Source: Succinimonas amylolytica DSM 2873
GTDB lineage: Bacteria; Pseudomonadota; Gammaproteobacteria; Enterobacterales; Succinivibrionaceae
DNA: 41,565 nucleotides
Assembly (NCBI RefSeq): GCF_000378405.1
Contig: NZ_KB899636.1
Span: 1,902,930 to 1,944,494, forward strand
Direction: 5' to 3'
Positions 1-41,565 of the stretch are shown here, piece by piece. Within the stretch, counting starts at the first letter, position 1. Each line of letters opens with the position of its first letter. Both the position numbers and the translations under genes were made by a program. The notes below the pieces were generated by a model that was not told the origin of the DNA, did not search any database, and saw only the letters and a program-made list of their open reading frames with translations.

Positions 1-1
1 A

Positions 2-511
2 ATAGTCAGGGCCAGTGAGGAATCACAGTTCTTAGGTTTTGCTTTCACTCAGCGTGTGAGCCAAAAATTAAAGGACGCCTATCCGGGTACACGTTATTTC
101 CCAACGGTTCATAAGAAGAAGCGTGTGAAGTTTGCAAACTCCGTCAAAGAAATCCTCGATAGAAGGGCAAAAGGTGGTATAGCCACGGTCAAGCGTAAGC
201 TGGAAATGAAGATACGCGGATGGAGTAATTATTTCTACGGGGCTGTTCCAGACTCGTGGATGAAAGAAACGGATGCGTGGATCAGAAGGCGTGTCAGGCA
301 GCTTCTCTGGAAGCAGTGGAAGAAGCCGGGCAAAAGGCTTGAGGAGTTCAGGAAAAGGGCGAAGCGAGTTCCTTTAAAATCCGAATATGCGTATTCCTCT
401 AATAGGTACTGGACTATGTCCATGACTCCTGTAATTCACAGAATTCTTAGTAATAAGCGTCTGCTGAGTGAGGGATGGGCTACTTTGGAACAGTTTGCGT
501 GGAAGGGCTGA
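2..511 (+). CDS. ltrA: Group II intron maturase/reverse transcriptase, C-terminal part
   Basis: The reading frame is open from base 2 and its true start is upstream of the window, so the GTG at 56 is not the start. The visible 169 codons begin with a QFLGFAF stretch, which in these proteins follows the reverse transcriptase palm. They continue through the basic maturase (X) domain with IRGWSNYFYG and VRQLLWKQWKKPGKR, and end with the usual YWTMSMTPVIHRILSNKRL segment. The family reverse-transcribes the intron RNA and helps it fold and splice. No Cys/His zinc-finger endonuclease follows the X domain; the frame stops about 20 residues after the last conserved block. The domain V RNA starts 30 bases after the stop, as expected for an ORF in domain IV. 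Confidence 0.9.
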   Translation: MVRASEESQFLGFAFTQRVSQKLKDAYPGTRYFPTVHKKKRVKFANSVKEILDRRAKGGIATVKRKLEMKIRGWSNYFYGAVPDSWMKETDAWIRRRVRQLLWKQWKKPGKRLEEFRKRAKRVPLKSEYAYSSNRYWTMSMTPVIHRILSNKRLLSEGWATLEQFAWKG

Positions 512-541
512 TATATTTACTTCTGCGTTTATCGTTTTGAA

Positions 542-606
542 CCGCCGAATGCGGATCCGCACGTTCGGTGGTGTGGGAGGGGTGAGTTAGGCTCCCCCTA
601 CCCGAT
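542..606 (+). ncRNA. Group II intron RNA domains V and VI
   Basis: Bases 542-549 pair with 564-571 as the lower stem of domain V. A CG bulge (562-563) and an upper stem of four pairs follow, capped by a GAUC loop. The position of the catalytic triad reads CGC instead of the commoner AGC. Domain VI follows: GGG (575-577) pairs with CCC (601-603), A578 with U599, and GGGG (579-582) with CCCC (595-598). This leaves A600 bulged seven bases from the 3' end, where the branch-point adenosine belongs. The pairings were worked out by eye. Confidence 0.8.
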
Positions 607-938
607 GTCTGTACTCCGGGAAATATGCTTCAGGTTCTCCCTGCCGGGATTATTTTGGCAGGAACAGCCGGATCAGGGCTTAGGGGATTTTTGTCCGGTG
701 CTGAATGCCCGGTGGCGATTTCTATATGCGCGGATTTCCCGGAGTCTGCGAAACGGCAGGGGCATTTATGATATAATTCCGCTGCCGGAGGCGTTTCTCC
801 GGAGCTTTTCGGGGACACCGTTCGGACTGTCGCCGGACTGCGTGTGATATGACGGGCTTCCGGAATTTTTCCGGTGCCGTCAGAGGTGATAAAGGTACGG
901 TTACCTTTATTCAGTAATTATCCATAGGCCGCTTAGAA
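607..938 (+). other. Intergenic region between the intron and serC
   Basis: No supported gene lies in these 332 bases. A hairpin CCTGCC/GGCAGG (640-645 with 657-662) stands close to the intron end and lacks a T tract. A second hairpin has GACGG 851-855 with CCGTC 877-881 outside and CCGGAA 860-865 with TTCCGG 869-874 inside. It sits in the likely serC leader. A TATAAT hexamer at 772-777 has no convincing -35 element. Confidence 0.5.
890..909. promoter_or_regulatory. Perfect inverted repeat upstream of serC
   Basis: TAAAGGTA (890-897) and TACCTTTA (902-909) form a perfect 8-base inverted repeat around a CGGT spacer. It ends 29 bases before the serC start. It could be an operator or a short leader hairpin. 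It is not a normal terminator because the T run is inside the arm. The protein that would bind it is unknown. Confidence 0.4.
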
Positions 939-2027
939 ATGAGTAAAGTTTATAATTTTTCAGCTGGACCTTCCATGCTTCCCGAGCCGGTGATGGCCAG
1001 GGCACAGAAGGAGTTTCTTAACTATAACGGACTGGGCATGAGCGTTATCGAAATGTCTCATCGTTCCAAGGAATATCAGGCTCTTGCTGACGAAGCGGTC
1101 CAGGATCTTCGGGATATCATGAAGCTTCCGGATAATTACAAGGTTCTCTTTATGCACGGCGGCGGCCGCGGCATGTTTGCCAGCGTTCCCATGAATCTGG
1201 CCGCCAAAGACGGTACTGCCGACTATGTTCATACCGGAGCCTGGTCCGGATATGCTCTTAAGGAGGCCAGGAAATATACCGGTGTTAACGCCATTGAACT
1301 GGAATGCCTGAATGAGAAGGGCCAGCATTCTCTGAATATGGATGCGCTGAAGCTGGATCCGCAGGCCGCCTATGTTCACTACTGCATGAACGAAACCATT
1401 CACGGCATCGAGATTTTTGAGCCGCTGAATACCGGCAGTGTCCCTCTGGTGGCTGATGCCTCTTCAACGATTCTGTCCCGGCCGGTGGATGTGAGCAAGT
1501 TCGGTATTATCTATGCCGGTGCACAGAAGAATATCGGACCGTCCGGTTTCTGTGTGGTCATTATCCGCGAAGATCTTATCCGCGAGGCAGCTCCCTTCAC
1601 TCCCGATATCTGCGACTTCAGAATCACCTGCGACAAGGGATCCATGTTCAATACTCCGAATACCTTCGCCTGGTATCTTTCCGGACTGGTGTTCAAGTGG
1701 ATCCGGGATGAGATTGGCGGTCTGGAGGCGATGGAAAAGCGCAATGCTGCAAAAGCCGCACTGCTTTATGATTTTATTGATTCCTCAGACGGCTACTACG
1801 TAAACAGCGTGGATCCGGCATACCGTTCCCGCATGAATGTAGTGTTCAATCTCCGTGACGAATCTCTGAATGAGGCCTTCCTGAAAGAGGCCAAGGAAGC
1901 CGGTCTGGTAGGTCTCAAGGGCCACCGTGTTCTTGGAGGCATGCGTGCCAGTCTTTATAATGCGATGCCACTGGAGGGCGTGCAGGCTCTTACCGAGTTT
2001 ATGGACAGCTTTAAGAGCCGGCACTGA
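939..2027 (+). CDS. serC: Phosphoserine aminotransferase
   Basis: This is a 362-residue class V aminotransferase that matches SerC along its whole length and at the family's usual size. SerC converts 3-phosphohydroxypyruvate to phosphoserine with glutamate in serine synthesis. The same enzyme acts on the 4-phosphohydroxythreonine branch of pyridoxal phosphate synthesis. The N-terminal NFSAGPSMLP, the HGGGRG loop near residues 73-78 and the PLP-lysine motif AGAQKNIGP with Lys197 are all present. The C-terminus keeps the conserved GGMRASLYNAMPLEGV block. The ATG at 939 gives the correct N-terminus, but the ribosome binding site before it is weak. The gene stands alone, with leader structures upstream and a terminator downstream. 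It is cytoplasmic. Confidence 0.97.
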   Translation: MSKVYNFSAGPSMLPEPVMARAQKEFLNYNGLGMSVIEMSHRSKEYQALADEAVQDLRDIMKLPDNYKVLFMHGGGRGMFASVPMNLAAKDGTADYVHTGAWSGYALKEARKYTGVNAIELECLNEKGQHSLNMDALKLDPQAAYVHYCMNETIHGIEIFEPLNTGSVPLVADASSTILSRPVDVSKFGIIYAGAQKNIGPSGFCVVIIREDLIREAAPFTPDICDFRITCDKGSMFNTPNTFAWYLSGLVFKWIRDEIGGLEAMEKRNAAKAALLYDFIDSSDGYYVNSVDPAYRSRMNVVFNLRDESLNEAFLKEAKEAGLVGLKGHRVLGGMRASLYNAMPLEGVQALTEFMDSFKSRH

Positions 2028-2104
2028 TTCTCCGGGGATCTGAAATGACTCCCGCTCCTCTCCTGCCGGGAAAGGAGCTTTGAGCCGGATATGACCTGGC
2101 TCTG

Positions 2105-2150
2105 AAAGGCATGGCCGCGAACAGCGGCTGTGCCTTTCTGTTTTTGTTTT
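2105..2150 (+). terminator. Rho-independent terminator of serC
   Basis: AAAGGCA and GCCGC pair with GCGGC and TGCCTTT around a GAACA loop. The stem is followed by CTGTTTTTGTTTT. It lies about 80 bases after the serC stop. Confidence 0.85.
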
Positions 2151-2224
2151 GGAGAAGGTTTTGTCCTGCGAATCCAGGAAGAGCCAATTTATTCAGAAGC
2201 CGCTAATTTGTAAGGACGGCAGTA

Positions 2225-3412
2225 TCAGTCCGGACGCTTCTGCCCGGCAAGCCCTGCGGTCAGGGTGCAGCATTTCCGGAACAGGAGGTACAGCTGGTTG
2301 CGGATCCTGAAAATCCGGTTCTGCCGGGTTCCTTCAGGATGGTTCAGCAGAACGGAGACTACTTCTTCTGCGGAAGCCTCGCAGCCGGTGTCCCAGTTAA
2401 AGTAGCGGGGATAGAGGATAAGGGATCCGATAACCAGATCCGTAATATCGGTGATGACGTTTGCACGGCGTTTACGGGCCGCTACTGCAATTTCGTTTCC
2501 ATCCAGCGCACAGATGTCTTCGGTAAGACCGTAGCCGGCGTAAAACGGCATGCCATAGCAGACCACCTTTTTTCCCCGGAGCAGAGCTTCAAAACCGGTG
2601 AGGGAGCACATGGTATGAATCTCGTCTGCGATTTCCGCCAGATCCAGAGGGCTGTAGCTGTCGGTGCACAGAAAATCGACATGATGCTTAAGCTCGTCCT
2701 TTTCCGGAAAGCCGTTGCGAAGTCCGCTCAGGACATCGGGATGGATTTTTACGATGATAAGTGCCCGGGGATTATCCTTCCGGACTCTGCGAATGAGGGA
2801 GAGATTGTTATAGCCCAGTCCGCCCAGAACCACCGAGGCATCCTGATCCACCTGAGCGGGGATAAAAATAACCCGATCGAATTTTCCGGGATTCTCCCGG
2901 AGCAGAGCGGCAACCTCGTGTACCGGATTAATGCGGCAGCCGCTGCGGTATTTTGTTATCCCGCCGTCAATAACGATCCGGCGGAGCCTGTCAGCCCGGG
3001 TGCGGAGTTCCTGATAATCAGAACGGGTACGGAGAGATGTCAGAATGTTTTCCAGATCCGACGGACCGGAAGGATCGTAGTAAATTCCGGATCTGTCCAG
3101 GGCCAGAGAGTAGGGATAGAAAAAGTTGCAGCCGAGGCCGTTGGATCTGATAAAGGCATCTTCGATTCTGATAACTGGAATGCCCCGGGCGGCGAGATCC
3201 CTAGCCAGATTCCTGAGTTTCGTACAGTGGGCTTCATTGGAAGCCCAGAATGCCACAATGTCATCGTCGCCTGGTTTTGCAGAAAGCTGCCCGGTGTTCA
3301 GCCGGTGTTTCAGACTTCTTATTCCGGCGAATCTGATCCGGTATCCCTTAAAAAACGCCGGCAGTACCCTGCGTTTCCAGAAGGTGGTCATTACAAAGGT
3401 TACAGTGGTCAT
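2225..3412 (-). CDS. KpsC/LipA-type capsule glycosyltransferase, single module
   Basis: This 395-residue protein belongs to the capsule polysaccharide synthesis family of KpsC (beta-Kdo transferases that build the lipid-linked Kdo linker of capsules). Family marks are IEDAFIRSNGLG near residue 83, SLALDRSGIYYDPSGPSDLE, KIHPDV, and the long SLTGFEALLRGKKVVCYG - PFYAGYGLTED block. Full KpsC has two such modules in tandem (about 650-700 residues); this protein has one. No kps transport, kdsB or polymerase genes are near it, which is unusual. The start codon has no strong Shine-Dalgarno sequence. The exact sugar and acceptor cannot be told from the sequence. It is probably cytoplasmic or membrane-peripheral. 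Confidence 0.8.
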   Translation of the reverse strand: MTTVTFVMTTFWKRRVLPAFFKGYRIRFAGIRSLKHRLNTGQLSAKPGDDDIVAFWASNEAHCTKLRNLARDLAARGIPVIRIEDAFIRSNGLGCNFFYPYSLALDRSGIYYDPSGPSDLENILTSLRTRSDYQELRTRADRLRRIVIDGGITKYRSGCRINPVHEVAALLRENPGKFDRVIFIPAQVDQDASVVLGGLGYNNLSLIRRVRKDNPRALIIVKIHPDVLSGLRNGFPEKDELKHHVDFLCTDSYSPLDLAEIADEIHTMCSLTGFEALLRGKKVVCYGMPFYAGYGLTEDICALDGNEIAVAARKRRANVITDITDLVIGSLILYPRYFNWDTGCEASAEEVVSVLLNHPEGTRQNRIFRIRNQLYLLFRKCCTLTAGLAGQKRPD

Positions 3413-3503
3413 AAAGCGAAATTCTCAGATCCGGGGAACGGAACCGGGAAGCCTTGTCCGGATGGCTATGAACAGCCGAAAATAAGCTCCCGTTTCTCCG
3501 CCA

Positions 3504-4133
3504 TTATCTTTTATGGATAATAAACCCGGCACCGGCTAGGAGGCCGCCAATAGCTCCGTAGAGGTGGGACGGGGCCGATACCCTATAGTTTGCTGCCTCG
3601 TTCACCTGCTGTCTCAGCGAGGTGAAATTGAAATTGCTGCCATACAGGTTGCGGGTAATTTCGTCGAACCCGAACTGGGGATGATTGAAATCGATGTAGA
3701 TTTTAATGCCGATAGCGGCCAGAATCACGGCTCCTTTCCAGTCCTTTTCCAGAAACAGTCTGGCCAGTGCTGCGGCGGCTGCCATGCCGTGCAGGGCTCC
3801 GGACATGCCGGCGTACTCCGTGGTATCAGTAAGGAAGAATATTCCCAGGGTGACACAGATTCCCGAAAACACAAACGAAGTCAGGCGGTGTCCCCAGGTG
3901 GCACATGATTCTCCGAAGAAGAAAAACCATATCAGAAACAGGCCGGCAAGATTTTCCACAAGATGCTGGGTGTCGTAATGGGCGAAATTTCCGGTCAGGA
4001 ACTGCCAGTACTCATGTCCGTGAGAAATGTCCCAGCGGCTGAGACTCCAGATTACCGGATGTTCAAGCGAACACGCCAGAGCTGCGGCAACCAGAAGTGC
4101 AAATACAATAATGTTGATGACCTGTCCTTTCAT
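3504..4133 (-). CDS. rrtA: Rhombosortase (GlyGly-CTERM protease)
   Basis: This is a rhomboid-family intramembrane serine protease of the rhombosortase type. It cleaves the C-terminal GlyGly-CTERM tail of exported proteins, often type II secretion substrates. The ATG at 4133 is preceded by AGGA at a proper distance and gives a 209-residue protein starting MKGQVINIIVFALL. The larger frame upstream of it lacks a signal. The motifs are YWQFLTGNFAH, the HLVENLAGL segment, the Ser motif GMSGALHG (Ser111) and a C-terminal SHLYGAIGG helix supplying His190. About six membrane helices are visible. No protein in this window shows a GlyGly-CTERM tail, so its substrates must be elsewhere. It lies 91 bases upstream of the KpsC-like gene and may be co-transcribed with it. 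Confidence 0.85.
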   Translation of the reverse strand: MKGQVINIIVFALLVAAALACSLEHPVIWSLSRWDISHGHEYWQFLTGNFAHYDTQHLVENLAGLFLIWFFFFGESCATWGHRLTSFVFSGICVTLGIFFLTDTTEYAGMSGALHGMAAAAALARLFLEKDWKGAVILAAIGIKIYIDFNHPQFGFDEITRNLYGSNFNFTSLRQQVNEAANYRVSAPSHLYGAIGGLLAGAGFIIHKR

Positions 4134-4584
4134 AAGAAATCCTGATGAAGAAGAAACGGATGAAATATCTGAGAAAGCGGTACCCGGGATAAAAAGGGAA
4201 TCCGATTCCGCCCAGATAATTATAGGCCTTTTGCGGAGCATTATCCATAACTTCAGGGACGTATTATTAAGGAGTGCCGAAACCTGAGAAGATCTTAAAT
4301 AGAATTTGCCCGGATTTATATGACGGATCCTGCCGGTCAGTTTACTGCGGGAAAGCAGAACTGTTTATCAAAAATATCCGATAATCAGGAAATTATTAAG
4401 AGCGTGAACAACTCCTGAGGTGATGAAATACCGCGTTCTCCGAAAGTATATTTACAGGCGCAAATATCAGTATTGAAGTAAAAATGATACTGAGAATAAT
4501 TCCTTACTGCCAGTGATAGGAAGGGAAATGTAAAAAGGAGAATTATTAACCGATTATCAGAAATGATGGCGGACAATGATGAAA
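4134..4584. other. Intergenic region, AT-rich
   Basis: No supported gene, RNA or repeat is seen in these roughly 450 bases. They lie upstream of the rhombosortase and beyond the terminator of the H-NS gene, so they should hold the rhombosortase promoter. No convincing promoter hexamer pair was found. Confidence 0.4.
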
Positions 4585-4611
4585 TTAAAAGGCTTCTCTA
4601 TGAGAGAAGCC
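4585..4611 (-). terminator. Rho-independent terminator of the H-NS gene
   Basis: On the minus strand GGCTTCTC and GAGAAGCC form a perfect 8-base stem (4591-4611), followed by TTTTAATTT. It lies just beyond the stop of the H-NS gene. Confidence 0.85.
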
Positions 4612-4637
4612 AAATCAAAAGAAGTAATAATTAAAAA

Positions 4638-5129
4638 TTACTGAGCATTCATCTGCTGTTCGATGGCGGCAATTTCATCATCGGACATTCTGTAGTGTTC
4701 CTTGTCAGTAATTCCGTCAGCATCCATGCGTTCCTTGAGAGGAAGCGGAGTTTTGCCCTGACCGGTCCAAAGCTTTTCCTCGCCGGCAAGAGTGGTGTAG
4801 CGGTACTTAGGAACAACAGGCTTTCTCGGCTTGCGCTCTTTCTTCTCTGAAGGGGCGGTATTCTTAGTATAGTGAGCAAGGAAATCCTCTTCGGAGATGC
4901 CGGAGCTTTCGCGAATGGCATCAATCTGCTTCAGGGCTTCTTCATAAGCCTTAAGACGATTTTCGCGGTCGGCAATTTCCTGCTTGCGTTCCTCAATAAC
5001 CTGATTAACCTTGGTGATAATATCCTGGAGTTCGGCTATGGTTAAATCCTTGGTAGCGGTTTTAAGTGATTTAACGGTGCTGAGAGCACTTTTTAAAGCA
5101 TTTGCTTTGGTTTCATGAGAAAAAGCCAT
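4638..5129 (-). CDS. hns: H-NS family nucleoid protein
   Basis: This 163-residue protein has the two-part layout of H-NS, a nucleoid protein that silences AT-rich and foreign DNA. A long helical, coiled-coil-rich oligomerisation region fills about residues 1-75, with many Glu, Lys and Leu. A basic linker (KKERKPRKP) near 96-103 leads to the C-terminal DNA-binding domain. That domain carries YRYTTLAGEEKLWTGQGKTP (109-128); the QGK loop corresponds to the QGR minor-groove hook of H-NS. The protein is somewhat longer than the 137 residues of enterobacterial H-NS, with an acidic C-terminal tail of about 30 residues. The start has AAGGA in place and an AT-rich promoter, and the gene is monocistronic. 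It could silence the AT-rich block near 18-20 kb. Confidence 0.88.
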   Translation of the reverse strand: MAFSHETKANALKSALSTVKSLKTATKDLTIAELQDIITKVNQVIEERKQEIADRENRLKAYEEALKQIDAIRESSGISEEDFLAHYTKNTAPSEKKERKPRKPVVPKYRYTTLAGEEKLWTGQGKTPLPLKERMDADGITDKEHYRMSDDEIAAIEQQMNAQ

Positions 5130-5170
5130 TATTCATTCCTTGTTATCTTTCTAATGAATTCGTTTACTCT

Positions 5171-5198
5171 ATTATACACAGTTTTTTATGGTTTAAAA
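5171..5198 (-). promoter_or_regulatory. Candidate promoter of the H-NS gene
   Basis: On the minus strand a perfect TATAAT (-10, bases 5171-5176) is preceded at 16 bases by a weak TTTTAA (-35, 5193-5198). The start codon lies about 40 bases further on. The surrounding A and T tracts are typical of curved H-NS-autoregulated promoters, which is an inference. Confidence 0.45.
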
Positions 5199-5655
5199 TG
5201 TTTTTACTAATTTTTTTTTCAAACTTTAATAAAATCGAAATCAGCACTGCAAAAGTACCGGTTCAAATCTCGAAAAACGGTTAAAAACTAAACTAGATAA
5301 TTGTGATAAAACCTGATAACTGAATTCCGGAACAATGCTGCGGTACAATTATTCAAATGCTTTTTAGGCGGCTTTGCCGATGTGTGATTATTGATTAATT
5401 ATAGCGGTTGCGGAAGGATGATATTCCTGGTGTATATACAGGATTTAAATATTCGTCCGAATATGATAAATTCGTTATTTTCTGATGTTGCAAAATATTA
5501 AGTATCCGTATTTTCAGGAGGGAAGGATTAAATTCCCGGAGGAAAATCGCTCTTTCGGAGATATGAAAGCGGGCTCAGGAATTATGAGTATTCTGATTAT
5601 TATGCAGTTCTGAGAAGCACCGGAATGGAGGAAATTGCATACACTTTTGCCGGGT
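5199..5655. other. AT-rich intergenic region
   Basis: No supported gene is seen. The sequence is AT-rich with T tracts near 5211-5218. It separates the H-NS promoter from the terminator of the EAL-HDOD gene. Nothing else could be identified. Confidence 0.4.
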
Positions 5656-5683
5656 AAAAAAAAACCGGCATAGCACCGGCTTT
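5656..5683 (-). terminator. Rho-independent terminator of the EAL-HDOD gene
   Basis: On the minus strand AAAGCCGG and CCGGTTTT pair (one G-T pair) around a seven-base loop, and a run of nine T follows. It lies about 20 bases after the gene's stop. Confidence 0.75.
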
Positions 5684-5700
5684 ATAACAAGAATCGGAGA

Positions 5701-6924
5701 TCAGCTCTTCATGAATTTTCCGGCCCATTCGTTGGACTGCTGATAGATTTCAATTGCCCGGGATTCGGTAATGCCCAGTCTCTTGGCACGGAGAGTTACA
5801 GTGTCAAAATCCAGATTTTCATAATCCTTTACGAAGTTGAGGTAGAAGGCCATCTCTCCCTTGTTTTTGAGTATGGCCTCCTTAATGGGAGCTGAGATGG
5901 GCATTTCGTCCATAATCTCCTTCATATCCTTCTGCATGATGGTGTCCAGGAGGGAAAACAGGCCGCACAGAAAAGCCTCGTCGGGATCCGTATGACCTTT
6001 TCTTTCCTTGGAAAGCATTTCGCAGAAGGCTGCTCTGGTCAGGGACATCTGATAGAGCTCTGAGGGGGCGTCATTCCCCAGTGATGTGGCGGAGATCAGG
6101 TATACGAAGCGCCGGAGCTCCTGCTTGCCCATATATACCACCGCATGGCGGAACGAGGTGATGGGCTCGGAACCGTAGCGGACGTTGTTGGCATAGCGCA
6201 GAAGCTTGTATGCCAGAGACAGGTCCTGCTTAAGCAGCTTTTCTACAGCGTCATAATTGATTTCAATAGAGGCAACCTCCCGGAAAAGCTGCATCACTGT
6301 CATTTGATTCTGGGATAGTGCACGATCCTTGACTATTATCGGTTTGGAGAAGAAGTAGCCCTGATAGAGGGTACATCCTATTTGCTGTGCTGCGTCAAAA
6401 TCCTCGGGGGTTTCGATTTTTTCCGCCAGAAATGAGAGATTGGGGAAACGGGTATGCTTGGAAATATAGCTTCTGATAACCGGTACCGGATAGGCCCTGA
6501 AATCGAATTTAATAATGTCTACAAAAAGCAGGAAACGCTCCCAGTCCGGGCTCATGTTGAAATCGTCCAGGGCAATGCGGAATCCTTTTGATTTCAGACT
6601 CTTGATGTGCTCAAAAAGGGAATCGTTGGGCACGCAGTCTTCAAGAACCTCAATCACTACCTGGTCAACCGGCAGAAAATCAATGATGTTGTGTACAAAC
6701 AGAGGATAGGGGAAATTTATAAAACAGAGCTTGTCGCCTACGAGAGATGAAATTTTGTTGTCTATAAACTGCTGTGTAATCAGGGTTGCTGTTGCAGCCT
6801 CTGCGGTGATTTCCTTAGGGTAGGCGTTAGTAAGCCCGTTACGATACAGAAGCTCATATCCTACTGTATTTTTATCGGCGTCTAGTATCGGCTGTTTCGC
6901 CACATAGGAGAACATCTCGCTCAT
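5701..6924 (-). CDS. EAL-HDOD signalling protein (YuxH/CdgJ type)
   Basis: An N-terminal EAL-like domain (about residues 5-215) is joined to an HDOD domain (about 225-395). This is the architecture of YuxH and CdgJ, regulators tied to motility and c-di-GMP networks. The EAL signature is YELLYR (23-28). Several acidic and Lys/Gln positions remain (ALDDF near 118, IKFDF, AEKIET, YQGYFFSKP near 187). Loop 6 reads DDFNMS instead of DDFG-T/S-G, so phosphodiesterase activity is doubtful. The HDOD part has LLKQDLSLAYKLLRYAN and ITSFRHAVVYMGKQELRRFV. The ATG at 6924 has GGGGA at the right distance; an in-frame ATG 14 codons upstream has none. The gene is monocistronic with a promoter at 6987-7015. 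No transmembrane segment is seen. Confidence 0.88.
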   Translation of the reverse strand: MSEMFSYVAKQPILDADKNTVGYELLYRNGLTNAYPKEITAEAATATLITQQFIDNKISSLVGDKLCFINFPYPLFVHNIIDFLPVDQVVIEVLEDCVPNDSLFEHIKSLKSKGFRIALDDFNMSPDWERFLLFVDIIKFDFRAYPVPVIRSYISKHTRFPNLSFLAEKIETPEDFDAAQQIGCTLYQGYFFSKPIIVKDRALSQNQMTVMQLFREVASIEINYDAVEKLLKQDLSLAYKLLRYANNVRYGSEPITSFRHAVVYMGKQELRRFVYLISATSLGNDAPSELYQMSLTRAAFCEMLSKERKGHTDPDEAFLCGLFSLLDTIMQKDMKEIMDEMPISAPIKEAILKNKGEMAFYLNFVKDYENLDFDTVTLRAKRLGITESRAIEIYQQSNEWAGKFMKS

Positions 6925-7275
6925 GTTAAAAATCCCCTTCAGTACTGCTTTAAATACATATACCATTATCTTAATAAATGGGATTTTATAAAACCTGCAA
7001 ATTGCAGTCAGTCAACAAGGATCACGTTTTTTTGGCAAATATCAATAATCTTTTAACACCAGTCCCAGAAAATTCAGTCATGCTGGGACAACAGGAAAAT
7101 AAAATACTGTGAAAACGTTTGTGATATTTGGTGCGGCTCTAATTACCGGGAACGGATATCCGGCAGCGAAAACGGGAATTCCGGAACTGCCGGAGGTGAA
7201 TATATTATTTCCGAAAATCCGGCCGCTGAAGGTGAAATCATCCGGTAAAGGAATGATTTCCGGGGGACGGAAAAT
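6925..7275. other. Intergenic region upstream of the EAL-HDOD gene
   Basis: This 351-base spacer holds the EAL-HDOD promoter with its palindrome. Apart from that no gene, RNA or repeat is seen up to the terminator of the Bat operon. Confidence 0.5.
6987..7015 (-). promoter_or_regulatory. Candidate promoter with internal palindrome
   Basis: On the minus strand TTGACT (7010-7015) and TTTATA (6987-6992) are 17 bases apart. The spacer contains a perfect palindrome, CTGCAA-A-TTGCAG on the plus strand (6995-7007). A protein bound there would block the promoter, so it is a candidate operator. The regulator is unknown. Confidence 0.5.
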
Positions 7276-7304
7276 AAAAAAGGCATGACCCAATGAATCA
7301 TGCC
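7276..7304 (-). terminator. Rho-independent terminator of the Bat operon
   Basis: On the minus strand GGCATGA and TCATGCC form a perfect stem (7282-7304), followed by TTTTTTATTTT. It lies about 55 bases after batD and closes the six-gene operon. Confidence 0.88.
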
Positions 7305-7358
7305 GCAAAACGAAGTAAGAATAGATTTATCAGTGTAGTTATGTCTCCTTCATTATAA

Positions 7359-9035
7359 TTATTTCAGAGTCTGCCGCACGGTCTCGTAAATCTCCCCGTT
7401 AAGACCATAAGGGTTAATGCCGCGCTTGGCTTTGGGCTTCTTATAATTCTTGTTTTTGGAAACAAGCTTATAGAGCTTCTTTCCGTCCCATTTTGAGGCG
7501 TCAGCCCCCTTGGACCAGCAGGCACAGGAGAGCTTTTCCATCTCCTCCTTGACCCCGGGATTGTTGTAGAAGGGGAGTCCGGAAAGGCCGACTATAGTCT
7601 TTTCCGGCCAGCGCTTCTGAGCCCATTCAATGATGGCGGTACGGCATTTTATAGGATCATCCTTCTTCCAGGATCCGGCGAAGGCTCTCCAGTATCCCAT
7701 GTAGTCAACACGCTGATGCAGCCAGCCGTAGATGCCATATCTTCTGCGGTACATGAGTATGCTGTAAATTATGAAGATAATGAACAGGATTCCGGCCACA
7801 ATTGCTGCAAACACCTTGTAGGCAGTTTTGGGATCGCGGGGGATGTAATCGCTGAAACTGAAGCCGTTGATATCATAGGTGGTTCCGAGAACGACAATGC
7901 TGTTGACCTTGCCGTCATTGGGGTTCTTCCATTCGATAACGCTCTGGTCTGCCACAAACTTGGTGTGGTTGCGCAGGGGAACGAACACCTGCTTGACAAC
8001 TCTGGTGGATTTGAGCTGCTTGTTGCGCATGAGCTGTTCCGTTTCGGTGGTAACATCCTCATAGTACTCAAAGTCCATCTCGTTGAAATCCGGTACCGGA
8101 ACCCGAGGCAGCTGGGAAAGGCTGTTGTTGGTGGCAATATAGGTAATGGTTCTGGTGATGGGGTCACCTACATGAATGTTTTCATCAACAGGATTCCACT
8201 TAACAGAAATGCTCAGATTGTCGGAGACAATGAGATTTTCCGGATTCGGTCCCACGGTGATGGTAACATCCTTGGCCTTCTGCATGAACTGGCTTTCCCC
8301 GTTCCCTGACAGAACATTGCCGCTGATAGAGGGGCCCTGAATGGTAATCTGGCCTTCCTTGGTAAATACCGCCTTGTATTCGCGGATGGTGGTCTTGTAG
8401 AACCGGTTTCCGGCGCTGGCCCGGCTGACGGTTCTCTCGGCAAACAGCTCAAAATGCACACCGGCTCCCTTAGGGGGAGTGTAGGTGGTGATTTTGACCT
8501 GCGGCAGATTGTCCACTTCTACGCGGTACATGGCCAGCTGGTTTTTTATGGGGTTCTGAGCCCTGAGCTGCGCTTTGATATAATTCTTGGCGCGAATGCC
8601 CTCAACCTGCTTTACCTTGAGGTCAAACTTGGGAGTGCTGAGATCCGAGGTATTGCCAACGGGCATGGGAGGGATCTTTATGAGACCGGCCCGGTTCGGC
8701 ACCAGCGGTATTACCCAGGTATGGGTGTACTCATTGGTGCTGGAAAACACCACGTTGCCGACTGTAAAGTCCTTATTAAGCACTGTGTAGTTGAGATCCC
8801 CGGCGGATATCGGCCGCGGAGTTGTCAAAGCGATATACAGCTTGAATCCGGTACCGTCGTGGAACAGCACGGTCTTGTCGGTACTGATTTTGAAGGAGCT
8901 TTTCGTCGGAGCTGCAGCCGGCGCTGCGCCCGTCTGGTCGGCATTTTCTGCCGCATGCACCGCATCCAAAGCTCCCAGTCCCGAGAGACCGAGCAGAGCA
9001 AGGAGCATTACAGAAAAAAACTTACTGACTACCAT
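7359..9035 (-). CDS. batD: BatD-like membrane protein
   Basis: BatD proteins are large periplasm-facing proteins encoded with the von Willebrand A proteins BatA and BatB; the set was first linked to aerotolerance. This 558-residue protein starts with a signal peptide (VSKFFSVMLLALLGLSGLGALDAVHA). A long beta-rich region follows from about residue 45 to 400, then one strong membrane helix near 405-428 (VFAAIVAGILFIIFIIYSIL) and a cytoplasmic tail of about 130 residues rich in Lys and Trp. The position as last gene, after batA and batB, supports the call. Its start overlaps the end of the batB/C gene by seven bases, which suggests translational coupling. The molecular role of the family is not established. 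Confidence 0.85.
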   Translation of the reverse strand: MVVSKFFSVMLLALLGLSGLGALDAVHAAENADQTGAAPAAAPTKSSFKISTDKTVLFHDGTGFKLYIALTTPRPISAGDLNYTVLNKDFTVGNVVFSSTNEYTHTWVIPLVPNRAGLIKIPPMPVGNTSDLSTPKFDLKVKQVEGIRAKNYIKAQLRAQNPIKNQLAMYRVEVDNLPQVKITTYTPPKGAGVHFELFAERTVSRASAGNRFYKTTIREYKAVFTKEGQITIQGPSISGNVLSGNGESQFMQKAKDVTITVGPNPENLIVSDNLSISVKWNPVDENIHVGDPITRTITYIATNNSLSQLPRVPVPDFNEMDFEYYEDVTTETEQLMRNKQLKSTRVVKQVFVPLRNHTKFVADQSVIEWKNPNDGKVNSIVVLGTTYDINGFSFSDYIPRDPKTAYKVFAAIVAGILFIIFIIYSILMYRRRYGIYGWLHQRVDYMGYWRAFAGSWKKDDPIKCRTAIIEWAQKRWPEKTIVGLSGLPFYNNPGVKEEMEKLSCACWSKGADASKWDGKKLYKLVSKNKNYKKPKAKRGINPYGLNGEIYETVRQTLK

Positions 9036-10729
9036 AGCTGTTCCAAATTACCTCTTGCTTGTTTCTTTTTCTGCTGAAGAATGAACCGTTTCTGTAACAG
9101 ACTGCCGCGTTCGCCCGGATCGATCATCACGGTGCTGGCTTCTGTGTTGACAGTATTCAGAGACTGAGCCGAGCTTTCGTCGATAACGCTTACCTGACGG
9201 CTTTTGCTGATCTCGTCCAGCTTCCTGAGATACTCGACAATAACGGTCTTGTTCATGCTGGCCTCGGAGTGATCCGGATTAAGCTCCAGAGCCTGTTCGT
9301 AAGCCAGAATCGCATCCTTGAGAGCTCCGGGGGTATTCATATGGGCAAAGCAGTTCCCGATATTGTATTTTGCTTCGGCATCGTTCCCAAGACTCTGGTA
9401 TTCCTGCAGGGCCTTGTCATAGCGCCCGATGCGGTACCAGGCATTGCCGCGCCACATATGATCCTTCAGATAGAACAGAGCCTTTTCATACTGGCGGTCC
9501 TTGTACAGGAGATAGCCGTACTCGTTAGGATGCTTCTCGCCTTCCTCCTCGGTCATTTCAGTGACGTCAGCCAGTGCCGGGGTCGGGGTGAGCAGAGTGG
9601 CGGTTCCCACCATGAAGGCAAACAGCAGCGCAAAGAAGTAGTTGCGAACAAATCCGAATACGGAAAGCAGGGAAACCAGCAGGAAGATGTAGCCGATATC
9701 CTTGTTCTGGTACTTGCTCTTGGCAGTCTGCTGATACTTCGGGTGTTCGTAGCTGTACATCTGTTCCAGGTGCGGAGCCTCATCGTTGAACTCGTAGTAG
9801 ATCTTGGCGCCGGAGCGCTTGGCAACCTCGTCAATGAGCTCGGTGTGCAGTCTTGCCATTACGGTTTCGCCGTTGCTGTCATGCATGAGCTCTCCTCTGA
9901 AGCGCACGGGCTTCCCGGTCGGGGTTCCGATGGCATAGATGTATACCGGATACTTGCAGCGCTGAATGAAATCCGATACCGCTATGAGCTCGTTTTCATC
10001 CTTGATGTCGTCGGTAACGAGCAGAATGTTGCCCGGGGTGTCCTGGCTGTTATTGAGAGCCTTCTGGGACTCCTGCTCGCGGTCAAGAACCTTTTCGGCC
10101 ATCTCGAGAGCCTGAAGAGGATCAGATCCGAGAGTGGGCATGATCTCCGGGCTCATTTCCTGCAGAGAAAAGAGCAGGGTCGAGGTGTCGTCGGTCAGAG
10201 GCGTTACCACATAGGTATTGCTGGTAAAGCCCATAATCGATATCCGGCGGTGCTGCTTCGAAGCATTCAGAAGCTCGATCAGACTGAAACGGGCTCTCTG
10301 GAAGCGGCTGGGCTTAAGATCTGCCGCCATCATTGACGGAGAGGAATCAATAAGCCACACCCAGTTTTCGTCGGTCTGGAAGAGCTCGCTTTTCTGTTTA
10401 ATAGCAGGACCGGACAGGGCGATCACTGCGGAAATATACGGAATGAGAAGCCAGCCGTATTTCTTCCAGAGCTTGGGCTTGGCGATCAGATCCTTTCTTT
10501 CCTGTTCGGTAATTTTTTGAACTCCGGGACGGGCATCTTCAACTTCGTCCTCAGATTCTGCATCAGCCTCATTGAGCTGGACGCGTTTCTTGGGAATAAG
10601 GAAATTAATGATGTCTTCCTTTATGAAGCTCTGCAGCTTGTAATTCTTGGCAAAATCTACATAGATGAATATCAGCGGCAGGAGCAGGGCGCCCAGCATT
10701 ACCGGACGCAGCAAAGTAAAATCAACCAT
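9029..10729 (-). CDS. batB: BatB-BatC fusion (vWA plus TPR membrane protein)
   Basis: This 566-residue protein joins a BatB-type von Willebrand A domain to a BatC-type TPR tail. A membrane helix near 8-25 and another near 92-110 precede the vWA domain. The metal-ion motif is DSSPS (Asp128, Ser130, Ser132) and is intact. One or two helices near 345-390 follow, then TPR units from about 400 to 490, with the conserved FYLKDHMWRGNAWYRIGRYD and AILAYEQALELNPDHSEA segments. In many bacteria batB and batC are separate genes. The start has a strong AAGGAG. It overlaps batA by eight bases and batD by seven. It probably forms a membrane complex with BatA that the MoxR ATPase remodels (inference from family). 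Confidence 0.88.
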   Translation of the reverse strand: MVDFTLLRPVMLGALLLPLIFIYVDFAKNYKLQSFIKEDIINFLIPKKRVQLNEADAESEDEVEDARPGVQKITEQERKDLIAKPKLWKKYGWLLIPYISAVIALSGPAIKQKSELFQTDENWVWLIDSSPSMMAADLKPSRFQRARFSLIELLNASKQHRRISIMGFTSNTYVVTPLTDDTSTLLFSLQEMSPEIMPTLGSDPLQALEMAEKVLDREQESQKALNNSQDTPGNILLVTDDIKDENELIAVSDFIQRCKYPVYIYAIGTPTGKPVRFRGELMHDSNGETVMARLHTELIDEVAKRSGAKIYYEFNDEAPHLEQMYSYEHPKYQQTAKSKYQNKDIGYIFLLVSLLSVFGFVRNYFFALLFAFMVGTATLLTPTPALADVTEMTEEEGEKHPNEYGYLLYKDRQYEKALFYLKDHMWRGNAWYRIGRYDKALQEYQSLGNDAEAKYNIGNCFAHMNTPGALKDAILAYEQALELNPDHSEASMNKTVIVEYLRKLDEISKSRQVSVIDESSAQSLNTVNTEASTVMIDPGERGSLLQKRFILQQKKKQARGNLEQLW

Positions 10730-11708
10730 TGATTCTCCTTACTTGTATAGCTGTTGCCAAAGCCAGAATGAGGGAAATAATTAAAGGATAAAAATACAGC
10801 TCCCTTTCAGGCTGGAACGACTCGGCATCCGATTCTGTGGCTTCCAGGAAGTTGATCTCCTGATAGCGGCCGTGAAGGGATCTGCTGTCCCGGGCTCTGT
10901 AATAGGCTCCGTGAGTCGTTTCCGCAATTTTCTTGAGAGTTTCCTCGTCAAGCTCCGCGCTGGTATCATGGCTGTCAAGCCCCCGGTCGTCGGCAGAGAA
11001 AACGCCGCCGCCAAAACCGATGGTGTAAATCTTCATATCCTTGTCGCGGGCGATGGAGGCCGCTTCCAAAGGCTGAATGCCTTCAGCGGTGTTGCGTCCG
11101 TCGGAGAGAAGAATCATGATCTTCTGATTGGTGCCGGCCTCCTCAAAGCGTTCCACGGCAAGATTAATGGCATCGCCGATATTGGTCAGCTGTCCGGCCA
11201 TGCTGGCATCAATTTCGTCCACCAGCTCTAAAAGAGATTTTTTATCGAAGGTCAGAGGTGACAGCACGTAGGCATGATCCGCAAACAGGATGACTCCCAT
11301 ACGGTCATTGAATTTGCCGTCCCGGTTTTCAATAAATTCCTTGAGCTGCTTCTTCACTACCTGAAAGCGCGAAATCGGCTTGTTGCTGGCATCATACATG
11401 TCCTGAATTTCCATGGAGTCGGAAATATCAACGGCCAGCATGATGTCACGGTGCGGCCGGTTGATGACTATCATGGTGTCAAGGTAATAGGGGCGCATTA
11501 TTGCCAGTATCAGAAAAAACCAGGCAGCCATGCCCAGCCCGAACAGGAAATAAACCTTGTTCTTGGGTTCATGCGGCAGATAATGCGGCAGCGAGGTAAT
11601 GTAGATAAACTCGTTTTTCTTGCTCTTGCCCGGAAGAACTCTGATGATCAGGGGAAGAAAAACCAGAAGGATCATCCAGAACCAATGGAATCCTACCTGA
11701 GTACCCAT
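10722..11708 (-). CDS. batA: BatA-like von Willebrand A membrane protein
   Basis: This BatA-type protein has an N-terminal membrane helix (about residues 8-24), a second near 54-72, a cytoplasm- or periplasm-facing vWA domain, and a final helix near the C-terminus (LYFYPLIISLILALATAIQV). The metal-ion-dependent adhesion motif DISDS (Asp94, Ser96, Ser98) is intact, and MILLSDGRNT supplies the conserved downstream Asp. The ATG at 11708 follows AAGGAG and gives 328 residues; the frame continues ten codons upstream, but that part lies inside the DUF4381 gene. The coding overlap with that gene is 16 bases. Partners are the BatB/C fusion and BatD encoded downstream. Confidence 0.9.
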   Translation of the reverse strand: MGTQVGFHWFWMILLVFLPLIIRVLPGKSKKNEFIYITSLPHYLPHEPKNKVYFLFGLGMAAWFFLILAIMRPYYLDTMIVINRPHRDIMLAVDISDSMEIQDMYDASNKPISRFQVVKKQLKEFIENRDGKFNDRMGVILFADHAYVLSPLTFDKKSLLELVDEIDASMAGQLTNIGDAINLAVERFEEAGTNQKIMILLSDGRNTAEGIQPLEAASIARDKDMKIYTIGFGGGVFSADDRGLDSHDTSAELDEETLKKIAETTHGAYYRARDSRSLHGRYQEINFLEATESDAESFQPERELYFYPLIISLILALATAIQVRRING

Positions 11709-12337
11709 AGTCTTCTCCTTAGGTTTGCAAAGAGCCATTTCTTACACTGAGAAACAAGCATTTTCTTTTCTTTATCGTTAATGCCGATGTTGTGATAATC
11801 GTAAATTACCTGATTCCAGGCGGTGGTAAAAAGCTCAAAGCTGGTACCGTTGCCGCCTTTGACATGGCTGTTATTGGCAGTGGACTGTTCGCGTCCGGAG
11901 GTTCTCGAGGCCTGATACAGGGTGGCTACCTTTTCAAACTCCGAATCACGGATCTGCTGCTCCATATACTTGCTGCCGGACTTGAAGGAGTTAAGAGCTC
12001 CGTTGGAGATTATGTCCTTCTGTACCGGTACGGAATCCGGACGATCCAGAAACTCAAGCCACTTTTCACCGCAAAGACCGGCAATGCGATCGCGAGGGTA
12101 CATAATAAGGGCAGTTTCCTTCAGCCAGTAGTTTATGAGAGGAACAAAGGCCTCGCTTTTTATGTCAATCTTGCGAAGGCGCAGATAAGCCGCAAAGAGC
12201 GGGAAGAGACGGTACAGCACATAAAAAATCATGCCGGCCACAACAATTCCCAGGATAACCCAAAGCCACCAGACGCTGTAGTCCGACGGAGGCACACCCT
12301 CGTGAATATCCCTCAGAAGTGAATAGTCAAATTCCAT
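11693..12337 (-). CDS. DUF4381 membrane protein of the Bat operon
   Basis: This 214-residue protein has one membrane helix near residues 24-45 (WWLWVILGIVVAGMIFYVLYRLF) and a cytoplasmic helical remainder. The N-terminal LLRDIHEGVPPSDYSVWWLW fits the DUF4381 family, which occurs between DUF58 and vWA genes in MoxR operons. Its start codon directly follows the stop of the DUF58 gene, with AGGTGAA as ribosome binding site inside that gene. Function is not known; its place suggests an anchor or assembly factor for the vWA proteins. Confidence 0.8.
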   Translation of the reverse strand: MEFDYSLLRDIHEGVPPSDYSVWWLWVILGIVVAGMIFYVLYRLFPLFAAYLRLRKIDIKSEAFVPLINYWLKETALIMYPRDRIAGLCGEKWLEFLDRPDSVPVQKDIISNGALNSFKSGSKYMEQQIRDSEFEKVATLYQASRTSGREQSTANNSHVKGGNGTSFELFTTAWNQVIYDYHNIGINDKEKKMLVSQCKKWLFANLRRRLWVLR

Positions 12338-13252
12338 TTACTTCACCTCGTTTTCGCTGTCGCTAGTGTCCTGCTCTTCTCTCTTTCCCAGCAGCGGGTC
12401 TGAAACATCTATGCAAATGTTTTTCTGAGAAGCTTCGGTAAGCATGCGGTTAATATTGTGTATGCGGTGGACTCCGATACGCCGGTAGTTGTCAACAAAA
12501 TCCTTGTTGAGAGAGCTGATGAAGCCCTGATTGTTTCCGGTGTTGATGCCCACGGTACCCTTGCCGTCAATTTCCATTTCCAGCTTGTCATATATCTGAT
12601 AGGTTCTCACAATGTGAGACTTGTTGAGTCTTCTCAGATACAGCCAGGCATTGTCGTTCAGACGGTAGAAGTCGCTGATTATGTGAAAGACGCTTCCCGG
12701 GCGGGCGTGGTTTACAAAAATTTCCAGTCCGTTGCTTATGGAGTAATCAAAATTCTGGCGTCTCAGCCCGATTTGGTATGCTTCGTATACCTTGCGAATC
12801 CAGGCTAGCATGTCGCCGCGCATTCCGCCAGGCTTGTGTCGTATCGGAGTGTCACCGAGAATTATCATCCCGCCAACCTTGTCCTTCATGTCAAAAGCCT
12901 GCCAGGCGCAGGATGCTGCGATCAGCGATCCGAAGCGAGCCTTCAGCTGTCCCTGAGATCCGAAATACATGGCCGGATCCAGATCCAGAATAATGTATAC
13001 GTTACGATCGCGCTCTTCTCTGAAGAGCTTGGTAAAGGTTTTTCCGGTGCGGGCAGTTATTCTCCAGTCTATGGTTCTGATATCGTCGCCCGGCTGATAG
13101 GAACGAACCTCAGAGAATTCCATTCCTCTGCCGCGGCTGTTTGCTCTCAGGAGACCATAGCGCTGACTCGCAACCATGATGTTGGGTAATAGCTGTGACA
13201 AAGGAGGAACCAGCATCAGTTCCTCAAATTTAAGCTCAATCCCGTTTGGCAT
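12338..13252 (-). CDS. DUF58 protein of the MoxR/Bat operon
   Basis: This 304-residue soluble protein has the DUF58 signature GMEFSEVRSYQPGDDIRTID followed by WRITARTGKTFTKLFREE (about residues 43-80). The second half looks like a vWA-type fold without a full metal motif (VYIILDLDPAMYF reads DLDPA where vWA has DxSxS). DUF58 proteins are regularly encoded directly after moxR and are thought to be partners of the ATPase. The start at 13252 has AAGGA at a good distance. A 102-base spacer with a hairpin separates it from moxR. Confidence 0.88.
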   Translation of the reverse strand: MPNGIELKFEELMLVPPLSQLLPNIMVASQRYGLLRANSRGRGMEFSEVRSYQPGDDIRTIDWRITARTGKTFTKLFREERDRNVYIILDLDPAMYFGSQGQLKARFGSLIAASCAWQAFDMKDKVGGMIILGDTPIRHKPGGMRGDMLAWIRKVYEAYQIGLRRQNFDYSISNGLEIFVNHARPGSVFHIISDFYRLNDNAWLYLRRLNKSHIVRTYQIYDKLEMEIDGKGTVGINTGNNQGFISSLNKDFVDNYRRIGVHRIHNINRMLTEASQKNICIDVSDPLLGKREEQDTSDSENEVK

Positions 13253-13312
13253 TGTTTAATCCTTCTGGTGCATAACGGTTTGTCACGAAAAATGCTGTTT
13301 GATACAAAGAGA

Positions 13313-13332
13313 AGCAGAGTGTTGCCTCTGCT
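13313..13332 (-). other. Hairpin between moxR and the DUF58 gene
   Basis: AGCAGAG and CTCTGCT form a perfect 7-base stem with a six-base loop, and on the minus strand it is followed by TCTCTTTG. It could reduce read-through from moxR into the rest of the operon, or protect the mRNA end. The T run is too poor for a confident terminator. Confidence 0.35.
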
Positions 13333-13354
13333 CCTCTGGTCTTTATACCGATCC

Positions 13355-14314
13355 TCAGGCTACCACTACCTTCTTGGTAAGGAGCTCGATGACTCGGTTG
13401 GCATCCACGCGGTCAGCTTCCGCTTCCATTGTCAGGAACATACGATGTCTGAATACCGGATAGACGCAGTACTGAATATCTTCAGGTGCTACATAGCTCC
13501 GGCTGTCAAGCCAGGCGTTAACCCGGGCACAGTTAGCCAATGCCATGGTGGCACGAGGAGATACACCGCAGGCAATCCATCTGGCCAGATCAGTGGAATC
13601 GTAGCTGTACGGACGACGGGTAGCCATAGTCAGATTGATGATGTAGCTTTCCAGAATATCCGGCAGAGTTACCTCAAGAACCTCTCTTCTGGCCGCGAAC
13701 AGCTCGTTCTGGGTCAGTGAAGGCGGCTCCTCGCGGGCTGCGTTTCTGGATTCAAGATGGTTCAGTCTGAGAATCTGCAGCTCGGTACCCTGATCCGGAT
13801 AGTTAAGCTCCAGCTTAAGCATGAAACGGTCAAGCTGAGCTTCGGGGAGCGGGTAGGTGCCTTCCTGTTCCAGAGGGTTCTGGGTAGCCATTACCAAGAA
13901 CAGATCGGGAAGCCGGTAAGTCATCTTGCCGATGGTAATCTGTCTTTCAGCCATCGCTTCCAGAAGTGCCGACTGCACCTTTGCCGGTGAACGGTTGATT
14001 TCGTCCGCCAGGAGCAGGTGGTGGAACAGAGGACCAGGCTGGAATACGAAAGTACCATCCTGAGGCCGATATATATCTGTACCGGTAAGGTCGGCAGGCA
14101 GAAGATCCGGTGTGAACTGAATACGGTGAAAGCGACCTTCGATGCATTCGGCCAGGAGCTTGATGGCACGGGTCTTTGCCAGTCCGGGAGGTCCTTCTAC
14201 AAGAATGTGGCCATCAGCGAGCAGCGCTGTAAGCAGTCCGTCTACCAGCTCTGGCTGGCCGACGATGTTGCGGTTCATATACTCGCGAACCTTTAACACA
14301 GCTTCATTAGACAT
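13355..14314 (-). CDS. moxR: MoxR-family AAA+ ATPase
   Basis: MoxR ATPases act as chaperones that assemble or activate vWA-domain complexes. This 319-residue protein has Walker A GPPGLAKTR (about 41-49), Walker B LLLADEINRSP with Asp104 and Glu105, sensor 1 MATQNPLEQEGTYPLPEAQLDRF, and the lid region ending in YCVYPVFRHRM. The ATG at 14314 is preceded by AAGGA; a start further upstream has no ribosome binding site. It is the first gene of the operon, so the promoter should lie in 14315-14698. Downstream genes encode its presumed substrates BatA and BatB/C. Confidence 0.95.
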   Translation of the reverse strand: MSNEAVLKVREYMNRNIVGQPELVDGLLTALLADGHILVEGPPGLAKTRAIKLLAECIEGRFHRIQFTPDLLPADLTGTDIYRPQDGTFVFQPGPLFHHLLLADEINRSPAKVQSALLEAMAERQITIGKMTYRLPDLFLVMATQNPLEQEGTYPLPEAQLDRFMLKLELNYPDQGTELQILRLNHLESRNAAREEPPSLTQNELFAARREVLEVTLPDILESYIINLTMATRRPYSYDSTDLARWIACGVSPRATMALANCARVNAWLDSRSYVAPEDIQYCVYPVFRHRMFLTMEAEADRVDANRVIELLTKKVVVA

Positions 14315-14698
14315 GAAAATAAAATCCTTTTTTCTTATCTGCGGCATATACCGCCAGAATCAATATCGGGAATCCGTCCGGATTCGCCTCAATATAGCAG
14401 CCGCGGCATCTTCACCTCTGTTCTGCTTCCTGAAAATTACTCGCCTTAACAGGAAAACGGCAGGGGGCAGACTGAAAAGTCCGTCGGTGCTCAGATCTGT
14501 TTTAAGATAATGGAAAAATTGCGAGTCTGTTAATTTTTTCGCTCAGCAGGCTTTCAAAATTGGTCTTGTATCACTTTTTAGGACTTTTTGATACTCTGCC
14601 GGCAGGGAAGCTGGTGTATTTTTGTACAGGGCGATTTTTTTCGGCTGAACCGGCTGAAAAGGATTCTTTTGTTGTGATTTTCAGGGGGGACTGTACAG
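14315..14698. other. Divergent intergenic region between moxR and sixA
   Basis: These 384 bases should hold the promoters of both moxR and sixA. No hexamer pair was convincing, and no gene or RNA is seen. Confidence 0.4.
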
Positions 14699-15175
14699 AT
14701 GAATGCCAGAGATGCTGTTGCCGGGGGCGGATTGGTAATTCTGATGCGTCATGGTGATTATTCAGTTACTGCTGACGGCCGCAAGGGGCTTAATGCTGCC
14801 GGAATTGCCGCGGCTGAACGTTCGGCGCGCTTTATAAGCGAGGAACTCGGGATTACCGGGGTTTCCGCGCTGTTTTCCAGTGATGCGGAGCGGGCCTGTG
14901 AGACTGCCGAGATTGTAGGACGGCATTTAAAGTATGAGGAAAGAATTCAGGATGTGGCTCTCAGGCCGGGGGGATCCGGAATTGCCGAGCTTGTTTTCAG
15001 CGAGTACTGCGAAAAAAGAGTGATAATCGTAACTCATATACCGGTAATTGAGACTCAGTATGCAGCATTCCTGGGCCGAAATGCCTTTTTTGAGTTTCGT
15101 CCGGCTGCGCTGACAGTATTAAAGTATATTCCTGGAAAGTTATGCTATGAACAGATAGCTTCATTCCCTGAGTGA
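14699..15175 (+). CDS. sixA: SixA-like phosphohistidine phosphatase
   Basis: This 158-residue histidine phosphatase has the RHG catalytic motif (LMRHGDYS, near residues 16-22), the SSDAERACETAEI segment with the second Arg, and the second His in VTHIPVIE. SixA removes phosphate from histidine of phosphorelay or phosphotransferase proteins such as ArcB and NPr. The length fits the family. The ATG at 14699 follows GGGGGA. It stands alone between a long leader and a terminator. Other small histidine phosphatases cannot be excluded. Confidence 0.85.
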   Translation: MNARDAVAGGGLVILMRHGDYSVTADGRKGLNAAGIAAAERSARFISEELGITGVSALFSSDAERACETAEIVGRHLKYEERIQDVALRPGGSGIAELVFSEYCEKRVIIVTHIPVIETQYAAFLGRNAFFEFRPAALTVLKYIPGKLCYEQIASFPE

Positions 15176-15206
15176 GTTCAGATAAAACCGGGGCCGGGAG
15201 GTTCTA

Positions 15207-15240
15207 AGAGCCCGGGAAAACGCTCCGGGGCTTTCTTTAT
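15207..15240 (+). terminator. Probable terminator of sixA
   Basis: AGCCCGG pairs with CCGGGGCT (one bulge) around a nine-base loop, followed by TTCTTTATT. It lies about 30 bases after the sixA stop. Confidence 0.6.
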
Positions 15241-15555
15241 TGGTTTCCCGGGGCGGCTTTCTGGGGGCTGGTGCCGGTGTTCCCGTGGCGGGAGTCGGAT
15301 TTCTGAGGACTCTGCGGTTTCGCTTCTTTTTTCAGGAGAGTGTTTTTATGTGGAGCGGATCAGGTATTTGAACATTGCCGGGCGGCTTTTTCCTGTTAAT
15401 CAGCCAGGTTCTCTTTTTTTTTCACTGGCACGGGGTATGATGTAAAACGGGTTCAGGGAAGAACCCGCCGATGGTCCAGGAGTTCAGGGCTGGCTGCAGT
15501 CTCGGTTTTTTTGAGAGGATTTTTTCTTTTGCGGATAACAGGAAAACAATCGCCT
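15241..15555 (+). other. Intergenic region after sixA
   Basis: No supported gene is seen in these 315 bases. The sequence is mixed GC-rich and T-rich and should contain the promoter of the small gene at 15556. Confidence 0.35.
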
Positions 15556-15762
15556 ATGCTCCGGGTATTCAAAAAATTCACGCCGGTTCTTATTGCCAGG
15601 CATGTCAGGACCTTTTACAGGGGACAGTTTTCAGTACAGGGTGTCGGAACCTACGAGTTCGACAGGGGCGGGGTGATGCCCCCCAGAGATGCCGACAAGA
15701 GATCTCTGGCCATAGTATCCGAAATAAACAGAGAGATTCAGCGCTGCAAGGGAGCTGCCTGA
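15556..15762 (+). CDS. Small basic protein of unknown function
   Basis: This 68-residue frame starts MLRVFKKFTPVLIARHVRTF, is strongly basic in its first half and ends SEINREIQRCKGAA. The middle (GTYEFDRGGVMPPRDADKR) looks protein-like rather than random, and AGGAAAA lies upstream of the ATG. The frame is open 15 codons further upstream. I do not recognise the family. It has no membrane segment or signal peptide. It stands alone between sixA and prmB. Confidence 0.55.
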   Translation: MLRVFKKFTPVLIARHVRTFYRGQFSVQGVGTYEFDRGGVMPPRDADKRSLAIVSEINREIQRCKGAA

Positions 15763-15926
15763 ACTGATATTTCCTTCTCTGATATCATTTTTTTTCTGCA
15801 GGGATGCTGTGTTCCTGCTTTTTTGTCCGTTTCTTTTTCTGCATTCTTTCCCGGATTGCCGGTCTTTGGTCACAAAATATTCATCTGAAATCCTCAAACG
15901 CTGTTTTTTCTACGGCGGACGCATTA

Positions 15927-15955
15927 TTGACGCTATAATTCAGGGAAAATATAGG
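15927..15955 (+). promoter_or_regulatory. Candidate promoter of prmB-aroC
   Basis: TTGACG (15927-15932) and TATAGG (15950-15955) are 17 bases apart, about 42 bases before the prmB start. A TATAAT at 15935-15940 is an alternative -10 with a weaker -35. Confidence 0.45.
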
Positions 15956-15997
15956 TAATATGGCGTAAGACGCTTTGTTTTGTTAGGGCATACCACC

Positions 15998-16993
15998 ATG
16001 AGTGATAGTAAATCTTTTAAAATTCCGGAGCTTCAGAAGTTTCCGGAAAACATCGAAACCGAATTTGTCGATGAAATGGTAACCGTTAATGATGCTGTAC
16101 GCTATGCAACCAGCTATCTTATTGAAAGCGAGGTGTTTCTCGGACATGGCACCCAGAGCTGCTGGGATGAGGCCATGTATCTGGTCATGTGTGCCATCAA
16201 TCTGGATCCCCCGGCTGATTCCGAAACGCTGGAGACGCGTCTTTCGGTACGTGAAAAGAAGAATATTGCCCGGCTGCTCATGTCCCGGGTAAACGATCGC
16301 GTTCCTGCTGCCTACCTTACCGGGAGAGCCTGGTTCTGCGGTTTGGAATTTTATGTTGATGACCGGGTTCTCATTCCGAGATCTCCGATTGCCGAAATGA
16401 TTCAGGCCAGCTTCAAGCCGTACCTTAAGCACTATCCCCGCAGAATTCTGGATATGTGCACCGGAAGCGGCTGCATTGCTATTGCCTGTGCCGATATGTA
16501 CCGCAAGGGAACTACTATTGATGCCGTCGATATCAGCGAAGATGCTCTGGAGGTATGTTCCGTAAACATTGCCAATTACGGCCTGGAGAATGTGGTATTC
16601 CCATACCAGAGCGATCTTTTTGCCGAGATCCCTGATGATGAGCGCTACGATCTCATTGTCTGCAATCCGCCGTATGTGGATTCCTGCGATCTGGAAAATA
16701 TGCCGGAGGAATATTCCCATGAGCCCCGTCTGGCTCTGGAGGCCGGTGATGACGGGCTCGGCATCGTGAAGAGAATTCTGGCCTCCGCCTCCTACTATAT
16801 GGCCGAAAACAGTATTCTGGTATGCGAGGTCGGTAACAGCAGAGTGGCTCTGGAGGAGGAATTTCCGGAGGTGCCGTTCCACTGGGTGACCTTTAAGAAC
16901 GGCGGGGATGGTGTTTTTGTGCTGACGTATGACGAGCTTATTGAATTCGCTGAGATTTTCAGCGTTTACGGTCAAAAGGAGGAAGCGAAATAA
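15998..16993 (+). CDS. prmB: Ribosomal protein L3 glutamine N5-methyltransferase
   Basis: PrmB methylates the side-chain nitrogen of a glutamine in ribosomal protein uL3 using S-adenosylmethionine. This 331-residue protein has the SAM-binding motif [12 protein letters not shown] (about 152-163), the acidic loop [10 protein letters not shown] and the catalytic NPPYVDS at 223-229. The substrate-recognition helix region sits N-terminally. The N-terminus ([15 protein letters not shown]...[11 protein letters not shown]) is that of PrmB rather than PrmC. The ATG at 15998 was chosen over a TTG six codons earlier, which has no ribosome binding site. The stop overlaps the aroC start (TAATG), the usual prmB-aroC coupling in gammaproteobacteria. 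Confidence 0.95.
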
Positions 16994-18096
16994 TGGCCGG
17001 AAATACTTTTGGAGAGCTGTTCCGGGTTACCACCTGCGGTGAAAGTCATGGCTATGGTCTGATGGCTATTGTTGACGGATGCCCTCCGGGAATGGAACTC
17101 TCCGAGGAGGATATTCAGCCGGATCTTGACAGAAGACGTCCGGGTACCAGTAAGTTTACTACCATGAGAAACGAGCCGGATACAGTAAAGATCGTTTCCG
17201 GCGTGTTTGAGGGAAAAACCACGGGCACCCCTATCGGTCTTCTGATTACAAATGTTGACCAGAAATCCAAGGACTATGCCGATATCGCCAGAACTTTCAG
17301 ACCCGGTCATGCTGACTATACCTACATGCAGAAGTACGGGATCCGGGACTATCGTGGCGGCGGGCGGTCATCCGCTCGTGAGACCGCCATGAGAGTGGCT
17401 GCCGGAGCTATTGCGAAAAAGTATCTGAGCTCCAAGAGGATCTCTATCAGGGGATATGTCCGGCAGGTCGGTCCGATTTCCTGTTCGCGGGTAGTGCCGG
17501 GAGACCGGCAGCTTAATGAGTTTTTCCTGTGTGATAATGCCATGGCAGATCAGGTCAGGGAATATCTGGATGGGATTCTCAAGACCCGGGATTCCTGCGG
17601 GGCTCTGGTGGAGGTAACAGCCTCCAATGTTCCCCCGGGACTGGGTGAACCGGTTTTCGGCCGTCTTGATGCCGATATCGCTGCGGCTATGATGGGGATC
17701 AACGCGGTTAAGGCTGTTGAGATTGGAGACGGTTTTGCGGCTGCTGCTTCCCGGGGAACAATGTTCCGCGACGAAATGACTCCTGACGGATTTCTTTCTA
17801 ATCATGCCGGAGGCATTCTGGGCGGTATCAGTTCCGGGCAGGATATTGTGGTCAGAATGGCTCTGAAGCCGACCTCCAGTATCCTGACTCCCGGACGTAC
17901 CGTTGATGTTGACGGTAAAGCCACGGAGATTGTCACCAAGGGGCGGCATGATCCCTGCGTGGGGATTCGTGCAGTGCCTGTGGCCGAGGCTATGCTGGCG
18001 CTGGTGCTGATGGATCACCTGATGCGTAACCGGGCACAGAATGCCGAGGTTACCTGCAGTACGCCGGTAATTCCGGGGAACTCGTCCGCTTACTAG
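16993..18096 (+). CDS. aroC: Chorismate synthase
   Basis: AroC makes chorismate from EPSP with reduced FMN, the last shikimate step. This 367-residue protein starts [18 protein letters not shown] with the first signature, then [30 protein letters not shown] and [11 protein letters not shown], and later [12 protein letters not shown] and KGRHDPC. All conserved active-site blocks are in place and the length is standard. A strong AAGGAGG lies within the end of prmB and the two genes overlap by one base. A terminator follows 23 bases after the stop. Confidence 0.98.
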
Positions 18097-18119
18097 TAAA
18101 ATCAAATACTGCTTTCAGA

Positions 18120-18156
18120 AACGTCATGACTCTATGCGGGTTATGGCGTTTTTTTT
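18120..18156 (+). terminator. Rho-independent terminator of prmB-aroC
   Basis: AACGTCAT pairs with ATGGCGTT, and GACTC with GGGTT inside it (a few G-T pairs), followed by eight T. The stem is long and close to the aroC stop. Confidence 0.85.
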
Positions 18157-18771
18157 ATGTCTGCAGATTCGGCAATTTCCAGGTGCTAAGTTTTTCTTTG
18201 GTGGCGGAGTGTAAAAAATGATGGGCCGGGGGCCTCCTAAAGGCACTTCCGGGGTGGTGACCGAAACCGCTTTAAAAAACGGAAAACCTTGGGCAGGCTA
18301 ATGTCCTGTGAAGGGGGCAATGTTGATGATAGGGTAATTGAAATCATATGACGGAGACTGTTTATATTATTGGTTATGGACCTGTTCCTTAGTATCCGGA
18401 TTTTTTTTGTTGTTGTTTGTTTGTTTCGTAATAATACTGCTGTTGCTGAATTGATATTGTGTATGGTGGTGATATGTCAATAAATAAAAGACATCTTCGA
18501 TCTGTTTTACAGGGGGAAAATTATTATGCGGTGGTTGTTCTGCTGTGATTTATGATAATACTTGCTTATTAAAATGTTGTAATGGTCTGAGAATGTGATT
18601 TTATTTTATTTTTTTTTTTTTAATATTTTTTATTTTTGACTATTGCTGCTTTATTTGTTTTATTAATTTTATAGCATATATCGCTCTATTATAATCTGCT
18701 GGGCCTGGTCTGTTTCTAATTTGTAGAATGTTATAGTGATTTATCCTTGTGGAAGGGGTTTATTGTTATTT

Positions 18772-18800
18772 TGTTATTGTTATTGTTATTGTTATTGTTA
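18772..18800 (+). repeat. TTATTG microsatellite
   Basis: Nearly five tandem copies of a TTATTG hexamer run from 18772 to 18800, with an imperfect extension back to about 18761. Such repeats vary in copy number by slippage. It is not in a gene; the next supported start is more than 1.3 kb away. Confidence 0.8.
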
Positions 18801-18836
18801 TGAATGCTATACGTTGCTTGATTAGTGTTTTTGTAA

Positions 18837-18859
18837 TGGCAATTTCTGGTGAATTGCCA
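18837..18859. repeat. Inverted repeat in the AT-rich region
   Basis: TGGCAATT (18837-18844) and AATTGCCA (18852-18859) form a perfect 8-base inverted repeat with a seven-base loop. It lies just after the microsatellite. It has no T run, so it is not an obvious terminator. Function is unknown. Confidence 0.45.
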
Positions 18860-20137
18860 GAATTTAACAACTGTTATTGAAATAATGAGACCTGTTTATA
18901 TTAATATTATCTGTTATGATGGGCAGATTATCTGACAGTGTGGAGCTAGGGGTTATGCTCCTGGAAATTAATAACTAAAATCATAATTAATCATAGAAAT
19001 GTACAGAAAATTAATAAATTATTCAGGTTGCTGATATGTATATATATTATTAATAATCGCTATTGCGTATTGTTGTAAGGTGTTTTGATCAGCTATGTCA
19101 GTAAGTGTTAATCATAAGTATTAATATTAATAAGATGTTATGTATTAATACTGATTAATGCTTTGTTTAATTTGATTGAAATGCCGCTTTAGCAGGAATC
19201 TGAGTAAATTTTTTCTATGTGACGTATTTAAGATGTAATACACTCCCTTTACTGTAGTAAATGCAGTTTATCTTTTGTTTTTTATCCTTAAATATTATTA
19301 CGGATGTGTTGCACAAGGTGTAGCTATACTTATTTCTTGCGGAGATTATGTGCAATGTTGTTGTCTTTGTTTTTATAATGCTGTATCCCTGCCCTTTTCA
19401 ATAGTGGTGAAGCTGGTTGTTTATATGCTGTTTGCTATTTTAACAATGTTTTTATTCAGTGTTTTATCTTTGGTTAAGTGTGGATTTTATTAAAGGTGGT
19501 GAAAATATCGATTATTAATTTGTCTGGTCTCTTGAAAGAATATGAGATGTTTGCAGGAAAGCAGTAAAATTCTGGCAGATAGTATCTGATAATGACTTCT
19601 TTATATCATAATATGATAGCTATTTTAATTTTGCTGTATGAAATAATCAGGCTTTTTTGAGTCGGAATCTTTTTAGGATAATAATGCTGATTTCCGGCCG
19701 TTTTCTTAATCTGAGCCACATTATGATGTTTTGGCATATGCGGATATTTCAGAGAACTCATGTTTATCTCTCCCTTGGTATGGGAGTTGCTGCAGCCGGA
19801 ATCCTGGCGGAATACTTCAGAAAGGTGTGTTTATTTTTGCTTTTGTTGTTTTTTTGTTAACAGCTTTCGGCTATCATACGCGCGTGGCTTCGGTAAGAAG
19901 AGTTTTATTCCGACGGGATACGTTTTTAAGACCGGTGTTTCGTCTGCGGTATCCTGTTTTTTTTGTACGGATGCTATGGACTTTCTTGTAATTTATTGTC
20001 TTACTTCAAGTTTATGACGTCTCGCTAGGCGGCTATCATTACATAGCAATATATAATTATGCGAGCAACCAGGCGGCACTGCGGTGTTACCGGTTTCGTT
20101 TTTTATTTGAGGCTCTCCGTGAAGAGATTTGTCTAAA

Positions 20138-22741
20138 ATGCGTTTTTTTGAAAATCTGTTGTTTGTAGTACTGGCGCTGGCCATAACAGTAGTTGTTAAT
20201 CTGACGGGGTATGGTTTTACCGTTCCTGTTCATCTTTCTTTCGAGCTGCAGTCGAATACTGCTGCCGATGTTCGCATTTTCTACAAAAATGACAGTAGCG
20301 ACCGTTTTATCAGGGACTATTCTGTTTCCTTCACTGCCGAGCAGGGGGATGATTTCCACAGGTATGGGTTTGATCTGCCAAATCTGCGCTCAGTCTCGCA
20401 GCTGTCCCTCCTTTTTGATGATTCCGCCACCGGAAATGTCTGTATCCGGGCACTGACCATCCACGGCTACAATCAGGATTTTACCTATAATTTCATGCAG
20501 TCGGTGCTTAGCAATATTTCCATGTCCAGCAGCGACGAGCAGGGGGAAAGCGCCTGTTTTGTCTTTTACCAGAGAAGCACCGCCGAACCGGTTTTTTCTG
20601 ACCGGCCCCAGATTATCACCCAGCGCTTTGATGTTAACTCCATTGTTGACCCCTACAATCCCTGGCAGGGGCTTTTCTTTGTGGCGCTTTTCATAACCTT
20701 CAAGCTGGTTTATGGCCTCATAATGCGCATCGGCAGAAGGGTGCCGTGGCGCTACAGTCTTGTCGAGAACGTCAGAGCTCTCATGAATGCCGCCGGATGG
20801 ATTTTTGTTCTGGTGTACATTTTTGGAGAGGTTATTGATGCCTATGCTCTCCACAACAGAGTCCTCCTGATAGGGACTCTGACTGTTGGCCTCGGTTCCT
20901 TTTTCTATACTATTAGAGGTTTCTTTGTCCGGCATGCCCACCTGACCCTGACCGTTCTGGTTCTCGTTCTTCTGATGCTGGTGCGCTATGCAGTGTTCAA
21001 GAGCGAAGTTGGTACCATTTACCGTAATGAGTTCATGGGCTATATCCATATTGTCAAGCAGGAGCTCCCGTTTGACGTCGGAGCGGTGCTTCTCATTTCT
21101 TCCGCCTGTGTCATAAGAAGAAGGTTTGTCCGCAATCTGATCCTGGTCGCTGTGGCTCTGGGACTGGTGCTGATGTTCCTGGATTACGGTATTAATACCG
21201 GCAAGGATACGGATCGTCTTATTTTTACCTCTCTTGATTTTTCCAAGCTGAACTATCAGGATTTTGTTACCCAATCCATTCTGTTCTTCCAGACGGTGCA
21301 GGGCCTTCTGACAGCAGTTACGTTTATTGTGATTCTGATAACCCTGTCCCTGGCCTTCGGTAAGAATAAATCCGAAATGGTAATGTCTCCGGCCCGGATC
21401 TGGTCTTATCTTTTTATTGAGTGTCTGGCTGTCTGGGGGTATTTCGCTAATATCGGCACCAGCAGCGTTTATGATGACAAGTTCTACAATCTGGTGGAGG
21501 TCAATCGCGGCATTGAGAACCTTGATTTCTCAATGATTACCGCCTCCTCCAGCGAAATCAGCACTGTCAAGCAGGGCCTTAATTCCCATAAAAATGTTAT
21601 CGTTCTGGTGGTAAATTCCCTTTCCAGTTTTGGAAGCCGTCTCTACGGCGGGGAGAATCTGACCCCTAACATTGATGTAATTGCCAATCATAATATCTGG
21701 TTTAAGAACTACTATGCCCTGGGCTATGATGATGAAACTGCCAATTATACCTTCCTGACCGGGTATCCCTTCCTTCATAATGGCGTGGGGCTTGAAACAA
21801 AGGGGCTCTACGGAAGGTCGCTCCCCTATGTCATGAAGAATGCCGGCTATGCCACCATTATGGCCTATGCCTACAAGCCCAGTCCGGTCCAGAAGGTGCA
21901 GTACGATAATTCCGGTTTTGACTATCTGGTGGACTATCTGGATTCCCGCTTCCCGGAAACCGCTCCCCGTTACCGGTCAGACGCTCTTGATGACAAGGTG
22001 TTCCTGGGGGAGATGGCCAGGAAAGTGGAATACTGGATGCGCACCGGAGGCAAAAACTTCTTTGTACAGATCATTACCGGTTCTGGAATTGCGCCTTTTG
22101 CCGTTCCGGTAGAGAACCGTATTGATCCCAGTCAGAAGGAGTTCAACTTCGACAAGGTAATGCAGTTTACTGATGAGGCGGTGGCTCATTTTGTACAGGA
22201 TCTGACCCGTATAAACTACTTCAGAAACGGAATTCTGGTTATTACCGGGAATCACAGAGCCTCCATACCCATCAGCAAGAGGGAATTTGACACCTATGGC
22301 AGGCTTTCCGTTGCCAGAGTGCCCCTTATTATCATTGACAAGAATGTGAAGACTTTTGTTTCCACCAATGACATTTCCTCCGCTTCTCTGGGAGAAATCA
22401 TTCAGTATCTGACTCTTGATACGTATTCCGGAAGCTCCCTTCATGTGAATCCGTTTGTAGAAAAGGTTAATGAAACCATTGTCTATCAGGAACTCTCTCC
22501 GAGAAACGAAATTCTCATCAAGGAAGGCGATAATGTGGGAACCTTTGTTATTGCCGGAAACCAGTCCGAGATTACCGGTACCCTCAGAAACAAGGATGAG
22601 GTGTTTGGGAATATTCTGTCGCTCCTGCGCGATACGGACACTCTTATCAGCAATGTGGAGGAACTTCCTGAAGATCAGCGCTACCGGAAGTCCAGCGAAT
22701 GGTTTGAGTCAGCCGATCCCAAAAAACGGAACCTGAAATAG
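20138..22741 (+). CDS. LTA-synthase/sulfatase-like membrane protein, predicted inactive
   Basis: This 867-residue protein has a membrane helix (about 3-23), a beta-rich periplasmic domain (about 28-170), a bundle of about seven helices (178-440) and a C-terminal sulfatase-type domain (from about 485). The fold is that of LtaS-like phosphoglycerol transferases, seen in NVIVLVVNSLSSFGS, NLTPNIDVIA, NYYALGYDDETANYTFLTGYP and GILVITGNHRASI. Active members need a metal Glu in the first motif, a Thr nucleophile, an Asp-His pair and a further His. Here they read Asn (about 493), Asp (531-532), Asn-His (705-706) and Ile (651, in GSGIAPF). It is therefore probably a non-catalytic scaffold or sensor. 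The ATG at 20138 is preferred over a TTG three codons earlier. The next gene, 24 bases downstream, is a paralogue. Confidence 0.75.
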   Translation: MRFFENLLFVVLALAITVVVNLTGYGFTVPVHLSFELQSNTAADVRIFYKNDSSDRFIRDYSVSFTAEQGDDFHRYGFDLPNLRSVSQLSLLFDDSATGNVCIRALTIHGYNQDFTYNFMQSVLSNISMSSSDEQGESACFVFYQRSTAEPVFSDRPQIITQRFDVNSIVDPYNPWQGLFFVALFITFKLVYGLIMRIGRRVPWRYSLVENVRALMNAAGWIFVLVYIFGEVIDAYALHNRVLLIGTLTVGLGSFFYTIRGFFVRHAHLTLTVLVLVLLMLVRYAVFKSEVGTIYRNEFMGYIHIVKQELPFDVGAVLLISSACVIRRRFVRNLILVAVALGLVLMFLDYGINTGKDTDRLIFTSLDFSKLNYQDFVTQSILFFQTVQGLLTAVTFIVILITLSLAFGKNKSEMVMSPARIWSYLFIECLAVWGYFANIGTSSVYDDKFYNLVEVNRGIENLDFSMITASSSEISTVKQGLNSHKNVIVLVVNSLSSFGSRLYGGENLTPNIDVIANHNIWFKNYYALGYDDETANYTFLTGYPFLHNGVGLETKGLYGRSLPYVMKNAGYATIMAYAYKPSPVQKVQYDNSGFDYLVDYLDSRFPETAPRYRSDALDDKVFLGEMARKVEYWMRTGGKNFFVQIITGSGIAPFAVPVENRIDPSQKEFNFDKVMQFTDEAVAHFVQDLTRINYFRNGILVITGNHRASIPISKREFDTYGRLSVARVPLIIIDKNVKTFVSTNDISSASLGEIIQYLTLDTYSGSSLHVNPFVEKVNETIVYQELSPRNEILIKEGDNVGTFVIAGNQSEITGTLRNKDEVFGNILSLLRDTDTLISNVEELPEDQRYRKSSEWFESADPKKRNLK

Positions 22742-22765
22742 GCAGCCGTGGTCTGGTGGTGTTTC

Positions 22766-25132
22766 ATGACTGCGGAGAATAGCACGAATTCGCGTCCTGG
22801 CAGTTTCCTGCAATTTCTGAAGAGTTTTTTGCGGGGGGCCCTGCCGGATGCTTTTTTTCTGGCTGTGCTGGTCACGGCCGGCATGGTTCTTATGCTGCCC
22901 GGACTTCTCACCGAGGTCAGATTTTCCTGTGAAATCGCACCGGCCCTGCCTGGTGATTATGAGGTTACCGTGGGATATGCCACGCCCCTCAGCAGGAATT
23001 ATTTTGCTGAAAATACCCGCACTCTGAAGCTGAATTTTCCGGCCGGAGCATCCGGAACTCCCGATTTTCAGAAGATAGACCTGAGTTTTCAGAGCGTGCT
23101 TATCACAAACGTCCGCCTCAGCTTTTCGGAAACCACCAGCTTCAGAATTCGGAATCTCAGGCTTGAAGGATTCGAAAGCTTTCGGCTGGAGGATTATCCG
23201 GGACTGGATCTGGACTGCTCTCCGGACTGCATGCTCCAAAGACCGGAAAGCAGTCTGATTTACGTGCAGCCGCAGCGGTTTTCTTCCGAAATCATGAGCC
23301 TGAAGGCTCATAACGATCCTCTGACAGTTTTTACCGGATTAAACCGGCCGGTGCTGTACTTTCTGTCTTTTCTGGCTTCCTTTACGGTAATTGCGGCCCT
23401 GGCACAGTTTTTTCGGATGCATCTGATTCTCTGGTGCTGGGCGGCGCTGCCGGTTATTCTGGGGTATGCCCTGAATCTTGTGGTGGCCTTTTTTCCTGAT
23501 ATTTCCCGGGTTTACCGCAGCGAGTTTTCTCTGGGGGTGCTTAACGTTTTTCATCAGTATGGAGTTTGCTTCTTTATCCTGACAGGATGTCTGATTCTTT
23601 CTTCCTGGAAAAGGTTCTGGCAGATCCGCTGGCTGGGTATTTTGCTGTTTTTCCTGTTTTTTGCGGTTAATATCACCGATTTTTTTATCCTGCGGGAGCT
23701 TAATTCCAGGCTGACCATTGATGCCGTCCGGAATTTCGGCTGGGATTTTGCTCTGGGAGCGCCGCTGGTCCGGGATTTTGTATTGTCTCTGCCAGGAATT
23801 GCGGCGCTGTTTCTGCTTTTCTTTTATGTGCGTTTTGTCAGTATTTCATGTTACGAAAGCAGGAATCCGGAATATCCGGCGCTCTTTTCCGGCAGTCTGG
23901 TTCTCCTGGCTGTCGGGCTGCTTGCCTGGGGTGAGCCGAGTCCCGGAAGCACGGTGGATGACTACGATTTTGCCAATTTTTTCACGGTGAATTCCTCAAG
24001 ACATGAGGTGCGCTATTCTCCGGACAGCCCGTACAGAAACAGTATTCCCGGGGCAAAGGTGATCCCGGGGCTTAATTCCCGCAAGAACGTCATTCTCATT
24101 GATCTGGAATCCTTCAGCTCGTATCAGAGTATGTTTTTCGGTGGGTTCAGCAATAATATGCCGGAGCTGGATCGTCTGGCGAAAAGCAATGTCAGCTTCA
24201 CCAACTACTACTCCAACGGCTATGCCTCTGATGTGGCCAATTTTGCCATTCTGACCGGCTTTCCCTATATAAACGGCTGGCGCGGGGTAACGGACCCGGC
24301 ATATTTTGACCGGGCGCTTCCCCGGATTTTAAGTGCCAGCGGGTATCATACCTCCGTCATGTACTCCTCCCGAAATGTTTTTCATGCGGACGAGCTCCTC
24401 AGGCGGGCCGGCTTTGATGAATTCAGTGATGGCAGTGATCCGCATTATGCCATTTCCGAAAGACTGACCTTTAATTCTGTCCCGGATCGGGATCTTTTTG
24501 ATAATCTTTATCAGCGGGTTTCCCGCTGGAAGCCGGGTCAGGCGCCATTTTTCACCATGGTGCTGACAGCAACCACCCATGCGCCTTTTCTGATGCCTCT
24601 GACACATACCGCTTCCTACGAAGGGACTTTGCGGTACACGGATCGGGAGCTCATGGAGCTGGTCGCCAAGCTGCGTTCCGTCAGGTATTTTGATCACGGC
24701 ATCATGGTTATTGTGGCGGATCACCGGGCAATGCTTTCCCTGACCCTGGATGAGCAGATGCAATACGGAGAACGGGCTTTGGGCCGCGTTCCACTGGTGA
24801 TCATTGACCGGTCTCTGGGCAGCCGGGTTTTTCGAAACAGCGTGGGACATGATTCTCTGGGCTCCATTATCAGATATCTGATCCTTGACAGCTCCGAGGT
24901 TCAGGAATGGCAGTGCAACCCCTTTGCGGATCCTGACTGTCAGGAGGATGTTTTTTATCAGAAGAAGGGGCCGCGGGATGAAGTGCTGGTATTTCGCGGT
25001 AACGGCGATATTTCCCGGATAGCACTGGACGGTGATGCAACGGACATTGTCTCCGGGGCGCGGGAGAACCGGGAGCGGCTTTTGCGCGACGTATACTGGT
25101 TCCGCAATGATCCGGAATTCGGACAGAAATAA
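22766..25132 (+). CDS. LTA-synthase/sulfatase-like membrane protein
   Basis: This 788-residue paralogue of the preceding protein has the same layout: one membrane helix (about 29-47), a periplasmic beta-rich domain (about 50-190), six or so helices (195-390), then a sulfatase-type domain. Here most metal ligands are kept: Glu448 in LIDLESFSS, His605 in ATTHAPFLMP, and Asp652-His653 in VIVADHRAM. The nucleophile position, normally Thr, reads Ala-Ser (487-488, NGYASDVANF), so Ser may act instead. Relatives transfer phosphoglycerol or phosphoethanolamine from phospholipids to envelope glycans. The acceptor here is unknown. The ATG at 22766 is chosen over a GTG six codons upstream. It probably forms an operon, and perhaps a complex, with the upstream paralogue. 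Confidence 0.78.
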   Translation: MTAENSTNSRPGSFLQFLKSFLRGALPDAFFLAVLVTAGMVLMLPGLLTEVRFSCEIAPALPGDYEVTVGYATPLSRNYFAENTRTLKLNFPAGASGTPDFQKIDLSFQSVLITNVRLSFSETTSFRIRNLRLEGFESFRLEDYPGLDLDCSPDCMLQRPESSLIYVQPQRFSSEIMSLKAHNDPLTVFTGLNRPVLYFLSFLASFTVIAALAQFFRMHLILWCWAALPVILGYALNLVVAFFPDISRVYRSEFSLGVLNVFHQYGVCFFILTGCLILSSWKRFWQIRWLGILLFFLFFAVNITDFFILRELNSRLTIDAVRNFGWDFALGAPLVRDFVLSLPGIAALFLLFFYVRFVSISCYESRNPEYPALFSGSLVLLAVGLLAWGEPSPGSTVDDYDFANFFTVNSSRHEVRYSPDSPYRNSIPGAKVIPGLNSRKNVILIDLESFSSYQSMFFGGFSNNMPELDRLAKSNVSFTNYYSNGYASDVANFAILTGFPYINGWRGVTDPAYFDRALPRILSASGYHTSVMYSSRNVFHADELLRRAGFDEFSDGSDPHYAISERLTFNSVPDRDLFDNLYQRVSRWKPGQAPFFTMVLTATTHAPFLMPLTHTASYEGTLRYTDRELMELVAKLRSVRYFDHGIMVIVADHRAMLSLTLDEQMQYGERALGRVPLVIIDRSLGSRVFRNSVGHDSLGSIIRYLILDSSEVQEWQCNPFADPDCQEDVFYQKKGPRDEVLVFRGNGDISRIALDGDATDIVSGARENRERLLRDVYWFRNDPEFGQK

Positions 25133-25145
25133 GGGCGGAATTAAG

Positions 25146-25182
25146 AAGGGCCCTTTTTTTCCGTTTTTTCCGGAGGGGCCCG
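25146..25182. terminator. Probable convergent terminator
   Basis: GGGCCC (25148-25153) pairs with GGGCCC (25176-25181). TCCG and CGGA pair inside, and T-rich sequence lies within and after the stem. It sits between two converging genes and could serve both. Confidence 0.5.
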
Positions 25183-25184
25183 TT

Positions 25185-25913
25185 TTAAAACAGTCCGCCG
25201 TTTTCCGGAGAAAAGATCCGGAATCTGGCGTCGAAATCAATGCAGATGTTTTCCGCCAGCATTTCCTTTCCGGGCAGGTCGGAATTCATAATAAAGTTCC
25301 GGGATTCCGCTTCTGAGACTCCTCTGGTAATGATATCAGCGTCCGGAGCGTAGCTGATATGCCAGAGCTCCCCGGAGGTGCTGGAGGTGGGGGCGGCATA
25401 GGGCCGGAAGAATCCGAATTCCTGCATTCTGGTATCCAGCCACTGCGAAACCGGAGCCTGCGGTCCGGAGCTGTATTCCCGGTTGGTCAGCTCCAGAGCC
25501 CCTCCTTCAGGAATCAGATCCGGATCATATACGTCGATGTCCGTGCCGTAGTGATGCCGGGAAAGCCCGGGAACGGCACTGAATACCAGAATAGCCCGGA
25601 TTAGTTCTGCAGGGGATAGTTTTGTGATATCCAGCGGTTTTTCCTGGCGATCCAGTACCGGTCTTATGCCGGTCATTTTTTCGGTAAAGATGAGCTTCTG
25701 CCTTTCAAAATTCCTGAAGGACGAAGCGGCCCGGAGATTTATACCGTCCTTAAGGGCTTCCTTCTGCATGTTCCGGAAGGCCATGCCGGCTCCCGGAGTC
25801 AGTCTCACTGCCGGGGCTTCCGGCGACAAAGACAGATGGATTTCCGTGAGACCGTGGATGATGAGCGGAAGATCCTGGTAATGTGAAAATGACGGATACG
25901 GAAGATGCGGCAT
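25185..25913 (-). CDS. VanY-type D,D-carboxypeptidase (peptidase M15B)
   Basis: This 242-residue protein has the zinc-binding motifs of the VanY/M15 family. SRHHYGTDIDVYD carries His120 and Asp127 in the pattern S-x-H-x-x-G-x-x-x-D, and GELWHISYAP carries Glu182 and His185. Such enzymes remove the terminal D-Ala from peptidoglycan peptides. RAASSFRNFERQ (62-73) is the usual upstream block. No signal peptide or membrane anchor is visible at the N-terminus (MPHLPYPSFSHYQDLPLI), so the site of action is unclear. It may act on cytoplasmic or recycled peptides, or the true start may have been missed. It converges on the LTA-synthase-like genes. Confidence 0.85.
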   Translation of the reverse strand: MPHLPYPSFSHYQDLPLIIHGLTEIHLSLSPEAPAVRLTPGAGMAFRNMQKEALKDGINLRAASSFRNFERQKLIFTEKMTGIRPVLDRQEKPLDITKLSPAELIRAILVFSAVPGLSRHHYGTDIDVYDPDLIPEGGALELTNREYSSGPQAPVSQWLDTRMQEFGFFRPYAAPTSSTSGELWHISYAPDADIITRGVSEAESRNFIMNSDLPGKEMLAENICIDFDARFRIFSPENGGLF

Positions 25914-26262
25914 AGAAAACCCCGGTTACATACAGTGGCGGCTCAATCGTTTTTCGGCAGTTTTCAGGTACTGCCGCGGAGAGTATATTGAATTTTGCCC
26001 GGGCACTCAACTCCGGGATTAATAATCTGCGATACCGGGGTTACCGGTACCGCTTTTCCCGGTACGGGCTTCAGGCGGGCATATCCGTACGGAAAGGATC
26101 TGTTTCGAGATCGTACTTTTGAAATCCCGGATGGTGCTTCTGAAACCCTGATATGCTAGACTGTCTCCCGCGGACTGTTCGGGAACGGGATTCGTGATCA
26201 GGGGCTTTTTCCGCCGGGGGCGATCTCCGAAGTCTCAGCAGGAACATTGAGGATTTTTAGCA
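25914..26262. other. Divergent intergenic region
   Basis: These 349 bases separate the VanY-type gene from the AMP-ligase-like gene and should hold both promoters. No convincing promoter pair was found. Short repeated GTACCG/CGGTAC and CCCGG motifs occur near 26035-26070 (for example GGTACCG), which may form a local hairpin. Confidence 0.35.
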
Positions 26263-27687
26263 ATGGACATTGATTCTCTCTCGCTCGTTTCCTCATTCTA
26301 CGGAACTGAAAATCCTCATGATGTCATGGGCTTCACTGATGCCGGAATAATGGAGCGCCGTATGTTCCGCCATCATGTGGCCGAGCTTCTGCAGATTATT
26401 AGTGCCCGGCCTCATGCCAGAATGGTTATGGAGCTTTCCCGGTACTATCTCATGCGGGTGTCGCTGCAGGTTGCCATGTTTGTCACCGATCGCATTGTCC
26501 TGGTGGGTGATAATGTGTCGGATCCCTGTCTTAAGCAGTATCTCAATGATGACGATATTCTGATTACCGATGTTTTCCGGGGGTTTTCGTGCAATGTTAT
26601 CGATCTCTTTACCACACTGACGTTCATATCCGATCCGGATCAGGATGAGAGGATTCTTGCCCGGGGGCGTATTCCTGACACCTCCCGGATAACCATTACG
26701 CTTTTCGGCGGAGATACCGGGGTTTCTGTAAGGGAATATACAGCGCCGCTGTCACTGATGGAAAGTCAGTGCCGGAATCAGATTCACGGACTTCCCGAGA
26801 TTTCCGAGGCGCGTGCCGTTGTTTCCACCTTTATTCCGTCCAGCGGCTTCGGATTTTCTCACGGGCTTGTCATGAGCATGCTTCTGGATATTCCGATGTT
26901 TGACCGCCGCCTTATCAACGGGGCCCAGATAGCGCTTCTGGGGCTTTCCGATTATGCTCTTATAACCTCCGTGTCCTTTCTTGAAAGTCTGGAGAAGGAT
27001 GATGTCATTGCAGGATGCCGGCTGGTTCTTGTAAACGGATTTTTCGAGAAGATGATGGACTATATCGCCGTAAGCTCGGTTACGGACTGTCCTGTAGTTG
27101 AAAGTCTGGGGACCCTGACGCACGGGGTCATTGCCCTGAGACGCCTGGCCAACGGCAAATCATTTCATTTTGTCAATTCTGTAAGATACCAGCTGGATGA
27201 GGACGGCGTGCTTACGTGCAATTCCTGCTTTGATCAGGAGAACTGCTGCTATCCTACTGAATACACGGCGCAGGTGACCGGAAGGGACTTTCTTATCACC
27301 GGCCGCCGCAAGAGACTGGTTGCAGTCCGGGGCAAGGATTACAATCTGGATGACATGGAGCAGTGTCTGGAGCGGGCCGGATTCGGAAGCCGGGTGGCGG
27401 TTTTTGAATTTTCCCGCTGGAAGGAAAAGGAGAAGTACATCGTCATTGCGGTGGAATCGGAGGAGCTCTGCATGCTTTCCGGCAGTGACGATATAGAGAG
27501 CCGGGGACTGGCTGCTGATTATGTTAACGAGATCCGGAATGAGCTGATTATTGGAGGTTATCCCGGGGAATTGTTGCCGCGCAAGGTCAGATTTGTCAGA
27601 AAAATAAGTTATAATGAATTTGGAAGACCTGATTACGAGAGGCTGAAAAAGGTGTTTAGCCAGATCAGTCCTGATAAACAAAGATAA
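26263..27687 (+). CDS. Divergent AMP-ligase (ANL superfamily, ApeH-like)
   Basis: This 474-residue protein resembles the acyl/aryl-activating ligases of aryl-polyene clusters, which load acyl groups on carrier proteins through acyl-adenylates. The order of motifs can be followed. A P-loop position reads LFGGDTGVSVREYT (147-160) instead of SGSTGxPK. A5 reads SLGTLTHGVIALRR instead of a GSTETG-type motif. A hinge motif TGRRKRLVAVRGKDYNLDDM lies at 346-365. The last motif VRKISYNEFGRPDY has Arg455 where the catalytic Lys is expected. Several key residues are thus changed, so adenylation is doubtful. A good AGGA precedes the start. The next gene, a hotdog protein, begins six bases after its stop. 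Confidence 0.65.
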   Translation: MDIDSLSLVSSFYGTENPHDVMGFTDAGIMERRMFRHHVAELLQIISARPHARMVMELSRYYLMRVSLQVAMFVTDRIVLVGDNVSDPCLKQYLNDDDILITDVFRGFSCNVIDLFTTLTFISDPDQDERILARGRIPDTSRITITLFGGDTGVSVREYTAPLSLMESQCRNQIHGLPEISEARAVVSTFIPSSGFGFSHGLVMSMLLDIPMFDRRLINGAQIALLGLSDYALITSVSFLESLEKDDVIAGCRLVLVNGFFEKMMDYIAVSSVTDCPVVESLGTLTHGVIALRRLANGKSFHFVNSVRYQLDEDGVLTCNSCFDQENCCYPTEYTAQVTGRDFLITGRRKRLVAVRGKDYNLDDMEQCLERAGFGSRVAVFEFSRWKEKEKYIVIAVESEELCMLSGSDDIESRGLAADYVNEIRNELIIGGYPGELLPRKVRFVRKISYNEFGRPDYERLKKVFSQISPDKQR

Positions 27688-27693
27688 TATGCC

Positions 27694-28047
27694 ATGAAAA
27701 AATTTCCAGATATTCTGAAGACTGTAAAAAGCTCCCGGGAATTGAAGCTGATTTTAAATGTTGGGAAGGATCTTGCGTGGTTTGAGGGGCATTTTCCGGA
27801 AATGGCCATTCTTCCGGGAATGGTGGCTGTGTTCTGGACGGAGGAGTATCTGAGAATTTATTTTGCTCCGAATGCTGCCATAAAGTCGGTGGACAACGTC
27901 AGATTCATGCACCCGATTTTTCCGGATACGGTGGTGGAGCTGGATATCAGCCTTTCCCCGGAGAACAAGACGCTGCAATTCAAATTCTGCGATCCGGACA
28001 GTCCGGATATCTGGATTTATTCCTCCGGAGTGCTCCGGGTGGTATGA
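27694..28047 (+). CDS. ApeI-like hotdog dehydratase
   Basis: This 117-residue single hotdog protein carries DLAWFEGHFPEMAILPGMV (27-44), the motif of FabZ-like and ApeI-type thioester dehydratases with catalytic His33. Relatives act on beta-hydroxyacyl-ACP during aryl-polyene or fatty-acid chain building. The helix after the motif (AVFWTEEYLRIYF) lacks the acidic residue in its most usual FabZ context, so activity is likely but not certain. It lies between the AMP-ligase-like gene and an MMPL exporter, the order seen in aryl-polyene clusters. Confidence 0.8.
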   Translation: MKKFPDILKTVKSSRELKLILNVGKDLAWFEGHFPEMAILPGMVAVFWTEEYLRIYFAPNAAIKSVDNVRFMHPIFPDTVVELDISLSPENKTLQFKFCDPDSPDIWIYSSGVLRVV

Positions 28048-28117
28048 CGAATCCCGGAACGTTTTTCGGGCAGCCCGGAGTATCGCCGGCACTTAATTCC
28101 ATGATTGTCGCATTTGT

Positions 28118-30409
28118 ATGAAAAAGATTCAGAATTATTTTTCGTTTTTTTTCCTCATTGTTCTGCTGATTCTCTGTTTTCTGGTCTGCCGCTCCTATGC
28201 GGAACGCACTCAGCCTCTGACCATTGATTTTACCACTGCAGATCTTATGAAATACTCTGATCACTCCAGTGGAACCGAATTTTCCGGTACCGAGCTCCGG
28301 ATCTGGCTTTTTGCCGAGGAGCGTCCGGATCTCGGGGAGGCTTTCCGGAAGCTGGATCAGGATATTCATGGCATTCCGGGCATGATCTGGCTTACCGGAA
28401 GTGACCGGCAGCAGGGGTTTATTGCAGCTCTGAAAAAGCTTAACTACTACCGGAGTGTGGCCGGAAATACCGAGAAGGGGTTTTCTGAAAGGCTTAAGGA
28501 GCTTCAGGCATCGGGGATTGGCACTGAGGAAATGAACCGGATTATGGCGGAAGACCCGCTGCTTCTGGATTACGCCTTTCCGGTGTCTTCATTCTTTCTG
28601 AATCCCGAAGGACGTCTGATTTTTAAATCGAATCATTCCAGCCTTTGCGATGCGGATCTGTGTACTCTTTATTACGGCGAGCTTTCCCAGACCTCTGATC
28701 TGGAGGCGGTGGAGCACACCGCTCAGGAGCTAAAGCGCGTCAAATCAGAATACGAAAAGGCCGGCGGTCATATCACTGTGTTCAATCCGGTGCAGAAGAG
28801 ACATGATTTTTTCCGGGTGGCCGAGAAAACTCTGCTTTATGCCTTTCTGGCAGTACTGGCCGCTTCGGGAGCGGCGCTGTTCTTTCTGTACCGCAGCGTC
28901 CGTCCCTTTGCGGAAATGCTGCTGGTGCTGGCGTTTTCATACGGTATTTCCATTATGGCAGTCTGGGGATTCCTGGGGCATCTGCACGTGATGACTCTGT
29001 TTTTCAGTCTGGCATTCTGGATCCCCGGCATTGATATTTATCTTAATTTCAACAATGCCCGGGAATCAGGACGCCTCAGACGGAATCATATTGCCGGAGT
29101 TTGGGTCAGTATGCTGGTCACCGTTGTCATTTATGGTGCCATGGCTCAGATCGGCTTCAGGATTTTCTCCGAACTGGCGGTGATTGCGCTGTTTTTTATT
29201 TCCCTTTTCTGCATTCTTTACGGAGGACTGGTCTTCCTGCCTCCGGTGGCATATCGCGGCCGCTATGGCTTTTATCGCCGTATTAGGGGGATCCGGCGCT
29301 TTGTCTCCGTCAGGGTGCTTGCCATGCTGCTCGTTTTCGGCATTGCCGCAGTTTCCCTGTACGGCCTTACTACGGCGGCTGACGGCATTATCTTCAACTA
29401 TGCCAGGGAAGGCGCCGCAGACAAGATGGCCCGGATCGCCAGCGGTGGCCGGGATCTGACTGTCTATTCGGTTACTGCGGGTTCGGATGAAATTCTGGAC
29501 AGCAGGCTGAGCAGACTCCGGGAGTGGCTGGACCGGGAGCTTCTCGAAAAGAGAATCGGATACTATATTCTTCCCTTTGACATGGTGATTTCCGAAAACG
29601 TGGCCCGGCTCAACATGGAGAGAAACCGGGAGCTTTATGTGAAAACTGATTCCCTGCGGGAACAGGCCGGTCTTGCGGGAACGCTTCCTGAAATTCCGGA
29701 GGAGGAGTTCAGGTCTCTTATTTCCGCATTTGCGGCAGATCCGGCACTCAGGCTGTTTTTTCCGGAATCGCCCGGCAGCAAAAAGGCCTCCCTGGTGGTT
29801 TTCCGTGAAAAGCCGGGGTTCTACAATTCTCTCCGGAACGAGTTTGCCTGGGTTGAGTCTGACGATCAGGTTTCCAGCTACGTGCGCGGCATTGCGCCCC
29901 AGAGTGCGGACATTATTATCCTTATCTCCCTGGTCTTTGCGGTGATGGCGGCCGTTATCTATGCGGTGAAGGGCGTCTCGTCGTTCATCGGCATGACACT
30001 CCCCGTTTTTGCGGGACTGGGATTTTCCGCTCTGGTCATGACGTTTTTCAGTTCCGGACTTTCGCTGTTTTCCATACTGATAATCCTGCTGGTGTCCGGT
30101 ATTACCTTTGATTTTGCAGTTTTCTCCAGAAGAGCCGGCCGGCACCGGGATCGCCGGGCGGGGATTACCTTCATAGTTTCGGTGCTGATAAGCGAGAGCA
30201 TGTTTGCATTATTTCTTTGTTCCGGGGTGCCGGTGTTCCGGATGACCGGGGCAGTGATGGTTTCCGGGATTACCGCCGGGGCGGTCACTGCGCTGCTGTT
30301 AAACATGTTTATTCTGTTTTCGGGAAGAGGAAGGCTCAGATCCGTGTCTGCAGGAAAAAAGGCTCCTGAACCGAAGGATCTTCCACCGGAAGCCGGCAGT
30401 CCCGCATGA
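28118..30409 (+). CDS. MMPL/RND-type lipid exporter
   Basis: This 763-residue protein has a helix near 8-25, a periplasmic loop of about 200 residues, five or six helices around 230-400, a second periplasmic loop (about 420-590) and a final bundle of helices to about 745. This two-fold layout is that of MMPL exporters, including the predicted exporters of aryl-polyene clusters, which move lipid-like products across the inner membrane. The C-terminal tail is charged and Pro-rich. No proton-relay Asp pair could be assigned by eye. The start ATG at 28118 has no strong ribosome binding site and lies 70 bases after the hotdog gene. Confidence 0.8.
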   Translation: MKKIQNYFSFFFLIVLLILCFLVCRSYAERTQPLTIDFTTADLMKYSDHSSGTEFSGTELRIWLFAEERPDLGEAFRKLDQDIHGIPGMIWLTGSDRQQGFIAALKKLNYYRSVAGNTEKGFSERLKELQASGIGTEEMNRIMAEDPLLLDYAFPVSSFFLNPEGRLIFKSNHSSLCDADLCTLYYGELSQTSDLEAVEHTAQELKRVKSEYEKAGGHITVFNPVQKRHDFFRVAEKTLLYAFLAVLAASGAALFFLYRSVRPFAEMLLVLAFSYGISIMAVWGFLGHLHVMTLFFSLAFWIPGIDIYLNFNNARESGRLRRNHIAGVWVSMLVTVVIYGAMAQIGFRIFSELAVIALFFISLFCILYGGLVFLPPVAYRGRYGFYRRIRGIRRFVSVRVLAMLLVFGIAAVSLYGLTTAADGIIFNYAREGAADKMARIASGGRDLTVYSVTAGSDEILDSRLSRLREWLDRELLEKRIGYYILPFDMVISENVARLNMERNRELYVKTDSLREQAGLAGTLPEIPEEEFRSLISAFAADPALRLFFPESPGSKKASLVVFREKPGFYNSLRNEFAWVESDDQVSSYVRGIAPQSADIIILISLVFAVMAAVIYAVKGVSSFIGMTLPVFAGLGFSALVMTFFSSGLSLFSILIILLVSGITFDFAVFSRRAGRHRDRRAGITFIVSVLISESMFALFLCSGVPVFRMTGAVMVSGITAGAVTALLLNMFILFSGRGRLRSVSAGKKAPEPKDLPPEAGSPA

Positions 30410-30601
30410 TTTCCGGGGCTGTTTTCCGGTTCTCAGGCGCCAGATTTTCCGGTGCGGAATTCAAAAATCCCGGTGTAAAATTGCGGACTTGAAAAAATAC
30501 GTGTAATATTGAAGTCATAAGGTCTCCGCCAGGCCGTTGTTTATGTCGCGCCGTTAAGAATCCCTGATGTCTGCGGCTTTCGTTCGAAATTGCGGGGGGG
30601 T

Positions 30602-31096
30602 ATGAAAAAGTTTGTATTTCCAATGTCCGTTGAGGACTGCATTATTAATAGAACTCCCAATTTGCTTCTTGATACCGTTGACAATGTCACCTCCGATATG
30701 GTCGTCTGCAGAATGACCGTGGGATCCCGGGACAGCGTGGCCTATACTGAGGAGAAGGAGCTTCCGGTGATGGCGCTTCTGGAGGTAATGGCGCAGACCA
30801 TGAGTGTCTGGAGTACCCTTAACCAGTCGTCACGCACCGATCATAAAATCAGGTTCGGGATCCTGGTGGACATTTCCCGCATGATAGTCACCAGGAACAG
30901 TCACCTTCCCCGGGGCATGTCGCTGGTTATTACCGCTCATCTGGATCGTCAGGAACGCGGCTATGTGCGTTTTTACTGCGAGGTCAAGGATGAACTGGAG
31001 AACGAGATTATCGCTACGGCCCGCATGACCGGTCTTGTTCCCAGTGATACGCAGATTCACGATTTTGTAAAGCATACGGAGCTGAACCGTCTCTGA
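30602..31096 (+). CDS. ApeP-like hotdog dehydratase
   Basis: This 164-residue protein follows the pattern of FabA-like/ApeP dehydratases: the region NRTPNLLLDTV, then ELPVMALLEVMAQTMSVW with the helix Glu, then FGILVDISRMIV and LPRGMSLVITAHL. The His of the usual PHxxPML motif is replaced by Arg. In aryl-polyene synthesis ApeP works with ApeI on the growing polyene. A run of seven G lies two bases before the ATG at 30602, close but usable. It follows the exporter by 192 bases on the same strand. Confidence 0.75.
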   Translation: MKKFVFPMSVEDCIINRTPNLLLDTVDNVTSDMVVCRMTVGSRDSVAYTEEKELPVMALLEVMAQTMSVWSTLNQSSRTDHKIRFGILVDISRMIVTRNSHLPRGMSLVITAHLDRQERGYVRFYCEVKDELENEIIATARMTGLVPSDTQIHDFVKHTELNRL

Positions 31097-31244
31097 CCTG
31101 CCGCATTTCCTGCCAGAACCGGTGTTTTACGGACAGGCAAAAGGAACGCAGGAAAACGGGACGGCGGGTTTTCTTTTTTCTTTTTGTGCAAATTATTTTG
31201 ATTTGCGGTTTGGTGCCGCAGATCTGGATAAAGAGTTTAATAAA

Positions 31245-32426
31245 ATGACTACCAAAAACAACAAGTCCCCGGATCAGGAAGAACCCAAGGACGAAAAAAT
31301 AGCAGCCCGGGATAAAGCTCCGGGGAGAACCGCAGAAACGGATCGGAACAAGGCTGTAAAAGTCTCGGGGAAACGCGGTACTGGCACTTCCGGACGAGTG
31401 AAACACCGGACTTTAAAGTCCGCAAATAATGGTACTCCCGATATCATGGAGCTGGTCAGGGAGCTCAGCTTATCTGAAAACAAGCGCACGAATGATGAAA
31501 TAGCTTTTATAAATGAAGGAATTCAGGCCTACAACAGCCGTGATTACCAGAAGGCTCTGGAGATCTTTTTGCGGTCCTGTGATCAGCATGATTACCGCAG
31601 CTGCTATTACATCGGTACGATGGCGCTTGCCGGAAAAGGAATGAAAAAGGATTCCCGGAAAGCCCTGAAATATCTGGTTCAGGGAGCAAAATCCGGCTGT
31701 CTGTGGTCATTTTTTCAGCTGGGAGAGATGTACCGTGCCGGTGACGGCGTGCCCCAGGATACCGACAAGGCCAACAGATTTATGCTGGATCTGGCGGACC
31801 GGATCTTCTGGGAGGAGGGGGCGGTTCTTCTGAGTGATCCCTATCCGGAGATTATGTTTACGGCCGGAGAGATCGCCGGTCAGGGGCTGATCAGCGGAAC
31901 GGAAAAGGATCCGGATCGGGCTCTGGATTACCTTCTCAAAGGGCGGGATTTTCTGATGCAGCGGTTTTATTTCGGCACTGATGAAATTGACCCGCAGGAT
32001 ATTGATCTCATGGACAGCATTGTGCTGGAGCAGTATCGGAACATCGGTTTTGATACAGAAAACTTCGGTATTTTTGATCTCCTGCAGCTTTTTGTGGATT
32101 TTCCTGTTGCAGTGACCTTTGTGTATAAGGGACGGCTGCAAAAGGTGTCGTTCATCCCCTCGGCGTCCGGAGGCTCGGTGGTTCTGAACGGTACCGCATA
32201 TGAAGACGTTTTTGATTTTTTTCAGCGTGCCCGGCTTCCGGACGGTGCCTATGTCACCCGTGCCTGCCGGGAGCTTTATCTTTTTGAGATTCTTTCTCTG
32301 ACTCCCGAAAACCGGCAGCTTCTGACCGGAGGCCGTCCCTGCGTGTATCCGGATCTGGAAAGAGAGTACGAAGAGGAATGCGACACTTTTGAAAGACTGG
32401 TAGCGGAGCAGGCAGCTGGAGGCTGA
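31245..32426 (+). CDS. Sel1-like repeat protein, cytoplasmic
   Basis: This 393-residue protein has a charged, disordered N-terminus (about 1-60, rich in Lys, Asp and Pro) and no signal peptide. TPR/Sel1 units follow from about 80 to 230, with AYNSRDYQKALEIFLRSC, IGTMALAGKGMKKDSRKAL and LGEMYRAGDGVPQDTDKA. The last 150 residues belong to no family I recognise. Sel1 repeats usually bind partner proteins. The ATG at 31245 has AAGAG in place; an upstream extension of the frame reads like non-coding sequence. It is the last gene before a terminator and could be co-transcribed with the hotdog and exporter genes. Confidence 0.75.
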   Translation: MTTKNNKSPDQEEPKDEKIAARDKAPGRTAETDRNKAVKVSGKRGTGTSGRVKHRTLKSANNGTPDIMELVRELSLSENKRTNDEIAFINEGIQAYNSRDYQKALEIFLRSCDQHDYRSCYYIGTMALAGKGMKKDSRKALKYLVQGAKSGCLWSFFQLGEMYRAGDGVPQDTDKANRFMLDLADRIFWEEGAVLLSDPYPEIMFTAGEIAGQGLISGTEKDPDRALDYLLKGRDFLMQRFYFGTDEIDPQDIDLMDSIVLEQYRNIGFDTENFGIFDLLQLFVDFPVAVTFVYKGRLQKVSFIPSASGGSVVLNGTAYEDVFDFFQRARLPDGAYVTRACRELYLFEILSLTPENRQLLTGGRPCVYPDLEREYEEECDTFERLVAEQAAGG

Positions 32427-32465
32427 GCCCCGGGGAAAGCAGCAGCTAAAAATTAAAAAATGCAC

Positions 32466-32498
32466 TGCCGGAATGCGAAAATTGTTCCGGCATTTTTT
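32466..32498. terminator. Bidirectional terminator
   Basis: TGCCGGAA (32466-32473) and TTCCGGCA (32485-32492) form a perfect stem. Five T follow on the plus strand. On the minus strand the stem is followed by GTGCATTTTTTAATTT. It separates two converging genes. Confidence 0.85.
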
Positions 32499-32531
32499 AG
32501 CCTTCACTACATCAGCGCAGTGCCAGACGGA

Positions 32532-33803
32532 TTAGCTCTGTGCCAGATAGTCGTAAAGATTTTTAAGTCTTTTCAGGCATTCCGGGTTCTGGCGGTTCTT
32601 TTCAGCAAGGTCGTTGAGTCTGAGAATGAAATCGTCTCTTTTCCCGGCGATGCGTTCCCGAACAAGTTCACCGTAAAGCTGTGCATACTGCTGATCCAGG
32701 AGCTCCGGAGCAGTGGTGTAGAGATAGTCCAGCGCAAGATGTCTTAGCTCTCCGGAGAGCCCGGGGAGCAGACTCAGGAGGCGGCCAGGCTCGGTAGAAC
32801 CTGCCGCTATTCTGCAGTACCCGGGATGTTCCGTCAGCACATCCAGAGCATTAAGTCCCTCAGTGCTGCCACAGCTCCGGATCTCTGTCAGAGCTTCCTC
32901 GGAGGGAATTGCCGCCAGGCAGGCCTCCTCCCGGAATTCCTCCTGATTCATAAGTCCGGTAAGGAGGGCGCTGTTCTCCCTGATGCCTGCTGATGCTATG
33001 CCATACTGATCCAGCACGTTTCGGGAAACGGTGCCAGCCGGAGAAATCAGAATATCACCACGGTCATATAGTTTTACAAAACCGTCGCCTCTGTTTTCGG
33101 GATCTGCCGGGGATCTGGAAAGATCCCACACCAGAATGCTGCCGTCACTGGCGGAAAGAAGCGGCGTGAACATCATAAAGCTGTTTTCCCCCAGGGCTGC
33201 CAGTATCTTTGCGGAGGCAAACGGCACAACTGCTCCAGGGAGGGACAGCAGAGATGCTTTCAGAAAATAATCCAGCAGCCGGGATTCCCGCTGATTCAGA
33301 AGGCCCAGGAGGCCGCGGGCACCGGAGAGCTGGGTTTCCGGGCGGCCGGTGATTCCCTCATAGGCTTTTTTTAGATTCCGGGAGGCTGACTCTGGCCAGA
33401 TTCCCTTGTAAAGGGCGGCGGCCCGCACCAGACTTCTGGCGGAAACGCACTTTTTATTCCGGATGAGATCCGGGAGCAGCAGTCTGAGAAACAGCTTTTT
33501 GAGAGCCGTAAGAAAACGGAAGGAGGTAAGTACTATGATGTCCGCTCCGGGATCTTCGAAGATGGCTCTGACCTTTTCCCTGAGTTCCGGAAGCGGTTCG
33601 GCATTGTTCAGCATTGCCACCGGATCCTGCGGCAGTGCTGCGGAGTATTCCGGGGCCGGAAAAACTCCCGCCCGGGGAGGAATAATCACTAGCCCCCTGT
33701 TTCCGGGAGCTCCGGCAGGGGGACTGTCCGGGGCTGACAGGGCATATTCCAGGGCCAGCGGCTCGTAATTTTCGTTAAGAGGCAGTAGGTGCAGAAACAG
33801 CAT
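32532..33803 (-). CDS. Exonuclease I (SbcB)-like protein without DEDDh residues
   Basis: This 423-residue protein can be followed against E. coli exonuclease I (SbcB) over most of its length. The N-terminal part has LPELREKVRAIFEDPGADII and LTSFRFLTALKKL where SbcB has its second exonuclease motif. The middle has RESRLLDYFLKAS (SbcB RLFDYL). Further on are DQYGIASAGIRENSALL (SbcB DRLGINRQHCLDNL) and a C-terminal helical region ending LKRLKNLYDYLAQS. The DEDDh residues are gone. The first motif reads FLHLLPLNENY (SbcB FLFHDYETFG). The second lacks its Asp. The HDAMAD position reads LSGARG. The fold is probably kept and the nuclease lost. The ATG at 33803 has AGGTG upstream. It forms a two-gene unit with a DUF4250 gene. 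Confidence 0.7.
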   Translation of the reverse strand: MLFLHLLPLNENYEPLALEYALSAPDSPPAGAPGNRGLVIIPPRAGVFPAPEYSAALPQDPVAMLNNAEPLPELREKVRAIFEDPGADIIVLTSFRFLTALKKLFLRLLLPDLIRNKKCVSARSLVRAAALYKGIWPESASRNLKKAYEGITGRPETQLSGARGLLGLLNQRESRLLDYFLKASLLSLPGAVVPFASAKILAALGENSFMMFTPLLSASDGSILVWDLSRSPADPENRGDGFVKLYDRGDILISPAGTVSRNVLDQYGIASAGIRENSALLTGLMNQEEFREEACLAAIPSEEALTEIRSCGSTEGLNALDVLTEHPGYCRIAAGSTEPGRLLSLLPGLSGELRHLALDYLYTTAPELLDQQYAQLYGELVRERIAGKRDDFILRLNDLAEKNRQNPECLKRLKNLYDYLAQS

Positions 33804-33848
33804 TGACAATCACCTGGATATCTGAACGGCTGGAAATGACCGGGATTT

Positions 33849-34037
33849 TCAGCGGAACTGGTTGGCTTCCGGAGAATAGGAAAATCCGGCCCGGGCAAGA
33901 ATTTCCTGGAGCTTTTCCATGTCAATATCATGGATTTTGCAGAATTCTTCAAGATCGATATTCTGGTCTCTGAGCTCCATGTTAACTCCGGAATACAGGA
34001 TGAAGGGATCCATATGTTCGTAATTGTCGAATATCAT
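33849..34037 (-). CDS. DUF4250 small protein
   Basis: This 62-residue protein matches the DUF4250 pattern: MDPFILYSGVNMELRDQN, a helix with LEEFCKIHDIDMEKLQEIL, and the end GFSYSPEANQF. The family's function is unknown; the middle resembles a small helix-turn-helix. The start is taken at 34037, with AAGG about 12 bases upstream. A second in-frame ATG eight codons later is possible and would match the family length better. The gene ends 45 bases before the ExoI-like start on the same strand. Confidence 0.8.
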   Translation of the reverse strand: MIFDNYEHMDPFILYSGVNMELRDQNIDLEEFCKIHDIDMEKLQEILARAGFSYSPEANQFR

Positions 34038-34151
34038 AAACTATAAAAACCTTACTGTTAAAACACCGGGTTCGGAGGGTTCCGGAACCGGGCTCTATGT
34101 GGTGCGGACACGGAGGAATTTGGAGGCGGAATACCGGCGGGAGCATCACAT

Positions 34152-34180
34152 AAAAACGGAGACTGGAATAACCAGTCCCC
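34152..34180 (-). terminator. Rho-independent terminator of purT
   Basis: On the minus strand GGGGACTGG pairs with CCAGTCTCC (one G-T pair) around a TTATT loop, followed by GTTTTTATG. It lies about 50 bases after the purT stop. Confidence 0.8.
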
Positions 34181-34229
34181 GGTGATTTTCAGAAAAAAAA
34201 GCCCCTTTGTCAGGATGTCCGGCTGTCCG

Positions 34230-35414
34230 CTAGCTGCCGTAATCGATGCGGATGGCTCCGGCAACCTTCTTGCCGTCGGCTACTGCCTGCTCTGTAGTTT
34301 CGCCCCGGGTCAGAACTACGCCCAGCCGCCGGTGTCCATGGATTTCCGGTTTCCCGAACAGTCTTACCTGGGAGGACGGGCACAGTCTCATGGCTTCCGG
34401 AACATTGTCGAAGGCGATGTTGGCGGAATCTCCGTCTCCGAGGAGCGCCACCGAGGCTGCGGGGCCGGAGGTCAGGATCTGGCCCACCGGGAGTCCCAGC
34501 AGGGCCCTTACATGAAGGGCGAATTCGCTGAGATTCTGAGAGATCATGGTTACCATGCCGGTGTCGTGAGGACGTGGCGAAACTTCGCTGAACAGCACCT
34601 CGTCGCCCCTGATGAACATTTCAACTCCGTAGATGCCGTAGCCGTCCAGAGCGTCCACAATTTCCTTGGCATAGTACTGAGCCTTGACCAGCAGAGCTTC
34701 CGGCATTTTCTGGGGCTGCCAGCTTTCCTGATAGTCGCCGTTTTCCTGGCGGTGTCCGATGGGTGGACAGAAATGAAAGCCGTCTACGGCATGCACGGTC
34801 AGCAGGGTGATTTCGTAGTCGAACTTCAGGAATTCCTCAATGATTACCTTCTGCTTGTGTCCCCGGCCTTCATCATGGGCTACCTGCCAGGCCTTTTCGA
34901 TATCGGCGCTGTCCTTGATGACGGACTGGCCTTTTCCGGATGAGCTCATAACGGGCTTCACCACGCAGGGGATGCCGATTTTTTCAACTCCGGCTCTGAA
35001 TTCTTCCAGGGTTTCCGCAAAAACATACCGGGATGTGGGGATGCGGAGCTTTTCGGAAGCCAGGGTGCGGATCCCTTCACGATCCATGGTGGTTCTGGCG
35101 GCAAAGCTGCTGGGAACCACTTTTATACCCTGCTCCTCGAATTCCCTGAGCCTGTCAGTGGCAATAGCCTCGATTTCCGGAATGATGTAGTGCGGCTTTT
35201 CCTCGGTGATGACCTTTGCCAGCTCGTCTCCGTTCTGCATGTCGATTACATGCGAGCGGTGAGCCACCTGCATGGCAGGGGCGTTGGCATAGCGATCAAC
35301 ACCGATAACCTCCACGCCCAGTCTCTGAAGCTCAATGCAGATTTCCTTGCCCAGTTCCCCGCAGCCCAGAAGCAGTGCCCGGGTGGCATGGGGAGTATAA
35401 GGAGTTCCCAGCAT
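34230..35414 (-). CDS. purT: Formate-dependent phosphoribosylglycinamide formyltransferase
   Basis: PurT uses ATP and formate to formylate GAR in purine synthesis, an alternative to the folate-dependent PurN. This 394-residue ATP-grasp enzyme has [20 protein letters not shown] near the start (GAR-binding fold), the ATP-grasp blocks [15 protein letters not shown] and [17 protein letters not shown], the metal-binding [22 protein letters not shown] and a C-terminal GRRLGV-like segment (GHRRLGVVL). Length and all motifs are standard. AAGGA precedes the start, and a good promoter lies about 60 bases upstream. It is monocistronic. Formate use fits an anaerobe. Confidence 0.97.
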
Positions 35415-35474
35415 AAGATTTTTTCCTTATTTTTTGTGTTATGAAAACCCCGTAATCGGGATAAAATTTCCTTA

Positions 35475-35503
35475 ATTATAATGATTTGAGCTCCCGCATT
35501 CAA
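35475..35503 (-). promoter_or_regulatory. Promoter of purT
   Basis: On the minus strand TTGAAT (35498-35503) and a perfect TATAAT (35475-35480) are 17 bases apart. The predicted transcript starts about 50 bases before the purT ATG. No PurR-type palindrome is seen. Confidence 0.65.
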
Positions 35504-35750
35504 TGCTCCGTGTCATAATTGCCGTGTCTGGCCGGGGCTTCGGAACGCGTGTCCGGGGCCTCTGGAGGCGCCGGAGAATACCGGTTTGGAGAATGGGGCG
35601 GCATGCCGATCCCGCGTCATTCACATTTTTGGCCAAAAATTGAGGCCCGGATAACATTATTTTTTCCAAAGTCTCTATAATTGTGGGCTGAGCTAAATTA
35701 GTAACAGCGATGCAACATTTGTAAATATTCAGAACAGGCAGATACCAATC
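35504..35750 (+). promoter_or_regulatory. Upstream region of the FimV-type locus
   Basis: A perfect TATAAT at 35676-35681 lies 70 bases before the first gene of the locus. The -35 region (AACATT or TAACAT near 35652-35658) is weak. The rest of the spacer shows no gene or repeat. Confidence 0.35.
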
Positions 35751-37013
35751 ATGAAGATGTTTTACAGAAAAGCGATGGCCACGGCCGTAATCAGCGGACT
35801 CTGTCTTTTTGCCAGCGGAAATCCGGCTCTCGCGGCAGAAGATTCCCGTTCACAGCCGGAGAATGCCTTAAATCCGGCAGCTTCCGATCCGGTTCGTGAC
35901 ACTGCCGGATCTGTCCAGGCCGGTGGGAAATCTGCAAATATCGCTTCATCGGGAGAGGCATCCTTCAGTCCCTGTCTTCTGAATCTGAAGAATTACCGGC
36001 TTTCGGACGCAATAGCTGAAGAGTGTCTCAGAGAGGCTGAAACCAGCGAAGCTTCTCCGGAGCTTCTTTATACTGTGGGGATCTGGTATATCAACGGGGA
36101 GCACGATCTTTTTGTAAACATTGCTCCGGATGAAAGAAAGGCCCGCCATTTTCTCTACAATGCTGCCAAAAAGGGATACCGGGATGCCAGGGAGGCCTAT
36201 GTGATTACCCAGATGAACCGGAAGGCCAATGACGGTGTGGACACTAAAAGCGTCGCCGAAAACTTTTTGAAGGAGATGGCCGCCGATACTGCCGATGACG
36301 GTTATTTACGCTACGTGACCACTCTCAAGGCGGTGCATCGTCTCAAGAAGGAGGATGCCGACCGGGTAAAGGCCATGGCCGATAATGATGATTTCAAAGC
36401 AGCTTTTGTTTATGCCGATATTCTGCAGAGCAGTACTGGCAGCATGAAATCCCAGGCTGACGTCAATAAGGCCATGAAGGAAGCCGAGCATTATTATAAC
36501 CGGGTGCTTATGCACTACCGTGACCGGCAGGACGAGGAAGCCAGATCCTATGTAGCCAGGGTGTACTGGAACCTGATTGCCTATTATGTCAAACTGTCCC
36601 AGATTGATCAGTACCATGAACAGAGCCAGAAGGCTGTTATCAGCTATCTGGAGATTCTTGCCAAAATGGGAGATCTCATAGCAGCTTCCAACCTGGCTGT
36701 TTCGCTGCATGTCGGCGACTGGGGGGTGCATGATGACGATGCCGCCTATGCCTGGACCACCTGGGTCAGGAAATGTGCTCCGGGCTCCATTTACAGTCAG
36801 GGACTGAAACGTGTTTCCAGGGATCTTACTCTTAAGGTGCCGGTTGAGGAAATGGACAGGCGCCGTGCCAAGGCCGGGGAATATACCCGAGATGCCATCT
36901 GTCTCGAAAAGAATCTGCCGGTGCGTCCCGGTGATATGCCTGAAGGACTCTCTGCTCCTGCGGAAGGTGCCGGGGTCAGTGATAATTCGCCGGAGTCCGC
37001 GGGCGGAAAGTAG
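35751..37013 (+). CDS. Exported Sel1/TPR-like repeat protein
   Basis: This 420-residue protein starts with a clear signal peptide (MKMFYRKAMATAVISGLCLF...NPALA, cleavage before AED). It is therefore predicted to be periplasmic or secreted. A low-complexity linker follows. Sel1/TPR-like helical repeats then run from about 75 to 380, for example LLYTVGIWYINGEHD, RKARHFLYNAAKKGYRDAREAY and LAKMGDLIAASNLAVSLHVGDWGV. It ends in a Gly/Pro/Ser-rich tail. I do not recognise a specific function. It is the first gene before two proteins with FimV-like features, with 23 bases to the next start, so it is likely part of one cell-envelope or polar assembly. Confidence 0.75.
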   Translation: MKMFYRKAMATAVISGLCLFASGNPALAAEDSRSQPENALNPAASDPVRDTAGSVQAGGKSANIASSGEASFSPCLLNLKNYRLSDAIAEECLREAETSEASPELLYTVGIWYINGEHDLFVNIAPDERKARHFLYNAAKKGYRDAREAYVITQMNRKANDGVDTKSVAENFLKEMAADTADDGYLRYVTTLKAVHRLKKEDADRVKAMADNDDFKAAFVYADILQSSTGSMKSQADVNKAMKEAEHYYNRVLMHYRDRQDEEARSYVARVYWNLIAYYVKLSQIDQYHEQSQKAVISYLEILAKMGDLIAASNLAVSLHVGDWGVHDDDAAYAWTTWVRKCAPGSIYSQGLKRVSRDLTLKVPVEEMDRRRAKAGEYTRDAICLEKNLPVRPGDMPEGLSAPAEGAGVSDNSPESAGGK

Positions 37014-37036
37014 AACCAGATAATCGGAACGTTTAA

Positions 37037-39091
37037 ATGAAACTTTCTAAAATAGCTCAGGCGATAATTATGGCTACAGCCGGCAGCATGTTTCTGGCGC
37101 AGACCTCTTCGGCTGAGTCAGCAGATTCCGGGACCAGTCAGCCCGGCGCTGAAACTTCAGGGACTCAGCTTCAGCTCCCTGAAAATTCCGGTACGGAGTT
37201 TTTTACCAAGGAACAGGAAGAGGAGATCCTGAAGCATCGCCGGAAGGGACGTGTTACCTATTCGGAAGTGCGTATCGGGCAGCCTAACGAAAAGATCACA
37301 AAACAGTTTCTCGACGAACACAATTATCAGCCCGACAGCCCCACAAAGGAATATCGTCCGGTTCTGGTAACCGGGACCGAGGACTGGCGACCGGATTCTC
37401 TGCCTGTCTCCAAGGAATCTTCCAAAGGCAATAAACCTGGCGTGAAGCCAGCCGAAAAGCCTGCCGAGAAGCCTGCTGAAAAACCAGCTGAGAAGCCTGC
37501 TGAAAAACCAGCTGAGAAGCCTGCTGAAAAACCAGCTGAGAAGCCTGCTGAAAAACCAGCTGAGAAGCCTGCCGAGAAGCCTGCCGAGAAGCCTGCTGAA
37601 AAACCAGCTGAGAAGCCTGCTGAAAAGCCTGCTGAAAAGCCCGCTGAGAAGTCTGCCGAAAAGCCTGCTGAAAAGCCTGCTGAAAAACCAGCTGAGAAGC
37701 CTGCTGAGAAGCCAGCCGAAAAGCCTGCTGAAAAGCCTGCTGAGAAGCCTGCTGAAAAACCGGCCGAAAAGCCTGCTGAAAAGCCTGCTGAGAAGCCTGC
37801 TGAAAAACCGGCCGAAAAGCCTGCTGAAAAGCCTGCTGAGAAGCCTGCTGAAAAACCGGCCGAAAAGCCTGCTGAGAAGCCAGCTGAAAAACCGGCCGAA
37901 AAGTCTGCTGAGAAGCCAGCTGAAAAACCAGCCGAGAAACCAGCCGAAAAACCGGCTGAAAAGCCTGCCGAAAAAACGGCTGAGAAACCGGCCCCTAAAC
38001 AGAACAGCGGGGTTTTCCCGACAAGAGATGGCAAGATTTTCGGGATGGAGGCGGATCAGTTCTCGGTGGAAATTCTGAAACGGGAGGTAGTGGCTCCCAA
38101 AAAGGATCTCCCTGCTGATGCGGTGGTACGCGCCAGTTCATCCTTCGATGATGAGTTTGAGAAGACGGATCCCGAGTCAGAAGAAAAACAGAATGACGAA
38201 GAGGATACAGAAAACGAGCAGAATGCCGCGGAAAATGAAAACAAGCCTGAGGATTCCGACTGGGAAGCAGATCTTTCCGGAAAAATTCCCGAAAATGGCA
38301 GTCAGAGCTTTTCTGCCGCTAATGAAGCCGCAACTGAAGACCCGGTTCCGGATGATGAGGAAGGTGCCGGGAAAAATGCCGGGGAGAGTAACGGTGTTCA
38401 GTCCCCTGATTCCGATTCGGCTCCGGAAACGGAGGAGCAGTCTGGTTCTGCGGATGATGATAGTACCGCTCAGGAATCTCCCGAGTCTCCCGCTCCCGCA
38501 CAGTCTTCTTCCGCTCCTGAGGTGCCTGCAGAAACAAAATCAGGTGCTACGGAATCTTCCGCTTCTGATCTGAAACAGCCCGGGAGCGTAACCGAGTCCG
38601 AGCTGGCTGCAAAGTTTCCGCTGCCTTCAGAGCCCGTGAAGGGCGAATGTCCGGCAGCCCCGGAACGGAAAACCGCAACCACCGTGAAGGTGGGACCGGG
38701 GCAGGGCTTCGCCTCTGTTCTGAATCTGGTTATGACTCCGGAACTTCAGGCGGCAGGCGTTACCAGAAAAATGGCGGGCGCGGCCCTGTTCCGGAGGAAT
38801 TTTTCCTCCTTCAGTCATGTAACTCCGGTGTTCCCTTTTGCGGACAGCGAGCTTAAGGTTCCGGGGGCTGAGGAAATGCTGAACGAGGATCCGGCTACCA
38901 TGGATTATCTGAATGCGGCGGAGGGAGTCAGGATTACCCGGGATTCCATTCCGCTTACCATTTCCGAAAAAGCGTGCCACGATGCCGAAAAGGTGTATAA
39001 CTCCGCAAAAACGGAATGGGAAAAGCAGGTAAGTGAGGTTAAAACAGCAAGAAAGCGTTATCTTGAGGAGAATAATCTCACACTGGAGTAA
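37037..39091 (+). CDS. Exported FimV-like protein with long Ala-Glu-Lys-Pro repeat
   Basis: This 684-residue protein has a signal peptide (first about 26 residues, ending TSSA), then a charged region. It continues with 45 tandem Ala-Glu-Lys-Pro units (about residues 139-318), an acidic Glu/Asp/Ser-rich stretch (about 360-530) and a C-terminal domain. That domain (from about 547) has [29 protein letters not shown] and SELKVPGA. These recall the LysM-like N-terminal motif of FimV, where Ala-Leu-Phe-Arg-x-Asn is typical. Its N-terminus ([19 protein letters not shown]) resembles that of the FimV-like protein downstream, so the two are probably related. The repeat resembles Pro-rich spacers that cross the periplasm or cell wall. 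GGAAC precedes the ATG. Confidence 0.75.
37451..37990 (+). repeat. Tandem array of 45 twelve-base units
   Basis: Forty-five in-frame 12-base units encode Ala-Glu-Lys-Pro, with two Pro-to-Ser and one Pro-to-Thr changes. Synonymous codons vary between units (GCT/GCC, GAA/GAG, AAA/AAG, CCT/CCA/CCG), so the array is not a recent simple slippage product as a whole. A 48-base block of four units (starting 37715) occurs three times in exact succession to 37858, which marks a later local duplication. Confidence 0.95.
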
Positions 39092-39102
39092 ATCTTGTCC
39101 AA

Positions 39103-39498
39103 ATGGTTAACACAATTCAGGTCTTTGCGATATCATTTGTTCTGCTTTATTTTGCTGGGCTCGGCGGCGTGACGTTCTGGACCTCCGGGCTGTCATCATC
39201 TGTTGCCGTGTCTGATGAGCCGGAATTCAGCCTTCGCGATGTCTGGGATACTCCGGAGCATCTCCCAAGCGATCTTCTGGTGATGCTGCCGGCGGATTTT
39301 GAGAGAGAGAACCGGGAACGGAAACTCATTCGGGCCGCATTTGACAGGAAACGCACGGTGGCGCGCCGGGTTTCCAGTATCACCCGGGAGGAGATGCTGC
39401 GAAGTGCCAGCGGCAGCCAGCTTGATATTCGTGGTCAGCGGGTGGTTGCCAGAAATAACAAGGGTCAGAAAATTCAGGTAAAATGGCTCATTGACTGA
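39103..39498 (+). CDS. Small single-pass membrane protein of the FimV locus
   Basis: This 131-residue protein has an N-terminal membrane helix (about 5-30, IQVFAISFVLLYFAGLGGV) followed by a soluble charged region with many Arg, ending VARNNKGQKIQVKWLID. I do not recognise a family. It starts 11 bases after the repeat protein and lies before the FimV-like gene, so it is likely co-expressed with them. The helix has no signal cleavage site, which suggests an inner-membrane anchor. Confidence 0.65.
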   Translation: MVNTIQVFAISFVLLYFAGLGGVTFWTSGLSSSVAVSDEPEFSLRDVWDTPEHLPSDLLVMLPADFERENRERKLIRAAFDRKRTVARRVSSITREEMLRSASGSQLDIRGQRVVARNNKGQKIQVKWLID

Positions 39499-39682
39499 TG
39501 ATGCCGGTGTCAGGTGCATGGTATGTTTGTTGCACGAATGCTGAGTGCCGTTGCATTGCTGTTAGTTTTTTGCCGTGTGAAACCATTCTTTTCATCACAG
39601 GTACCGGGGATGCGGCCGCTTCGGGCATGACTGGCTATGAATTCAGGCAACAAACGATTGCCATGAACTTTGGGAATAAATT

Positions 39683-41565
39683 ATGAAACTGCGTAAACTG
39701 ACTCAGGTACTGATCCTTGCCGGCGGAATGACGAGTTTTGCCGCCGGCCTGGTCTCGGCCGAAGAATTCGGAGTGGAGATGAGAGGCCCGGGCGGTGTCA
39801 AAAAACCGGCGCCAGCCGCAACTGACGGTGTTCGGAGAGCGTCATCCACCGTGGCGGACGGAAGTTCCAGAAAAGGGACCGGAAAAAAACGCGATACAGC
39901 ATCTTCCAAAAAGGACGATGCTCCCAAATTCAAGGATCCGGATAAGATCTGCAAGCTGAAAACCATCCCTGACATTGCTGTACCCGAGGCCAAGATTCCG
40001 GTAATTCCCGAGGCGGAGCTTATGAAACCCCGGGAGCTTCATGCCGTAAAGCGGGGTGAATCATTTGCCAGCCTTATCCAGTATGCCCAGAACGATGATC
40101 AGTCTTTGAATACGGATCAGATTTATGCTGCCATTCTCCGTCTTAATCCCAAGTCCTTCCGCGGCACAGGTCCTCTTGCCGATGCCAGAATTCAGATCCC
40201 CGGAGAGGCACTGATCAGACTGGAGAATCCCGAAAGCGGCAAAAAGGTCAGAGAGTCTCTCAACAAGGGGCTGGTAGAGAAGGTCAAACTTCCGGATCTG
40301 GAGCTTCCCTGGACGAAGGAACAGAACGAGATTGCCGCAATAGCAGCGCAAAAGCAGAAGCGGGATCAGGAACAGGATCGGCTCAACAAGGAATATGAAA
40401 CCTGCCGGAATCACGTTATTGCCGAAAACAACAGAATCAGGGAGGCTGAGGAGGACCGGAAACGCGCTGCGGTGGAGACCGCTGACATTTCCAGTCCGGA
40501 CATGATGATTCAGGATGATCCCGGCCAGAATGTTTCCGATGACGGCAAGCGTCATATAACACTGGTGGATGAGAACAAAAAATCCGAGAGCGCCTCCGGA
40601 GTTTCCGGAACCAGCGTGTCCGGTTCCACCCTGACACTGACCTCCGGAAGTGCCGTGGGAAAGAATTCCCAGGGCAATGCGGTAAGCGGCGGAGCATCCT
40701 CTGAGGAGCTTAAAAAGCTGCAGTTCCGGGTGGATGAACTTGCAGAACATCTCGGCCGGGAACGGAGTGACAGCGAGCTTAGGATTCAGACTCTCCGGGA
40801 GGAGGTGGAGGCTCTTAAGTTCAATCAGGAAGTCCTCATGAAACGGCTGGAGGCTCTGGAGAAAAATACCTCTGAGGTTTCCGGCAAGAGCAGTGACGAC
40901 AATGGCATGATGATTTTCGTATTCACGCTCATGGGGGTGATCCTGCTTTCCGGCATTGGCTTCGGAGCTTATCTCCGCATCAAGCAGAACCGGAAGAGAA
41001 AGGCAATGCTCTTTGATGAAGACGACAACATCATGGAGGGTACTGACGATCTCAATGTGCTGGATTCTCTGGGAGGGGATAATATTGATGATATCTCCGG
41101 TTCCCGGCAGAAGGAAGTTTCCCTGAATCCGCCGCCGCAGCCCAAACCCCGGCCGGAACCGCAGCCGGCTCCTCATCCTGTCGGCGATCTTAATGATCTT
41201 GATGAGGAAAGCTTCAGGCAGTCTATCAAGGTTCCGGATTTGGAAAAACCTGATGAGGGGATTCCTGAGGCCTCTTCATCTCCTGACCTGGTGCCGCCGC
41301 GTCCTTCCTCAAGACATGAGCAGCCGAAGCCAGAGCCGGCCCCTGCTCCAGAGCCCGATCCTAAAGAACAGGAAGAGGCTGCCCGGGCCATGGGTATTGA
41401 TCTTTCTATGGACGGTGAGGCTCAGGATGCAGCCATGGATGAATGGGCGGCGGCTCTCGGTGAACAGAAGAAAGAGGAACAGAAAGGAACTGAACCGAAA
41501 TCCGATGCCGATGTCATGAATGAATGGGCGGCGGCTCTCGGTGAACAGAAAAAAGAGGAACAGAA
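39683..41565 (+). CDS. fimV: FimV-like protein, C-terminus beyond the window
   Basis: The frame is open from the ATG at 39683 (GGGAA upstream) to the window end: 627 codons, incomplete. A signal peptide (ending LVSA) is followed by a basic linker. A LysM-like domain (about 118-175) has LHAVKRGESFASLIQYAQ, QIYAAILRLNPKSF and DARIQIPGEA. A coiled coil lies near 340-395, one membrane helix near 409-431, and an acidic, Pro-rich cytoplasmic region after it. This is the layout of FimV/TspA, a polar scaffold that binds peptidoglycan and supports type IV pili or polar assembly. A 27-residue repeat (DEWAAALGEQKKEEQ) begins at the very end. The last of four genes in the locus visible here. Confidence 0.88.
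   Translation, partial: MKLRKLTQVLILAGGMTSFAAGLVSAEEFGVEMRGPGGVKKPAPAATDGVRRASSTVADGSSRKGTGKKRDTASSKKDDAPKFKDPDKICKLKTIPDIAVPEAKIPVIPEAELMKPRELHAVKRGESFASLIQYAQNDDQSLNTDQIYAAILRLNPKSFRGTGPLADARIQIPGEALIRLENPESGKKVRESLNKGLVEKVKLPDLELPWTKEQNEIAAIAAQKQKRDQEQDRLNKEYETCRNHVIAENNRIREAEEDRKRAAVETADISSPDMMIQDDPGQNVSDDGKRHITLVDENKKSESASGVSGTSVSGSTLTLTSGSAVGKNSQGNAVSGGASSEELKKLQFRVDELAEHLGRERSDSELRIQTLREEVEALKFNQEVLMKRLEALEKNTSEVSGKSSDDNGMMIFVFTLMGVILLSGIGFGAYLRIKQNRKRKAMLFDEDDNIMEGTDDLNVLDSLGGDNIDDISGSRQKEVSLNPPPQPKPRPEPQPAPHPVGDLNDLDEESFRQSIKVPDLEKPDEGIPEASSSPDLVPPRPSSRHEQPKPEPAPAPEPDPKEQEEAARAMGIDLSMDGEAQDAAMDEWAAALGEQKKEEQKGTEPKSDADVMNEWAAALGEQKKEEQ
41435..41565 (+). repeat. Start of an 81-base in-frame tandem repeat
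   Basis: The segment from 41435 recurs at 41516 with only a few differences, a period of 81 bases (27 residues) in the fimV-like frame. Both copies encode EWAAALGEQKKEEQ. The window ends inside the second copy, so the number of copies is unknown. Confidence 0.85.

Follow-up and report, generated by a model that had tools for sequence, protein, structure and literature searches.

Why would a rumen bacterium keep, immediately ahead of a predicted LtaS-like enzyme, a second protein of the same fold from which nearly all catalytic residues have gone? The question is raised by two genes in a window of 41,565 nucleotides (the whole stretch of DNA that was analysed) from the 3.96 Mb genome of Succinimonas amylolytica DSM 2873. 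The original prediction placed this tandem pair at positions 20138-25132, which is right: ORF1, a membrane protein of 867 aa, occupies 20138..22741, and ORF2, a membrane protein of 788 aa, occupies 22766..25132, both on the plus strand, as are all features given below. ORF1 starts at the ATG at 20138 (an in-frame TTG lies at 20129), and the likeliest start of ORF2 is the ATG at 22766 (an in-frame GTG lies at 22748), leaving 24 bases between the stop of the first and the start of the second. A chorismate synthase gene is found upstream of ORF1, past a 2-kb stretch of 34% G+C that holds no ORF of 100 aa, and a gene for a VanY-type carboxypeptidase lies downstream of ORF2 on the opposite strand; these flanking genes give no hint of a pathway.

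Membership of the superfamily is evident for both proteins from their matches to PF00884 (Sulfatase), at 67.1 bits for ORF1 and 92.3 bits for ORF2 with a cut-off of 25, and the genome holds nine such matches counting these two. Both had been described as having a first transmembrane helix (TM1), a beta-rich segment, a transmembrane bundle and then the catalytic domain, an order that is upheld at low confidence by hydropathy and by the secondary structure of poor models (built from six-row alignments, mean pLDDT 40.2 and 38.5). The hydropathy scan and the strands in these low-confidence models place the beta-rich segment between TM1 and the bundle at about residues 25-172 of ORF1 (20210..20653) and at about residues 44-182 of ORF2 (22895..23311). 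Full-length relatives in the subfamily give the same picture of one helix, a gap of ~130-190 residues and then the bundle, with the exception of L080, in which the first helix was uncalled; the OpgB-like protein L079 has no gap between first helix and bundle, and L073 and L077 are partial. Profile comparison of the ORF1 clade (defined below) with intact relatives by hhalign relates the catalytic domains (100%, E 1.1e-63) as well as the bundles (95.3%, E 2.2e-8). No kinship in sequence could be detected between the beta segment of ORF1 and that of ORF2 (hhalign probability 1.6%), and in profile searches of the PDB the ORF1 segment, represented by seven of the eight clade members, drew weak antibody matches alone (E 0.16 or worse), and the ORF2 segment zero matches at E 1. 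The common layout is therefore real, but the beta domains are not visibly homologous in sequence.

The state of the active site was read from an alignment of 27 relatives at the five columns corresponding to LtaS Glu255, Thr300, His416, Asp475 and His476, where ORF1 has NDINH and ORF2 has ESHDH. In ORF1, the metal Glu is replaced by Asn493 (21614..21616), the nucleophile by Asp532 (21731..21733), the His equivalent to LtaS His416 by Ile651 (22088..22090), and the metal Asp-His pair by Asn705-His706 (22250..22255), in which His706 is retained. The family alignment gives all of these, and the ORF1-clade profile gives all except Asn493; matched to solved structures, this profile sets D, I and N in place of the S, H and D of 3lxq, and aligns D to the Cys of sulfatase 9bb9. 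The alignments thus bear out the four losses first read from the sequence, and the NDINH state is identical in all three close ORF1 proteins. The mechanism of LtaS, EptA and OpgB passes through a metal-bound covalent intermediate that requires the Glu, the nucleophile, the His and the Asp. Because ORF1 lacks these four, no covalent intermediate is expected and the protein should be inactive; the set of a competent LtaS/OpgB-type phosphotransferase (Glu, Ser or Thr, His, Asp-His) is not present in it. The earlier reading of ORF1 as a pseudoenzyme is accordingly supported by its residues, by a loss that extends over its clade and by strong purifying selection, with inactivity itself the inferred part.

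For ORF2, the family alignment and profile matches to solved homologues agree on Glu448 (24107..24109) and Asp652-His653 (24719..24724) as metal ligands, on His605 (24578..24580) as the equivalent of LtaS His416, and on Ser488 (24227..24229) as the predicted nucleophile. E, S, H, D and H are retained in three of three orthologues, so that the metal ligands are kept as had been predicted, and by alignment the set of a competent phosphotransferase is complete, with two LtaS alignments shifting the nucleophile. The original prediction also held that Ala-Ser stands where Thr is expected, and here the picture has changed. The column of Ser488 is ungapped in the 27-row alignment and has Thr in 11 intact paralogues (for example in 'YNTAVATF' of L074) and Ser in L079 ('VRSVRG'), which is encoded in the same genome. 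A profile built from 10 of the 15 intact rows, matched to solved structures, pairs this column with Thr in two of them (KTSD of LTA synthase 2, 2w8d; NTAD of LTA primase, 4uop) and with Ser in two others (VP1736, 3lxq; sulfatase 9bas, where it is the first Ser of STPSR, the usual nucleophile motif of sulfatases), all ungapped as far as the common TG. Against this placement, the same profile runs two residues out of register with 4uoo, and a single-sequence alignment of ORF2 to Staphylococcus aureus LtaS 2w5r puts Ala487 at the nucleophile position; the listed sequence of 2w5r reads KASDS, with the Ala of ORF2 aligned to its Ala, and 2w5r is the T300A mutant of LtaS. This second placement is the one that the original prediction had adopted. 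We prefer Ser488 over the Ala on the strength of the ungapped family column, which is Thr in the 11 intact paralogues and Ser in the OpgB-like L079. The idea of an altered nucleophile in ORF2 was rejected, as most alignments have the Ser at its proper place, and Ser can act as the nucleophile in this superfamily (PMC7576196). ORF2 is thus most likely an active membrane phosphotransferase or hydrolase with a predicted Ser nucleophile.

The relationships of the two proteins place the losses in ORF1 on a lineage of its own. Fetched loci held 29 distinct family ORFs, 27 of which entered the alignment and tree: two rows from L065, which is the same contig as L063, were dropped, L073 (399 aa, a partial reading frame) and L077 (which runs off its contig) were retained, and weaker matches of 470-780 aa (OpgB-like proteins and others) were left out except for L079. 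A maximum-likelihood tree of the catalytic domain, calculated with the five active-site columns removed, groups ORF1 with two close orthologues and five proteins from genera g7 and g11 (eight in all) with support of 100/100, and the monophyly of this ORF1 clade is unchanged when the long outgroup is dropped. Deep branches between clades are long and some forks are open, including the one that would give the sister of the ORF1 clade. The fewest changes from intact to degenerate on a 26-row tree is two, one for the ORF1 clade and one for a group of four proteins from genus g5, which have S for the Glu and L, V or S at the nucleophile position and keep H, D and H.

Within the ORF1 clade the metal Asp (now Asn) and the His are gone from all eight members, and the complete states are NDINH in three, ESANH in three, EAMNR in one and DNSNH in one. 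Since these states differ among the members, the Glu and the nucleophile were probably lost later and piecemeal. Full loss of chemistry should be read with caution in genus g11, because L066-L069 all keep the metal Glu and three of them also the Ser. Right after the lost His, all eight members carry an insertion of about seven residues, aligned as [VI]E.R.[DN]P...E (22109..22141 in ORF1), a pattern absent in that form from the 19 other rows; a new conserved loop beside the lost site suggests that the domain has been put to another use. At the same loop L079 carries a shorter insertion that is peculiar to it. The changed residues could alternatively be the makings of a new enzyme with a site composed of Asp532, Asn493, Asn705 and His706, and their identity in the three close ORF1 proteins, together with the strong constraint on the gene, is what such a site would lead one to expect. 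We nevertheless regard a new enzyme as improbable: the same positions vary over the clade in a way unlike a conserved new site, and in the window protein both acidic metal ligands have become amides.

A gene that has lost four of five catalytic residues might also be a duplicate in the course of decay and loss, and the pattern of selection speaks directly to this scenario. Comparison of the window with L063 (Ruminobacter sp. RUG12170), by the Nei-Gojobori method throughout, gave a dN/dS of 0.055 for ORF1 (0.040/0.731) and of 0.136 for ORF2 (0.102/0.752), and for the catalytic parts values of 0.031 (0.024/0.777) and 0.086 (0.066/0.770), respectively, so that the dead domain is where the ratio for ORF1 is lowest. 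YN00 on the whole genes against L063 agrees (0.042/0.638 for ORF1, 0.100/0.799 for ORF2). Against L064 (Succinivibrionaceae bacterium UBA3769), dN is 0.085 for ORF1 and 0.240 for ORF2, the same ranking, with dS of 1.3 and 1.4 near saturation. The catalytic domain is 92% identical to that of L064 in ORF1 and 77% in ORF2, a contrast with a Fisher p of 2e-8 from counts (31/389 and 79/347) that were derived from the rounded identities. At 92.4%, the identity of ORF1 to its counterpart in L063 is close to that of the neighbouring chorismate synthase frame (92.6%). Reading frames are open in all eight members of the clade, and ORF1 is not a recent copy of ORF2, to which it is 27% identical and from which it falls in a separate clade. 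ORF1 is not decaying, and its dead domain is under stronger constraint than the corresponding domain of ORF2; decay, rejected on the dN/dS of 0.055, is a scenario to which we give next to no credence.

If the pseudoenzyme is maintained, its upkeep could depend on ORF2. In all three genomes that have a close ORF1, namely the window, L063 and L064, ORF2 lies next to it. Since ORF1 was the query that brought up L063 and L064, these three pairs are not an unbiased census; in an unselected search of the family, which covered 56 genomes in 14 genera, both genomes of genus g1 carry the pair. That search returned ORF1-clade proteins at E 1e-190 or better in seven of the 56 genomes (two in genus g1, one in g7, four in g11). 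The flanks of the pair differ in L064, where one neighbour is, from its Pfam domains, a glutamate-synthase small-subunit-like protein; among the 56 family genomes no match with the identity of L064 was seen. What is conserved beyond the genes is the leader of ORF1 (19980..20137), which aligns by blastn at 83% to L063 and 69% to L064, where ~150 bases are kept, and which contains a conserved element of 24 bases (19994-20017, by alignment). A search allowing up to three mismatches found this element in the genome as a single copy, the known site, and Rfam gave nothing at gathering threshold within 17900-25300, leader included; promoter and terminator scans gave a modest excess at most over shuffles (16 vs 12.5 and 16 vs 11.1).

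In five of the eight genomes with an ORF1-clade protein, those of genera g7 and g11, searches of the assemblies did not find ORF2. The matches to ORF2 there were the ORF1 orthologue, an OpgB-like protein of 660-691 aa and, in two, a weak match of 717-725 aa; as the assemblies are 92-97% complete, an assembly gap is unlikely to account for the absence in all five. Pairing is therefore not obligatory for the persistence of the pseudoenzyme. A system of pseudoenzyme and enzyme, as originally proposed, stands in part: orthologues do occur as a pair, side by side in the window, L063 and L064, and the pseudoenzyme occurs apart from ORF2 in the five other genomes, so that a functional link between the two is conjectural. 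One may still suppose that ORF1 serves a two-protein envelope phosphotransferase as its non-catalytic subunit, within an obligate heteromer in which ORF1 would hold or present the acceptor or lipid, or gate ORF2 and switch it on, and ORF2 would perform the chemistry, with the same clade acting alone or with an OpgB-like enzyme in the two sister genera. The adjacency on one strand with a gap of 24 bases in the window, the conserved leader, and the fact that ORF2 orthologues were seen solely beside ORF1 in the searches made here are all consistent with such a partnership. The five genomes without ORF2 argue against it, as does the rate of non-synonymous change, which is ~2.5 times faster in ORF2 than in ORF1, and we consider it a possible, rather doubtful, account. 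A binding or regulatory role of ORF1 in its own right is favoured because ORF1 persists without ORF2 in two genera.

Comparison with known systems helps to delimit what the two proteins may do. By sequence, the best solved relative of both is the OpgB/MdoB-type protein VP1736 (3lxq), which shares their sulfatase-fold domain and has, like ORF2, a Ser at the nucleophile position; OpgB/MdoB-type proteins differ in lacking the extra beta segment after TM1, and ORF2 reaches 35.1 bits against the cut-off of 572 of the model for phosphoglycerol transferase I/OpgB (NF009027). MdoG (PF04349) had zero matches in the genome, which is 97.32% complete, and the Escherichia coli control was positive; since MdoG was not found, ORF2 is unlikely to use osmoregulated glucans of the E. 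coli type as its acceptor. LtaS (2w5q, 2w8d, 4uoo, 4uop) resembles ORF2 in fold, in the metal-site residues Glu255, Asp475 and His476, and in the nucleophile column by the 2w8d and 4uop alignments. It differs in having Thr as nucleophile where ORF2 has Ser and ORF1 lacks the site, and ORF2 scores 43.6 bits against the cut-off of 970 of the LtaS equivalog (NF053595), which leaves ORF1 unmatched at E 1. Two substrate residues of LtaS, Trp354 and Arg356 (PMC7576196), correspond by alignment to Phe and Ala in ORF2 (profile against 2w8d) or to a gap and Ala (single sequence against 2w5r).

YejM/PbgA/LapC provides a Gram-negative precedent, being a membrane protein that resembles LtaS, whose site is non-canonical and whose role is regulatory (PMC7576196 and PMC13333357), and its existence raises the alternative that ORF1 replaces this regulator of LPS synthesis. 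In its favour, both are membrane-anchored members of the same superfamily, and the metal site of YejM, given as Asp268, Thr302, Asn403, Arg451 and His468 in PMC7576196, is non-canonical too. That same paper presents YejM as a magnesium-dependent phosphatase and not as a dead enzyme, and PMC13333357 holds the function of its periplasmic domain to be still under question. ORF1 is unlike YejM in its extra beta domain and its different pattern of losses, and neither protein of the pair belongs to the YejM/LapC family (NF038282), ORF2 scoring 39.2 bits against a cut-off of 825 and ORF1 being unmatched at E 1. The genome moreover encodes a separate full-length YejM-like protein of 633 aa (338.8 bits over profile positions 7-580; no match in the 56 family genomes, this one included, reaches the curated cut-off of 825), so ORF1 need not fill the place of YejM. 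For this reason replacement of YejM was rejected and is very unlikely. The YejM-like protein of this genome also lacks the canonical Asp-His, with 'TSIRG' in the alignment.

ORF1 is thus probably an inner-membrane pseudo-phosphotransferase kept for binding or regulation in the envelope, beside an active enzyme of the Ser type in ORF2. Residues, clade, selection and gene order were computed here, and from them the following scenario may be drawn. The ancestor of ORF1 would have been an enzyme of the LtaS/OpgB fold with an additional beta-rich extracytoplasmic domain, which lost its metal Asp and His at the base, or close to the base, of a clade now spanning three genera of the Succinivibrionaceae. 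Its dead domain, with a new conserved loop by the former active site, would then have been re-used to bind or regulate a lipid, glycan or protein of the envelope. In genus g1 it sits just ahead of ORF2, with which it is probably co-transcribed. The chemistry of ORF2 would run through a phospho-Ser intermediate derived from a membrane lipid, and the enzyme most likely transfers a phosphorylated lipid head group to an extracytoplasmic acceptor.

The superfamily is already known, as is the notion that a non-canonical member can serve in regulation. The ORF1 clade, however, stands apart with losses and an insertion peculiar to it, and in one genus it adjoins an intact relative; our searches of the open-licence literature brought up neither a pseudoenzyme of the LtaS/sulfatase superfamily described from Gram-negative envelopes nor a partnership of enzyme and pseudoenzyme in the LtaS/OpgB superfamily. 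The strict conservation of a dead protein suggests a new, non-enzymatic task in the envelope of this rumen bacterium. With a dead domain more constrained than its live neighbour, and members that keep part of the site or almost none of it, the ORF1 clade offers a ready-made graded set in which to ask what function is left to such a domain after the loss of catalysis.

Of 369 genomes drawn from the class, the own genome included, three have an ORF2-like match at 1e-22 and four are matched by the ORF1-clade profile at 1e-15. The two ORF2-like proteins among the 368 other genomes of the class (G433 and G084) lie outside the family, and their sites look intact. G415 and G176 hold weaker matches to the ORF1-clade profile.

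Tandem arrangement of genes of the LtaS/OpgB-fold subfamily to which ORF1 (the predicted pseudo-phosphotransferase) and its intact-site neighbour ORF2 belong is also evident in Succinivibrionaceae genus g10, at loci L071 (375-6359) and L072 (6668-12718). Since alignment and tree place intact sites in both partners of these pairs, the layout recurs without a predicted dead partner. Degeneration, in turn, is seen in a further clade of the subfamily, which is found in genus g5 and is distinct from that of ORF1 (L081:7986-10388, L082:7841-10213, L083:5523-7916 and L084:7851-10250); here the alignment and tree show the metal Glu replaced by Ser and the nucleophile by Leu, Val or Ser, with the H, D and H positions retained. 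An SRP54 (ffh-like) gene adjoins the L081 member.

A third subfamily member in the S. amylolytica genome itself (C1, L078:8589-11126) has the intact site ETHDH (metal Glu, nucleophile, His, metal Asp, His). The location of lptD immediately downstream on the same strand hints at a link between the subfamily and LPS export.

Porin-like genes flank the g7 orthologue of ORF1 on both sides (L070:7295-8344 and 11877-12935). At L066, in g11, the orthologue is followed by genes for two TerB-domain proteins (13044-16184), and at L067 and L068 by two ORFs of similar sizes to this pair.

Within the window, the 2 kb from chorismate synthase to ORF1 (18097-20137) have 34% G+C, as opposed to approximately 50% in the surroundings, and TTATTG-type repeats form a short array within them at about 18760-18800. 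In blastn comparison with L063, a close relative's locus carrying the ORF1-ORF2 pair, only the final 158 bases and two short patches of this stretch matched. Elsewhere in the window, minus-strand genes at 7359-14347 make up what looks like an ordinary Bat-type cluster, encoding a MoxR-like ATPase, DUF58, DUF4381, two VWA proteins and a BatD-like protein.
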